A stretch of 50,348 nt of DNA from an uncultured bacterium (GTDB taxonomy: Bacteria > Verrucomicrobiota > Kiritimatiellia > RFP12 > UBA1067): assembly GCA_902769585.1 (NCBI GenBank), contig CACXPT010000055.1, forward strand, positions 1-50,348, in the 5' to 3' direction. Below the pieces are notes generated by a model that was not told where the DNA came from, did no database searches, and saw only the letters and a program-made list of their open reading frames with translations. The position numbers were made by a program, and so were the translations under genes. Positions 1 through 50,348 of the stretch are shown here, one piece after another (within the stretch, counting starts at the first letter, position 1; each line of letters starts with the position of its first letter).

Positions 1-470
1 GCGATCTTCTTCACGACGTTCGCCATGTCCTCGGGGGCCATGAACTGCCCCTTCTTGACGTTGATCACCGCTTCCGTCTCGCCGGCGGCAAGCAGCAGGT
101 CGGTCTGCCGCGCCAGGAACGCCGGAATCTGCAGCACGTCGCACGCCGCCGCCGCGCGAGCGCACTGCCACGGCTCGTGCACGTCGGTGAGCACCGGCAC
201 CTCGAACGTCGTGCGGATGTCCGCCAGGATGTCCAGTCCCTCCTCGAGGCCAGGCCCGCGGAACGCGTCCACGCTCGTGCGGTTCGCCTTGTCGAAGCTC
301 GCCTTGAAGACGAAGTTGACGGAAAGCTCGTTCGCCACCTCCACCAGCCTCGCCGCGAGGTCGAACGCCATCTTGCGGCTTTCGATCACGCACGGTCCCG
401 CGATGAACGTCAGCGACCCGTCGCCAAACGCCACGCCCCTATCAACGTCAATTTTTCTAACCTTTTTCAT
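1..470 (-). CDS. kdsA: 3-deoxy-8-phosphooctulonate synthase, 3' end missing
   Basis: Condenses phosphoenolpyruvate with arabinose 5-phosphate to Kdo 8-phosphate, a cytosolic step towards the lipopolysaccharide core. About 156 N-terminal residues are visible and the gene runs off the left edge. The family motifs IAGPCVIES, FKASFDKANRTS, LTDVHEPWQ and LQIPAFLARQTDLL appear in order, which is specific for KdsA. The ATG at 470 lies 3 nt after the kdsB stop. No separate ribosome binding site exists: the sequence before the ATG is the CTTTCAC heptamer array read on the minus strand, whose GAAAGGTGA units resemble a Shine-Dalgarno sequence. Together with kdsB it supplies CMP-Kdo, so the organism should have a lipopolysaccharide outer membrane. 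Identification is firm; only the 3' part is unseen. Confidence 0.93.
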   Translation of the reverse strand, partial: MKKVRKIDVDRGVAFGDGSLTFIAGPCVIESRKMAFDLAARLVEVANELSVNFVFKASFDKANRTSVDAFRGPGLEEGLDILADIRTTFEVPVLTDVHEPWQCARAAAACDVLQIPAFLARQTDLLLAAGETEAVINVKKGQFMAPEDMANVVKKI

Positions 471-493
471 CTTTCACCCTTCACCTTTCACCC
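471..493. repeat. Heptamer array (CTTTCAC) at the kdsB-kdsA junction
   Basis: About three degenerate copies of CTTTCAC. On the minus strand they encode the last residues of KdsB (RVKGEG), supply its TGA stop and provide the SD-like sequence for kdsA. The same unit occurs at 25968-25999, 27499-27683 and 28216-28280. Confidence 0.8.
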
Positions 494-1229
494 GCTGCGC
501 CAGCAGCGCTTCCACTCGCACCGCGTCCTCGGGCGTGTCCACTCCCACTCCCTCGTCCTCCGTGCGGATGACGGCGATCTTCGCGCCCATCCAGAGCGCA
601 CGCAGCTGCTCGAGCTTCTCCGTCTGCTCCAGGGCGCAAGGCTTCTCTGCGATGTACCGCCTGAGGAAAGCGCCGCGATAGGCGTATATTCCGAGGTGGC
701 GCACGTAGAGGCCAGACGCGAGGTCGGGCTCGTGATCGCGGTTGCACGGTATCGGCAGACGCGAGAAGTAGAGGGCGCCGTCATCGCGGTCGAGCACGAC
801 CTTGACGACGGTCTTGGCGTCGAGATCCTCACGGCGGCGAATCGGCGTAACAGCCGTAGCCATGTCCCACTTCTGGTCGTCGCGCAGCCGCCCTGCAAGG
901 GCGTCGATCAGCTCTGGCGCGATAAGCGGCTCGTCGCCCTGGATGTTGACGAGAATGTCGTCGTCAGCGAAGTCGCCTGCCGCGCAGGCGATGCGGTCGG
1001 TGCCGGACGGCAGTTCGGATGGCGTCATCGCGGCAGTGCCGCCATGCGCCTCGACGGCCGCCTTGATGCGCTCGTCGTCCGTCGCGACTATGACGCCGTC
1101 AAGCGACTTCGCCCTCTTCGCCGCCTCTACGACCCACGTCACGAGCGGCTTGCCGCACAGCAGTGCCAACGGTTTCCCCGGGAAACGGCTGGAGCCGTAC
1201 CGGGACGGAATGATGCCGAGAATTTTCAT
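474..1229 (-). CDS. kdsB: 3-deoxy-manno-octulosonate cytidylyltransferase
   Basis: Activates Kdo with CTP to CMP-Kdo for transfer to lipid A; a cytosolic enzyme. The 251-residue protein has the usual family length. The nucleotide-binding motif PSRYGSSRFPGKPL spans residues 8-21 and NIQGDEP residues 95-101, both diagnostic for KdsB. The ATG at 1229 is preceded at 6 nt by an extended -10 box (TGGTAGAAT, 1244-1236) with no SD sequence, so the transcript is predicted to be leaderless. That would give kdsB-kdsA its own promoter although recJ ends only 26 nt upstream. The C terminus (RVKGEG) is encoded by a short repeat array and is probably not conserved. Identification is firm. Confidence 0.95.
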   Translation of the reverse strand: MKILGIIPSRYGSSRFPGKPLALLCGKPLVTWVVEAAKRAKSLDGVIVATDDERIKAAVEAHGGTAAMTPSELPSGTDRIACAAGDFADDDILVNIQGDEPLIAPELIDALAGRLRDDQKWDMATAVTPIRRREDLDAKTVVKVVLDRDDGALYFSRLPIPCNRDHEPDLASGLYVRHLGIYAYRGAFLRRYIAEKPCALEQTEKLEQLRALWMGAKIAVIRTEDEGVGVDTPEDAVRVEALLAQRVKGEG

Positions 1230-1244
1230 GGCGATATTCTACCA
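1230..1244 (-). promoter_or_regulatory. Extended -10 promoter of kdsB, leaderless configuration
   Basis: On the minus strand TGG-TAGAAT is followed by the 6-nt discriminator ATCGCC and then the kdsB ATG. A start site about 7 nt after the -10 would fall on the A of the ATG. No convincing -35 is seen. Confidence 0.55.
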
Positions 1245-1255
1245 AAAAAACGCGA

Positions 1256-2959
1256 TCAGTGCGGCCTGACGGCGACGAGCCGCAGCTCCGGCACGGGACC
1301 ATCAATGCCGTAGTCCGACTTCTGAAGCGTGAAGAGCAGGTCGAAGCGCGCTGAAGCATGCCTGCGCAATTCGTCCGCGTCCGCCCCGTGGTTCCACCAT
1401 ACGGCGCGCGGAATCGACTTGTCGACGAACGAGAAAGACACGTGCCGGCCGTCGGCACCCATCGGGCGGATGTCCGAGAAAGCCACGTTCTGGATGCCGA
1501 AGACGGGTTCGGGATTCCCTTCTCCGAACGGCTCGAACCGCGACAGTTCGTCGCACAGGCCGAGCGTCAGGTCCGTAGGCTCCAGCCATCCGTCGAACTC
1601 GATCGCCGTCGCATCCGGCGCGGCCGCGCGCTGTGCGGCACAGGCCTCGGAGAACAGCCGCTTGAAGTCGTCGTAGCGTCCTGGCTGGATCGTGAAGCCG
1701 CCCGCAGCGGCGTGCCCGCCGAAGCGCACCAGCGCGTCCGAGGATGCCGTGAGCGCATCATGGACGTTGTAGCCGTCCGGCGCGCGTGCAGACCCGTGGT
1801 CGCCCACGACGACCGCGACCGGCAGATGCGCGCGTTCCATGACGCGCGCGGCAACGATTCCTGCCACGCCAGAATGCCAGTCCTTGCCTCTAGCCACCAC
1901 GGCGGACAGGCCGTCGTACGACTTCACCTGTTCGTCTACGGAGTCCTTCATGCGCTGCTCTTCGGTCTTGCGGCTAGCATTGAGGCCTTCCACCTCTACA
2001 GCCAGATTCCTGGCCGCCTCCCGATCGTCCGTCATCAGCAGCTCATAGGCCTTGCGCGCCGTGTCCATGCGTCCGGCGGCGTTGATGCGCGGAGCAAGGA
2101 GAAAACCGAAGTCCCTCGACGCGAGCGGCGCAACGCGGCGGGCAGCGTGGTCGAAGAGCTCCCGCAGCCCAACGGGGGCGCACGAGCGGAATACGGCGAG
2201 AGCCTGCGTGACGATGATGCGGTTCTGCCCAGTGAGCGACATCAGGTCGGCCACGGTGGCGAGTCCCGCCAGCACTAGCAGCGGACCGGAGAACTTGCCG
2301 CCGTCGTGGATTCCGCGATTCTTGGCCTCCTTCGCGAGCGCGGCGGCGAGAAAGAAGGCGACGCCCGCGCCGCAGAGGTTCTCGCAGCCAGGCGAGGATG
2401 CAACTCGTGGATTGACGAGAGCGTCTGGCACTGGCAACTCGGGGCCAGGCAGATGATGGTCAGTAACTACCACGGCGATTCCGCGCGCCCTCAGCGCCTC
2501 CACCTCTCGCGGCGCTGTGATGCCGTTGTCGACCGTCACCACGAGCGCCATGTCCGGGTGTTCCGAGAACAGGCGGGACAGGGAGGCGTCGGTCATGCCG
2601 TACCCCTCCGTGAAGCGCTCCGGAATGAAAGCGTCCGCCACGCCGCCCAAAATCCTGATCGTGCGCACGAGTATCGCAGTGGCGCATACGCCGTCCGCGT
2701 CGTAATCGCCGAACACTACGATCTTCCTGCGGGAAGCGACAAACTCGATGATGGTGTTTACGGCGTCGGACACGCCGGGCAGGCTGGTCGCTTCCGCGAG
2801 ACGCGAGAGCGCTGGATCAAGGAATGATTCAAGGTCGTCGGGCGACAAGCCGCGCGAAGCGAGGATGCGCGCCAGAATACGGGGCAGTCCCTTCTTCTCA
2901 AGCGCTTGCGTGGCCGATGGATCAGCCGCCCGTTCCCTCCATGGCGCCATCACTGACAT
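1256..2959 (-). CDS. recJ: Single-stranded-DNA-specific exonuclease RecJ
   Basis: A 5'-3' single-strand DNA exonuclease of recombination and mismatch repair. The 567 residues match the usual length of about 570. The DHH-family metal-binding motifs are present in order: GDYDADG at residues 84-90, VTVDNGI near 141-147, TDHH at 166-169 and GCENLCGAG near 191-199, followed by the DHHA1-type and OB-type regions. The start at 2959 lies 19 nt after the fabZ stop; a second ATG three codons on is also possible. Placement between fatty-acid and Kdo genes looks like simple co-transcription rather than shared function. Identification is secure. Confidence 0.95.
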   Translation of the reverse strand: MSVMAPWRERAADPSATQALEKKGLPRILARILASRGLSPDDLESFLDPALSRLAEATSLPGVSDAVNTIIEFVASRRKIVVFGDYDADGVCATAILVRTIRILGGVADAFIPERFTEGYGMTDASLSRLFSEHPDMALVVTVDNGITAPREVEALRARGIAVVVTDHHLPGPELPVPDALVNPRVASSPGCENLCGAGVAFFLAAALAKEAKNRGIHDGGKFSGPLLVLAGLATVADLMSLTGQNRIIVTQALAVFRSCAPVGLRELFDHAARRVAPLASRDFGFLLAPRINAAGRMDTARKAYELLMTDDREAARNLAVEVEGLNASRKTEEQRMKDSVDEQVKSYDGLSAVVARGKDWHSGVAGIVAARVMERAHLPVAVVVGDHGSARAPDGYNVHDALTASSDALVRFGGHAAAGGFTIQPGRYDDFKRLFSEACAAQRAAAPDATAIEFDGWLEPTDLTLGLCDELSRFEPFGEGNPEPVFGIQNVAFSDIRPMGADGRHVSFSFVDKSIPRAVWWNHGADADELRRHASARFDLLFTLQKSDYGIDGPVPELRLVAVRPH

Positions 2960-2978
2960 TCGCCGCTTTTTCGCAATG

Positions 2979-3449
2979 CTATTTTTTCGAACCTACGATG
3001 CACTTGACGACAGCCTCCGCGGCCAGCACACCGTCAACGTAACCGCGCAAGGTAAACTTGCCGAGGCTCTTCTTCATTACCGTGTTCTCGGCAACGGTCG
3101 TAAGCGTCTCGCCAGGCACAACCGGCCGGCGGAACTTCACGCTGTCCACGGTCGCAAGGAAGAAAAGCGGCGGTTCGCCGTTAGGCCCAGGCGAAACCAG
3201 TCCAGTGGCAACAAGTGCGGCTCCTGCCACCTGCGCCATCGATTCAATGAGAACAACGCCTGGCACTACAGGATGGTTTGGGAAATGTCCCGCGAAAAAG
3301 TCGTTTTTCTCGCGCGTATAGGTATAGGTGCCAATTGAACCCGTCTCGTCAGCTGCAATAAGTTCGTCCACGAACAGGAACGGCGAACGGTGAGGCAGGA
3401 GGTCAATGCCCTTTATGTGGTATTCATTCTTGAACGTCGGAAATTCCAT
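2979..3449 (-). CDS. fabZ: 3-hydroxyacyl-ACP dehydratase (FabZ-type)
   Basis: Dehydrates 3-hydroxyacyl-ACP to trans-2-enoyl-ACP in type II fatty acid synthesis. The 156-residue hotdog-fold protein carries LLPHRSPFLFVD (residues 17-28) and the catalytic segment FAGHFPNHPVVPGV, with the predicted catalytic His55, followed by LIESMAQ with Glu69. It ends with the basic tail typical of cytosolic FabZ. The ATG at 3449 has a GAGGTG ribosome site that overlaps the end of fabF, so the two are probably translated together. Gene order fabH-fabF-fabZ makes this the elongation module. FabA-like isomerase activity is not indicated. Confidence 0.92.
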   Translation of the reverse strand: MEFPTFKNEYHIKGIDLLPHRSPFLFVDELIAADETGSIGTYTYTREKNDFFAGHFPNHPVVPGVVLIESMAQVAGAALVATGLVSPGPNGEPPLFFLATVDSVKFRRPVVPGETLTTVAENTVMKKSLGKFTLRGYVDGVLAAEAVVKCIVGSKK

Positions 3450-3458
3450 GGCAGCACC

Positions 3459-4715
3459 TCAATACTTCTTGAACACCAGAATGCCGTTGTGGCCGCCGAA
3501 GCCGAGCGACGAGGACAGCGCGACGCGGATGTCCTTCGCCACGCCGACGTTCGGCGTGTAGTCGAGGTCGCACTCCGGATCGGGATTCTCGTAGTTGATC
3601 GTGGGCGGAACGAAGGAGTCGTCGATAGCGAGGGCGCAGAACGCCGCCTCCAGCGCGCCGGTGCCTCCCAGCAGGTGGCCGGTCATCGACTTCGTGGAGG
3701 AAATCTTGATGGACTTGGCGTGGTCGCCGAACACCTCTTTGAAGGCCTTCGTCTCCATAACGTCGTTGAGCTGCGTCGAGGTGCCGTGCGCGTTGATGTA
3801 GTCCACCGTCGTGAGATCCGTCACGTCAGCGTCCGCAAGTGCGATCTTGATGGCCTTCACCGCGCCGGCACCGGATGGATCTGGGGCCGTGATGTGGTAG
3901 GCGTCGCAAGAGGCGCCATAGCCGGCCAGCTCGCAGTAGATGTGCGCGCCGCGCGCCTTCGCGTGCTCCTCGGTCTCGAGAATGAGCACGGCAGCCCCCT
4001 CGGCCATCACGAATCCGGCGCGATCCGCGTTGAACGGGCGCGACGCCTTCGTGGGATTGTCGTTGAAGACGGTGCAGAGAGCTCGCATCTTCATGAAGCC
4101 GCCCGTGCAATACTCGTCGATCGTCGCTTCCGTGCCGCCGGCCACGATCACGTCGGCGCGCCCAGCGCGGATCAGGTCAAGCGCGTATCCGAGGGCGTCC
4201 GTGGACGACGCGCAAGCTGTCACCACCACCTGCGAGGGGCCCTTCGCGCCAAGCGCTATCGCCACGTTGCCGGCGCACTCGTTGGGGATGAGGGACGGTA
4301 TCATGGTGGGAAGCAGGCGATCTGGACCACGATCGAAGAGAGTCTTGAAACCGTTATAGTTGATGTCCATGCCGCCGATGCCGTTGCCGAAGATCGTTCC
4401 GACGCGATCCATGTCCGGCGCGTTCTCGGCAGTGTAGCCAGCGTCCTTCCACGCCTCGAGCGCGGAGGCTACGGCATACTTCGAGAAGAGCGCCATGTGG
4501 CGCGCGGACTTGCGGTCGAGGATGTCGGCCGCATAGGCATCGAAGTCCTTCACCTCTCCTGCCACCTGGCAGGTGCAGCGCGACGAATCGAACTTCGTGA
4601 TGCGCCCGATTCCGCTCTTGCCGGCCTTGATGGCCGCCCACGTTGCGTCCTTTCCGTTTCCGCACGGCGTCACCATTCCGAGACCCGTCACGACAACTTT
4701 CTTCTTGCTGCTCAT
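3459..4715 (-). CDS. fabF: Beta-ketoacyl-ACP synthase II
   Basis: Elongates acyl-ACP with malonyl-ACP in fatty acid synthesis. The 418-residue thiolase-fold protein has the full KAS II triad: Cys168 in VVVTACASSTDAL, His310 in NAHGTSTQLND and His347 in KSMTGHLLGGTGA. The C-terminal SSSLGFGGHNG motif is also present. I chose the ATG at 4715 (MSSKKK) with an AAAGG ribosome site 10 nt upstream over an in-frame TTG at 4724. A spacer with a CTACCAA-type array separates it from fabH. The FabF versus FabB call follows from the overall pattern and synteny; a polyketide-type synthase is unlikely given fabH and fabZ alongside. Confidence 0.95.
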   Translation of the reverse strand: MSSKKKVVVTGLGMVTPCGNGKDATWAAIKAGKSGIGRITKFDSSRCTCQVAGEVKDFDAYAADILDRKSARHMALFSKYAVASALEAWKDAGYTAENAPDMDRVGTIFGNGIGGMDINYNGFKTLFDRGPDRLLPTMIPSLIPNECAGNVAIALGAKGPSQVVVTACASSTDALGYALDLIRAGRADVIVAGGTEATIDEYCTGGFMKMRALCTVFNDNPTKASRPFNADRAGFVMAEGAAVLILETEEHAKARGAHIYCELAGYGASCDAYHITAPDPSGAGAVKAIKIALADADVTDLTTVDYINAHGTSTQLNDVMETKAFKEVFGDHAKSIKISSTKSMTGHLLGGTGALEAAFCALAIDDSFVPPTINYENPDPECDLDYTPNVGVAKDIRVALSSSLGFGGHNGILVFKKY

Positions 4716-4770
4716 TCTTAACAACCTTTCACTTTGAAATTTCTAGAATTGAAATCCACAAAACTACTCA

Positions 4771-4837
4771 ACGTACCATCCACCAACTACCCAACTATCA
4801 TCTACCAACTACCATCTACCAACTACCAACTACACCC
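4771..4837. repeat. Heptamer array (CTACCAA) between fabH and fabF
   Basis: Roughly eight degenerate copies of CTACCAA/CCAACTA lie between fabF and fabH. The array overlaps the fabH stop codon by a few bases. No promoter or terminator is obvious in the 114-nt spacer. Confidence 0.75.
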
Positions 4838-5804
4838 TAGGCCACTCCGTCAGGAGTCCGCCGTAAGTGAGGCCCGCGCCGAACCCGACAAGGCAGATGC
4901 GGTCGCCATCCTTCAGCTCCCCGCGCCGCAGGGCCTCGTCGAGCGCGATAGGGATCGACGCGGCGGAGGTGTTGCCGGTCGTCTCGATGTTCATGAAGAA
5001 CTTGTCCATCGGCAGTCCCATGCGGCGACCGACAGCCTCGAGGATTCGCCCGTTGGCCTGGTGCGCGAAGATGCGGTCGAGTTCGGACGGCACGAGACCG
5101 AGCGAGTCGCAGAGGCTGCGCACGACCGCGTCCATCGTCTTGACGGCGAAGTTGAACACGGGCCGCCCCTGCAGAACGAGGTATGGCACCGGCACCTGTC
5201 CAGGCGCAGGAATGACGCGCGCGCCGCCGCCACGCAGAATGAACTCGCTTCCCGAACCGTCCGCGCCTAACTTCACGGTGGCGTGCGGCTTCGTGTCGCC
5301 GTCAGCCCCCACCACCACGGCACCCGCGCCGTCGCCGAAGAGGATGCATGAGGCGCGATCCGTCCAGTCGACGATGCGCGAAAGCGTCTCGGCGCCGATC
5401 ACCAGCACCTTGCGGTCTGGATGGGCAGCCACCCAGCAGCGCCCTTGGTCGAGCGCATAGATGAAGCCGGCGCACGCCGCCTGCAGGTCGCACGCGCCCG
5501 CGCCCTTGCACCCCAGCTCGTTCTGCACGAGGCAGGCGGTAGCGGGGAACGTGTTGTAGTCCGGGGTCGAGGTGGCGACGATTATGAGCCCGATCTCTTC
5601 AGGCGTCACGTTCGCGGACTCCATTGCCTTACGCGCCGCCTTGACGGCCATAGTCGACGTGCAGTCGTCCGCCTCGGCTATGTGGCGCGAATGGATCCCC
5701 GTGTGCGAGTGTATCCACTCGTCCGAAGTGTCAAGTGACCGCGCAAGGTCGTCGTTTGTGACGACCTTAGGCGGCAGATAGCTTCCTGTGCCCAATATCT
5801 TCAA
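4830..5804 (-). CDS. fabH: Beta-ketoacyl-ACP synthase III
   Basis: Starts fatty acid synthesis by condensing acyl-CoA with malonyl-ACP. The 324-residue protein matches the family length. Catalytic residues are Cys111 in LQAACAGFIYAL, His248 in IFAHQANGRIL and Asn278 in ETTGNTSAAS. SDEWIHSHTGIHSR near the N terminus is also characteristic. The start is a TTG at 5804 with an AAAGGA ribosome site; no upstream ATG exists in frame. A sigma-70-type promoter lies at 5867-5895, divergent from trxA. It should head the fabH-fabF-fabZ-recJ unit. The function is certain; the start codon is less so. Confidence 0.94.
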   Translation of the reverse strand: MKILGTGSYLPPKVVTNDDLARSLDTSDEWIHSHTGIHSRHIAEADDCTSTMAVKAARKAMESANVTPEEIGLIIVATSTPDYNTFPATACLVQNELGCKGAGACDLQAACAGFIYALDQGRCWVAAHPDRKVLVIGAETLSRIVDWTDRASCILFGDGAGAVVVGADGDTKPHATVKLGADGSGSEFILRGGGARVIPAPGQVPVPYLVLQGRPVFNFAVKTMDAVVRSLCDSLGLVPSELDRIFAHQANGRILEAVGRRMGLPMDKFFMNIETTGNTSAASIPIALDEALRRGELKDGDRICLVGFGAGLTYGGLLTEWPRV

Positions 5805-5866
5805 CTGCTTTTCCTTTCAGATTCTAGGTCTAGGAGTCCATTCGACACGAACCCCAAGGTCTGAGG

Positions 5867-5895
5867 ATTATAGCATATAACTCTGAATCCGCCAA
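5867..5895 (-). promoter_or_regulatory. Promoter of fabH
   Basis: On the minus strand TTGGCG (5895-5890), a 17-nt spacer and a perfect TATAAT (5872-5867) precede fabH by about 60 nt. It is back to back with the trxA promoter. Confidence 0.6.
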
Positions 5896-5927
5896 GGTTG
5901 GCACGTGAGGTTTTCGCGCGTTCGGCG

Positions 5928-5956
5928 TTGACAACTCGGCCCGCAAGCCTTACACT
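5928..5956 (+). promoter_or_regulatory. Sigma-70-type promoter of trxA
   Basis: Perfect -35 TTGACA (5928-5933), 17-nt spacer and -10 TACACT (5951-5956). The predicted start is near 5963, leaving a leader of about 40 nt with a GAGAGG ribosome site at 5990-5995. It shows that the organism also uses classical promoters, unlike the extended -10 type elsewhere in the window. Confidence 0.7.
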
Positions 5957-6003
5957 AATCGCCTACCTGCCCAACTGGGCGTAACGACAGAGAGGTACAG
6001 GCA

Positions 6004-6330
6004 TTGGCAAAGATCACTGAATTGACAGAAGAGACGTTCGACGCGGCTGTCGCGTCGGGCGTGTCGCTCATCGACTTCTGGGCCACCTGGTGCGGCCCTT
6101 GCAAGCTGATGGGCGCAGTCCTGGAATCGAATGTGGCCCCAGAGCTTGGCGACGACGTGACTGTCGGCAAGGTCAACATCGAGGAGCAGCCAGACCTCGC
6201 CGTCCGCTTCGAGGTGCTATCCGTCCCCACGATCGTCATCTTCAAGGACGGCGAGCCCGTCGAGACGCTCGCCGGCGTACAGAAACCAGATTCGCTGATT
6301 GAAAAGGTCAAGCGGTTAAATGGTGCCTAG
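6004..6330 (+). CDS. trxA: Thioredoxin
   Basis: Small cytosolic dithiol reductant. The 108-residue protein shows the thioredoxin fold with the active site WCGPC (Cys30 and Cys33), the preceding LIDFWATW, and the cis-proline segment VPTIVIFKDGE. The start is TTG at 6004, supported by GAGAGG 8 nt upstream and by alignment with the family N terminus; no ATG is available. It has its own strong promoter. The last codons (GGT GCC TAG) merge into a CCTAGTG repeat array, the same junction as at the end of the enolase-like gene at 20106. Confidence 0.96.
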   Translation: MAKITELTEETFDAAVASGVSLIDFWATWCGPCKLMGAVLESNVAPELGDDVTVGKVNIEEQPDLAVRFEVLSVPTIVIFKDGEPVETLAGVQKPDSLIEKVKRLNGA

Positions 6331-6418
6331 TGCTTAGTGCCTAGTAAGAAACCTCTCAACATCTCAACACCTCAACACCTCAACCTCTCAACATCTCAAC
6401 ACCTCAACACCTCAACAA
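6322..6418. repeat. Two short-repeat arrays between trxA and tyrS
   Basis: Three copies of the heptamer GCCTAGT begin at the trxA stop (6322-6345). An array of the octamer CTCAACAC/CTCAACAT follows (6351-6418), ending 10 nt before the tyrS start. Together they fill almost the whole intergenic space. Confidence 0.8.
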
Positions 6419-6428
6419 GAAGAAACCT

Positions 6429-7691
6429 ATGACACTGTTCGAAGAATTCGTGGCGCGCGGCCTCGTGGAGGCCACCACCGATCCCGAGATCGAGAAGATG
6501 CTGGAAACGCCGCAGACCATATACTGCGGCTTCGACCCCTCCGCCTCCAGCCTGCAGGCCGGCAACCTGGTCTCCATCATGATGCTCCGCCGCCTCCAGC
6601 TCGCCGGCCACCACGTCATCGCCCTTGTGGGCGGCGCCACCGGCCTAATCGGCGACCCTTCCGGCAAGAGCGCCGAGCGCAACATGCTCACGCTCGAGCA
6701 GGTCGCCGCCAACAAGGCCGGCATCCGCGAGAACCTCTCGCGCGTCCTTGACTTCGACGGACCCAACGCCGCACGCATGGTGGACAACTACGACTGGTAC
6801 TCCGGACTCTCCGCCATCGCCTTCCTGCGCGACGTGGCGATCAACTTCCGCGTTCCGCAGATGCTCGCGAAGGAGAGCGTCAAGAAGCGCCTCGAAGCCA
6901 GCGAAGGCGCACTCACCTTCACCGAGTTCAGCTACCAGATCCTGCAGGGCAACGACTTCCTCCACCTCTTCGACACCTACGGCTGCACGATGGAGGTAGG
7001 CGGCGCCGACCAGTGGGGCAACATCACCGCCGGCACCGACCTCGTCCACCGCATGCGCGGCAAGACCGCCTACGGCCTCACCTTCCCGCTGCTCCTCGAC
7101 GGAAGCGGAAAGAAGTTCGGCAAGAGCGAGGGCAACGCGATGTTCATGAGCGCGGACAAGACCTCGATCTACGACTGGTACCAGTTCTTCCTCCGCTCCG
7201 ACGACTCAGACGTCATCCGCTACCTGAAGGTGTTCTCCCTCCGTCCCCTCTCCGAGATCGCCGACCTCGAGGCCCAGATGAAGGCCCATCCCGAGGCCCG
7301 CATCCCGCAGAAGGCTCTCGCGGAGGAGCTGACGCGCCTCGTCCACGGCGAAGCCGGACTCCAGACCGCGCTCGGCGCGACGCAGACCCTCTTCGGCGGT
7401 GACGTGTCCGGCAAGAGCGCGGACGAGCTGGAGACGATCTTCAAGGACGTCAAGAGCGCCGCCCTTCCCAAGGCGGACATCGTTGGCAAGCCCGTCTTTG
7501 CAGTGGCCGCCGCCGCAGGGATGTTCAAGTCGAACGGCGAGGCGCGCCGCATGGCCCAGCAGGGAGGACTCTCCATTAACGGAGCGAAGGCCGGTCCCGA
7601 CAGGATCTTCGCCGAGACCGACCTCGTTGACGGCCGCGTCGCCGTCCTTCGCAGCGGCAAGAAGAACCACTTCCTCCTGAAGCTGGCCTGA
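6429..7691 (+). CDS. tyrS: Tyrosine-tRNA ligase
   Basis: Charges tRNA-Tyr. The 420-residue class I synthetase has YCGFDPSASSL, ALVGGATGLIGDPSGKS, the tyrosine-pocket segments SYQILQGNDF and GGADQWGNI, the KMSKS-type loop KKFGKSEGNA, and a C-terminal S4-like domain (SINGAKAGPDRI). The HIGH motif is unusual: residues 43-46 read QAGN where most bacterial TyrRS have HxGH or HxGN, so the first histidine is replaced by glutamine. The ATG at 6429 lacks a clear SD sequence and directly follows the octamer array; transcription probably comes from the trxA promoter. It converges with the next gene, the two stop codons abutting at 7691/7692. Confidence 0.95.
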   Translation: MTLFEEFVARGLVEATTDPEIEKMLETPQTIYCGFDPSASSLQAGNLVSIMMLRRLQLAGHHVIALVGGATGLIGDPSGKSAERNMLTLEQVAANKAGIRENLSRVLDFDGPNAARMVDNYDWYSGLSAIAFLRDVAINFRVPQMLAKESVKKRLEASEGALTFTEFSYQILQGNDFLHLFDTYGCTMEVGGADQWGNITAGTDLVHRMRGKTAYGLTFPLLLDGSGKKFGKSEGNAMFMSADKTSIYDWYQFFLRSDDSDVIRYLKVFSLRPLSEIADLEAQMKAHPEARIPQKALAEELTRLVHGEAGLQTALGATQTLFGGDVSGKSADELETIFKDVKSAALPKADIVGKPVFAVAAAAGMFKSNGEARRMAQQGGLSINGAKAGPDRIFAETDLVDGRVAVLRSGKKNHFLLKLA

Positions 7692-10600
7692 TCAGTCCCC
7701 TTCCACCAGTATCCTGAAGCCGACGTCGTGGACCTTGCGCCACGGACGGTAAAGGACGCGTGACGCGAACGTCGAGTCCTTCGGCCGCGTCCAGCACGAT
7801 CCGCCGCGCGCCACAGCGCGCTGCGACTTGTCTACCTGCGGACCGAACTCCGAAGGCGCAACGCGGTCCGCCGTCCATTCCCACACGTTGCCGTGCACGT
7901 TCCTGAGCCCCCACGCGTTGGGGCCAAAGGCGGAGACGGGCGCGGAGACACGGTAATGGTCGTCATAGCGGATGTCCGCAGGACGCCACGCCGGCACCGC
8001 CATGCCGGGCACGTTCGCGCGGAAGCGGTCCTGGCGGCGGAACGTGACGTCGGCCAGATTTGCGACTTTCGAGAAGTCGGCATCCACATCGCCGTACCAT
8101 AGCGGCGTGGCGGCGCCCGCGCGCGCGGCCCACTCCCATTCACCGCCGGTGGGGAGACGCACCTTCGCTCCGGTGCGGCGCGAAAGCTCGACGCAGAAAG
8201 CGGCTGCCTCGTCGCAAGAGACGCGCACGACCGGCTGGTCAGGCATGTTGAGCGGATAGCCACGCTCCTGCTCGGTGAACTGCATGAACTCGCCGCGCTC
8301 AAGCTTGCTGTCGTGCGTCGGCACGAGACGACGGTACTGCTCGTTCGTGATCTCGTCCACGGACATCCAGAACGACTTTCCTATGACCGTCTTGCCGCCG
8401 GCGGAGTCCGTCATGACGCCCGCAGGAATGCGGGCAAGCGCGATCTTCACGCCGCCGCCAAGGTCGAGATTCCGGCGCGAGGGCGCGCCGGAAACGTTGG
8501 GGGCAATTTCGCAGGAAACGTTTGCGGCGCGCCCCGCGCCGCTTGCTGCCGACGTGTCGCGCGGAAGCGCAGTAGCCTTAATGACGGCGCGGCCGTACGT
8601 CTTCTCGTGATCCTCGACGACGTTTGCGTACCGCTTCTGGAGGTCGGCGCGGCGGGCGGCGAAGTGTGCCACGCGATTGGTGCCCACTGTCTCGCTCCAG
8701 GTGCCGTGGCCCATACGATTCAGGTCGATCCACGTGTTGATGCGGTCCCACGACTCGGCGTCAAGCCGCACGCCGTGGTGGCCAGCCTCCAGCATCTGCA
8801 CGAGCGCGGTCGTGTCCGCCGCAGTCTCGCCCGGCACGAGTACGTCGTTGTCGCCCTCCTGCGTGGCGTTGCGCACGTAGGAACAGAGCGCCATGTACGC
8901 GGGCGGGAACAGCCCGTCGTTGAGGTAGTAGGTCAGCTTCGTCTTGATGCAGACGTCCGGACGGTCGCGGAGATCGGGTTTGCGGACGAGCCCCGGCTCG
9001 ATCACGTCGAGGATATTGGTGGAGTTCCCCTTCCCGTCGTGGCAGGAGACGCAGTAGCGGTCGAGGACCGGCTGCACCTCGCGGCGGAAGTCGAAGCCGC
9101 GTTCGGGGCCGTGCCAAGGCTTGATCTCCGAAGGCTCGCGCTCCATGGCTATCAGGCGGCGGTTCGGCCCGGCGCTCGCCTCGTTCTCCTCGTGGCAACC
9201 ACTGCACGAGGCCAGCTCGCCCGGCATGACGTTCGTCCAGGAACGCATGAGCTGCACGGCGCGCCCGTCGGCATCGAGCGGCTGGAACGCGATGGGCAGA
9301 TTGGCGGGAACCGTGAAGTAGGCGCTGCCGTCGGCCTCCACAGGCACGGTGCCTATGATGCGCTTTATGTCCCACGGACCGTCAAGGCCGTGGTGGTCCG
9401 TTTCGCCGCCCATCCAGCGGTAGGCGAATGAGTAAGTGAGGAGGCGAATCTCCTTGACGGTGCCGCGCGGCACGCCGCGGAGTCCGAGTCCGTCGTAGAT
9501 GTCGGTGACCTTCACTCGGGCGGTAGTGCTTGACGGGGCGACCTTCGACGCGATGGCCGGCGGCTTCTTCGTGGGCTGTAGCGGAATTGGCTCAAAGTAG
9601 GTGAAGTCCGTCTCCTCGATGATCGGAGTGAGGTTGTCGAAGGCATCGACGAGGTAAAGTCCCCAGCCGTCCTTCTCCGTCGGACGCGCCGCCACGATCA
9701 CGTAGTCCTTTGAGAGCGGATAAGGATGGCAGAACTTCGGCCACGAGTAGTCGGCCACGCGATCGCGCACGATGGGCTTGACGGGCTTGCCGCGCTCAGT
9801 GAAACGCTGCACCACGCCCTTCGCCTCCTTGCGGCCCTTGAGCGTGTCGAAGAGGACGAGCTCTCCGTAGCGCGGCTGGCCGTGGTGGCCGGTGACGATT
9901 GCGGTGAACATGTCTGGCGCGTCGGGGCACGGACGCGCGTTGAATAGCGCGTTCGGCCAGTAGGAGTCGCTGCCGTAATAGGCGCGCTGCACGGTGCCGT
10001 CCGGGTTCATGGTGAAGAGTATCCGCGCGACGTAGTGCGTGATGTCCGCATACTCCCAGTGGAGGAACATGACGCGGCCATCAGGCATGAGGTTCACGCA
10101 CCAGTTGTTGTCCTGGTCGAACGTGAGGCGGCGGATCGCGCCGTCCGGCTCGCGGCGGTAGATGCTGGCCACCCAGCTCGACCCCACCACGCACGGCACG
10201 CCCACCATCGAGGCGTCTGAGAGGAAAAGAATCGCGCCGTCGGGCAGATAGCAGCCCGCGTAGCAGTTCACGTCGGCGTCGGGGATGAGCGGTATCTCCG
10301 TCGGACGCGCGCCGGGCGTGCCGATGTCCAGTTCCACCACGCGGTCGCAATCAATCTTCGGCGGGTGGTCGACGCGGTCCGTGCGGCGCGTGTACATCGC
10401 CTTCTTCGCGTCCCACCGAAGGCAGACCTCACCGATGTAGCCGTTGGCCGCAGTGGCGTCCAAGACGGAGAACGACGGCTTGCCTCGTAGGTTGGAGAGT
10501 ACGCCCAGCTCGTTCGTGCAGCCGCCGAAGATGTCGCGCGGCTGCTTCCAGTTGTTGTGGAGGCCGAGGTTGGACTGCCGGCGGCGGATCGCGAGGAGCC

Positions 10601-10934
10601 TGTCGCCGTCGAGGAGCGGGTTCGCGAGGAGATGTGTGCGAAGGTCGTCGAGGAACTTCTGTCCGCCCGCCACAGGCGCCAACTCGCCGTAGAACGGCCC
10701 CCAGTCGCCCTTGATCGAGTCGAGGAGGCGCTGGCGGCGAGCCTCGAACGTGCGCAGCCATTCTGGATCCTTCTCGAAGCGATCTGGCCAGCGTACGCAC
10801 ATGTCCGCCCACACGAGGCGCACGTTCTCCACATTGAGCGCCTCGAGCCGACGTATGACGCGGTCCGTCGGCGACTCGGCGCAGGCGACGCATGCGATTG
10901 CACATGCCAGAATAAAGGTTTGCGTGCCTTTCAT
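7692..10934 (-). CDS. HzsA-like dihaem protein fused to an FGE/SUMF1-like domain
   Basis: A 1080-residue exported protein. Residues 1-20 form a signal peptide (possible cleavage ACA|ES). The middle part resembles the propeller-type domain of hydrazine synthase alpha subunits, with segments such as MNPDGTVQRAYYGSDSYWPN and TGHHGQPRYGELVLFD. Two c-type haem motifs follow: CSGCH near residue 576 and CVSCH near 628. From about 845 the chain becomes a formylglycine-generating-enzyme-like domain (VDEITNEQYRRL, RLPTGGEWEWAARAGA, NVHGNVWEWT, ARGGSCW). The paired catalytic cysteines of true FGE are not evident. HzsA-related proteins are known in planctomycetes and relatives outside anammox; hydrazine synthesis is not implied. 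A periplasmic redox or binding role is inferred. An extended -10 promoter lies 9 nt before the ATG. Confidence 0.75.
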   Translation of the reverse strand: MKGTQTFILACAIACVACAESPTDRVIRRLEALNVENVRLVWADMCVRWPDRFEKDPEWLRTFEARRQRLLDSIKGDWGPFYGELAPVAGGQKFLDDLRTHLLANPLLDGDRLLAIRRRQSNLGLHNNWKQPRDIFGGCTNELGVLSNLRGKPSFSVLDATAANGYIGEVCLRWDAKKAMYTRRTDRVDHPPKIDCDRVVELDIGTPGARPTEIPLIPDADVNCYAGCYLPDGAILFLSDASMVGVPCVVGSSWVASIYRREPDGAIRRLTFDQDNNWCVNLMPDGRVMFLHWEYADITHYVARILFTMNPDGTVQRAYYGSDSYWPNALFNARPCPDAPDMFTAIVTGHHGQPRYGELVLFDTLKGRKEAKGVVQRFTERGKPVKPIVRDRVADYSWPKFCHPYPLSKDYVIVAARPTEKDGWGLYLVDAFDNLTPIIEETDFTYFEPIPLQPTKKPPAIASKVAPSSTTARVKVTDIYDGLGLRGVPRGTVKEIRLLTYSFAYRWMGGETDHHGLDGPWDIKRIIGTVPVEADGSAYFTVPANLPIAFQPLDADGRAVQLMRSWTNVMPGELASCSGCHEENEASAGPNRRLIAMEREPSEIKPWHGPERGFDFRREVQPVLDRYCVSCHDGKGNSTNILDVIEPGLVRKPDLRDRPDVCIKTKLTYYLNDGLFPPAYMALCSYVRNATQEGDNDVLVPGETAADTTALVQMLEAGHHGVRLDAESWDRINTWIDLNRMGHGTWSETVGTNRVAHFAARRADLQKRYANVVEDHEKTYGRAVIKATALPRDTSAASGAGRAANVSCEIAPNVSGAPSRRNLDLGGGVKIALARIPAGVMTDSAGGKTVIGKSFWMSVDEITNEQYRRLVPTHDSKLERGEFMQFTEQERGYPLNMPDQPVVRVSCDEAAAFCVELSRRTGAKVRLPTGGEWEWAARAGAATPLWYGDVDADFSKVANLADVTFRRQDRFRANVPGMAVPAWRPADIRYDDHYRVSAPVSAFGPNAWGLRNVHGNVWEWTADRVAPSEFGPQVDKSQRAVARGGSCWTRPKDSTFASRVLYRPWRKVHDVGFRILVEGD

Positions 10935-10943
10935 TGTGAACTG

Positions 10944-10952
10944 ATTATACCA
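10944..10952 (-). promoter_or_regulatory. Extended -10 promoter of the HzsA-like gene
   Basis: TGG-TATAAT on the minus strand with 9 nt to the ATG at 10934. A start 7 nt after the box would leave a leader of about 3 nt. No SD sequence is present. Confidence 0.5.
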
Positions 10953-10974
10953 TAAATATTCTCTAGGCGAACGG

Positions 10975-13900
10975 TTACTTTACCGGTTCGACGGAGAAGT
11001 CGTCCAGGTACCAGGTGCCTTCCTTGCCGTTCGTCATGAAGCCGTTCCATTCGAGAACGCGGAAACCGGTCTGCACCTTGAGTCCGTCCACCGTCACGGG
11101 GTCGCCGCCCGGCGGCGTCACCGTGCACGACCACGTTCCGGCTTTCGGGCCGGTCACGTGCAGCAGGATCTCCACGCGACTCCACTCGTCCACCGGCACA
11201 TCGGCGATCTTGCGGCCGCCCGCCCGCACATGCCCCGCGGCGAAGGTGATCGACGGCCCTACGGCATACGGCCGCGCGCCGTCCTGCCTGTAGTCGCGGC
11301 ACTCGAACTGCGGATGCGCCTTGTCGTCCGTGCGGAAGCTCCAGCGGATGCGCACGCTCCCCTGCTCCGCGCCTATCTTCGCGATGAGGTGCGGCTGCCA
11401 CGGCGCCCCAAGATCTGGACCGTCGGCGAGGCGTAGCGACTTGGTCCCAGAGGCCGCCGTCTTGTCGGTCACGGCCACGCCTCGCTCGCCATGAACCGAA
11501 AATATCCCGATGTTCTTCTTGCCGGCTTTCCCAGCCTTGTACTTCTCAAAGCTGATGCTGCCGCTCGTGCGGTAGCAGCGCGGCGCTGGCGGCGCGTCCT
11601 TGAGCGGCGGATATCGCGTGTCGTCCATCGCCTCCGCGCGCCAGACGGCGTCGTGCTTCAGCACGCCCGCAGCAGTCCAGTCCCACGGCACGAAGCCCAT
11701 CTTCAGAGCGGGCGACTCCTGCTCGAGCCGCCAGTCGCCGTGCAGCGGATCGCGGAACAGCGGATCGCCCACGCGCGAGACGCAGTCGTGCCCATCCGCG
11801 CGCCACGACTCCAGCGGCTTCCCGAAGAAGGCGTTCGACGAGATGCCGCCGGTGCACCAGTAGAGGTTGCCGTCCATCACGAGGTCGGTGACCTTGCCGC
11901 CCTTCACGCCTCCCCTGATGATCTGCGAGGCGGAGTTCGTCCACCAGAACACGTTGTTGGTGACGATGATCGTGGTGTGGTCCTCCACGCGCGAGCGCCA
12001 TACGCCGGAGCGCTCGAACGTTGCGAAGATGTTGTTTGCGAAAGTGTTGTCCTTGCCGTAGTGCTGGTGCACCGCGCCGTCGCGGCAGCGCTCCACCAGG
12101 TTGGACGCGAGCAGGATGCCTGCCGAGCCCTCGTCCGTGTACAGGCCCCACGCTGGCGAGCCCGAGCCCGAATACCCGTTCACGTCGTGGATCCAGTTGC
12201 CGATCTCCACCGTCCCCTCCGAGTTGCCGAGCGTGTACACGCCGCCCATGTCCGAGAGAACGCCCCAACCGATGTGGTGGATGCGGTTCCACATGAGGCG
12301 GTTGCGCTTCGCGACCGTCGGCGCGTAGCCCCACGTCCAGCCCATGGAGACGCCCGTGTAGCGGAAGTCGCCGATGTCGTTGTGGACGATCTCGTTGTCC
12401 GACGCGTGGCCGATCCACACGCCGATCGCGCCGTTGAGCGTGAAGCCGCCAGAGCGGATGATGCTGTTCGACACGCGGTTGAACGCTGTCACGCGCGCCT
12501 CGCCGTCCTGCTTCCACGGCGCCGTGTCGCCAAGGTACACGCCGCCGCCGCCGAGGTCCTCGATCAGGCAGCGGACGATCCGGCATTTGCGGCAGCCGCG
12601 CTTGAGCCACACACCGTGCATGCCGACGTGCGATATGCGGCAGCGCTCCATCGCGAAGCCGTGCACGCCGTCGCCGAGGATTGCGGCGTCATGGACGTTC
12701 TGCGCGCTCTGCGCGTTCCTCACGCCGCCGCCCGGCAGCGTCCACGCGGCATGCTCGAACGCGAGTCCATAGAACTTGACGTTGCGCACGAGCGAGTCGG
12801 ACAGCGGATCGCCGGCAAAGACGACGAACCCCGGCGCAACCGGCGCGACGGCACGCGTACTCTCCACGCGCTCGCCCGCGAGAGGGATGTACAGGAGATC
12901 GCCCGCCTTCACGTCGTGGAACCATTCGCCCGGCGCGTCGAGCGCGCCACGGTAGTTCTCTAGCGCGTAGCGCGGGTACGTGCTGCTCCAGAAGAAGAGC
13001 GGACGCGACGTCCCCTCACTAAGCATCACGAGGCCGGTCTTCGCGTCGATGTGCGCTATGCGGCTGCGGCCCATGTCCCAACTCTGCCAGAGCAGGACCT
13101 CCACGCGGGCGAGCTCGTCGGGCGGCAACGCCGCGAGCGGCGCCATGTCCTCGACGCTTGCCATCATCGCTTTGCGCGAAACGTCCTCAGGCTTGCCCGT
13201 GAGCGGGTTCTCGTCGCCGTCGTACTCGTCGCGCATGTAAAGGTAGAACTCGTTCGGCGTGCGTGCGCGCTGCGCGCGCCGTCCGTTCACGTACAGCTGC
13301 TCGAAAGACAGACCTTCCGGGACGCGCGCGCGCCAGATGCCGTCCGCCCCCGCCCTGAACGGCGGCAGCTCCACGCCGCCGTCGAACACGGACTGGCCCT
13401 CCTTCGCGGCGGCGAAGCGCACGTTGGAGTCGGCCGGCGTAAACGTAGCCGCCTCCTTTACCGGATAGCGGCCGGGCGCGACGGACACCTCGGCGACGCG
13501 GTCAGGCGGGATCGCTCCAGACGCGCGGAGCGCGCGCACCTTCTCGAGCGCCGCCGCGATCGTGCGCACCTCGCCGTCCGGACGCATCGTCACGTCCGCC
13601 GCGGGCATGGTGTCGGTGACGAGCAGGCCCGCGAGATGGCATCCGTAGCCATTGCTCTTCTCGTCCTTTTCGTTCAGGGCCACGACCTCCACCACATGCC
13701 TTCCTGGCTTGTCCCTGCATAGGAAGAGCGCCGGCGTGTACCACCACCACTGGTCGCGGAAGCAGCTGTGACTGCGCACGACGGGCTCGCCGTCGATGGA
13801 CACGTCTATCTTGCCCCAGTTGAACGGCTTGCAGCCGAGGCGGTAGAGTATCGCCACGGTGCTGCCCTCGACCTCGAACACGAGGCGCGAGCCGGCGTTC

Positions 13901-14862
13901 GTGCATGCGAGCCCCTCGCCCCAGCAGTGGTCGCGGAGCGGGAAGAACCCCTTGCTCTCGATCGTCTTCACGTTCGTCATCAGACGGAACTCGCCCTTGT
14001 CGTAGCGCGTGCCGAACAGCGGCGCAGGCAGCGGGGAGATCGCGGCAGGTGCGCGGCCGGACGCCTTCCACTCGAGGTACTTGCGCGACAGGTAGCGGTT
14101 GAGCAGCGCGGCGGCGTACGCATGGCCGATGTCGTTGGGATGGACCGTGTCCGGCGAGAGGTCGGACCACTTGATCGTCCCTTCCTTCACGTACGGGTAG
14201 AACAGCGCGTCGCGCCAGCTCACGTGCGGCAGGTTGTAGTGGCGGGCGACCTTGGCGTGCCACTCCTGCGCGTTGTTCCCGCTCTCTCCAACCATCCCGA
14301 GAAGCATCACCGCGATATTGCCCGGCGCTTTGAGAAGCTGCCGCACGACTCCCTCGTACGATTCGGCGCGATCGCGCGTGTTGGGGTCGTTGACGTCGAA
14401 CTCCACCACCACCACGTCAGGCTTCTTGTCGAGCACGTCGCGCTGCAGGCGGAACGCGCCGATGTCACTGCCGGTCGCCCCGATGCCCGCGTTGACGAAA
14501 TCTATCTTGGCTTTCGGGAACGCCCTGCGCCATCCCGCGCAGAACGTCTCGCCCCAGCGCCTGTCGGGCTTAGACGCGCCCGCGCCCTGCGTGATGGACC
14601 CGCCGATGACGGCGATCCTCACGGGCTGGCCGCGATCAAGCCGCGCCCAAACGTGCTCGAACCTCGCGAAGTCGCCCGCCACGTGGACGCTCCTCGGCCC
14701 TGTCACGTCGAGCGGCGGCACCTCGGCTCCGCTCGCGAGCCGCGTGGCGGGAAGCGTCCCCACCCACGATTCGGCCATCGCGGCGTTCGCGTCGGCCAGC
14801 AGGCACGGAGCGCACGCTAGCGCGGCACCGAGCAAGAGGAACCTTGCGTTGAGTTCTTTCAT
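10975..14862 (-). CDS. Secreted SGNH esterase plus right-handed beta-helix protein
   Basis: A 1295-residue exported protein. Residues 1-23 are a signal peptide. An SGNH/GDSL hydrolase domain follows: block I AVIGGSITQGAGAS with the nucleophilic serine, block III VEFDVND, block V DTVHPNDIGHAYAA. The middle part is a right-handed parallel beta-helix of the pectate-lyase-like class, with many asparagine-containing turns (AILGDGVHGFAMERCRISHV, NEIVHNDIGDFRYTG). The C-terminal 200 residues look like a concanavalin-A-type jelly roll. Likely substrate: an acetylated plant or algal polysaccharide (inferred). I chose the ATG at 14862 for its AAGGAG ribosome site and signal peptide; an ATG at 14886 overlaps the permease stop as ATGA. 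The open frame continues to 15624, but that part is a shadow of the permease. Confidence 0.8.
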   Translation of the reverse strand: MKELNARFLLLGAALACAPCLLADANAAMAESWVGTLPATRLASGAEVPPLDVTGPRSVHVAGDFARFEHVWARLDRGQPVRIAVIGGSITQGAGASKPDRRWGETFCAGWRRAFPKAKIDFVNAGIGATGSDIGAFRLQRDVLDKKPDVVVVEFDVNDPNTRDRAESYEGVVRQLLKAPGNIAVMLLGMVGESGNNAQEWHAKVARHYNLPHVSWRDALFYPYVKEGTIKWSDLSPDTVHPNDIGHAYAAALLNRYLSRKYLEWKASGRAPAAISPLPAPLFGTRYDKGEFRLMTNVKTIESKGFFPLRDHCWGEGLACTNAGSRLVFEVEGSTVAILYRLGCKPFNWGKIDVSIDGEPVVRSHSCFRDQWWWYTPALFLCRDKPGRHVVEVVALNEKDEKSNGYGCHLAGLLVTDTMPAADVTMRPDGEVRTIAAALEKVRALRASGAIPPDRVAEVSVAPGRYPVKEAATFTPADSNVRFAAAKEGQSVFDGGVELPPFRAGADGIWRARVPEGLSFEQLYVNGRRAQRARTPNEFYLYMRDEYDGDENPLTGKPEDVSRKAMMASVEDMAPLAALPPDELARVEVLLWQSWDMGRSRIAHIDAKTGLVMLSEGTSRPLFFWSSTYPRYALENYRGALDAPGEWFHDVKAGDLLYIPLAGERVESTRAVAPVAPGFVVFAGDPLSDSLVRNVKFYGLAFEHAAWTLPGGGVRNAQSAQNVHDAAILGDGVHGFAMERCRISHVGMHGVWLKRGCRKCRIVRCLIEDLGGGGVYLGDTAPWKQDGEARVTAFNRVSNSIIRSGGFTLNGAIGVWIGHASDNEIVHNDIGDFRYTGVSMGWTWGYAPTVAKRNRLMWNRIHHIGWGVLSDMGGVYTLGNSEGTVEIGNWIHDVNGYSGSGSPAWGLYTDEGSAGILLASNLVERCRDGAVHQHYGKDNTFANNIFATFERSGVWRSRVEDHTTIIVTNNVFWWTNSASQIIRGGVKGGKVTDLVMDGNLYWCTGGISSNAFFGKPLESWRADGHDCVSRVGDPLFRDPLHGDWRLEQESPALKMGFVPWDWTAAGVLKHDAVWRAEAMDDTRYPPLKDAPPAPRCYRTSGSISFEKYKAGKAGKKNIGIFSVHGERGVAVTDKTAASGTKSLRLADGPDLGAPWQPHLIAKIGAEQGSVRIRWSFRTDDKAHPQFECRDYRQDGARPYAVGPSITFAAGHVRAGGRKIADVPVDEWSRVEILLHVTGPKAGTWSCTVTPPGGDPVTVDGLKVQTGFRVLEWNGFMTNGKEGTWYLDDFSVEPVK

Positions 14863-14882
14863 CTTCGTTCTCCTTGGGTGCG

Positions 14883-15836
14883 TCATCCCAGCCGCACGCG
14901 CGGATCGAGCCATGCGTAGGCGAGGTCGGTCACCAGATTCACCACCTGGTAGAGGAGCGCTCCCAGCACCACCACGGCGCGCACCACGGCGAGGTCTGCC
15001 GAGTGGATCGCGTTCAGCGACACGCTGCCGAGTCCGGGGATGCCGAAGAAGGACTCCAGCATCAGCGAGCCAGTGAAGAGGTACGGGATAGAGAGCGACA
15101 CGTACGTGACGATAGGGATGAGCGAGTTGCGCAGGACGTGCCTCACGAGTATCTGCGGGCCGGAGAGCCCCTTCGCGCGCGCCGTGCGGACGTACGGTTT
15201 GTAGATCTCGTCGAGGACGGCCGTCCGGAAGAAGCGCACGTCCACGCCTAGCGAGCTGAGCATGCCGATCAGCACAGGCAGCACGAGGTAGAACGCGTTC
15301 TCGTAGCCCCATATCGGGAAGAGGCGGCACTTGTATGCGAGGATGAACTGCCCGGCAAGCACCCACACCACGTAGTTGACGCTCATCAGGATCGTCGAGC
15401 CGAACAGCACCGCGCGATCGACCGCGCCGCCGCGGAACGCCGCGCAGAGGAGCGCAAGCGCCAGGCCGAGGAGCGTCCCTCCCACGAGCATCGGCACCGT
15501 GAGGGAGAGCGACGGGCCGACGCCGCGCTTCAGCACGTCGATCACCGGCTCGCGCCGCTCGGTCGACTCGCCGAAGTCGCCGTGCGCGAGGTCGACGACG
15601 AAATGGCAGAACTGCGAGTCCCACAGCGGCTGCCCCTTCTCCATGTTGACGAGCAGCGGCTTGTCGAACCCGTGGCGGTGGTTGAACGCGGCGATCGCCT
15701 CCTTGGTGGCGTTCTTCCCAAGCACCACCTCGGCGGACGAGCCGCCCACCACGTTGAAGAGGACAAACGTCAGCACGATGATCCCGAACGTCGTCGGGAT
15801 CACCTCGAACAGTCGTCTGGCTATGTAACGCAGCAC
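14883..15836 (-). CDS. ABC transporter permease, DppB/OppB type
   Basis: Inner-membrane permease subunit of a peptide- or oligosaccharide-type importer. The 317-residue protein begins MLRYIARRLFEVIPT, typical of the DppB family, has about six hydrophobic segments and an EAA loop (RTARAKGLSGPQILVRHVL). The expected partners (second permease, binding protein, two ATPases) are absent here, so it is an orphan in this window. The start is GTG at 15836, only 6 nt downstream of an extended -10 box, so the mRNA should be leaderless. The downstream esterase gene is translationally adjacent, which suggests uptake of products released by it (inferred). Confidence 0.88.
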   Translation of the reverse strand: MLRYIARRLFEVIPTTFGIIVLTFVLFNVVGGSSAEVVLGKNATKEAIAAFNHRHGFDKPLLVNMEKGQPLWDSQFCHFVVDLAHGDFGESTERREPVIDVLKRGVGPSLSLTVPMLVGGTLLGLALALLCAAFRGGAVDRAVLFGSTILMSVNYVVWVLAGQFILAYKCRLFPIWGYENAFYLVLPVLIGMLSSLGVDVRFFRTAVLDEIYKPYVRTARAKGLSGPQILVRHVLRNSLIPIVTYVSLSIPYLFTGSLMLESFFGIPGLGSVSLNAIHSADLAVVRAVVVLGALLYQVVNLVTDLAYAWLDPRVRLG

Positions 15837-15842
15837 GCTCTT

Positions 15843-15878
15843 ATTCTACCACAAATCGTCCGCATCCTGTGGTATAAT
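15843..15878. promoter_or_regulatory. Divergent extended -10 promoters (permease / DUF362)
   Basis: Two -10 boxes face away from each other within 36 bp: TAGAAT on the minus strand (15848-15843) and TATAAT on the plus strand (15873-15878). Each is preceded by TGTGG, giving an inverted repeat ATTCTACCACA N14 TGTGGTATAAT. The boxes are too close for independent -35 elements, so recognition must rest on the extended -10. Confidence 0.6.
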
Positions 15879-15909
15879 GTTCGCATCTGCAACCCGAAGG
15901 GAGAAAAAG

Positions 15910-16842
15910 ATGAAGCGCGAAACGAGAAAAGAGACCAAGCCGGCACGCACGATCAAGCGGCGCACGTTCATCAAGACGGGCGCGGCGGCGGTCGCCGGGG
16001 CCGCGGCACTGCCGGGCGCTTCGCTTGCGGCCGAGCCGCAGGCGACGGTCGTGGTCGTCCACGGTACCGACATCCCGAAGATGGTCGAGGCCGGCATGGC
16101 GAAGATGGGCGGATGGGACAAGTTCTTCAAGCCCGGCTGCAAGGTGGCGCTCAAGCCCAACCTCGCTTGGAACTCGACTCCCGAGCAGGGCGGGAACACG
16201 CATCCCGACATCCTTCGCGCATTCATCCTCGCGGCCGAGGCCCGCAAGGTGAAGCAGGTCACCATCCCGGAGAACACCTGCCATCCGGAGAAGAAGACAT
16301 TCGTGGCGAGCGGCGCGCTCGACGCGATCAAGGGCACGATCGCGAAGCTCTACCGTCCGAAGCCGGCCGACTACAAGGCCGTCTCAGTGCCCAAGGGCAA
16401 GACCTGCCAGGAGGCAAGGGTGTCGCGCGACCTCCTCGAGGCCGACTGCCTAATCAACATGCCCGTAGCCAAGCACCACGGAGGCGCCACGCTCTCCCTC
16501 TCCATGAAGAACTGGATGGGCGCCATCGACAACAGCTCCCGCCGCACGTGGCACAGGGACGGCCTCCACCAGTGCATCGCGGACTTCAGCACGTTCCTCA
16601 AGCCACACCTCATCGTGATCGACGCCACGCGCATCATGCTCGACCACGGCCCGCAGGGTCCCGGCAAGCTGGCGCATCCGCACGAGATCATCTTCGCGAC
16701 AGACCCTGTCGCCGCCGACACATACGCGGCATCGCTCTTCAAGAAGACTCCCAAGGACGTGCCGCACATCAGCATCGCCGCCGAACTCGGCGTTGGATGC
16801 GCCGACCTTGCGAAGATCAAGGTCGAACGCGTCGAGGCGTAG
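15910..16842 (+). CDS. Tat-exported DUF362 protein
   Basis: A 310-residue DUF362-family protein of unknown reaction; the family is often tied to Fe-S or redox partners. The N terminus carries a twin-arginine signal (IKRRTFIKTGAAAVAG, residues 15-30). DUF362 signatures include VALKPNLAWN, NMPVAKHHGGATLSLSMKNW and a conserved histidine-rich stretch near TWHRDGLHQ. It lacks its own ferredoxin domain; the next gene, 9 nt downstream, encodes an 8Fe-type membrane polyferredoxin, so the pair may act together at the membrane. The ATG at 15910 has AAGGGAG upstream; an in-frame ATG at 15877 lies inside the -10 box and is excluded. Confidence 0.85.
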   Translation: MKRETRKETKPARTIKRRTFIKTGAAAVAGAAALPGASLAAEPQATVVVVHGTDIPKMVEAGMAKMGGWDKFFKPGCKVALKPNLAWNSTPEQGGNTHPDILRAFILAAEARKVKQVTIPENTCHPEKKTFVASGALDAIKGTIAKLYRPKPADYKAVSVPKGKTCQEARVSRDLLEADCLINMPVAKHHGGATLSLSMKNWMGAIDNSSRRTWHRDGLHQCIADFSTFLKPHLIVIDATRIMLDHGPQGPGKLAHPHEIIFATDPVAADTYAASLFKKTPKDVPHISIAAELGVGCADLAKIKVERVEA

Positions 16843-16851
16843 GAGGCATCC

Positions 16852-18072
16852 ATGAAGTGGCTGCGCCGCAACGTCTGGCGACTGCTGATCGCGGCAGGAG
16901 CCGCGGTCCTCGCGCTGGGCTACGTTCCCGAATCCCATCCCGAGCTCGGTTCGATCCTGCCGCGCATCAGCCCGATACTCAGCCTCTTCGGCGCGCTGGC
17001 CGCGCGCGCCTGGCTCGGCTGGCTGATGTTGCTGGGGATACCCCTCCTCGTGCTGTCGTTCTTCAAGGGACGCTTCTTCTGCTGGCACCTCTGCCCGATG
17101 GGATTCCTCTCGGAGACCGCCGGGCGGCTGAACCCGTGGGGAAAGGGACTCGTCAAACGCGTGCCGCCGATCAACAAGGTCGTCGCGCTCGTCATCGCCG
17201 TCACGGCCGCATGCGGCTATCCGCTACTCATCTGGCTCGACCCGCTCTGCATCTTCAACGGCTTCTTCGCCGTCTGGCGCGAGCCGTTCACGTGGGCCGC
17301 CGCCACCACGGGCATCGGGTTCGTCGCGATCCTCGTGCTTAGCATGATCGTCCCCAACGTCTGGTGCCATAGGGTCTGTCCCCTCGGCGGGCTGCTGGAG
17401 TCCATCATGCTCCTCGCGCGCCGGCTCCGCCAGCCGAAAGCCGAAGCCCCTGCGCCGTCGTCCCTCTCTGCCGCCGCCGCCACGCGCCGCACCGTGCTCG
17501 CGGCGATCCCGGCCGCAGCCGCCGGCATCGTCGTGAAGCGCGCGTTCGGGCCAAACGGATGCAAGGCGATCCGTCCGCCGGGCGCCGACCTCGCGCGGAT
17601 CAACGCGCTGTGCGCACGCTGCGGCAACTGCATGAGGGCCTGTCCCTACCAGCTGATCCAGCCCAACCTCGGCGAAAGCGGGATCGACGGACTGTTCACC
17701 CCCGCCCTTCGCCTGCGCAGCCGCAACATCGAGCAGGAACAGTACTGCTTCCAGGACTGCGTCGCCTGCACGCAGGTGTGCCCCACAGGCGCGCTGCGGC
17801 CGCTCACGGTGGAGGAGAAGCACGCCACCCCGATCGGCCTTGCGGTCATCGACCGCAAGAAGTGCATCGCGTGGGAGAAGAAGGAATACTGCGCGGTATG
17901 CGACGAGTACTGTCCCTACAAGGCCGTCAAGCTAGTGGAGCGCAACGGAGTCAACTGCCCGATAGTGGACGCGGACAAGTGCCGCGGCTGCGGAGCGTGC
18001 GAGAGCAACTGCCCCGCCGACCCCATCGCCATCGTCGTCAAGCCCCTCGCGCCCGGTCATCGTTCCGCATGA
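16852..18072 (+). CDS. Membrane polyferredoxin, NapH/NosR-like with C-terminal 4Fe-4S clusters
   Basis: Electron-transfer protein of 406 residues. The N-terminal half has four to five membrane segments and two CxxxCP motifs (FCWHLCP near residue 77 and WCHRVCP near 177), as in NapH. A hydrophobic helix (residues 210-230) leads into a polyferredoxin region with CARCGNCMRACP, CVACTQVCP, CAVCDEYCP and CRGCGACESNCP, enough cysteines for about four [4Fe-4S] clusters. The arrangement resembles a NapH-NapG fusion. An AGGAGG ribosome site precedes the ATG. With the DUF362 protein it may pass quinol electrons to an exported partner (inferred). No nitrate reductase genes are nearby, so a nap function is not implied. 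Confidence 0.85.
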   Translation: MKWLRRNVWRLLIAAGAAVLALGYVPESHPELGSILPRISPILSLFGALAARAWLGWLMLLGIPLLVLSFFKGRFFCWHLCPMGFLSETAGRLNPWGKGLVKRVPPINKVVALVIAVTAACGYPLLIWLDPLCIFNGFFAVWREPFTWAAATTGIGFVAILVLSMIVPNVWCHRVCPLGGLLESIMLLARRLRQPKAEAPAPSSLSAAAATRRTVLAAIPAAAAGIVVKRAFGPNGCKAIRPPGADLARINALCARCGNCMRACPYQLIQPNLGESGIDGLFTPALRLRSRNIEQEQYCFQDCVACTQVCPTGALRPLTVEEKHATPIGLAVIDRKKCIAWEKKEYCAVCDEYCPYKAVKLVERNGVNCPIVDADKCRGCGACESNCPADPIAIVVKPLAPGHRSA

Positions 18073-18105
18073 TCAGCATATAGTCTAATGGCGGAAGGCA
18101 TTTTG

Positions 18106-18114
18106 TGCTATAAT
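18106..18114 (+). promoter_or_regulatory. Extended -10 promoter of the GspE/PilB gene
   Basis: GTGCTATAAT with the -10 at 18109-18114 followed by the discriminator GTCCGC, matching the window consensus. The ATG lies 26 nt after the box. Confidence 0.5.
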
Positions 18115-18140
18115 GTCCGCCAAGCGAAACGGCAAATAAG

Positions 18141-19838
18141 ATGAACGACACGAACCAGCTTGCGACGATAATCCTGAAATCGACCGGACTATATTCGGAC
18201 GAAGCGCTTGCGCGCATCGAGAACGGGCGCGCAGAGAACCCGGAGATGGGTCTCGCCGAGGCGGCGGTCAAGTTCGGCGGCTCAAGGGAGCCGGACTTCC
18301 TGAAGAAGGTCGGCGAGTTCCTGGGCATGGACTACATAGAGCTGGAGAACGTCCAGCCGCGCCCCGACGTCCTCCAGAAGCTCCCCGCGAGCGCCGTATA
18401 CCAGTACAACGTCCTCCCGCTCAAGCTTGAGGGCGGAGTCCTCACCGTAATCTCCTCCGACCCCTTCTCCACCGTCGCCGGCGACGGCCTTCGCCTCGCA
18501 GCGGGCTGCCCCGTCAAGATCGCCCTCGCGCCTCGCGAGGAGATCGACAAGGCCGTAAAGAAGTTCTACGGTGTCGGCGCTGACGCAATCGAAAAGATGA
18601 TCGAGGACGGCCGCTATGCCGTGGACGACCTCGACGGGTCGATCTCTAAGATCGACGTTGGCGCAGAGGGCGAAGAGGCCTCCATCGTCAAGTTCGTGAA
18701 CAGGATCATCGCGGAAGCCGACCGCCAGGGCGCGACGGATATCCACATCGAGCCGCAGGAGACGGAGCTCCGCATCCGCTACCGCATCGACGGCATGCTC
18801 CACAAGGTGGATGTCCCGCCGCAACTGAACCGCCTGAAGAGCGCCATCATCTCCCGTATCAAGGTCATGTCCAACCTCGACATCGCCGAGAAGCGCCTCC
18901 CCATGGACGGACGTATCGGCATCCGCCTCGGTGGCGAGGACATCGACATCCGCGTATCCACAATGCCCGGCGCATGGGGCGAGTCGATCTCGCTGCGACT
19001 CCTCGCCAAGAGCGGCAACTTCGTGAAGATGTGCGACCTCGGCTTCAACGACCGCGACTTCGCCGTCGTGGACAAGATCATCCGCCGCCCGAACGGCATC
19101 TTCCTCGTGACCGGACCGACCGGATCAGGAAAGTCCACCTCGCTCTACTCGTTCCTCCACGAGGTGAACACGATGGACGTGCGCATCCTCACCGCCGAGG
19201 ACCCGATCGAATACCAGATGGACGGCATTATCCAGGTGCAGATGAACAAGGACATCGGCCTCGACTTCGCACGAACGCTCCGCGCCTTCCTCCGCCAGGA
19301 CCCGGACAAGATCATGGTGGGCGAAATCCGCGACCGCGAGACTGCCGAAATCGCCATCAACGCGTCGCTCACCGGCCACATGGTGTTCTCCACGCTCCAC
19401 ACGAACACCGCCGCAGGCGCCTTCCCGCGTCTCACGGACATGGGCGTGGAGCCGTTCCTCATCGCGTCCGCGGTCGCCGGAGTGATGGGCCAGCGCCTCT
19501 GCCGCCGCCTCTGCCCGAAGTGCAAGGTGGAGGTGCCGCTCGACCGCAAGTACTATGACCTCTCATACCCGCCAGAGCGCGAGACCGTGTGGGATCCGGC
19601 AGAGCACGGCTGCGAATCGTGCAGCCGCACCGGCTACAAGGGCCGCCGCGCCCTTTTCGAGGTGCTCGAAGTGGACGAGGAGATCGAATCCGCCATCATC
19701 CAGCGCCAGAATGCGACGCAGATACAGACGCTCTCCCTCTCGAAGGGCATGAAGACCCTGCGCGAGGACGGCTGGGCGAAGGTGTTCAAGGGCGTCACCT
19801 CGGTGAAGGAAATCCGCCGCGTCACCGAAGACCAGTAG
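18141..19838 (+). CDS. GspE/PilB-family secretion or type IV pilus assembly ATPase
   Basis: Hexameric ATPase powering pseudopilus or pilus assembly at the cytosolic membrane face. The 565-residue protein has an N-terminal MshEN-like domain (to about 150), then the core with DIHIEPQETELRIRYRIDG, Walker A GPTGSGKST near residue 330, the Asp box (ILTAEDPIEYQMDG), Walker B (KIMVGEIRDRETAEIA), the His box (LTGHMVFSTLHTN) and a zinc-type tetracysteine (CPKCK ... CESC). No other secretion or pilus genes adjoin it, so T2SS versus T4P cannot be settled here. The start at 18141 has no clear SD. Sequence identity of the family is beyond doubt. Confidence 0.92.
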   Translation: MNDTNQLATIILKSTGLYSDEALARIENGRAENPEMGLAEAAVKFGGSREPDFLKKVGEFLGMDYIELENVQPRPDVLQKLPASAVYQYNVLPLKLEGGVLTVISSDPFSTVAGDGLRLAAGCPVKIALAPREEIDKAVKKFYGVGADAIEKMIEDGRYAVDDLDGSISKIDVGAEGEEASIVKFVNRIIAEADRQGATDIHIEPQETELRIRYRIDGMLHKVDVPPQLNRLKSAIISRIKVMSNLDIAEKRLPMDGRIGIRLGGEDIDIRVSTMPGAWGESISLRLLAKSGNFVKMCDLGFNDRDFAVVDKIIRRPNGIFLVTGPTGSGKSTSLYSFLHEVNTMDVRILTAEDPIEYQMDGIIQVQMNKDIGLDFARTLRAFLRQDPDKIMVGEIRDRETAEIAINASLTGHMVFSTLHTNTAAGAFPRLTDMGVEPFLIASAVAGVMGQRLCRRLCPKCKVEVPLDRKYYDLSYPPERETVWDPAEHGCESCSRTGYKGRRALFEVLEVDEEIESAIIQRQNATQIQTLSLSKGMKTLREDGWAKVFKGVTSVKEIRRVTEDQ

Positions 19839-19863
19839 CAATTTCGATCAAACCATTTTGTGG

Positions 19864-19892
19864 TTGTGTCCGAGGCGAAAAAACGATATACT
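19864..19892 (+). promoter_or_regulatory. Promoter of tRNA-Ser
   Basis: TTGTGT (19864-19869), 17-nt spacer, TATACT (19887-19892), then a GC-rich discriminator (ATAGCCGC). The predicted start is near 19899, 13 nt before the mature tRNA. Confidence 0.55.
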
Positions 19893-19911
19893 ATAGCCGC
19901 TTTTCCGCCAT

Positions 19912-20001
19912 GGAAGGGTGTCCGAGTGGTCGATGGTGCAACCTTGGAAAGGTTGTGTGGGCGCAAGTCCACCGGGGGTTCGAATCCCCCCCCTTCCGCC
20001 A
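19912..20001 (+). tRNA. tRNA-Ser (anticodon GGA)
   Basis: The acceptor stem GGAAGGG (19912-19918) pairs with CCCTTCC (19991-19997), followed by discriminator G and an encoded CCA (19999-20001). The anticodon arm is CAACC-TTGGAAA-GGTTG with anticodon GGA at 19946-19948, reading UCC/UCU. A long variable arm (around GTGGGCGCAAGTCCAC) and the T arm GGGGGTTCGAATCCCCC confirm a class II serine tRNA of 90 nt. Confidence 0.95.
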
Positions 20002-20020
20002 ATGGCGTCAATGGCGTTTT

Positions 20021-20114
20021 AGTGCCTAGTGCTTAGTGCCTAGTGCGGACTTTGCAGACCAAACATTGGCGCGGAAGCAACGCACCAAGCACCAAGCACT
20101 AGGCACTAGGCACC
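20021..20114. repeat. Inverted heptamer arrays between tRNA-Ser and the enolase-like gene
   Basis: A direct array of GTGCCTA/GTGCTTA units (20021-20046) is followed 35 nt later by its complement, CACCAAG/CACTAGG units (20081-20114). RNA from either strand could fold into a hairpin with a loop of about 35 nt. The right arm begins exactly at the TAG stop of the minus-strand gene. Confidence 0.8.
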
Positions 20115-21488
20115 AACCACCAGCCGTCCGTACATCGCCTCGTAGCGAGGCATAGGCTCCAGGATGCCGCCGCTCTTCTTCCAGTAGTCGGCATCCAGCT
20201 CGAACACGCCTCTCTCCGTGCGAGTCCAGTGAGCTGTCTCGTAGGCTAGATCCTTGCGCATGGTCTCCCAGTTGCGGAAGTTCTGGTGGCCGTTCGTCTC
20301 CACGAGGCCGAGGTCGCCGAGGCCAGGGAACGCCGGCAGGCGCGCCGCCACGGCCTTGTTCCACTCCACCATCGCCGGGCACACGGTCAGGTCGGCGCAG
20401 AAGCACGGCACGTCCTTCTCGAACGCCGCCTGCGCGATCTTCATGCTCATGGACATCGTCTTCGCGATGGGCTTCAGCGCCATCGCTCGGTAGCCCATCT
20501 GGATGCGCTCGAGCGCATCCTTCACCGTGTGTGCGCTCTCGTCCGCCGCCAGCCGCAGCGGGATGTCGGAGACGTCGATGTCGGCGTGCTCGTCGAACGG
20601 CTCCTCTATTATCGCCACCTGCTCGTATGCGCCGATCTTCTTGAGGTGGTCGATGAACCTGAGGAGCGTCTCCTTCTTCTCGTAGCGACCGTTCGCGTCG
20701 AAGTAGTAGGGAAGCTTGCCCGTCTTCGTGTAGGGCGTGCGGCAGTCCTTCAGCGTCGCATGGATCTGCGAGACGCGGGCCATGTCCTTCGCGAGCATCT
20801 CCTCCTGCGTGCCGGGCTGGCCGATCTTGATCTTCATGAAGAAGTAGCCGGAGTCGACGGCCGCCTTGATCTCGTCCATCGACGCGCACTTCGCGTGGCG
20901 CGCCGCGAGCGCCGGACGGTACTCCGGCGGGATCATTGAGTCGAAGTCAGTAAAGCCGTTCTCGCGCGCGAAGAGCACCCATGCCGCGTTGTCGACGGCA
21001 ACAAGCGCGTTCAGCGCGAACGTCGCGCGGAGGTCATCGCGGCAAGCGACCTTCTTCCCGTACTCCAAAACCTGCGGCCACAGCGCCTCGTTCAGCTCAA
21101 CGGGCGTGACGAAGCTCATCCCCTTCGCGAGGTTCAGCGCGTGCTGCGTCATCGCGAACATGATCGCGTTGCCGCCCGCCTCGGCGTTCGCGGCGAATAC
21201 GGCCGCGTCGCTCCAGAGGACGCTCTGCGTGCCTAGTCCGATGCCGTGCTTGCCGGAGGTCGAGCGCAGGCAGGCCGAGACGATCCACTCCTCGGTGAGG
21301 TATCCGCCCTTGAAGCCGAACGGACGCACCATCGGCTCGCGCTCGAAACCGCACGCCGCCGACTCGATCGTGATGCGCTTCAAGGGACGGCACGCCGTGC
21401 CGCCGCACGCCTGGGCCGACGCCCCCTTCCCGATCGCCGCCGCCGTCCCGGCCGCCGCCGCCAACTTCAGAAACTCGCGCCTCTCCAT
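20106..21488 (-). CDS. Tat-exported enolase-superfamily protein
   Basis: A 460-residue member of the mandelate racemase/muconate lactonizing branch. Residues 1-25 form a twin-arginine signal (ERREFLKLAAAAG). The barrel carries the expected metal-ligand strands: FDANGRY (Asp), AIIEEPFDEH (Glu) and RLAADESAHT (Asp/Glu), plus the FFMKIKIGQ lysine motif before them and a lysine in MALKPIAK. Such proteins dehydrate, epimerise or cycloisomerise sugar acids or dipeptides; the substrate cannot be read here. Export of an enolase-superfamily enzyme is unusual but common among PVC paralogues. The ATG at 21488 has a GGAAGG ribosome site; a TTG two codons earlier is rejected. The final codons GGT GCC TAG merge into the repeat array. 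Confidence 0.82.
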   Translation of the reverse strand: MERREFLKLAAAAGTAAAIGKGASAQACGGTACRPLKRITIESAACGFEREPMVRPFGFKGGYLTEEWIVSACLRSTSGKHGIGLGTQSVLWSDAAVFAANAEAGGNAIMFAMTQHALNLAKGMSFVTPVELNEALWPQVLEYGKKVACRDDLRATFALNALVAVDNAAWVLFARENGFTDFDSMIPPEYRPALAARHAKCASMDEIKAAVDSGYFFMKIKIGQPGTQEEMLAKDMARVSQIHATLKDCRTPYTKTGKLPYYFDANGRYEKKETLLRFIDHLKKIGAYEQVAIIEEPFDEHADIDVSDIPLRLAADESAHTVKDALERIQMGYRAMALKPIAKTMSMSMKIAQAAFEKDVPCFCADLTVCPAMVEWNKAVAARLPAFPGLGDLGLVETNGHQNFRNWETMRKDLAYETAHWTRTERGVFELDADYWKKSGGILEPMPRYEAMYGRLVVGA

Positions 21489-21529
21489 CCTCAACCTTCC
21501 TTTCCTATAACTTCTTTCTGATTTCTCAC

Positions 21530-21632
21530 ATTGCTTTCGCTGCTAGGAGTTTTGGCGTTTAGGAGGCTTGGAGGATTTTTATAATTTTCTCCGAAGCTCC
21601 TAGTCTCCCAATCTCCCAGTAGCGAAAGCAAT
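21530..21632. repeat. Long inverted repeat upstream of the enolase-like gene
   Basis: GATTGCTTTCGCTGCTAGGA (from 21530) is complemented by CTCCCAGTAGCGAAAGCAAT (21612-21631). Between them, degenerate 9-nt units (TAGGAGGCT type) on the left are matched by CTCCTAGTC-type units on the right. The loop is an A/T-rich stretch near 21577-21590. It could be a decayed MITE or a processed RNA structure. Nothing else is seen in 21489-21658. Confidence 0.6.
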
Positions 21633-21658
21633 CATCAACGCTGTCCTCATTTACATTT

Positions 21659-21702
21659 CCACCAAGCACCAAGCACCAAGCACTAAGCACTAAGCACCAC
21701 CT
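21659..21702. repeat. Heptamer array (CCAAGCA/CTAAGCA) at the 3' end of the NifU-like gene
   Basis: Six copies of CACCAAG/CACTAAG run up to the stop codon of the NifU-like gene. Related to arrays at 6322, 20081 and 38061. Confidence 0.8.
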
Positions 21703-22267
21703 ACTTGCCATTGATCTCGTCCAGGATCGCCTGTATCTTGGGCTTGCACTTCCCGCAGCCGCCGCCGGCCTTGGTGAAGTTCGTCACCTCCTCAACTGTC
21801 GTGAGGGAGTTCTCCGTGATCACGCGGCGCACCTCGTTCTCGGACACGTTGTAGCACGTGCAGAGCATCGTGTCCTCCAGGTTGCGGTCCGAGTTCTCGC
21901 CCGTCTTGAAGTTCTTGATGGCGGCCTCCAGCGCCTCGCGCCCCATCACGCTGCAGTGCATCTTCTGCGGCGGCAGGCCGCCGAGGAAGTCCGCGATCTC
22001 CTTGTTCGTGATCTTCGAGGCCTCCTCCAGCGTCTTGCCGATCACCATCTCGGTGAGGGCCGACGACGACGCGATGGCCGACGCGCAGCCGAACGTCTGG
22101 AACTTCGCTTCCTTGATCCGCCCGTTCTCGTCCAGCTTGAACTGGAACGTGAGCGCGTCACCGCACGCGAGCGACCCCACGGTCGCCGTGCCGTCCGGGT
22201 TCTCTATCGTCCCCACGTTCCTGGGGTTGCGGAAATAGTCCAGCATCTTCTCAGAGTAGTTCCACAT
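21701..22267 (-). CDS. NifU-like iron-sulfur cluster scaffold (IscU domain plus BFD domain)
   Basis: Assembles and hands on Fe-S clusters in the cytosol. The 188-residue protein begins MWNYSEKMLDYFRNPRNVG, typical of anaerobe NifU proteins. Scaffold cysteines are Cys35 (SLACGD), Cys61 (TFGCASA) and Cys105 (MHCSVMG). A C-terminal [2Fe-2S] BFD-like domain has Cys136, Cys138, Cys171 and Cys174 (CTCYNVSENEV ... GGGCGKC). The C-terminal thioredoxin-like NifU domain is absent. No nifS/iscS lies beside it. I chose the ATG at 22267 because of the AAGGAAGAG ribosome site; an extended -10 promoter lies at 22301-22309. The many Fe-S proteins in the window are plausible clients. Confidence 0.92.
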   Translation of the reverse strand: MWNYSEKMLDYFRNPRNVGTIENPDGTATVGSLACGDALTFQFKLDENGRIKEAKFQTFGCASAIASSSALTEMVIGKTLEEASKITNKEIADFLGGLPPQKMHCSVMGREALEAAIKNFKTGENSDRNLEDTMLCTCYNVSENEVRRVITENSLTTVEEVTNFTKAGGGCGKCKPKIQAILDEINGK

Positions 22268-22300
22268 GTTTCTTCTCTTCCTTGTGCAAAACAGGCATGT

Positions 22301-22309
22301 AGTATACCA
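22301..22309 (-). promoter_or_regulatory. Extended -10 promoter of the NifU-like gene
   Basis: TGG-TATACT on the minus strand, with a leader of about 28 nt carrying an SD sequence. It belongs to the same promoter class as the leaderless genes. Confidence 0.5.
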
Positions 22310-22321
22310 AACTTTCGCCTC

Positions 22322-22525
22322 ACGTGGCGGGGAGGGACGCAATTTATTGCGTCCGCAACGGCATCGGTAGGGTCACGCGTCCCGCGTGACCGCACGGGAG
22401 GGTCACAACTTGTTGCGACCGCCTCGAGAGGGACGCAATTATTGCGTCCGCAATGACAACGGGAGGGACGCGCTCCCGCGCGTCCGCACCTGACTGGGAC
22501 AGCCGCCATCTTGGCGGCGACCTAA
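22322..22525. repeat. Cluster of hairpin repeats (GGGAGG-palindrome family)
   Basis: At least five short palindromes stand in tandem, mostly headed by GGGAGG or GGTAGG: GACGCAATTTATTGCGTC, GTCACGCGTCCCGCGTGAC, an imperfect GTCACAAC/GTTGCGAC, GGACGCAATTATTGCGTCC and GACGCGCTCCCGCGCGTC, then GCCGCCATCTTGGCGGC. Arms differ between copies while pairing is kept. Part of the gene-free stretch 22310-22680. Confidence 0.75.
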
Positions 22526-22625
22526 AATCATTAACGACCCTAAAGTCCTTAACGACCTTAACGTCCTTAAAGACCTTAATGTCCTTAAACACTTTACCAC
22601 GACACGCCCCTCCCCACGCGCGCCG
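22461..22625. repeat. Direct repeat, left copy, flanking the DUF4160 cassette
   Basis: It shares with 23224-23401 the order: GGGAGGGACGCGCTCC palindrome, CTGACTGGGACAGCCGCC hairpin, an array of TTAACGACC/TTAAAGTCC nonamers and a terminal GACACGCCC-TCCCC block. The two copies bracket the genes at 22681-23163. Confidence 0.7.
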
Positions 22626-22680
22626 CTACGGCAACTCCACCAACACCTTGAAGAACCGCATGGTGGACTGACGCATCATG

Positions 22681-22959
22681 TCAACAATAATACCTAATTT
22701 CACCGAAGTGCTTGAGCCACCGCGCCGCAATATACTCGTGCTGCGCCTCAATCGCATCCATGATGTTGCGCAACACGTTAAACGGAATGGACGACTCGTT
22801 GCCAGCCAATAACGCCCCGCCATTCTTCGTCAACCAGACCTTCGTGGAATTTTGCGACGGAACCCCTTGCGAAATATGCACGTGAACAGGTTCTAGCGGT
22901 TCGTTCTCGTTCGACCAGAAGTAAACGAGATATGGCCCCATCTTAAAAACCTGAGGCAT
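22681..22959 (-). CDS. DUF4160 family protein
   Basis: A 92-residue protein with the DUF4160 pattern: an N-terminal GPYLVYFWSNE strand followed by the histidine motif VHVHI (residues 28-32), and a C-terminal helix (MDAIEAQHEYIAARWLKHF). Biochemical function is unknown; DUF4160 genes usually pair with DUF2442 or small regulators and behave like toxin-antitoxin accessory pairs. I chose the ATG at 22959 because GGAGGG lies 7 nt upstream; the open frame extends to 22983. The partner here is the 56-residue gene upstream. Base composition is lower in GC than the surrounding core genes, and the pair is bracketed by direct repeats, so transfer is likely. Confidence 0.75.
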   Translation of the reverse strand: MPQVFKMGPYLVYFWSNENEPLEPVHVHISQGVPSQNSTKVWLTKNGGALLAGNESSIPFNVLRNIMDAIEAQHEYIAARWLKHFGEIRYYC

Positions 22960-22992
22960 TCTCGAACCCTCCGTTTCGCGCAAAGCGTATGA

Positions 22993-23163
22993 TCAGATGA
23001 ACCCTTCCACATCAAAACTACGGTAGGACGGCAGTTCCCAATAGGCCGTCTTGAACCCACCCTCCACCGGACGTTCCACACATACCTTGACGGAACCGTT
23101 CTCTCGCATCTCAGAATGCGTAATCTCGGTTCTGTCAGGCATCTCCATGAACTTGTACATCAT
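22993..23163 (-). CDS. Small protein, probable partner of DUF4160
   Basis: A 56-residue protein starting MMYKFMEMPDRTEITHSEM and ending SFDVEGFI. The reading frame has a strong AAGGAGAT ribosome site 7 nt before the ATG at 23163 and an extended -10 promoter at 23202-23210. It ends 33 nt before the DUF4160 gene, so the two should be one transcript. I do not recognise a family. Its size and place match the small partner of DUF4160 pairs, but it does not look like the DUF2442 protein encoded at 24143. Functional assignment is inference from position only. Confidence 0.6.
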   Translation of the reverse strand: MMYKFMEMPDRTEITHSEMRENGSVKVCVERPVEGGFKTAYWELPSYRSFDVEGFI

Positions 23164-23201
23164 GGCCTATCTCCTTTCTGGCGGTTGCTTTTCACGCAAG
23201 T

Positions 23202-23210
23202 ATTATACCA
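23202..23210 (-). promoter_or_regulatory. Extended -10 promoter of the small DUF4160 operon
   Basis: TGG-TATAAT on the minus strand, about 38 nt before the ATG at 23163, with a normal SD-containing leader. Confidence 0.5.
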
Positions 23211-23223
23211 TAACCGCTCGTCT

Positions 23224-23401
23224 GGGAGGGACGCGCTCCCGCGCGTCCATATCGGTAGGGTCACGCGTCCAGCGTGACCAAACCTGACTGGGACAGCCGC
23301 CATCCTGGCGGCGATCTAAAAGTATTAAGGTCATTAAAGTCATTAAAGTCTTTAACGACCTTAACGACCTTAACCCGACACGCCCATCCCCGCACGCGCC
23401 A
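23224..23401. repeat. Direct repeat, right copy, flanking the DUF4160 cassette
   Basis: Second copy of the element at 22461. It carries one extra palindrome (GTCACGCGTCCAGCGTGAC) after the first and a slightly different nonamer array (ATTAAAGTC type). Its last 30 bases encode the C terminus of the small frame at 23370. Confidence 0.7.
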
Positions 23402-23561
23402 TGAGTGCAGTTCGATTCTGCCCGTCAAAGGCCTTTCTCCAGCCATCGCGTGTCGTATCCGTTTTCCGCCACCACTCGCCAAGGTGCGTACCCTCGTGGC
23501 GTAACAAGTATGCCGCACCTCGTTTCCACAGTTTCAGACATCGGGGTGGTGGCGGAAACAT
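23370..23561 (-). CDS. Possible 63-residue protein, unknown
   Basis: A short frame starting MFPPPPRCLKLWKRGAAYLL. A very strong GGAGGAGG sequence lies 5 nt before the ATG at 23561, the main support for translation. The product is basic and rich in Trp and Arg (HLGEWWRKTDTTRDGWRKAF). No domain is recognised. The last dozen residues come from a repeated element, so the natural 3' end may have been replaced. It could equally be a remnant or a fortuitous frame in a structured region. Confidence 0.3.
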   Translation of the reverse strand: MFPPPPRCLKLWKRGAAYLLRHEGTHLGEWWRKTDTTRDGWRKAFDGQNRTALMARAGMGVSG

Positions 23562-23576
23562 AGCACCTCCTCCGAT

Positions 23577-23699
23577 GCATCAAGGGAGGTGTGTAGGATG
23601 ACCTTCTAACGATAACATCGAAGGAGGCAAATACTGCACGTAAGGCAGTGCCTTCTTGATGCGCCGTTAGAGTCCGTTTCCTACACTTTCCCTTGACGC
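23577..23699. other. Long imperfect palindrome, candidate structured RNA or MITE-like element
   Basis: Left arm GCATCAAGGGA..GTGTAGGA (23577-23597), TCTAACG (23604-23611), a GAAGGAGGCA segment and ACTGC (23633-23637) are matched in reverse order by GCAGT (23645-23649), TGCCTTCTTGATGC, CGTTAGA (23665-23672) and TCCTACACTTTCCCTTGACGC (to 23699). The whole folds into one interrupted hairpin about 120 nt long with a 7-nt loop. A competing hairpin CACCTCC/GGAGGTG spans 23565-23591. Confidence 0.55.
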
Positions 23700-23700
23700 T

Positions 23701-24090
23701 ATCCCAAACGCGACGGTTGCGGTCACGCGGGACGCGTGACCCTACCGCTGCGCGGGTAATCTGTCTTGTCCCTCTTCCTTGCGGAATCGGAACGCCGCTA
23801 TTCTACCCCATTCCCTGCCCGAAGACAAGCCGGAAATCAAAGTTTGCGGAATTGCGAAAACATTGGCCGGAGCAATTCTTAATCATGTGCCGCCAAGATG
23901 GCGGCGTTCCCAGTCAACGCCATGCGCGCAGCCCTGACTGGGACAGCCGCCTTCCAAGCGGCGGCATTTCCAGCCACTGGCACGCAACTTCCCATGCGGA
24001 CGCGCAGGAGCGCGTCCCTCCCGGTCAGCTTTGAAATAGCGGCGCGGGGCGCGCCGCAAACTTTTACGCCGCGCCTCGCGGCGTGATATG
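23701..24090. repeat. Second palindrome cluster, no gene
   Basis: Contains GTCACGCGGGACGCGTGAC (about 23722-23740), GCCGCCAAGATGGCGGC (about 23889-23905), GCCGCCTTCCAAGCGGCGGC, GACGCGCAGGAGCGCGTC (about 24000), GCGGCGCGGGGCGCGCCGC and CGCCGCGCCTCGCGGCG. Most are in the opposite orientation to the cluster at 22322 (they end CCTCCC or CCTACC). The 581-nt stretch 23562-24142 holds no convincing gene. Confidence 0.65.
23765..23916. repeat. 152-bp direct repeat, copy 1
   Basis: Matches 24856-25007 without gaps, with seven mismatches by eye (about 95% identity). Read on the minus strand it contains a -10-like TAGAAT, the discriminator AGCGGC and an AAGGAAGAGG ribosome site, but no frame follows this copy. 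Confidence 0.85.
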
Positions 24091-24142
24091 GAGGACCGCT
24101 CTCGCTAGAGGCGGCTGGATTTGCAGTTATGGCGGCGGGGCG

Positions 24143-24433
24143 TCATGCAGTCACGCTGTTTTCGTAAACAAATTCTGGTGCGACATCAAGCTCGCCGTCG
24201 AGCCATGTTAGCGTTTCGTAATCCAACTTGCAATCGGCAAAGGCGTCGGCGTCGGCAAGAGGGGCGAACGCCTCTCCCTTCAAAAGAGTATGTCCATCGA
24301 AGATGCGCGTCTCGCCATCATTGAACACAACCCTCATGCGATGCGGGGCGAACGTCTCGAATCCCGTGATCTTCAACACGGGCAACGGATTTTCCGCATA
24401 GCATTTTCCATCTCGTACGATCATCGCATCCAT
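24143..24433 (-). CDS. DUF2442 family protein
   Basis: A 96-residue protein of the DUF2442 family, recognisable from ITGFETFAPHRMRVVFNDGETRIFDG (residues 22 on; a beta-rich fold) and a C-terminal LTWLDGELDVAPEFVY. The molecular role is unknown; DUF2442 proteins are classic neighbours of DUF4160 proteins and the pair is generally regarded as toxin-antitoxin-like. I start at the ATG at 24433, 2 nt after the DUF4160 stop, rather than the longer frame from 24490, because this fits both family length and tight coupling. GC content is lower than that of the core genes. Confidence 0.8.
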   Translation of the reverse strand: MDAMIVRDGKCYAENPLPVLKITGFETFAPHRMRVVFNDGETRIFDGHTLLKGEAFAPLADADAFADCKLDYETLTWLDGELDVAPEFVYENSVTA

Positions 24434-24435
24434 CC

Positions 24436-24702
24436 TCACATCGCAGGAACGATCTTCTCGAACGGCTTGCCCTGAACGGCAAGATTCCAAGCCGCATACG
24501 CTTCCTCTTCATGAAGCGCCATCCATCCGTCAAGAATCCGACGCTGTTTGACAGGCAGTTCTCCCGACAGCATCTCGCCGTCGAGCGCCACAACTGACTC
24601 GTCTTCGTTGTACTTCACATGCACATGCGGCTTGTGGTGCTGCTTCGTATCGAAGAAACGCAAGTAGATGACCAGCGAACCTATCCGTGAAAGCTCACCC
24701 AT
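24436..24702 (-). CDS. DUF4160 family protein (second copy)
   Basis: An 88-residue DUF4160 protein with the standard signature: LRFFDTKQHHKPHVHVKYNE (residues 14-33, conserved histidines) and a C-terminal helix (WMALHEEEAYAAWNLAVQGK). An AGGGAGG ribosome site lies 6-7 nt before the ATG. It is closer to the family norm than the copy at 22681. It forms a two-gene unit with the DUF2442 gene. The cassette is bracketed by the 152-bp direct repeats (23765 and 24856) and the gene starts inside a decayed nucleotidyltransferase-like frame. Confidence 0.85.
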   Translation of the reverse strand: MGELSRIGSLVIYLRFFDTKQHHKPHVHVKYNEDESVVALDGEMLSGELPVKQRRILDGWMALHEEEAYAAWNLAVQGKPFEKIVPAM

Positions 24703-24848
24703 TCCACACCTCCCTTATGGTCACGCCAAACACATGTTACTACCATACGGACGCACGAACATAACCGCCCAAGCCCTTCGGCCTTGCGTCTCCTCGCGAT
24801 TGAGCAGATCCTATCCCGCTTCGCGCGTATCTCGTCCAGCATGCACAT
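24681..24848 (-). pseudogene. Remnant of an MNT-type nucleotidyltransferase gene
   Basis: A 55-codon frame begins MCMLDEIRAKRDRICSIARR, which looks like the N terminus of minimal nucleotidyltransferases of MNT/HEPN pairs. The next segment (GLGRLCSCVR) sits where those proteins have the xVFGSxARGE active-site motif, but the motif is lost and the frame soon stops inside the DUF4160 gene. Its own ribosome site and -10 lie in the 152-bp repeat upstream. I read it as a decayed gene displaced by the DUF4160/DUF2442 pair. Confidence 0.4.
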
Positions 24849-24855
24849 TTTCTGA

Positions 24856-25007
24856 CTTGTCCCTCTTCCTTGCGGAATCGGAACGCCGTTATTCTACCCC
24901 ATTCCCTGCCCGAAAACAAGCGGGAAATCAAAGTTTGCGGAATGGCGAAAACATTGGCCGGAGCAATTCACAATCATGCGCCGCCAAGATGGCGGCGTTC
25001 CCAGTCA
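24856..25007. repeat. 152-bp direct repeat, copy 2
   Basis: Second copy of 23765-23916. On the minus strand it reads hairpin GCCGCC/GGCGGC, then GGGGTAGAAT, AACGGC, then AAGGAAGAGG, and leads into the nucleotidyltransferase remnant. It is therefore probably the original promoter region of that gene. Confidence 0.85.
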
Positions 25008-25088
25008 GTGGCGGCGGTGCATAGGGAGTGCCACTAGGGGTTGGCGGGCCGCCCGCTGGGAATTTCATTTTCTGGTGGGTGAACCAAG

Positions 25089-25270
25089 ACACCCATGACA
25101 CCCAAGACACCCAGGACGGCGGCAAGGCAGGCTTGCGGGCCAGTGAAAGGCTTGCGGGCCAGAAAATGGCTTACGGGCTGAGCAATTGTCCCTTTGGGCC
25201 TGTTCCAAGTGCGAAGCACCAAGCAGGCGCAGTCCTGGGTGTCTTGGGCGTCCTGGGTGTCTTGGCCAAG
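25089..25270. repeat. Inverted nonamer arrays upstream of the uxaA-like gene
   Basis: Three copies of ACACCCAAG-type units (25089-25118) are complemented by four of GTCCTGGGT/GTCTTGGGC type (25231-25270). Two direct copies of GGCTTGCGGGCCAG lie between them. No gene is seen in 24849-25375 apart from the repeats and promoter. Confidence 0.65.
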
Positions 25271-25360
25271 GCGTTAGAGCGCGAAGCGGCCTAGCGCCTG
25301 CCCAGCCATTGGCCCGCCGCCAAGACGCCCAGGAATCAATGGCGCGGCCAAACCAGATTT

Positions 25361-25375
25361 TGGTATCATATCCGC
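25361..25375 (+). promoter_or_regulatory. Extended -10 promoter of the uxaA-like gene, leaderless configuration
   Basis: TGG-TATCAT (25361-25369), then ATCCGC, then the ATG at 25376. The spacing of 6 nt equals that of kdsB, pfk, cpaB and the GH78 gene. Confidence 0.55.
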
Positions 25376-26815
25376 ATGGTCATACACCCTTCAGACAACG
25401 TCGAGATCCATGACGACGGGCACAAGTACGCCCGCCGCGCAATCGCCGCCGGCGAGGCCGTAGTCAAGTACGGCATGCCGATCGGACACGCCACGCGCGA
25501 CATCGCCCCCGGCGAGCACGTCCACGTCCACAACCTCGCCACCAACCTCGGTGACGTGCTGGAATACCGCTACGAGCCGGACTTCGCCGACCTCCCCCGC
25601 GAGCCCGCGCCCACGATCATGGCCTACCGCCACTCCGACGGACGTGTCGGCATCCGCAACGACATCTGGATCATCCCTACCGTCGGCTGCGTCAACCGCC
25701 TCTGCGAACGCCTCGCCGCATCCTGCAGCGGACTCGCCCTCACCCACCCCTACGGCTGCTCGCAGCTCGGCGCAGACCACGAGATGACGGCCAACCTCCT
25801 CGCCGCCCTCGCCCGCCACCCCAACGCCGGCGGCGTCCTCGTTGTCGCCCTCGGTTGCGAGAACAACACCCTCGATTCCTTCGCCACACGACTCGGTTTC
25901 GACCCAGGCACATTCGATTCGGCTTCTGGCACATTCCAGCCCATCACACCTTCCACAACTCCTACACACCTTTCACCTTTCACCTTTCACCTTTCACCTC
26001 CAAACATCCGCTTCCTCCGCGCGCAAGATCCCGGCGACGAGTTCGAGCGCGGCAAGGCGCTCATCGCCGAGCTGCTCGCGAACCGTCCGCTGGAGCGCGT
26101 GCCCGTGCCTGCCTCGGAGCTCGTGGTCGGACTGAAGTGCGGCGGCTCCGACGGCTTCTCGGGCCTCACCGCGAACCCGCTCGTCGGCCGCTTCAGCGAC
26201 TGGCTCGTCGCGCGCGGTGGCGCTACCGTCCTAACCGAGGTCCCCGAGATGTTCGGCGCGGAGACGCTCCTCATGAAGCGCTGCCGCACGCGCGCCGTCT
26301 TCGACCGCTGCGTCGCCATGGTGAACGACTTCAAGGACTACTACACGCGCCACAACCAGGTCTGCTACGAGAACCCTTCGCCGGGCAACAAGGCGGGCGG
26401 CATCTCGACGCTCGAGGACAAGTCGCTCGGCTGCGTACAGAAAGGCGGATCCGCGCCCGTGGAGGACGTGCTTGGCTACGGCGAGCCGGTGAAGGCCCAC
26501 GGTCTCTCGCTCCTCACCGGACCAGGCAACGACCTCGTGGCGTCCACCGTCCTCGCGGCGGCGGGCTGCCACCTCATCCTCTTCACCACGGGACGCGGCA
26601 CGCCGTTCGGCACCGTCGTCCCAACCATGAAGATCGCCACGAACGCGACGCTCGCCGCCGCCAAGCCGCACTGGATCGACTGGGACGCCATGACGAACCC
26701 CGACACGGAATCGTTCGCCGCCAAGGTGCTTGCCGTCGCCTCCGGCGAACCAGCCCGCAACGAGACGCTCGGCGACCGCGGCATCGCCATCTTCAAAGAT
26801 GGCGTTACGCTCTAG
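25376..26815 (+). CDS. Altronate dehydratase family protein (UxaA-like)
   Basis: Probably dehydrates altronate or a related sugar acid to a 2-keto-3-deoxy acid, linking uronate breakdown to glycolysis. The 479 residues comprise an N-terminal SAF domain (to about 80) and the UxaA catalytic region: GRVGIRNDIWIIPTVGCVNR, ALTHPYGCSQLGAD, VVALGCENN, VGLKCGGSDGFSGLTANP, and a late TGRGTPFGTVVPTMKIATN. A low-complexity stretch (THLSPFTFHLSPP, residues 199-211) is encoded by a CTTTCAC heptamer array inserted without breaking the frame. The promoter is an extended -10 placed 6 nt before the ATG. The stop overlaps the stop of the convergent methyltransferase gene in the tetranucleotide CTAG. Exact substrate unknown. 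Confidence 0.85.
   Translation: MVIHPSDNVEIHDDGHKYARRAIAAGEAVVKYGMPIGHATRDIAPGEHVHVHNLATNLGDVLEYRYEPDFADLPREPAPTIMAYRHSDGRVGIRNDIWIIPTVGCVNRLCERLAASCSGLALTHPYGCSQLGADHEMTANLLAALARHPNAGGVLVVALGCENNTLDSFATRLGFDPGTFDSASGTFQPITPSTTPTHLSPFTFHLSPPNIRFLRAQDPGDEFERGKALIAELLANRPLERVPVPASELVVGLKCGGSDGFSGLTANPLVGRFSDWLVARGGATVLTEVPEMFGAETLLMKRCRTRAVFDRCVAMVNDFKDYYTRHNQVCYENPSPGNKAGGISTLEDKSLGCVQKGGSAPVEDVLGYGEPVKAHGLSLLTGPGNDLVASTVLAAAGCHLILFTTGRGTPFGTVVPTMKIATNATLAAAKPHWIDWDAMTNPDTESFAAKVLAVASGEPARNETLGDRGIAIFKDGVTL
25968..25999. repeat. Heptamer array (CTTTCAC) inside the uxaA-like gene
   Basis: About four and a half copies of CTTTCAC. They encode a seven-residue periodic peptide (LSPFTFH) between the two halves of the catalytic domain. 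A gain or loss of one unit would shift the frame. Confidence 0.8.
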
Positions 26816-28215
26816 CCATAGCGCTCCAAGTACTTTCCAAGCAATCCGGAAAGGCGCGTTTCGAGCCATGGCGTCACGCGCCACCAGTCGCGCAGGTTCA
26901 GGTAGTCCGACACCGCCCCTCCCTGCCCCGGCTTCACGCCGTACTCGGCACGCAGCAGGATGTTACGCGCGGTAGCGTCTGGCGAGACGAACTCCACGAC
27001 CTGCGTCTTGAACCCGAGAATGCGCAGGATCATCGCGCGGAAGGAGTCGGTGAGGATGTCGCACAGCCGCTCGCGCAGGATGCCGTGGCGCAGCACGCCC
27101 GCGAACGCACTCGTGTCCGCACCAGTCTGCCCCAGCGTCTTCTGCAGCTCATGCTGGCAGCAAGGCGCGGAGACGATGTAGCGGCTCTTCCACTCGACGC
27201 CCTTCGCCAGCGCCTCGTCGGTGGCAGTGTCGCAGGCATGGAGAGAAATCGTCATGTCAACCCGAGAAGCGGCCTGATCGCCCGTCGGCTGCCGAATGTC
27301 GAATGTCGAAAGCTCCGCGGCGACAAACTGCACCTGGTCCGACACATCCAGCTGCTGGGCCATCTTCTGGGCGGCGGCGATCACGTCCGTCTTCCTGTCC
27401 ACGCCGATTACGCGCACTCTTGGGAACTTCAGCGTCTGCGTGAGGAAGAAATAGAGCGCCAGCGTCAAATATGCCTTCCAGCATCCGCAGTCCACTACGG
27501 TGAAAGGTGAATGGTGAAAGGTGAAAGGAGTGGTGAAAGGTGAAGGGTGAAGGGTGAAAGGTGTTTCTTCATCACCTACCGCATCACCTTTCACCTTTCC
27601 CCTTTCACCTTTCACCTCATCTTTCACCTTTCCTCTTTCACCTTTCACCTCATCTTTCACCTTTCCCCTTTCACCTTTCACCTCTCCCTTCAGCACGTCC
27701 TCGATCACCTTGAGGAACTCGTTGACCTGGTCGTACTTGCCGCGCATCGAGGCGCGGATCTTTCCGTCGCCGTCGGCGAGGCCGGTCACGCGAAGGAGCG
27801 CGGCCGAGTCGAACGAGGTGAGCGGCGTCTTCTTCACGCGGTCGTGCGGCAACACCTTCGCCACGCGGTCCATCTCGGCTGAGCGGGTGGCCATCACGTG
27901 GCCCTTGCGCGTAACGCGCACGTGCAGGTCGCCCTTCGCCGTGATGAGGTGGAGGTCGCGCGCGCCCTTCTGCGCGATGATCTCCTCCAGACCCTCGGCG
28001 GCGCCGTTCGCGTCGAAGTTCTTCACGCGCGTCTGCCCTTCGTCCACCATCTCGGCCTGGAAACGACGTTCTCCGCCGATCTCCACCGGGCGCATCGAGA
28101 TGCGGAACGTCTTTCCGTTGCGCCGCACCGTCTGCACGATCTTCATGAAGCCGTCGCCCAGCACCCGTGCGCGTATCTCCTCCGCCAGCTCACTATCCAG
28201 CTCACCTCTCTCCAT
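26812..28215 (-). CDS. Class I SAM-dependent methyltransferase (Methyltransf_32-like) with repeat-coded linker
   Basis: A 467-residue protein. The N-terminal half (to about 180) has no family I can name. The C-terminal half is a Rossmann methyltransferase: motif I VVDCGCWKAYLTLAL, then VIGVDRK, ISLHACDTATDEAL and IVSAPCCQHEL, resembling PF13679 proteins that may act on RNA. Motif I reads GCW where GCG is usual. Between the halves, about 62 residues are encoded by heptamer arrays: a charged stretch of repeated KGERGKVKDEV units followed by PFTLHPSPFTTPFTFH. I start at the ATG at 28215; a GTG one codon earlier is possible. It follows the phosphofructokinase gene, with a repeat array supplying the SD-like sequence. 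Confidence 0.75.
   Translation of the reverse strand: MERGELDSELAEEIRARVLGDGFMKIVQTVRRNGKTFRISMRPVEIGGERRFQAEMVDEGQTRVKNFDANGAAEGLEEIIAQKGARDLHLITAKGDLHVRVTRKGHVMATRSAEMDRVAKVLPHDRVKKTPLTSFDSAALLRVTGLADGDGKIRASMRGKYDQVNEFLKVIEDVLKGEVKGERGKVKDEVKGERGKVKDEVKGERGKVKGDAVGDEETPFTLHPSPFTTPFTFHHSPFTVVDCGCWKAYLTLALYFFLTQTLKFPRVRVIGVDRKTDVIAAAQKMAQQLDVSDQVQFVAAELSTFDIRQPTGDQAASRVDMTISLHACDTATDEALAKGVEWKSRYIVSAPCCQHELQKTLGQTGADTSAFAGVLRHGILRERLCDILTDSFRAMILRILGFKTQVVEFVSPDATARNILLRAEYGVKPGQGGAVSDYLNLRDWWRVTPWLETRLSGLLGKYLERYG
27499..27683. repeat. Inverted heptamer arrays inside the methyltransferase gene
   Basis: GTGAAAG-type units (27499-27563) are followed after about 20 nt by a longer complementary array of CTTTCAC/CCTTTCC units (27584-27683). 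The transcript could form a hairpin about 185 nt long in the linker between the protein's two domains. The whole block stays in frame. Confidence 0.8.
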
Positions 28216-28280
28216 CACTCTTCACCTTTCACCCTTCACCTTTCACCCTTCACCTTTCACCCTTCACCTTTCACCCTTCA
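28216..28280. repeat. Heptamer array (CTTTCAC/CCTTCAC) between pfk and the methyltransferase gene
   Basis: Nine alternating CTTTCAC and CCTTCAC units fill the space from the pfk stop to the methyltransferase start. On the coding strand they read GTGAAAGGTGAAGG, giving several SD-like AAAGGTG sequences. Confidence 0.85.
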
Positions 28281-29636
28281 CGGAGCCAACCCGTTCCCGC
28301 CCGCCGACTGCGCGGAGTAGAACTCCTGGCCGGTCGCGTCCATGACGCTGCGCCAGAGGTCGCTCTCCAGCTGCACCGTCTGACGCTCGATGGTTGCGAG
28401 CTTGATCGGCACGACCGTGTACCACTCGCCCACGCTGCCCACCACGCAGTTCGTGCGTCCGCTCATCGCGGCGTGCACCGCGTTGCGCGCCAGCATGTAG
28501 CAGCGGATGGCGTCGGTTCCGCGCGCCGGCACGCTGCGTATCATGTAGCTCGGATCAAAGTACTTCACGCTCGCCACGATCCCCTTCTCCTTGAAGTGCT
28601 GCGTGATGCGCGTCTTCAGGAACTCTCCGATGTCCTTCTTGAGGATGTTGCCGCTCGCGTCGCGCCCCATGTCGCCCTCCATGAGGTGCTGGCCCGCGCC
28701 CTCCGCCACGACGATGACCGTGTGTGTCTTTCCGCTCGCGAAGCGCCGCTCCATCGTGGCAAGGAGTCCGCTCGGACCTTCCAGCTCGAAGTTCATCTCC
28801 GGGATGAGGCAGAAGTTCACCACCGGGTTGGCCATTGAGGCGTACGCGGCGATGAAGCCAGAGTCGCGGCCCATGAGCTTCACGAGGCCGATGCCGTTGA
28901 ACGTGCCCTTCGCCTCGGCGTGCGCGTTGCGGATGACGTTCGTCGCCTCGGCGACTGCCGTCTCGAAGCCGAAGCTCGGTCCCACGAACTGCAAGTCGTT
29001 GTCGATGGTCTTGGGCACGCCCACCACGGATATCTTGAGGTTGCGCCGCGTGCACTCCTCCGCGACGTCTCGCGCGCACCTGAGCGTTCCGTCTCCGCCG
29101 ATGCAGAACAGGATGTTTATGTTCATGCGCACAAGCGTGTCCACCATCTCGTCCGTCGGCTGCTGTCCGCGCGACGAGCCGAGGATCGTGCCGCCGTGCT
29201 CGTGGATCGTGTCCACCGTGTCGGGATCCAGCATGAGCGGCTGGTAGCCGAAGCGCGGACTCAGCCCCGCGTACCCGAAGCGTATGCCGAAGATGGTCTT
29301 CACTCCGTAGTCGAACGACAGTATCTCCACCAGGCCCTTGATGACGTTGTTCAGGCCGGGGCACAGTCCGCCCGCGGTCAGGATCGCGACGCGCGTCCAG
29401 CTGGGGTCGTGGAAGATGCGCTCGTGAGGGCCGGCGCGCTCGAACGTCGGCTCATGGCCCAGGCGTTCGCGAAGCCAGTCGCGCAGCGGCACGCTCTCCG
29501 TCATGATGATGCGGTCCCCTTCCGGCACGAACTCGTGGTGCCGCACAGGCGACGCGATGGTGCACGGGCCGAGCGTGTCGACCGTGCAGGAGTACTCTCC
29601 AGGGTTGGCTGTGATCTTTTCTAGGGTGTTTGACAT
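28278..29636 (-). CDS. 6-phosphofructokinase, long ATP-type of the PPi-PFK clade
   Basis: Phosphorylates fructose 6-phosphate in glycolysis. The 452-residue protein has the long N-terminal extension of the clade containing trypanosome, plant and TP0108-like enzymes. Key motifs: [45 protein letters not shown] and [12 protein letters not shown]. The GGDGT glycine favours ATP as donor (PPi enzymes have GGDD), whereas the lysine in PKTIDND is otherwise typical of PPi enzymes; this Gly/Lys pair is known from ATP-using members. The ATG at 29636 is 6 nt from an extended -10 box and so should be leaderless. The stop runs into the heptamer array. Confidence 0.9.
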
Positions 29637-29642
29637 GACACC

Positions 29643-29651
29643 ATTATAGCA
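29643..29651 (-). promoter_or_regulatory. Extended -10 promoter of pfk, leaderless configuration
   Basis: GTGC-TATAAT on the minus strand (-10 at 29648-29643), then GGTGTC (6 nt), then the ATG at 29636. Confidence 0.55.
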
Positions 29652-29689
29652 CAATCCCGAACCCTCCGCTGGATTCCGGCGGCAGGTTA

Positions 29690-29698
29690 TGGTAAAAT
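29690..29698 (+). promoter_or_regulatory. Extended -10 promoter of metK
   Basis: TGG-TAAAAT with the -10 at 29693-29698 and the discriminator AGCGGC. The predicted start near 29705 lies just before the structured leader. Confidence 0.5.
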
Positions 29699-29707
29699 AG
29701 CGGCGAT

Positions 29708-29797
29708 CGAAGCATCAGGAAGCGGCCGCCCGTTGCGGCCGCGCCAACCGAGCGGCGACGCCACGGTGGTGCGGGACAATCCCCCGGATGCGCTTCG
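29708..29797 (+). promoter_or_regulatory. Structured leader of metK, candidate riboswitch
   Basis: A closing stem pairs CGAAGCATC (29708-29716) with GATGCGCTTCG (29787-29797, two bulged bases). Inside are a perfect 8-bp hairpin (GCGGCCGC at 29722-29729 and 29735-29742, loop CCGTT), the linker GCCAACC, a short CCA/TGG hairpin and GGG-ACAAT-CCC (29773-29783). The element starts right after the predicted transcription start and ends 13 nt before the first metK ATG. It lacks the P3 layout of SAM-I and does not match SAM-II or SAM-III as I remember them. Confidence 0.4.
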
Positions 29798-29828
29798 CAA
29801 GTACGAAGAAATGGAAAGTGACAAGAAA

Positions 29829-31010
29829 ATGACGAAACATGCCGGACGGCACGTTTTCACTTCCGAGTCGGTCTCGGAAGGACACCCCGACAAAGTGGCA
29901 GACCAGATCTCGGACGCCGTGCTGGACGCCTGCCTCGCCAAGGACTCCCGCGCCCACGTGGCCTGCGAGACCATGTGCGGGCCAGGACTAGTGGTCAACA
30001 TGGGCGAGATCGCCTGCAAGGGGTTCGACACGATCAACACGCAGGAGATCGCCCGCCGCGTGGTGAAGGACATCGGCTATGACCGACCCGCCGAGGGCTT
30101 CAGCTGGGACACGTTCAACTACGTGAGCGCGCTCCACGGCCAGAGTCCCGACATCGCGCAGGGCGTGAACCGCAAGCAGGCCGAGAAGCAGGGCGCCGGC
30201 GACCAAGGGATGATGTTCGGCTACGCGACGAACGAGACCCCCTCGCTCATGCCCGCGCCGATCATGTACTCCCACGAGCTGCTGGTCCTCTTCGCGCGCC
30301 TGCGCAAGACGGGCAAGCTCCCGTTCCTGCGCCCCGACTCCAAGAGCCAGCTCTCCATCGCGTACGAGAACGGACGCCCCGTCTCAATCGAGACGGTCGT
30401 CGTCTCGCACCAGACGACCGAGGCCGGCGCCAACAAGAAGGCTTACGCGCAGATCGAGGAAGTCGCCCGCGCCTTCCTGGCCAAGACGAAGCTCCTCACG
30501 AACCGCACGCGCTTCTACATCAACCCCACCGGCAAGTTCGTCGTCGGCGGTCCCACTGGCGACAGTGGCCTCACCGGGCGCAAGATCATCGTCGACACCT
30601 ACGGCGGCATGGCCGCCCACGGCGGCGGTGCATTCTCCGGCAAGGATCCATCGAAGGTCGACCGCAGCGCCGCCTACTACGCGCGCTACGCCGCCAAGAA
30701 CATCGTCGCTGCCGGCTTCGCCGACCGCTGCCAGATCCAGGTGGCCTACGCCATCGGCGTGGACAAGCCCGTCTCCATCTGCGTCAAGACGTTCGGCACG
30801 AACCACGGCGTCACCAACGAACAGATCGAGAAGCTGCTCCTCTCCGGCAAGGTGTTCGACTTCCGCCCGTACGCGTTGATCAAGGACCTCAAGCTGACCA
30901 CGCCCAAGGGCTGGTGCTACCGCGACACAGCGTCCTACGGCCACTTCGGCCGCAGCGCGTTCCCGTGGGAGAAGACGGACAAGGTCGCCGCCCTCAAGGC
31001 GTCGCTGTAG
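29829..31010 (+). CDS. metK: S-adenosylmethionine synthase
   Basis: Makes SAM from methionine and ATP. The 393-residue protein contains [20 protein letters not shown], the [12 protein letters not shown] loop (GAGDQG), the P-loop-like [18 protein letters not shown], and the C-terminal ASYGHFGR. All substrate-binding motifs are intact. The start is uncertain: ATG at 29829 ([14 protein letters not shown]) fits the family N terminus best, ATG at 29811 ([10 protein letters not shown]) is six codons earlier and closer to the leader structure. Transcription should begin near 29705. A block of repeats and a weak hairpin follow the stop. Confidence 0.96.
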
Positions 31011-31022
31011 AGCTATCTTCTC

Positions 31023-31106
31023 AAACCACGAAATACACGAAATACACGAAATTCCGTAAGGGATTGAACGAATTCCTTTCGTGTGTTTCGTGTATTTCGT
31101 GGTTTA
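31023..31106. repeat. Inverted nonamer arrays downstream of metK
   Basis: AAACCACGAAATACACGAAA (from 31023) with further ATACACGAA units is complemented by TTTCGTGTATTTCGTGGTTT (ending 31105): arms of about 31 nt with a 20-nt loop. The right arm is part of a 40-bp sequence repeated at 32684-32723. Confidence 0.85.
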
Positions 31107-31137
31107 TAAATTTTTCTTCCCGTGAACTTTTTGGTGT

Positions 31138-31155
31138 GACGCAGCGTCTTTTTTT
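31138..31155 (+). terminator. Weak terminator-like hairpin after metK
   Basis: GACG-CAG-CGTC followed by seven T. The stem is only 4 bp; the larger hairpin at 31023-31105 may be the real 3' boundary. Confidence 0.25.
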
Positions 31156-31205
31156 ATAAAGTGGAGATTTGGCAAGAGATTGCCGCAGACCAGCCTGGGC
31201 TGGAC

Positions 31206-31316
31206 AAAAAAATGACATTTCGTGCATAACGGGCATTTGGAAAAATGACATTTCGTGCAAAATGGCCGTTGCAAAAACTGACAATCCGTGATATGATTAA
31301 CGCCGCGAAATCACGG
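31206..31316 (+). promoter_or_regulatory. Iteron-like repeats, promoter and inverted repeat before the AAA ATPase gene
   Basis: TGACATTTCGTG occurs at 31213 and 31246 and as TGACAATCCGTG at 31279, exactly 33 bp apart. A promoter TTGCAA (31269-31274), 17-nt spacer, TATGAT (31292-31297) overlaps the third unit. An inverted repeat CCGTGAT (31286-31292) and ATCACGG (31310-31316) spans the -10 and start site, as an operator would. The ATG follows 10 nt later. The 316-nt gap 31011-31326 otherwise holds only the repeats. Confidence 0.5.
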
Positions 31317-31326
31317 AACCAGCTAA

Positions 31327-32682
31327 ATGAAGCGAAAAATCTACCAAAAACTTCTTGAATGGAAGTCTCTTGACCACGGAACGTCGGCCGTACTGATCAA
31401 TGGGGCGCGGCGTGTTGGCAAGAGCTATATCGCCGAGGAATTTGCGAAACGCGAATATCGCAACTATCTTCTAATCGACTTCTCCAAGGCAAAAGACGAT
31501 TTGCGTGTCACAGACACCTTCCGCACGTATCTTTCGCAACCAAAGGAATTCTTCCGAAGGCTGTCGGTGATTTACAACATGACGTTTTATGAGCGCGACA
31601 CGCTTTTCATCTTTGATGAAGTCCAGAAGTTTCCGCGTGCACGCGAAGCGATCAAGACGCTTGTCGCGGACGGACATTACGACTTCATAGAGACGGGCTC
31701 GTTGGTTTCTATCAACGAAAACGTAAAGGACATCCTCATTCCGTCCGAGGAAATAGACATTGACATGTATCCAATGGATTTCGAGGAGTTCCTATGGGCA
31801 AAAGGCAATGAGACCCTGATGCCGATGATCCGCGAGTGCTTTGAAAAGCGTATCCCCATGGGGCCTGTGCACAGAGTGGCGATGGATGCCTTGCGCGAAT
31901 ATCTGATTGTGGGCGGAATGCCGCAGGTCATCAACAGGTATCTTGAGACTAATGACTTCAAGGCGGCAGATCGGGAAAAGCGAAAGATTCTTGCGCTTTA
32001 CCGAAAGGGAATCAAGGAACATGCCGGGGCGCTAGCTGAACGCGTAGAGGCATTGTATGATTTCATACCCTCCCAACTCCAACAACACGAAAAGAAGGTC
32101 GTACTCGCAGATTTGGAGCCTGAAGCGAGGATGCGAGAATATCAGGATCCGCTCTTCTGGCTCAAGGATGCGCGTGTCGTCAATGTCGCGTATAACGCCA
32201 CGGAGCCAAATGTAGGGCTTGGTTTGAGCCTTGATCATTCCACCATCAAGTGCTATTTTGGCGACACGGGACTTCTGATCAGTCATTCGTTTGATGAAAA
32301 CGATCTGATGGCAGAGGACATTCACAAAAGACTGTTGTTCGACGACATTGCGCTGAACAAAGGCATGCTGACGGAAAACCTGGTGGCGCAGATGCTTACG
32401 GCGGCGGGCCGAAAGCTGTATTTCTTTTCCCGATCAGATTCCAAAGATCGAAAGAATCGGATGGAGATTGATTTTCTGATCGCAAAGTCCAAACTCGCCA
32501 GAAAAAACAACATTCATGCGATTGAAGTCAAAAGCGGGAAGAACACCACGCACCGTTCCCTTGACAAGTTCTCCGCTAAATACCTAGACTGGTTGGACAC
32601 GCCCTATCTTCTTTGGGATCGCGATCTTCTGATCAAGGACGGCATTCTTCACCTTCCGCTCTACATGGCACCGCTCCTTTGA
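31327..32682 (+). CDS. AAA ATPase with DUF4143 (AAA_14 family)
   Basis: A 451-residue protein of the widespread AAA_14/DUF4143 group. Walker A is GARRVGKS (residues 27-34), Walker B LFIFDEVQKFP (around 96-106), a sensor-like ETGSLVSI follows, and the C-terminal part carries a PD-(D/E)XK-like DUF4143 region (MEIDFLIAK ... IHAIEVKSGK). The cellular role of the family is unsettled; it is common on accessory DNA. Base composition is clearly richer in A/T than the neighbours. It is bracketed by 40-bp direct repeats (31066-31105 and 32684-32723) and preceded by its own operator-like region, so it looks like an independently acquired, self-regulated module. Confidence 0.85.
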   Translation: MKRKIYQKLLEWKSLDHGTSAVLINGARRVGKSYIAEEFAKREYRNYLLIDFSKAKDDLRVTDTFRTYLSQPKEFFRRLSVIYNMTFYERDTLFIFDEVQKFPRAREAIKTLVADGHYDFIETGSLVSINENVKDILIPSEEIDIDMYPMDFEEFLWAKGNETLMPMIRECFEKRIPMGPVHRVAMDALREYLIVGGMPQVINRYLETNDFKAADREKRKILALYRKGIKEHAGALAERVEALYDFIPSQLQQHEKKVVLADLEPEARMREYQDPLFWLKDARVVNVAYNATEPNVGLGLSLDHSTIKCYFGDTGLLISHSFDENDLMAEDIHKRLLFDDIALNKGMLTENLVAQMLTAAGRKLYFFSRSDSKDRKNRMEIDFLIAKSKLARKNNIHAIEVKSGKNTTHRSLDKFSAKYLDWLDTPYLLWDRDLLIKDGILHLPLYMAPLL

Positions 32683-32683
32683 A

Positions 32684-32735
32684 GAACGAGTCCCTTTCGT
32701 GTGTTTCGTGTATTTCGTGGTTTTTAAAAAACCGC
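32684..32735. repeat. Right direct repeat of the AAA ATPase module
   Basis: Bases 32684-32723 match 31066-31105 at 38 of 40 positions by eye (GAACGA.T.CCTTTCGTG then TTTCGTGTA nonamers). A short T/A stretch completes the gap before the next gene. Confidence 0.8.
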
Positions 32736-33629
32736 TCACCCGTGCCACGGACGGGAGCGCTCTGGAAGGCCGTTCGCGAACACATCGTTTGCCACGTTCA
32801 CGTCCTCGACCACCTGGTAGTCGTACATGCCGCAGCAGATGAAGTCCGCGCCGCCCTTCCAGGAGACCGGAAACGCGTCGCGCGGATGCTCGATGCCAGC
32901 ACCGAGGACCTTGAACGCGATCCACGGCTCGGGACGCGAGGCCATGTAGGCGAACACCTCCTCCCGCGTCGTATCCACGAACCGGTTGTCGCAGGAACCG
33001 AGGCCGGCAGGATCCTTCCGTTTGTCCTCGTTGAGGTGCGCTGTGGGGTAGTCCACCTTGTGGACGGTCTTCATCCAGAAGTCGGGCAGGCAGTCGTGCT
33101 CCACGCAGAACTTGACAGTCTGGAGGCTGTGGCAACCGATGCCCACAGGCACGCCAAGCTTCCGGGATTCATCGAGATACTCGCGGAAGAACTTCCAGTT
33201 CTTCTTGACGACGGCATTGGTGTCGGCATGGCCGCCGTGGAGGTAGACCATGCTCGCGCCGTTCTCGACGCTGGCGATGGCGCCCTTGACCACGCCGCCA
33301 GGGTAGCCGCAGTCCGAGATGAACTTGATCTTGCCGCCCTCCTCGCGCCAGTAGCGGTTGATCACGCGCATCAGGGCGGGGTTGGTGAGGATCGTGTTCA
33401 CGCCGCACGCCTCGGCGATGCGGAAGTTGCGGGCGTATGCCGTCATCGGACGGGTCAACCCCTCGAGGTCGCGCTCGGGGACGAACGCGGGAATCTCCGG
33501 CCCCGTCTCGCGGACAACGTCCTTCGAGCGCATCGCCCTGGTGTACGCGGCCGCGCCGCCAAGCGCAAGCATCGCCGCGCCGCCAAAAAGCATATCCCTG
33601 CGGTTTATTGCCGTCTTCGCGTCATTCAT
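32736..33629 (-). CDS. Exported barrel-like protein, paralogue of the DoxX-fusion C-terminal domain
   Basis: A 297-residue protein with a twin-arginine-like signal (AINRRDMLFGGAAMLALGG, residues 7-25). The rest resembles a TIM-barrel pattern with alternating strands: GVNTILTNPALM, IKFISDCGYPGG, GASMVYLHGG, VPVGIGCHSLQTVKFCVEH and ADFICCGMYDYQVVEDV. I cannot assign a family. Residues 148-185 align with the C-terminal half of the DoxX fusion two genes upstream (VGIG....TVKFC, PDFW, DYP). The ATG overlaps the DoxX stop as ATGA, so it is the last gene of the operon. Function unknown; export is likely. Confidence 0.7.
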   Translation of the reverse strand: MNDAKTAINRRDMLFGGAAMLALGGAAAYTRAMRSKDVVRETGPEIPAFVPERDLEGLTRPMTAYARNFRIAEACGVNTILTNPALMRVINRYWREEGGKIKFISDCGYPGGVVKGAIASVENGASMVYLHGGHADTNAVVKKNWKFFREYLDESRKLGVPVGIGCHSLQTVKFCVEHDCLPDFWMKTVHKVDYPTAHLNEDKRKDPAGLGSCDNRFVDTTREEVFAYMASRPEPWIAFKVLGAGIEHPRDAFPVSWKGGADFICCGMYDYQVVEDVNVANDVFANGLPERSRPWHG

Positions 33630-34129
33630 TGCGCAACCTCCTTGTCTTCGCGGGAGGGTCGCGATTCATCGCGACCTGACGCAATAAATTGCGTCCCTCC
33701 CGTCGTAGGAACGTCTTTTTTCCACGTCATTACAAACATGAGCATGCAGATCTCCACAATGTTGCGGTCGATGTACAGGAAATGGCTTTCCCCCGTGTGC
33801 CCGAAGTGCGGCGGGTTGAGCACGTACATGAGCGCCAGGTAGAAGATGCCGAACACGGCCGCGTACCTCGCCGCCTTGCCGAGCATCAGCAGGATGCCGG
33901 CGAGCAGCAGTCCCCAGGCGAGGAAGAGATCGACCACGCCCATCGCTGCGGAATGGCCGATGGCTCGCAACGTGTCGCCGAACAGCCAGTGGGCGCAGCG
34001 GAAGCAGCCGGCCCACGAGTAGTCCCACGTGGACGTCACGGCCCACACGCCGAGATACGCGAGATGCCAGCCTATCGCGAAGCGCATGGCCGTCGCAACC
34101 AGATTCTGCCTTTTCTCTAGGAAGTTCAC
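33626..34129 (-). CDS. DoxX family membrane protein
   Basis: A 167-residue membrane protein with four hydrophobic segments, starting MNFLEKRQNLVATAMRFAIG and containing IGWHLAYLGVW, as in DoxX-type proteins. DoxX homologues are loosely tied to thiosulfate or quinol oxidation and to redox stress; no function can be fixed here. I start at a GTG (34129) that overlaps the upstream stop as GTGA, because the N terminus then aligns with the paralogue encoded at 35628. The last 25 residues (GGTQFIASGRDESRPSRE) are encoded by an inserted palindromic repeat element and are probably not part of the ancestral protein. Confidence 0.75.
   Translation of the reverse strand: MNFLEKRQNLVATAMRFAIGWHLAYLGVWAVTSTWDYSWAGCFRCAHWLFGDTLRAIGHSAAMGVVDLFLAWGLLLAGILLMLGKAARYAAVFGIFYLALMYVLNPPHFGHTGESHFLYIDRNIVEICMLMFVMTWKKDVPTTGGTQFIASGRDESRPSREDKEVAQ
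33652..33701. repeat. Double-hairpin palindromic element inside the DoxX gene
   Basis: Outer GGGAGGG (33652-33658) pairs with CCCTCCC (33695-33701). Between them are two hairpins: GTCGCGA-TTCA-TCGCGAC and GACGCAA-TAAA-TTGCGTC. The element forms a three-way junction and belongs to the family clustered at 22322. Confidence 0.75.
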
Positions 34130-35628
34130 TTCTTCTGCCCTCCTTTCGCGTCGTTTTCCTGCGGCCGCGCAGGAGCGCGGCCCTCCCGTTTTTGCGGCGA
34201 AGGCGCAGGAGCGCAGCCCTCCCGTTTTTGCGGCGGAGGCGCAGGAGCGCGGCTCTCCCGTTTTGGCGGCGGAGGCGGCGACACGATGCCGTTCACCGTC
34301 TCCACGATCCTGTAGTCCAGCAGGTCGATAGCCACCGCCGTCGCGTCGTTGTCCTTCGCGAATTTGTAAGCCTTCACCGGATCTATCGCGCCGCCGGCAA
34401 GGCCGCGGACCGCCACCCACGGCTCCTTGCGCGTCTTCATGTAGTCCGCAGCCGCCTTGGGATCGGCGCACCAGATGTTGTTGCACTTCGTCTCCATCCG
34501 CGCAGCCGGGTAGTCGAGCGAGTGGAACGCCAGCACCCAGAAGTCCGGCACCACGCCGTTCTCCGCGCAGAACTTCACCGTAGCCACGTCCTCCGCGCCG
34601 ATGCCCACCGGCAGCTTCGTGCCCTTTAGCACGCCGAAGATGGCCTTCAGGCCTTCCGCGTCGTTCTTCTTCGCAAAGGCGTCCGCAGTCTCGGGACGCA
34701 GGTACGCGCCCTTCGCGCCGCCTTGGGCGGCCAGCTTCGCGTCCTCGGCGTTCGCGCAGTTGGCGAAGAACTTCAGCTCCTTGCCGAAGGCCTTCGCTTC
34801 CGCGCTCATCGGCGCGAGGAACTGCGGCTCGGCGAAGACCGAATCAATCCCGCAATGGAGGCAGTAGCGGACGGTGCGGCCCAGCGTCGCGCCGCTGTTG
34901 TAACGGCGCATGAACTCGTCCGTCCAGATGAGGTCGCGCGCATGGGCGTGTCCCGCGATGAGTTCGCCGTCGAGCGCGAGACGCGATATCGCCACGCCGC
35001 CGAGCGTCGCCTTCTCGGCGAACGGCTTCTTTAGCGCCGCAAGCGCGGTGAACTCGTGCACCTTCACGGTGGCGGACGTGACGGCCTCCACCTTCTTGAA
35101 GCCGCCTGCCTTGTAGTGCGCCCAGAAGCAGCCGCCGAACGCCGCAAGCACAACAGCGCCCGGCAGGAGCGTCCGCAGGAACCCGCGCCAGCACGGCATC
35201 ACGGCGATCAGCGCCAGTCCCAGCGCCTCGATGGCGTTGCGCTCAAGGATGAAGAAGCGACCGTCCGCGCCCGACATGGCCGTGGCGAACGGCTCTGGCG
35301 GCTGGCAGCAGTAGAACATCGCCATCAGCGCGATGCCGAAGAGTGACGCGACCCGAGCCAGGACACCCGAGATCAGCGCGAGTCCGATGGCGACCAGCCC
35401 GAGCTGCACGGCCCAGTTCCCTGTCGCCACGATCCAGCCCTGCGACGCCATCCACTTGAAGAGCGGCGCGAGCGGTCCCTGCGCCGCACTCAGGTACGAC
35501 AGGCAACTCCAGCCGTCCTTCTGCATGAGTTTCCAGCATCCCTCGTAGAGGAAATGCCATCCTATCGCCACACGCAGCAGAGTCAGCGCGACGTCGCGAA
35601 AAGTCGTCTTGCATTCGTTCCCGGTCAT
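34126..35628 (-). CDS. DoxX domain fused to an exported barrel-like domain
   Basis: A 500-residue fusion. Residues 1-180 are a DoxX-like membrane domain (LLRVAIGWHFLYEGCWKL and four hydrophobic segments). The remainder is a barrel-like domain (ISRLALDGELIAGHAHARDL, CLHCGIDSVFAEPQFL, KLPVGIGAEDVATVKFCAEN, PDFWVLAFHSLDYPAARM) homologous to the protein encoded at 32736. The C terminus is about 45 residues of proline-rich repeats (three to four KREGRAPAPPPQ units) encoded by tandem palindromes. Both ends overlap neighbours (ATGA with the amidase, GTGA with DoxX), so the four genes are one operon. The barrel probably sits in the periplasm, anchored by DoxX. Unrecognised function. Confidence 0.7.
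   Translation of the reverse strand: MTGNECKTTFRDVALTLLRVAIGWHFLYEGCWKLMQKDGWSCLSYLSAAQGPLAPLFKWMASQGWIVATGNWAVQLGLVAIGLALISGVLARVASLFGIALMAMFYCCQPPEPFATAMSGADGRFFILERNAIEALGLALIAVMPCWRGFLRTLLPGAVVLAAFGGCFWAHYKAGGFKKVEAVTSATVKVHEFTALAALKKPFAEKATLGGVAISRLALDGELIAGHAHARDLIWTDEFMRRYNSGATLGRTVRYCLHCGIDSVFAEPQFLAPMSAEAKAFGKELKFFANCANAEDAKLAAQGGAKGAYLRPETADAFAKKNDAEGLKAIFGVLKGTKLPVGIGAEDVATVKFCAENGVVPDFWVLAFHSLDYPAARMETKCNNIWCADPKAAADYMKTRKEPWVAVRGLAGGAIDPVKAYKFAKDNDATAVAIDLLDYRIVETVNGIVSPPPPPKRESRAPAPPPQKREGCAPAPSPQKREGRAPARPQENDAKGGQKK
34160..34268. repeat. Tandem 36-bp palindromic repeat inside the DoxX-fusion gene
   Basis: About three units of GCGCAGGAGCGCGGCCCTCC plus a GTTTTTGCGGCGGAG spacer. 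Read on the minus strand each unit is GGGAGG plus the hairpin GCCGCGCTCCTGCGCGGC. Each unit encodes 12 residues, so the frame survives changes in copy number. Confidence 0.8.
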
Positions 35629-36875
35629 TTGGCCCTGTTACCTCCTTCCGCCTCTACAGGCGGAGACATCCAATCGAGCACGCCCATCACCACAGCCGTC
35701 GCCACCTTCGCCTGGCGAGCCGAATTCCACGACTCCGCCTCGCCCTCTGGAAGGTTGATGAAGTCCACCTCCAGAAGGCAACTCGGCACTGCCGGGTTGC
35801 GGCACACGGCGAACGAACGCATCTGCGCGCCCGCGTCCTTCACCGGCGCCAGCGTCGGCGCGATGTGCTTCTGTATGCACTGCGCGAGCGCGAGGCCGTT
35901 GGACGTCGACGCGTAAGCCGTCGTGTGGCGCGCGACGCGCGGGTTGCGGTTCGCCGCCGTCGCATTGTGGTGCACGGATATGAAAGCGTCCATGCGCCCG
36001 TCGTAGGCCTTCTTCGGCCTGTCGTACAGCGCGGGGAACGAGTCGTCGTCTCGCGTCATCACCACCTGGAAGCCGGCCTTCTCCAGCGCGGCGCGTATCG
36101 CCCGCGCCTGCATCAGGTTCACGTCCTTCTCGAACCACCCGTGCGGAGAAAGTGCTCCCGTATCGCTCCCGCCGTGCCCCGGGTCTACGCATATCCGCAC
36201 AGTCTCCGGCCGCCGCCCGTGCGGCGGCTTGTCGGGGAAGCCGATCGCCGGATCCGGCGCATGGGTCATCTTGGACGGCACCTGCCGGTCCGGGCAGCGC
36301 CGCGCCAGCTTCCGCTGCAGATAGCCCCTCCGACCTTCCAGCCACACGGCCAGCCACTGGGTGTCCTTCACCTCCGCGCCGCGCAGCACGAACCCATTCG
36401 GCAGGTAGAAGATCGTGTCGCCGTCGTCGATTTCCGCCCTCACCCTGTTCGTGAACAGCGTGCCGGTCGTCTGCCAAGCAGACTGCTCGCCGATGCGCGG
36501 ATCGTCGTCCGACTCGATCGGATCAGGCTTCTTCGCCGCCTGTGCCGGAGGCTCGGCCACGACGAACGTCCTCACAAGCCTGTCCCTGCCCTGAAACACG
36601 GTCAGCGTGTTCGTGCCCGGCTTCACCGGCACCATCGCGAGGAACGCGCCGGTGCGGTAGACATCGGTGGTGACGCCGTTCACGTAGAGAAACTCGGTCC
36701 GGCCAGGGGCAGTAGCGCCAATGACGTAGGTCTCCTCGACGGCGGGCAGCCTCTGGCGCTCCGCAGGGAACGCGACGCCTATCTCCGCGCGAGCAGCGCA
36801 CGCGCATGCCAGCGCCGCCGCAAGGGCTAGCCGGCGGGCCGCGCGGGCCGTTCTGGTACGTTCCTTAGTTTTCAT
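35625..36875 (-). CDS. N-acetylmuramoyl-L-alanine amidase (Amidase_3)
   Basis: Cleaves the amide bond between MurNAc and the peptide in the periplasm. The 416-residue protein starts with a signal peptide (to about 30), then a small beta-rich domain (residues 30-105) and an SH3-like stretch. The catalytic domain has the zinc ligands in RICVDPGHGGSDTGA (His), WFEKDVNLMQA (Glu) and FISVHHNATAANRNP (His), and the catalytic glutamate in SCLLEVDFINLPE. An extended -10 promoter lies 9 nt before the ATG. It heads the operon with the DoxX and barrel genes; the link is structural, its meaning unknown. Confidence 0.92.
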   Translation of the reverse strand: MKTKERTRTARAARRLALAAALACACAARAEIGVAFPAERQRLPAVEETYVIGATAPGRTEFLYVNGVTTDVYRTGAFLAMVPVKPGTNTLTVFQGRDRLVRTFVVAEPPAQAAKKPDPIESDDDPRIGEQSAWQTTGTLFTNRVRAEIDDGDTIFYLPNGFVLRGAEVKDTQWLAVWLEGRRGYLQRKLARRCPDRQVPSKMTHAPDPAIGFPDKPPHGRRPETVRICVDPGHGGSDTGALSPHGWFEKDVNLMQARAIRAALEKAGFQVVMTRDDDSFPALYDRPKKAYDGRMDAFISVHHNATAANRNPRVARHTTAYASTSNGLALAQCIQKHIAPTLAPVKDAGAQMRSFAVCRNPAVPSCLLEVDFINLPEGEAESWNSARQAKVATAVVMGVLDWMSPPVEAEGGNRAK

Positions 36876-36884
36876 GGCACAAGC

Positions 36885-36917
36885 AGTATACCATATACCG
36901 CCGTTTTATGGTAAACT
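36885..36917. promoter_or_regulatory. Divergent extended -10 promoters (amidase / cpaB)
   Basis: TATACT on the minus strand (36890-36885, 9 nt to the amidase ATG) and TAAACT on the plus strand (36912-36917, 6 nt to the cpaB ATG), each preceded by TATGG. Only 21 bp separate the boxes. The plus-strand transcript should be leaderless. Confidence 0.55.
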
Positions 36918-36923
36918 GTCCGC

Positions 36924-37739
36924 ATGAAAAACAAAGTTGTTCTCATCGTCGCCGTCCTGTTCGGCCTCCTCGCGGCCGTCCTCACGCGCACATACCTCTC
37001 ATCGAAGTCCGACGAGTTCAAGAGACTCACCGACCGTTTCAACGCCACTCATGGCACGCTGGACGCGCTCTGCTTCAAGACGGACGTCCCCAGCGGCACC
37101 GTCATCTCCAAGGACAACCTCGGCATCCTCACCGTCCCCGAGGCCGGTCTGCGCGGGCAGGCGCTCACCAAGTCCGACCTCCAAGTCATCCTCGGACGCA
37201 AGATTCTCCTCGGGCACCGCAAAGGCGACATCCTCTTCTGGTCCGACATCGAGGGCGGCAATCCCGTAGCCGGCGGACTTGCCGCCGACATCCGCCGCAA
37301 GAAGCGCGCCATCTCGATCAGCGTCTCCGGAGCGGCCGCCGTCTCGGGCATGGTCAAGCCCAACGACCATGTGGACGTCATCGGCACCTTCTCCTTCCCC
37401 AAGCCGGCCCCGGACGGGAAGAACGTGCTTCAGGAACTCGTCACCTGCACCATCCTGCAGAACGTGCTCGTGCTTGCCACAGGCAAGGAGACGTCCAAGT
37501 CCGGCTCGTCTCCGTTCGGCAGCGGCTCGTACTCTACCGTCACGCTGGAAGTATCGCCGCGCGAGGCGGAGATGCTGGTGTTCGCCGAGCAGATACGCGG
37601 ACGCCTCGTGCTCTCGCTCCGCAACCGCAACGACACCTCGTACGAGAAGGAGCTGCCGCAGGTCGACTTCGAGAAGATCCGCAGCGAGATCGAGGACCTG
37701 AACGCCAAGCGCCAGGCTGAGATCGGAGGGGGCCGCTGA
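36924..37739 (+). CDS. cpaB: Flp pilus assembly protein CpaB (RcpC)
   Basis: Periplasmic assembly factor of Tad/Flp pili. The 271-residue protein has an N-terminal membrane anchor (KVVLIVAVLFGLLAAVL), a SAF-type domain (VPSGTVISKDNLGIL ... GRKILLGHRKGD) and the RcpC domain (RAISISVSGAAAVSGMVKPN, HVDVIGTF). No SD sequence is present; the ATG is 6 nt after the -10 box. The TGA overlaps the start of the next gene (TGATG). It opens a short plus-strand tad operon. Confidence 0.88.
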   Translation: MKNKVVLIVAVLFGLLAAVLTRTYLSSKSDEFKRLTDRFNATHGTLDALCFKTDVPSGTVISKDNLGILTVPEAGLRGQALTKSDLQVILGRKILLGHRKGDILFWSDIEGGNPVAGGLAADIRRKKRAISISVSGAAAVSGMVKPNDHVDVIGTFSFPKPAPDGKNVLQELVTCTILQNVLVLATGKETSKSGSSPFGSGSYSTVTLEVSPREAEMLVFAEQIRGRLVLSLRNRNDTSYEKELPQVDFEKIRSEIEDLNAKRQAEIGGGR

Positions 37740-39493
37740 TGGCATTCTCGCTCGACTTCATACGCCCCGGCGAAGGCACCGCCACGCGAAACACGCTGGA
37801 GGACGGCTCCTACCTGATTGGCCGAGGTAACGCCTGCCGCATACGGCTTCCATTCCCAGATGTCTCGGAGCGACATGCCCTGCTGCTGCTACTCGGCGAC
37901 AAGGCGAAGATCGAGGATCTGCACAGCGCGAACGGCACATACGTGAACGGCATGCCCACGGACGGCATCGTGGAGCTGCTTCCGGATTCCGTCATCCAGA
38001 TCGGCGAAAGCATGCTTCGAGTTTCCCCCATCACCGATCCGCAAGTTCCCATCCCCGACCCCCAAGCACCAAGCACCAAGCACCAAGCACCAAGCACCGA
38101 TTTCCAAGCACCAAGCACCAAGCACCAAGCACCAACCTCCAGCAACCGTCCTGATCCTGCGGCCGTCAAGGCCGCCGCAATCCGCCGCCAGGTGAAGGAG
38201 CAGATCCAGCGCGAGCTCATCGAGCGCCTCGACCTGAAGCGGCTAACCGTATCCGGCGTGGACCGAGCCGGCCTGGAGAAGAAGGCCACGGAGAAGATCC
38301 ACGAGATCGTCGAGCAGGTGCGTACGAACGGCAAGCTGCCCGCCGGCATCGACGCCGCGCGCCTGGAGCGCGAGATTTTCAACGAGGCGCTGCGCCTCGG
38401 TCCGCTCGAGGACCTCATCGCCGACGAAACCGTCACAGAAATCATGGTCAACGGTCCCCGCCAGATCTACGTGGAGCGCCGCGGCAAGCTGCAGCTCACC
38501 GACCTCGAGTTCCTTGACGACTCCAGCGTCATGGCCATCATCGAGCGCATCGTCTCGCCGATCGGCCGCCGCATCGACGAGTCGCAGCCGTACGTGGACG
38601 CCCGCCTCGCTGACGGCAGCCGCGTGAACGCCATCATCCCGCCCCTCTCGCTCACCGGCCCAACTCTCACCATCCGCAAGTTCGCCAAGCGCACGCTCAC
38701 CGTCGAAGACTTCATCCGCTTCGGCACCTGGACGCGCAACGCCGCCGAGTTCATGAAGGCTTGCGTCATCATGCGCAAGAACATCATCGTCGCGGGCGGC
38801 ACAGGCTCCGGCAAGACCACGCTCCTCAACCTGCTCTCCGGCTTCATCCCGCACGACGAGCGCATCGTCACCGTCGAGGACGCCGCCGAGCTGAAGCTCG
38901 TCCAGCCGCACGTCGTCCGCCTCGAGGCCCGCCCCCCGAACATCGAGGGCCGCGGCGCCGTCACCATCCGCGACCTCGTGAAGAACTGCCTCCGCATGCG
39001 CCCGGACCGCATCATCGTGGGCGAATGCCGCGGCGGCGAGGCGCTCGACATGCTCCAGGCGATGAACACCGGCCACGACGGCTCGCTCACGACCGTCCAC
39101 GCCAACTCGCCGCGCGACGTCATCTCGCGTCTCGAGACGATGGTGCTGATGAGCGGCATGGAGCTCCCGTCCCGCGCCATCCGCGAGCAGATCGCTTCCG
39201 CCGTGGACATCATCATCCACGAGTCCCGCCTCTCCGACGGCAGCCGCAAGGTCGTCGCCATATCCGAGGTCACGGGCCTCGAGGGCCAGAACGTGGTGAT
39301 GCAGGACATCTTCGCCTTCCGCCAGAGCGGCGTGGACGAGCACGGGCGCGTCATGGGATACTTCCGCCCGACCGGCGCAGTCCCCACGTTCTTCGAGCAC
39401 CTCAGGAGCCGCGGACTCAACCTCGATCCCGCGATGTTCGACCCGAGCATCGACCGCGAGGTGCACCTTGAGATCGTCGGAGGGAACGCATGA
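37739..39493 (+). CDS. Tad pilus ATPase CpaF with N-terminal FHA domain
   Basis: Secretion ATPase that drives Tad pilus assembly. The 584-residue protein begins with an FHA domain (residues 1-97: YLIGRGNACRIRLP, VSERHALLLL, SANGTYVNG), a phosphothreonine reader. A linker of about 30 residues (QAPSTKH repeats) is encoded by heptamer arrays. The CpaF core follows: Walker A GGTGSGKTTLLNLL, VTVEDAAELKL, Walker B RPDRIIVGECRGGEALDML, and the His box TGHDGSLTTVHANSP. FHA-CpaF fusions hint at control by Ser/Thr phosphorylation. It overlaps cpaB and tadB by one and four bases. Confidence 0.9.
   Translation: MAFSLDFIRPGEGTATRNTLEDGSYLIGRGNACRIRLPFPDVSERHALLLLLGDKAKIEDLHSANGTYVNGMPTDGIVELLPDSVIQIGESMLRVSPITDPQVPIPDPQAPSTKHQAPSTDFQAPSTKHQAPTSSNRPDPAAVKAAAIRRQVKEQIQRELIERLDLKRLTVSGVDRAGLEKKATEKIHEIVEQVRTNGKLPAGIDAARLEREIFNEALRLGPLEDLIADETVTEIMVNGPRQIYVERRGKLQLTDLEFLDDSSVMAIIERIVSPIGRRIDESQPYVDARLADGSRVNAIIPPLSLTGPTLTIRKFAKRTLTVEDFIRFGTWTRNAAEFMKACVIMRKNIIVAGGTGSGKTTLLNLLSGFIPHDERIVTVEDAAELKLVQPHVVRLEARPPNIEGRGAVTIRDLVKNCLRMRPDRIIVGECRGGEALDMLQAMNTGHDGSLTTVHANSPRDVISRLETMVLMSGMELPSRAIREQIASAVDIIIHESRLSDGSRKVVAISEVTGLEGQNVVMQDIFAFRQSGVDEHGRVMGYFRPTGAVPTFFEHLRSRGLNLDPAMFDPSIDREVHLEIVGGNA
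38061..38136. repeat. Heptamer array (CCAAGCA) inside the FHA-CpaF gene
   Basis: Two blocks of CCAAGCA units (38061-38098 and 38104-38136) encode the seven-residue period QAPSTKH in the linker between FHA and ATPase domains. Copy-number change other than in threes would break the frame. Confidence 0.85.
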
Positions 39494-40389
39494 CCATGCA
39501 GCCCGACACGATCCTCTTCTGGTCCGCCATCGTCACCGTCGGACTCACCTTCTTCGGCTTCGCCTGGTGCTTCGTGGACATCATCAACGAAGGCTCGGGC
39601 AACTACGCCAACACGATGGGATCCGAGACCAGCCGGGCCTTCGAGGACGTGTTCCTCTTCATCTCGCCGGCGAAGATCGCGCGTCTCGGCCGCCTCGCCG
39701 CCATCGCCGCGTTCTTCCTGTTCTTCATCCCGCTCTTCAGCTTCACCAACGCCGTATCCACGCTTGTCGGCGTTGCGCTCGGCATCGCCGCCGGCGCGTT
39801 CACCTTCACGCTCCCCGCGCGCTACGTCCGCTTCCTGCGCGTGCGCCGCCGCCTCAAGTTCAACGAGCAGCTCGTCACCGCCCTGGGCACAATGTCCAAC
39901 GCCCTCCGCGCCGGCTTCTCGATAAACCAGGCGTTCGAGAGCGTTGTGGAGACGGGCGACAAGCCCATCTCTCAGGAGTTCAGCGTGTTCCTCCAGCAGC
40001 TGCGCGTCGGCATGAGCTTCGAGGACGCGCTGGCCTCGCTGGACCGCCGCGTCGCCTCGGACGACCTCACGCTTGTCTGCACGTCGATCGACATCGCCCG
40101 CCGCACGGGCGGCAACCTCACCGAGATATTCGACCGCATCTCCACGACCATCCGCGACCGCATGCGCATCGAGCGCCGCGTCCGCACCCTCACCTCGCAG
40201 GGCCGCATGCAGGGGATGATCGTCTCGGCGATGCCGTTCATCCTCGGCCTGGCCATGTACGTCATGAAGCCATCGGTGATGAAGCCGTTCGTGTTCTCCT
40301 TGAACGGCGCCGCCTGCATCGGCGGCGTCATTGTGCTCGTCACCGTCGGCTGGCTGTTCATCCGCAAGATCGTGCGTATCGACGTCTGA
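39490..40389 (+). CDS. tadB: Tad pilus inner-membrane protein TadB (T2SSF domain)
   Basis: Platform protein of the Tad secretion system. The 299-residue protein has N-terminal membrane segments (ILFWSAIVTVGLTFFGFAW; AFFLFFIPLFSF), a central T2SSF domain (FNEQLVTALGTMSNALRAGF, AFESVVETG, DIARRTGGNLTEIFDRI, IRDRMRIERRVRTLTSQGRM) and two C-terminal membrane helices. The start overlaps the cpaF stop as ATGA. TadC, secretin, prepilin peptidase and Flp pilin are not in the window, so the locus is partial or the rest lies elsewhere. TadC as the alternative name is less likely from the N-terminal layout. Confidence 0.85.
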   Translation: MTMQPDTILFWSAIVTVGLTFFGFAWCFVDIINEGSGNYANTMGSETSRAFEDVFLFISPAKIARLGRLAAIAAFFLFFIPLFSFTNAVSTLVGVALGIAAGAFTFTLPARYVRFLRVRRRLKFNEQLVTALGTMSNALRAGFSINQAFESVVETGDKPISQEFSVFLQQLRVGMSFEDALASLDRRVASDDLTLVCTSIDIARRTGGNLTEIFDRISTTIRDRMRIERRVRTLTSQGRMQGMIVSAMPFILGLAMYVMKPSVMKPFVFSLNGAACIGGVIVLVTVGWLFIRKIVRIDV

Positions 40390-40395
40390 CGCAGC

Positions 40396-43077
40396 TCACC
40401 TCACGATGATCGTCATACCGGCGAAGGTGATCTCAGCCGAGACCGCAACGCGCGACACGCCGTCCACAGTCACCGTCTCCTGCTTCGCCTTCGCGAGCCA
40501 GCCCTTCGGGAGGTTCGCCGAGACAGGCAGAGCCTTCAGCTCCGCGTCCGTCAGCGTCGTACCATGCGCGAGCAGCATAAGCGGCACCGTAAAGAACGCT
40601 TCGTTGTTCGCGATGCGCGAAGCGATGCCGGCGTGCGTGAGCGCGCTCCCCTCCTCGAACGTAATGGCCCCCTTCAGCACCACGCCGTAAGGCAACGTCG
40701 CCGCGTCGTCCGGCGCGCAGAGCGTACCGCCCGCCAGCACCGTCACCGCGCCGGGAAGCGCGTCCGCCGACGCCGGCACGAGCGTGCCGCGCCGCACCAG
40801 GGTGCCGCCAGTGTAGGCGTTCGCGCCGGCGAGCGTGACCGTGCCGTCCGCATACACGCTCAGCGCGCCCGGACCCGCGATCGGGCAGTTCACCCGCAGG
40901 GTCGTGCCCGCCCCGTAGGCGTTGAACCATGCGCCGCCGGGATACACGCGGTCTGCCGCCAGCGAGTTGGTGGGATAGCTCGCGCCGGATCCGGCGTCGT
41001 CTTGCAACGTACCGCACGTGCCGCCCGTGTTGTAGAGCCAAATGCCGCGGTTCGAGTCGTCGAGCGTCACGTTGTTCGTCACCATCAGGCCCGCACCGTT
41101 GAACTGCAGCTGCCGTTCCGCAAAGGACGGGGGATTCGCGCCGAGCGACTCCTCGCTCGCGATGCGGCAGTAGAAGTTCGTCTGCCCGTAAACGTAGGTG
41201 ACGCCGTTGAAGTTCGTGTTGGCCGCATGTAGCGCGACGGTGTACATCTTCGATCCGTACGCCGGATTGCCGTAGCCCCATATCTGGAGCTGGCCGGCGC
41301 CAATGAGTTCGGAATAGACATCGCAAGTGCGCTTCTGCGACGCCGAGCAGAACCGAAGGGCGTAGTCCCCGATCGGCGGCAGGTGGAGGTCGCCGCCGAT
41401 GCGGATATTATGCGGCGCAGACACCCACCAATCCGACTTGTTCATGCACCATGTGTTCGTCATGTAGCTGATTGGCGTGCCGTTGTATCCCTTGAGCGTG
41501 ACGCCAATCCCGCTGAAGGCCAGCTTGCTGCCGGGGAACGTATAGACGCTTCCCTTGTCCGGCGTGCGGAAGGTCCCCCATTTGACGATGTACGTGTTCC
41601 CCGCCGTCGCCGCCACGGCTTCCTCGTTCGCATCGTCTTTGTTGTGCTTCCACGCGAGGGACGTGAACGCGGAGGTGTCGATCACGTCTGCCACCGCATG
41701 GTAATAGACGTTCGCCGAGGGCGTCCGCGTGAACAGCAGCGTTTCCGTGCCGTCGCCGTTGTCGCGCACGGCGAGGTCGACCGTGTCCGGGTTGCTCGGG
41801 TAGATCCAGCCATGGGCGAGCGCCTCGGAGAGCGCATGCCCCGGCGCCTTCACAAGCTGGAACGTGATGCCATGCACGCTCTCGGGGACGGTGGCGCTGG
41901 TGTTGTAGACATTGATCGCCCCGACATGCGTGAACTCCAGCGAATCGGTCACGACGAGGCGCGGCACGTTCGGATCGGCATCGCCGAGCGATACCCAGAG
42001 GTTGCCTTTGACAAGGACAAGCCTCGCGACTGTCAACTCGTTGGACGAGACGCCAAAACCAGCCTCCACGGACATGCTTTGAAGCGAGACGGGATCCGGT
42101 CCGTCGAACCACGTGACGCCGCGGTCGAGCGAGATCGCCCCCGTGTAGTTCGCGAACGAGCCGGTGAAGTGTACGACGCCGGAGTCGCCCGTCTTGACGA
42201 TCGGCCCCGCGCCAGAAATCGGTCCGCGAACCCACGCCGTCGCGTAGCTGGCCACCTGTATCCGCATGCCGGGATAGCAGTTGTTGACGGTGTTCGCCGT
42301 AGTAGCATTTTGCGTGTTTGGCAGGGTGATGCCGCGCGTCTCAGCCGTCTCGAGGTTGTTTGTGATCTTCCAGAGCGGACCGTTGATCGTGATGGCGTCT
42401 GCCGTCGTCGTTGCGGGGACGGCACCGAACGCGGCATCGGAATTGACGATGAAGTATCCGCCGCCCGTCGCGCGGAACTTCCCCGTGAAACCGGAGTTGT
42501 TCCCTTCCAGGCACACGTACTTCTCTGCGTTGTTCGCCATGTTCGTCCGCGGCAGCTGAAGCCAAAGCTCAGTGCCGGCGCCCGAGATCGGCGCCTTCAC
42601 GATGATGCCACGCGTGCTCGGTTCGACGGTCATGAGGCGGAAGTCCTTGCCGCTCTTCACCGTGATGTTGCCGTCCAGGTTGAAGTACGTCCAGTCTGAG
42701 GCGTTCTGGATGTAGCCACCGTCGGCGATCAGGTTGGGGACGGTGATCGTGGTGCCGCTCTTGCCCTTGAACCCGATGTAGGCACCCGTTCCGGAAAGTG
42801 TCAGGGAATCGCCGCCGAAGGTGTGGTCAGAGGCCGAATTGTTCGGCGTGCGGAGCATGGCCGTGGTGATGTAGTCGTTGCCCGCGCACGGCGGCTCGGT
42901 CGCCGCCACGGAGGTGTTCGAGTTCAGCACCCATTTCCCGATCGCGTTGAACGACGTCGTCCCTGGCGAGTCCTGCCCGCTCATCTTGTACGTCTCGCCG
43001 CCCGCGGCAAAGGCAACGCACGCCATGCTGATCGCGAAAACGAACCTATGCATGTAAGGCATTTTCAACTTGTCCAT
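40396..43077 (-). CDS. Secreted autotransporter-associated beta-strand (PATR) protein
   Basis: An 893-residue surface or secreted protein. The signal peptide covers roughly residues 1-25 (HRFVFAISMACVAFAAG). The body is a long Gly/Asn/Thr-rich beta-helix with PATR-type segments such as GPGALSVYADGTVTLAGANA, YTGGTLVRRGTL and GAISLDRGVTWFDG. A C-terminal beta-barrel is lacking, and no PEP-CTERM motif is visible. Such proteins are common and expanded in Kiritimatiellota and relatives; adhesion or glycan binding is possible. I start at the ATG at 43077 (GAGGA upstream) instead of a GTG at 43092. It follows the secreted phosphatase gene by 30 nt and is likely in its operon. Confidence 0.7.
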   Translation of the reverse strand: MDKLKMPYMHRFVFAISMACVAFAAGGETYKMSGQDSPGTTSFNAIGKWVLNSNTSVAATEPPCAGNDYITTAMLRTPNNSASDHTFGGDSLTLSGTGAYIGFKGKSGTTITVPNLIADGGYIQNASDWTYFNLDGNITVKSGKDFRLMTVEPSTRGIIVKAPISGAGTELWLQLPRTNMANNAEKYVCLEGNNSGFTGKFRATGGGYFIVNSDAAFGAVPATTTADAITINGPLWKITNNLETAETRGITLPNTQNATTANTVNNCYPGMRIQVASYATAWVRGPISGAGPIVKTGDSGVVHFTGSFANYTGAISLDRGVTWFDGPDPVSLQSMSVEAGFGVSSNELTVARLVLVKGNLWVSLGDADPNVPRLVVTDSLEFTHVGAINVYNTSATVPESVHGITFQLVKAPGHALSEALAHGWIYPSNPDTVDLAVRDNGDGTETLLFTRTPSANVYYHAVADVIDTSAFTSLAWKHNKDDANEEAVAATAGNTYIVKWGTFRTPDKGSVYTFPGSKLAFSGIGVTLKGYNGTPISYMTNTWCMNKSDWWVSAPHNIRIGGDLHLPPIGDYALRFCSASQKRTCDVYSELIGAGQLQIWGYGNPAYGSKMYTVALHAANTNFNGVTYVYGQTNFYCRIASEESLGANPPSFAERQLQFNGAGLMVTNNVTLDDSNRGIWLYNTGGTCGTLQDDAGSGASYPTNSLAADRVYPGGAWFNAYGAGTTLRVNCPIAGPGALSVYADGTVTLAGANAYTGGTLVRRGTLVPASADALPGAVTVLAGGTLCAPDDAATLPYGVVLKGAITFEEGSALTHAGIASRIANNEAFFTVPLMLLAHGTTLTDAELKALPVSANLPKGWLAKAKQETVTVDGVSRVAVSAEITFAGMTIIVR

Positions 43078-43107
43078 AGCTACTATCCTCACTTTCTGTT
43101 ACAACAT

Positions 43108-44346
43108 TTACTTTTCCAGCAGCCGCTCGCGGAGGCGCTGGACGTCATCCTTCGTGAAGCCAAGCTTCAGGAAGTACGCCTCTGCCTTGTCGGCAAGGGT
43201 TTCTCCAGGAAACTCCTTGAGTTTCTTCATGGCGTCGCCGAAGCGCTTCTTGTGGATGGCGTCGCTGACGACTCCCACGAAGCCGGTCGTGAGATAGTCT
43301 CTCCAGACTTCCTCCTCGGGGACGCCCAGCAGCGCCTCAAGGAACATCGCCACTGTGCCCGTGCGGTCCGCACCGCCGATGCAGTGGAACACGATCGGAT
43401 AGTTGTTGTCGTCCATGAACACGTCGAACACCTTCTTCGTGACGGCCATCCCGTTGGTCGTGAAGGCACCGGAATAGGCGCTGTACGAGTAGTGGAACCA
43501 CGTGACCGACGGCCCGAGCGGAGATCCCGTCATGCCGTAGCATTCGTCGTCGGACCGCAGGTCGATGTCGCTGCGGATGCCGTAGGTCTTGAGAATGCGC
43601 GCAACCTCGGCGTCCGTGAAGCGGCGTGCGCCAGGCGCGAACCTCTTGCGCTTCACGAGCCTGTTCTTCTTTGGATTTGACGACAGCTTCTCGCCGGCCT
43701 TGAGCATCCTGTGAAGCGCCCGTCCCGTATGGCCCATCTTCTTCAGCTCGCCCTTCTTCTCGAGCTCAAGGATCTCCTCCGTCGTGTAGTACTCCACGGG
43801 CGCGTTGGAGTTGAGGCCGGCGGTGCGGTACACGAGGCCCTGGCGGATGCGACGTCCGTCGAGCCCGCGGCGGCCGCCGATGTCGCGGCAGTTGTTCGAA
43901 CCCGTCATGCGCACGAGGCGCGGGAGGAGGTCCTCGGTCTTGAAGCGGCTGACGAGGCGGTCCTTCCCTGCGGAGACGGTCCACTCCCACTCCGTGGCGA
44001 TATCGAGGCTGTCCACCTCCACGCAGTTCGTGGCGACGGTCTGGTCTAGCACGACCTTGCCGTCAGGCAGCCTGCGCACGGACACCTGGTACTCCTTCGC
44101 GTCGCCTTTCCACTTGAGCTTGATCGGTACGGGCGTGGATCCGCGGCTTCTGAGCTTGGTCGCGTTCTTCGCGCCGTCGAAGCACTTCTCGCACGTCGAC
44201 CAAGGCGCCTTCGCGTACTCGCGCTGGACCGTATGCATCTGGCGCACGACAGCGTTGTTCGCGGGCGACACGAGCTCGATCTGCGCCAGGAGCGTCATTG
44301 CGGACAATGCCGCCACGCAGAAACCGTACAAATTCTTTCCGTTCAT
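43108..44346 (-). CDS. Secreted tyrosine-protein phosphatase
   Basis: A 412-residue exported protein. After a signal peptide (residues 1-21) comes a fibronectin-like beta domain (IELVSPANNAVV ... EWTVSAGKDRL, to about 135). The phosphatase domain begins at SNNCRDIGGRRGLDG, with IRSDIDLRSDDE and the catalytic loop HCIGGADRTGT (Cys about 322), the CX5R motif of the Y_phosphatase3 family. Such enzymes act on phosphotyrosine, phosphoinositides or sugar phosphates; an exported one probably works on extracellular or periplasmic substrates. AAAGGAG precedes the ATG at 44346. It shares a strand with the PATR gene downstream and the GH78 gene upstream. Confidence 0.85.
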   Translation of the reverse strand: MNGKNLYGFCVAALSAMTLLAQIELVSPANNAVVRQMHTVQREYAKAPWSTCEKCFDGAKNATKLRSRGSTPVPIKLKWKGDAKEYQVSVRRLPDGKVVLDQTVATNCVEVDSLDIATEWEWTVSAGKDRLVSRFKTEDLLPRLVRMTGSNNCRDIGGRRGLDGRRIRQGLVYRTAGLNSNAPVEYYTTEEILELEKKGELKKMGHTGRALHRMLKAGEKLSSNPKKNRLVKRKRFAPGARRFTDAEVARILKTYGIRSDIDLRSDDECYGMTGSPLGPSVTWFHYSYSAYSGAFTTNGMAVTKKVFDVFMDDNNYPIVFHCIGGADRTGTVAMFLEALLGVPEEEVWRDYLTTGFVGVVSDAIHKKRFGDAMKKLKEFPGETLADKAEAYFLKLGFTKDDVQRLRERLLEK

Positions 44347-44389
44347 GTTGTATCTCCTTTAATGACTTGAGTTTCTCGACGTGAGGATT

Positions 44390-46795
44390 TTAGCGCAACG
44401 AGACCGGCTGGCTTCCAGGATTGAGCGAAAGCGTCTTCCCCTTCCACTCGAACGTTCCCGTCAGGTTGCCCGGCAGGATGACGGTGCCGGAGACGCCGCC
44501 GTCCGCGAACTTTAGGTCCGTCTCGATCAGGCCCTGCGGATGCGGCGTCTTCGCCTTGATCCATTTCAGGTCGGCAGGCTGCGGCGCGATGCGCACCTTA
44601 GCGAAGAACGGCGCGTCGCTCTTGACGCCGAGGACGCCCGAGTGCAGGTGGTAGAGCGGATGCGAGCCCCATGCGTGGCAGTCGCTGCGCGCGTTCGCGC
44701 CGGGCGCCTCCAGAGGCGTGCAGAGGTTCATCTTCACGTACTCGCGCCACAGGTCGAGGCGCTTCAGGAAGAGGTCGGACCGACCCATCTTGATGTAGGT
44801 GTCGAAGAGGTAGTGGGAGAAGTAGACGGTTGTGCGCGCAAGGTCGGTCGCCTCCACGAGGCCCTTGAACGCGCGGTCGCGCTGGGCTGGCGAGAGCGCG
44901 TCGGCGAGGATGGCGAGACACTGCGCGTGCTCGCTGTAGAGGTCCTTCTTCAGCGTGTCCGCCATGAGGCCGCGCGCGTCGTCCCAGAACGCCTCGACGA
45001 TCGCCGGGCGCAGGCGCTCGGCCTTCGCGCGCCAGTACGCGGCCAGCTCGCGTTCGCCGACCGCGTCCTCCACCTCGGCCGCGCCACGCATGGCGTAGAG
45101 GTAGAACAGGTTGTTCAGAGCGTTGGGACGAGGCCCCTCGCCATCGGGAGAAACGCCGCCCTTCCAGGCCGGCACCCAGTCCATGAAGCTCCAGCCCGCC
45201 AGGTCGCGCAGGAGACCGTCCGGACCCTCGTGGAGCGCCAGGCCCATCAGCGTGTGGTTCATGCCTGGAAGGCGCGCCTTCAGCCAGGCGACATCGGCAT
45301 GGTTCGCCATGTAGTCCCGGAACATGAGCAGCCAGCAGAGGGTGTACGTGGACGACTCCTGCGTGCCGCGCGTGGGGAAGTTCATCGCGATGAGGCCGTT
45401 CTCGCGGCGATCGAAGTCGTAGAGGGAGATCGCGTGGCGGATGAGTCGGTCGTCGCTGTTGAGCGCGCCGACGGTGAGGTACTGCACGCGGCTGTCGCCG
45501 GGATACATCTGCTGCTCGAAGTACGGGCAGTCGAAGAACATCTCGTGCATGCACATCTGCATGCCGCGCACGCAGATCTTCTGCACCGCGTCGAGCGAGG
45601 GGTCGCTGCAGCGGAACTCGGCGGAGGGCGGCGTTGGATAGCGCGTCTCCGCGATCTCCACCTTCTGCATGACCAGCGGCTCGTCCTGCGTAGTCACCTC
45701 GATCATGCACCAGCGGCCGCACCGCCACCAGGGCGCGGTGAAGAAGCCGCGCGGACGGCCGTCGGCGTGGAATGTGTCCACCATGCCGATGGTGAAGTCC
45801 TTGCCGTCGATCGCTGCGCGGTCGCCCTTCTGCCCCTTCTCGTCGCGGAGCGACTCTGTCCAGCCCCAGCGCACCGTCGCTCCCCTGCCGCCGCGCACGG
45901 TCAGCTCCGGGTAGGCGCAGTAGTAGTCGCCGAGGTCCCAGTACGCCTTTACCGACGAATTCGGCGGCACGGTGAAGCCTGGCGCGATCAGGTTCGGGCC
46001 CTTGCGGACCTCGCCCGGCGTCTTCTTCTCGTGCATCTGGTCGGGGATGGTGGTGGGGAAGAGCATCCATCCCTGGACGATAAGGCCGCCAAACGTCTTG
46101 ATCGGCTTGCGCACCACCTTGACCGGCACGAACGCATCCTGTGGCGGCTTCTCGTCGATGAACGCCGTGCCGGTCACCTCGCACTGCGAACCCACGCCGA
46201 ACGTCTTGCTGTTGCCCTTGTCAGTCATGCGCGTGTTCGCGAGCCGCGCCACCTTCCACTCGGCCTTGCCCGTAGTGAGCTGCTTGTCGTACTCGCCCTC
46301 GGCCTTGAGGATGAACCCGCCCCGCACCGACATCTGCGCGAGCGGCGCGTGGTCGCCGATCTGCCAGCAGACGGCCTCCATGACGTGCCTTCCAGGCTGC
46401 AGATCCGATATCTCGTAGGACTGGTAGTTCCAGTGGATCGCCTGTCCGCGGTGGGGCCCGCGCGCCACCTCCACGCCGTCAAGCAGCAGGATGAACCTCT
46501 CGTCGGCGCTCACGTCGAACTTCAAAGGCGCGCCGCCCGCCGGCACGGAGAATTCCTTGCGGAAGCGGGCAAAGAAGCTCGGCTTCTCAAGAAGGTCTTT
46601 CGCGCGCGTCTCGGAGAAAACGGCCCCTCCCCACACGTCGTGTCCCGGCAGCCAGACCCAGGACGCGTCGTCGATGGGCTGGAGCGGCACGATGTTGGCG
46701 TTTCCGCGCTCGTAGCGCTCGGGCCGGAATATCTGTTTAACCTCGGCGGCCTGCACGGCCACTGCGAGCATCAAGGGGATCAGGCAGTTTTTCAT
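44390..46795 (-). CDS. Exported alpha-L-rhamnosidase-like enzyme (GH78)
   Basis: An 801-residue glycosidase. A signal peptide (residues 1-17) is followed by beta-sandwich domains (WLPGHDVWGG, FRKEFSVPAGG, GRHVMEAVCW) and an (alpha/alpha)6 barrel. The signature around residue 420, MFFDCPYFEQQMYPGDSR, corresponds to the GH78 DCP..E..GD catalytic region. A C-terminal beta domain contains HPQGLIETDLKF. It should release rhamnose from plant or algal polysaccharides such as rhamnogalacturonan or ulvan (inferred). The ATG is 6 nt after TGATATAAT with no SD, so the mRNA should be leaderless. Neighbouring Gfo/Idh/MocA and agarase-like genes suit a glycan-use locus. Confidence 0.82.
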   Translation of the reverse strand: MKNCLIPLMLAVAVQAAEVKQIFRPERYERGNANIVPLQPIDDASWVWLPGHDVWGGAVFSETRAKDLLEKPSFFARFRKEFSVPAGGAPLKFDVSADERFILLLDGVEVARGPHRGQAIHWNYQSYEISDLQPGRHVMEAVCWQIGDHAPLAQMSVRGGFILKAEGEYDKQLTTGKAEWKVARLANTRMTDKGNSKTFGVGSQCEVTGTAFIDEKPPQDAFVPVKVVRKPIKTFGGLIVQGWMLFPTTIPDQMHEKKTPGEVRKGPNLIAPGFTVPPNSSVKAYWDLGDYYCAYPELTVRGGRGATVRWGWTESLRDEKGQKGDRAAIDGKDFTIGMVDTFHADGRPRGFFTAPWWRCGRWCMIEVTTQDEPLVMQKVEIAETRYPTPPSAEFRCSDPSLDAVQKICVRGMQMCMHEMFFDCPYFEQQMYPGDSRVQYLTVGALNSDDRLIRHAISLYDFDRRENGLIAMNFPTRGTQESSTYTLCWLLMFRDYMANHADVAWLKARLPGMNHTLMGLALHEGPDGLLRDLAGWSFMDWVPAWKGGVSPDGEGPRPNALNNLFYLYAMRGAAEVEDAVGERELAAYWRAKAERLRPAIVEAFWDDARGLMADTLKKDLYSEHAQCLAILADALSPAQRDRAFKGLVEATDLARTTVYFSHYLFDTYIKMGRSDLFLKRLDLWREYVKMNLCTPLEAPGANARSDCHAWGSHPLYHLHSGVLGVKSDAPFFAKVRIAPQPADLKWIKAKTPHPQGLIETDLKFADGGVSGTVILPGNLTGTFEWKGKTLSLNPGSQPVSLR

Positions 46796-46801
46796 GCCGA
46801 G

Positions 46802-46810
46802 ATTATATCA
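46802..46810 (-). promoter_or_regulatory. Extended -10 promoter of the GH78 gene, leaderless configuration
   Basis: TGA-TATAAT on the minus strand (-10 at 46807-46802), then CTCGGC, then the ATG at 46795. Confidence 0.55.
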
Positions 46811-46822
46811 TATCCAAGCCCG

Positions 46823-48076
46823 TCACAGAAGCCATGGGGCGCGATTCGAGCGGATGAGGCGCTTGCAGGCCTCCTCGTCGCCGGGGAACGTGCATGTGGC
46901 GAGGTCGAACTTCAGCTCGCGGTTCAGGTGGTATGCCACCGTGGCCGCGTGGCAGGCGACGTGCGAAAAGTGGAGCGCGTCCGCAGGCGCGCTCGCGCGC
47001 AGGCGCGAACGCACGCAGGCGACGAACTCCGCCGGATGCGCCACGGGGCGCGTCCAGCTCTCGTGGCGGATCGAATGCCCCTCCAGGAGAAGCGGGTCGC
47101 TCACGTAAACGCTGCCGGAGTCGTCGGTCTCCACCCATCCCTCGTCGCCCTCCAGGCGTATGGCGCAGGAGTCCTTGAATCCGTTCCGCCGCATCACCAT
47201 CTTAAGCCCGTCGGGATAGAACGCATGCAGCTCGGTCTCCGATACCGGCACGTAGCGCGTAGGTGCGGTCAGCTCGCGCCCGAGCGCCAGCTGGCAGAGA
47301 TCGACGGTGTGCGACCCCCACTCGGTGAGGTCGCCGTGGAAGTCGTACTGCTGATGCCAGCCGCCACGGACGTACTGCTCGTTGTAGGGGCGCATGGGCG
47401 CCGCTCCGATCCACATGTCCCAGTCGATCACGTCCTTCGGGGGAAGCGGCTGCTCCGGCAGGTAGGTGTTCGTGCGGCTGCGGCCCATGCCCGCCATGCC
47501 GGCGTGCACGGTGTGGACGCGCCCGAGGCGGCCGGACGAGGCCAGCTTCATCGCGGTGACGAAGTTGCCCACGTTGCGGCGCTGCACGCCCCCCTGGTAG
47601 ATGCGCTGGTACAGCTCCGAGGCGCGCATCACGGCCTCGCCCTCGGCGATCGAAAGGGCGATGGGCTTCTCGCAGTAGACGTCCTTGCCCGCACGCATCG
47701 CGGCGATGGAGAGGCGGGCGTGCCAGCGGTCGCCCGTGGCGATGTAGAGCGCGTCGATGTCCGGGCGCGCGAGGAGCTCGCGGAAGTCAGAGTACGCCAC
47801 GCAGTCATTGTTGCCGTTGTAGTCGTCCACGGCCTTCTTCGCCGCCGCGCGGCGTTCGCCTATCGCGTCGCAGACGGCGAGGAACCGCACTCCGGGCTGC
47901 CCTTGGAACACCGGCAGCATCTGCCTGCAGCGTCCGCCGTAGCCGATGATCGCCATGGTCACCGTGCGGGACGGCGGCACGGCAGCCTGCGCCGCAGTGC
48001 GGCGGATCGGCAGCATGCACGCCGCCGCCGATCCAATTGCCAGGAATTCGCGCCGATTCAATCGCTGGATTTTCAT
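46823..48076 (-). CDS. Tat-exported Gfo/Idh/MocA family oxidoreductase
   Basis: A 417-residue NAD(P)-dependent sugar oxidoreductase-like protein. The N terminus has a twin-arginine signal (LNRREFLAIGSAAA). The Rossmann motif is MAIIGYGGRCRQMLPVF (residues 41-57), followed by DALYIATGDRWHA and the family hallmark DVYCEKPIALSIAEGE (EKP lysine). The C-terminal half contains DLTEWGSHTVDLCQLAL with the conserved histidine. Exported members with retained cofactor are known and include glycoside-active enzymes. The ATG is 7 nt from TGGTATAAT, a leaderless arrangement. It probably belongs functionally with the adjacent GH78 and agarase-like genes. Confidence 0.87.
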   Translation of the reverse strand: MKIQRLNRREFLAIGSAAACMLPIRRTAAQAAVPPSRTVTMAIIGYGGRCRQMLPVFQGQPGVRFLAVCDAIGERRAAAKKAVDDYNGNNDCVAYSDFRELLARPDIDALYIATGDRWHARLSIAAMRAGKDVYCEKPIALSIAEGEAVMRASELYQRIYQGGVQRRNVGNFVTAMKLASSGRLGRVHTVHAGMAGMGRSRTNTYLPEQPLPPKDVIDWDMWIGAAPMRPYNEQYVRGGWHQQYDFHGDLTEWGSHTVDLCQLALGRELTAPTRYVPVSETELHAFYPDGLKMVMRRNGFKDSCAIRLEGDEGWVETDDSGSVYVSDPLLLEGHSIRHESWTRPVAHPAEFVACVRSRLRASAPADALHFSHVACHAATVAYHLNRELKFDLATCTFPGDEEACKRLIRSNRAPWLL

Positions 48077-48083
48077 GGCGAAA

Positions 48084-48092
48084 ATTATACCA
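48084..48092 (-). promoter_or_regulatory. Extended -10 promoter of the Gfo/Idh/MocA gene
   Basis: TGTGG-TATAAT on the minus strand (-10 at 48089-48084) followed by TTTCGCC and the ATG at 48076. The TAA inside the -10 is also the stop codon of the upstream potassium channel gene. Confidence 0.55.
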
Positions 48093-49047
48093 CATTTCCC
48101 CTGTGGGAACCTGGTCGCTTATCTGCGTTTGCCGCCGAAAGTTTCTCGAGTTTCTCGACAATGGCCTTGAGCATCTCGCCGTGCTCTCGCAGGATGCGGT
48201 CATGGTCGTCATCCCTGCCACGCTGACGCGCCAGCTCGTTGTCATGCTCCATGTCCTTTTCGCGCTGCCGCTTCAGCTCCCGTGCCGTTTCCGTGTTGCG
48301 AGCGATCCGTTCCGTAAGCCCCGACGTGATGATTCCCGTTGGAATCGCCAGCGCCGCGATGCCGGAAAAGGCGATGCATGCCCCCAGAATCCGGCCAAGC
48401 GTCGTCACAGGGTATATGTCGCCATAGCCGACAGTCGTCAATGTCGACACCGCCCACCATAATCCCGAGAACGCGTTGCGGAAGACGTCTGGCTGAGCAT
48501 CGTGCTCTACGGTAAACATAAGAAGCGAAGACACGAGCATCAGAAGGACAACAAAGAACAGAGATCCGATCAGCTCGCTTTTTTTCGCAACCAGCACATC
48601 TCCAAGCGTCCTGAGCGCGTCGAAGTACCGGTTAAGCTTCAGTATCCTCAGCAACCGAACAAGCCGCAACGCCCGAAGCGCCAACATGGAACACGGAAGG
48701 AACATCGGGAGCCAGAACGGAAGAATCGCAGCCAGATCGATAAGCGCCATGGCCGAAAATAGGTACTTGATGCGGGAGGCGAAGAACCCTTTGTCGGGAT
48801 AGAGCAGATCAGCTGTCAGTATCCGCAGAAGATACTCGACGGAAAACACGATTGACGCGAACTGCTCAAACCTGTAGAGCGCACGCAAGGCTGGCCTTGG
48901 CAAGCCGAACGTCACGGCAAACACCGAGACGACGCTCATCAGGATGAGCATCGTTATCATCACGTCGAAAACCCGGCTAGCTATAGACTGCCCACGATTC
49001 GGCTGGATGATCTCGAAAATCTTCCGGCGCATGTTTCCAGATGACAT
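48085..49047 (-). CDS. Voltage-gated potassium channel
   Basis: A 320-residue six-helix channel. S1-S3 span residues 25-115, the S4 sensor is RALRLVRLLRILKLNR (residues 125-140) with arginines every third position, and the pore has the selectivity filter TVGYGD (205-210) before S6. The C-terminal 75 residues are highly charged and coiled-coil-like (RELKRQREKDMEHDNELARQ). This matches bacterial Kv-type channels and tetramerises by family knowledge. It begins 10 nt after the upstream glycosidase stop without a clear SD sequence. No accessory gene suggests a special role beyond membrane potential or potassium control. Confidence 0.9.
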   Translation of the reverse strand: MSSGNMRRKIFEIIQPNRGQSIASRVFDVMITMLILMSVVSVFAVTFGLPRPALRALYRFEQFASIVFSVEYLLRILTADLLYPDKGFFASRIKYLFSAMALIDLAAILPFWLPMFLPCSMLALRALRLVRLLRILKLNRYFDALRTLGDVLVAKKSELIGSLFFVVLLMLVSSLLMFTVEHDAQPDVFRNAFSGLWWAVSTLTTVGYGDIYPVTTLGRILGACIAFSGIAALAIPTGIITSGLTERIARNTETARELKRQREKDMEHDNELARQRGRDDDHDRILREHGEMLKAIVEKLEKLSAANADKRPGSHRGNVV

Positions 49048-49057
49048 TGAGAATCCG

Positions 49058-50348
49058 CTATTTGATCTCGTCGGGGATCAGGAATCCGCACCAGCGCCCG
49101 TCCGGCAACCTGCGCGTGCGTGCGCTGAATATCTTGCCGTCAAGATCGACCATGCCCACATCCGTGCGCATGGAGAGGCGCTTGAAGCTACCCAGGTCAG
49201 TCGGGCACGCGAGGGTATGCGTGGGATATTCCTTGTTGCTGTAGCAACCGAAGAGGAACTGCCCACGCACGAAAGCTGCGGCCTGGATGCCAAGCACCGT
49301 GTAGCCGGTCTCAAGGACATGACGCTTCACGAAGATGAAGTCGGGCGTGTACTCGTACACGTAGTTCCTCACGTGCGTCGGCGGCAGGCCGCCGATCACG
49401 TAGAATGTGCCGTCGCGGAAGGTGATGCCACCCGCGCCGTGAACAAGCTCCGGCACAGGATACTTCTTCTTGAGCGAGAGGTCATTCGTGTCGTAGGCCC
49501 ACACCCAGCTCACTCCGCCCGTCTCCGTGTTGAACTTTCCGAGGTTCACCGCGATGTAGAGCGTCCCGTCGACCACGCAGCAGTCGCCCTGATGCGACGG
49601 CTGGCGCGTGGAGGCGACCACGTGTCCCTTGAGGTCCGTCTTCACGATCGACTTCGTGAAGGGCCAGTAGATGAACTTCCCGTCCGTGGCGGTGCCCTGC
49701 AGATGGCCGTCGTACTCGCCTTCGCAGAGGATCGCGCCTGCAGGCAGGCTTGCGCGCGGATCGACCTTCGCCTGCTTGTCCTTCTTGGCTTTCTTCTTCC
49801 CGTCCTTGCCCCAGCGCCGCTGGTACATGGTGGCCGCCACGTCGCGCGCGGCCTGCACGAGCTCCGGATACGGCACGTCGGCCACGTTCAGGAAGCCGAT
49901 CTGGTAGTTCTCGCCGTCGGAGCGGCCCGTGAGGGCCTGGTCCTGCCACTGGAACCAGTGCGTGCCCACGTAACGCGGATGGTCGAGGCAGGCGTTGACG
50001 AAGTCGCGGTAGCACTGCGCGCGCTCGTTCTGGTCGCGCGTCGGGACGAGGCCGGTGTGGAACATGCCGCGGTCGAGCGCGCCGAAGTGGAACTCGCCGT
50101 TGATCATCGGCTTGTCCTCGGCGTCGGGCGGCAGATCCTTGGTCGGACGCCGATTGTAGATGTTCACGCTCACCACGTCGCAGTGGCGCGCCGCCGCGCG
50201 GTAGATCACGTCCGTGCCCCACGCGATGCGACAGCCGAGGTAGAGGTGATTGGGCAGCTCCTCCTTGAGCACGCGGCGGATGGTGCTGAAGTACTTCTCG
50301 GCCACGTCCTTCATGCGCTCCTCGCCGTTCCAGGAGAGCTCGTTGTCC
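49058..50348 (-). CDS. Agarase-like glycoside hydrolase fused to a propeller-like domain, 5' end missing
   Basis: The 3' 429 codons of a larger gene that enters from the right edge. The first part is the end of a TIM-barrel glycosidase: HLYLGCRIAWG, CDVVSVNIYNRRP, then KPMINGEFHFGALD (probable nucleophile Glu) and VGTHWFQWQDQALTGR, a pattern seen in beta-agarase and GH42-like enzymes. After a lysine-rich linker (GKDGKKKAKKDKQAKV) comes a repeated beta-rich domain (FIYWPFTKSIVKTDLKGHVV, GTLYIAVNLGKF, GTFYVIGGL) that looks like a beta-propeller. The true start lies outside the window; the ATG at 50314 is internal. Substrate is inferred to be a galactan. Confidence 0.75.
   Translation of the reverse strand, partial: DNELSWNGEERMKDVAEKYFSTIRRVLKEELPNHLYLGCRIAWGTDVIYRAAARHCDVVSVNIYNRRPTKDLPPDAEDKPMINGEFHFGALDRGMFHTGLVPTRDQNERAQCYRDFVNACLDHPRYVGTHWFQWQDQALTGRSDGENYQIGFLNVADVPYPELVQAARDVAATMYQRRWGKDGKKKAKKDKQAKVDPRASLPAGAILCEGEYDGHLQGTATDGKFIYWPFTKSIVKTDLKGHVVASTRQPSHQGDCCVVDGTLYIAVNLGKFNTETGGVSWVWAYDTNDLSLKKKYPVPELVHGAGGITFRDGTFYVIGGLPPTHVRNYVYEYTPDFIFVKRHVLETGYTVLGIQAAAFVRGQFLFGCYSNKEYPTHTLACPTDLGSFKRLSMRTDVGMVDLDGKIFSARTRRLPDGRWCGFLIPDEIK

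Follow-up and report, generated by a model that had tools for sequence, protein, structure and literature searches.

A predicted exported HzsA-like protein with two CxxCH motifs and a C-terminal FGE-like domain in a bacterium of the Kiritimatiellia

Results

The window (the whole stretch of 50,348 nt that was analyzed, from an uncultured bacterium of the Kiritimatiellia) encodes a predicted exported protein in which a full-length HzsA-type region with two CxxCH motifs is joined to an FGE-like domain (Table 1). The gene is a single open frame from the ATG through the stop codon, and the signal-peptide-like start of the protein recurs in similar form in the orthologues. The sequence-only reading had placed an HzsA-like part, two CxxCH motifs and a SUMF1-type domain in one chain, and this is borne out by the open frame, by Pfam and phmmer, and by the conservation of both motifs in 55 of 55 fused sequences. 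In Pfam, HZS_alpha (PF18582) was recognized with an E-value of 2.6e-31 and FGE-sulfatase (PF03781, residues 849-1075) with one of 6.1e-32, both far over the cut-off.

Table 1. Features of the fused gene and its upstream neighbor (positions in the window)
Feature	Position	Strand	Basis and remarks
HzsA-like di-c-haem protein fused to FGE-like domain, 1080 aa	7692..10934	-	Pfam, phmmer, model, structure comparison
Signal-peptide-like N-terminus, about residues 1-19, cleavage near ACA/ES	10878..10934	-	Judged by eye
Beta-propeller part, residues 109-455	9570..10610	-	Model; TolB structural matches cover about 102-455
Cys248	10191..10193	-	55/55 fused sequences, 14/15 rows of A4; not conserved in HzsA
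His351	9882..9884	-	55/55 fused sequences, 15/15 rows of A4; Met in HzsA by profile alignment
HZS_alpha middle domain (PF18582), residues 491-582	9189..9464	-	Pfam
CxxCH 1, residues 577-581, place of haem alphaI	9192..9206	-	Aligned with 5C2V; 55/55
CxxCH 2, residues 628-632, place of haem alphaII	9039..9053	-	Aligned with 5C2V; 55/55
His719-His720, candidate distal ligand of haem alphaII	8775..8780	-	Profile alignment
FGE-like domain, residues 816-1079, without Cu-binding Cys pair	7698..8489	-	Pfam, structure comparison, alignment
GDSL esterase and GH141-like beta-helix protein, upstream neighbor	10975..14721	-	Pfam, orthologue loci

The proposed relationship to HzsA, which was to be given up if profile searches failed to show it, is in fact recovered by Pfam, phmmer, a 15-sequence profile, Foldseek and VIA alike. 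With phmmer, HzsA of Kuenenia (5C2V chain A) was matched in two stretches; the first CxxCH motif closes one of them, and the second lies inside the other. The profile, built from three fused relatives and 12 unfused paralogues of the own genome (L032 and L036-L039 were left out as truncated or divergent), matched HzsA 5C2V at an E-value of 1.2e-40 over most of its length (profile positions 145-572 and 594-707). Structure prediction had been suggested as a check, and the AlphaFold2 model computed from 55 fused sequences (mean pLDDT 86.4, pTM 0.88) led to the same protein: HzsA 5C2V ranked first in Foldseek (E-value about 1e-24) and was the best solved match in VIA-align, with a Z score of 31.5 and an rmsd of 3.0 over 558 residues (model residues 109-752). 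The score for the NCBIfam equivalog hydrazine_alpha, in contrast, was 44.8 bits and thus below its cut-off of 800.

To assess the conservation of single residues, we used an alignment of 55 fused sequences (A3), consisting of the window protein, 14 proteins from its genus, family or order and 40 from the 80 loci of a collection scan, from which partial and broken sequences had been dropped, and a second alignment of 15 rows (A4). Cys248, His351, both CxxCH motifs and His719 are invariant in A3; Cys248 and His351 have no counterparts in HzsA. Because they are invariant, the CxxCH motifs of the window protein are not chance occurrences. The sequence-only reading had remarked that only two haem sites are seen; the count is right, but it is no deficit, since HzsA itself carries two (PMC12758564, in the part available). 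In HzsA numbering (His587 set at chain position 560), His772 aligns with His720, which is present in 45 of the 55 fused sequences, while the adjoining His719 is found in all 55 and in 14 of the 15 rows of A4. The available parts of PMC12758564 and PMC12607021 give His772 as the distal ligand of haem alphaII, Tyr591 as a ligand of haem alphaI and Cys303 as a zinc ligand; the first of these sources adds that Cys303 is itself absent from some anammox bacteria. The window protein has no counterpart of Tyr591: 54 of the 55 fused sequences lack any tyrosine in the eight residues after the first CxxCH motif, and the sole tyrosine, in L070, occupies place three instead of place four. Nor is there a cysteine at the place of Cys303 in the profile alignment.

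The window protein therefore shares with HzsA of Kuenenia the propeller, the HZS_alpha domain, two c-haem sites and a histidine near the place of His772, but differs from it in lacking Tyr591 and Cys303 and in having an extra C-terminal FGE-like domain and many paralogues. As the tyrosine at alphaI and the zinc cysteine are missing, hydrazine synthesis is very unlikely. Most likely, judged by these residues, the protein is not a hydrazine synthase and catalyzes a different reaction, in line with the earlier suggestion that the haem part serves something other than anammox, which the low equivalog score also favors.

The C-terminal domain has the fold that is common to FGE/SUMF1, PvdO, PorK/GldK and TvpA (Z scores of 21 to 28, in addition to the FGE-sulfatase match in Pfam). 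In VIA, the C-terminal part of the model matched TvpA (2Y3C) with a Z score of 27.8, PvdO (5HHA) with 27.4, PorK with 24.0 and FGE with about 23. TvpA and PorK are not known to be enzymes, and in the alignment PvdO 5HHA, too, is without a Cys pair. At the alignment places that we take to be those of the Cys pair of human FGE, none of the 55 fused sequences has both cysteines, none has the first and 10 have the second; the absence of an evident Cys pair from an FGE-like fold, as first noticed in the single sequence, is thus confirmed by alignment and structure comparison. Many residues of the domain are nevertheless invariant among the fused relatives. In addition to lacking the Cu-binding Cys pair, it differs from FGE/SUMF1 in being fused to a haem protein; the single sulfatase match in the window genome is evidence against a formylglycine role. 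A function as a sulfatase activator was rejected on both grounds.

The window genome (4.9 Mb in 365 contigs, 79% complete, 5% contaminated) contains 18 HZS_alpha matches. We collected 19 alpha-like proteins, 18 of which match HZS_alpha; two of the 19 have the FGE-like domain in the same open frame, and 16 have two CxxCH motifs, the exceptions being L039 (on C19), without any such motif, and L032 and L037, both truncated at contig ends. The FGE-like part of L024 has an open frame of its own, overlapping and directly downstream; the gene may be truly split, or the assembly may be wrong here. A search for cytochrome c maturation genes, also suggested earlier, found a system-II haem-c maturase on contig C101, with ResB and CcsA encoded by a single frame. 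For the window protein, two features of c-type cytochromes, CxxCH motifs and a maturation system encoded in the genome, are therefore both present. With the HzsA relationship and the maturase both found, neither of the two objections foreseen in the sequence-only reading (no such relationship, no maturation system) applies. In two other genomes, CcsBA lies directly behind the alpha-FGE gene (L106 from Parabacteroides massiliensis, where it is whole, and L107 from another Bacteroidales contig, where it is cut off).

A possible partner was recognized in the neighborhood of fused genes. Among the 50 fused loci considered (those of L089-L142 with at least two CxxCH motifs in the protein), eight have within 6 kb a propeller protein with a pair of CxxCH motifs about 110 residues apart (one of them cut off); no beta-gamma gene was found within 6 kb in the other 42, many of these loci being cut by contig ends. 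A profile built from seven of the eight propeller neighbors matched HZS beta (5C2V B) with an E-value of 3.2e-40 and HZS gamma (5C2V C) with 1.4e-35, its best match being a surface-layer propeller protein (4.8e-54). As in hydrazine synthase, a beta-gamma homologue is also encoded in the window genome, but alpha and beta-gamma are not in one operon: the single fused homologue (C45:9223-11043) is unlinked to the window gene, which has neither a beta-gamma nor a ccs neighbor within the window. The C45 protein has a CCP_MauG match over the cut-off and two CxxCH motifs 108 residues apart, like MauG and bacterial di-haem peroxidases, from which it differs by an N-terminal propeller; a peroxidase function is putative.

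Across the class, alpha and beta-gamma co-occur tightly and are frequently linked. Among 116 class genomes, 28 have both, three alpha only (two matches in G030, a single weaker one in each of G133 and G134), one beta-gamma only (G121) and 84 neither (Fisher 2e-22, not corrected for phylogeny). Counted by genus, both are present in 14 of 69 genera, alpha only in two, beta-gamma only in none and neither in 53 (Fisher 8e-13, likewise uncorrected). The 40 near relatives give 23, four (G005, G012, G030, G036), one (G022) and 12 in the same order (Fisher 4e-6, again phylogeny-uncorrected). Genomes of the class sample contain 1 to 36 HZS_alpha matches and 1 to 3 beta-gamma matches. Among the matches listed, an HZS_alpha match, in some cases a fragment, lies within 5 kb of at least 14 of 37 beta-gamma matches (one further fragment was left out) and in at least 12 of 29 beta-gamma genomes. 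The two are even joined in one frame: a Verrucomicrobia record (L135) has a single open frame of 3111 aa in which passenger-type repeats precede alpha, FGE, PKD domains and beta-gamma, and in G125:C36 the alpha and beta-gamma matches fall in one frame of 3114 aa.

The genome-collection scan (at least 80 loci) found fused alpha-FGE proteins in records titled Kiritimatiellae, Lentisphaerae, Planctomycetota, Verrucomicrobia, Hydrogenedentes, Armatimonadetes and Bacteroidota. The fusions form one clade across at least six phyla. In a quick tree of 76 alpha sequences, computed without bootstrap and leaving out anammox HzsA, the fused ones fall into one clade of 58 rows (SH-aLRT 100), which also includes two rows labelled unfused, the split L024 and the contig-end cut L032. 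The nearest named row in the tree is a Kiritimatiellae record, which would place the organism in the Kiritimatiellota. All 38 scanned fused relatives outside the genus carry both Pfam domains; seven of these also have F5/8 type C domains and six NPCBM domains, and a PA14 domain is present in L185. Indirectly, as far as domain matches go, such carbohydrate-binding-type domains would point to glycans.

The gene neighborhoods were less informative. A conserved operon with the GDSL/GH141-like neighbor was rejected, as the arrangement is kept, among the fetched orthologue loci, only in G003 (about 95% identical). Likewise, a sugar-oxidation cluster around the own alpha genes was dismissed: within 5 kb, four of the 19 genes lie beside Gfo/Idh/MocA proteins (P 0.23) and two beside a 3-keto-disaccharide hydrolase (P 0.16), neither above chance. 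This lack of enrichment beside two sugar-oxidation families counts against a glycan role. The oxidase step on sugars or proteins put forward in the sequence-only reading is conjectural. In L094, L115, L116 and L127, a cluster of FGGY kinase, DeoC-type aldolase, SDR and SMP-30 genes lies beside the alpha-FGE gene; it is too rare for a substrate to be assigned from it.

Discussion

Hzs-like genes outside of anammox bacteria have been published, as has the notion of a wider family of enzymes (PMC10732223; PMC12758564; both as far as available). Like the genes described here, they encode an HzsA homologue, in many cases with a fused beta-gamma next to it, and do not keep key residues of HZS; according to the available part of PMC12758564, clades II and III differ in lacking haem alphaII and clade I in lacking His772. 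In the available parts of these two papers, neither an FGE fusion, a CcsBA link nor a radiation of alpha genes was found for hzs-like genes, and Kiritimatiellae were not found among their hosts; the strings 'formylglycine', 'Kiritimat' and 'Verrucomicrob' do not occur in the main text of PMC12758564. In a search mostly of non-subscription literature, no paper was found that has hydrazine synthase or HzsA together with Kiritimatiell-, nor were the FGE fusion clade, the pattern of one beta-gamma and many alphas, the CcsBA link, the chorismatase-like link (see below) or the single-frame fusion; PMC6194347, in its available part, mentions both hydrazine synthase and formylglycine. The Pfam domains have already been catalogued, so that the novelty is their combination.

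We give an even chance to the reading that the window protein is the alpha subunit of a redox complex of the HZS type with its own FGE-like substrate holder, the substrate probably being a glycan or a breakdown product of one. The protein, which is homologous to the hydrazine synthase alpha subunit over its length, would be an exported two-haem c-type cytochrome; its parts follow in the order propeller, HZS_alpha domain (place of haem alphaI), cytochrome-c part (place of haem alphaII) and FGE-like (C-type-lectin-like) domain. CcsBA would load the haems, and the subunit would team up with the MauG/peroxidase-like beta-gamma protein, a single beta-gamma core possibly serving several interchangeable alpha subunits. 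The FGE-like domain, together with the sugar-binding-type modules of some relatives, may hold the substrate. We infer that the peroxidase-like gamma site could make or use a small reactive species, which haem alphaI would apply to the held substrate, while alphaII may be the place of electron entry or exit.

The functional part of this reading has to be weighed against four others. The protein could have left the HZS-type complex and pass on electrons unaided, as an exported di-haem oxidoreductase or electron carrier; the co-occurrence of alpha and beta-gamma would then reflect a common need for haem-c maturation. In the window genome, about 19 alphas would depend on one beta-gamma protein, encoded on another contig, and many of them may therefore act alone; this ratio, and the lack of a beta-gamma neighbor at the window locus and most other fused loci, count against a complex. 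We nevertheless consider a stand-alone role rather unlikely, in view of the co-occurrence by genus (14/2/0/53), the repeated adjacency and the alpha-FGE-beta-gamma chain in a single open frame. Alternatively, the FGE-like domain could itself be catalytic in the manner of PvdO, with the haem part as electron acceptor, as the invariant residues of the domain and the high rank of PvdO 5HHA (Z 27.4), which likewise lacks the Cys pair in the alignment, would allow. However, the Cu-binding Cys pair is absent from 55 of 55 sequences, TvpA and PorK, which are not known to be enzymes, also match (27.8 and 24.0), and most own paralogues lack the domain (two of 19 have it in the same open frame); this makes a catalytic domain distinctly improbable.

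A purely structural or sensing scaffold of propeller and lectin with vestigial haem might be suspected from the binding-type domains added in some relatives and from the own paralogue without any CxxCH motif (L039). The invariance of both motifs and of His719 in all 55 fused sequences and the linked maturase genes in several genomes argue against vestigial haem, and we judge such a scaffold very unlikely. Even less credible, indeed close to excluded, is a true hydrazine synthase or another enzyme of the nitrogen cycle in a bacterium that does not perform anammox: the genome has homologues of HZS alpha, beta and gamma alike, but the counterparts of Tyr591 and Cys303 are missing, hydrazine_alpha scores 44.8 bits against a cut-off of 800, and there are about 19 alpha copies.

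To our knowledge, hydrazine synthase has so far been regarded as confined almost entirely to anammox. A large set of proteins built in this way, from bacteria in which anammox is not expected, would reveal what the scaffold did before hydrazine synthesis or does alongside it, and its natural variants are test material for the role of haem alphaI and of the unusual tyrosine that binds it. More tentatively, and with well under even confidence, a combinatorial system can be envisaged in which one beta-gamma core works with many swappable alphas in extracellular redox chemistry on glycans, anammox HZS being a specialized offshoot of an older family. The alphas of such a system, of which a genome can have as many as 36 by HZS_alpha matches, include some with FGE-like and carbohydrate-binding modules. 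If alpha subunits of this kind do act on glycans, they would open a new redox entry to polysaccharide breakdown.

A third gene accompanies the pair. A chorismatase/RidA-like gene adjoins beta-gamma in seven of 20 fetched loci and also in L106 and L138, and it is present in the window genome (C15) and in 26 of the 40 near relatives, 23 of these being among the 24 with beta-gamma. At a guess, it would supply a quinone precursor. In L193 and L194, the gene order is beta-gamma, chorismatase/RidA-like protein, ResB, CcsA.

Variant forms of the fused gene and a paralogue without CxxCH

The HzsA-like (alpha-like) and FGE-like parts occur in several other arrangements. In a Verrucomicrobia record, a single ORF of 3111 aa (L135, 4917-14252) comprises passenger-type repeats, HzsA-like and FGE-like parts, PKD domains and an HZS beta-gamma-like part. 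At L024 in the window's genome (contig C192, 6575-10091), two overlapping ORFs are present, one alpha-like and the other FGE-like; despite this arrangement, the sequence was placed within the fused clade, and the two-ORF state may reflect either a split gene or an assembly error. Three ORFs make up a broken alpha-FGE gene in Bacteroides faecichinchillae (L130, 7050-11040). Another alpha-like paralogue of the window's genome (L039, contig C19, 8379-10880) lacks any CxxCH and is perhaps haem-free.

Neighboring genes and other features of the window

In one Bacteroidota genome, as well as in genomes related to that of the window, genes for system-II maturase, a chorismatase/RidA-like protein and a beta-gamma-like protein are grouped. 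Within the window, the enolase-superfamily protein is perhaps exported because it has a Tat signal match, albeit under Pfam's cut-off. The riboswitch adjoins ORF 29733-31010.

Coordinates of clusters and window features
Feature	Location	Strand	Remark
DUF362 protein with Tat signal, then membrane polyferredoxin-type protein	window 15877-18072	+	
Enolase-superfamily protein (MR_MLE C-terminal)	window 20106-21494	-	
SAM-I/IV riboswitch	window 29707-29825	+	score over gathering threshold
Beta-gamma-like/chorismatase/RidA-like/system-II maturase cluster	L193 (window-genome relative) 5248-9763		
Same cluster	L194 (window-genome relative) 3112-7649		
Same cluster	L106 (Parabacteroides massiliensis) 3472-13727
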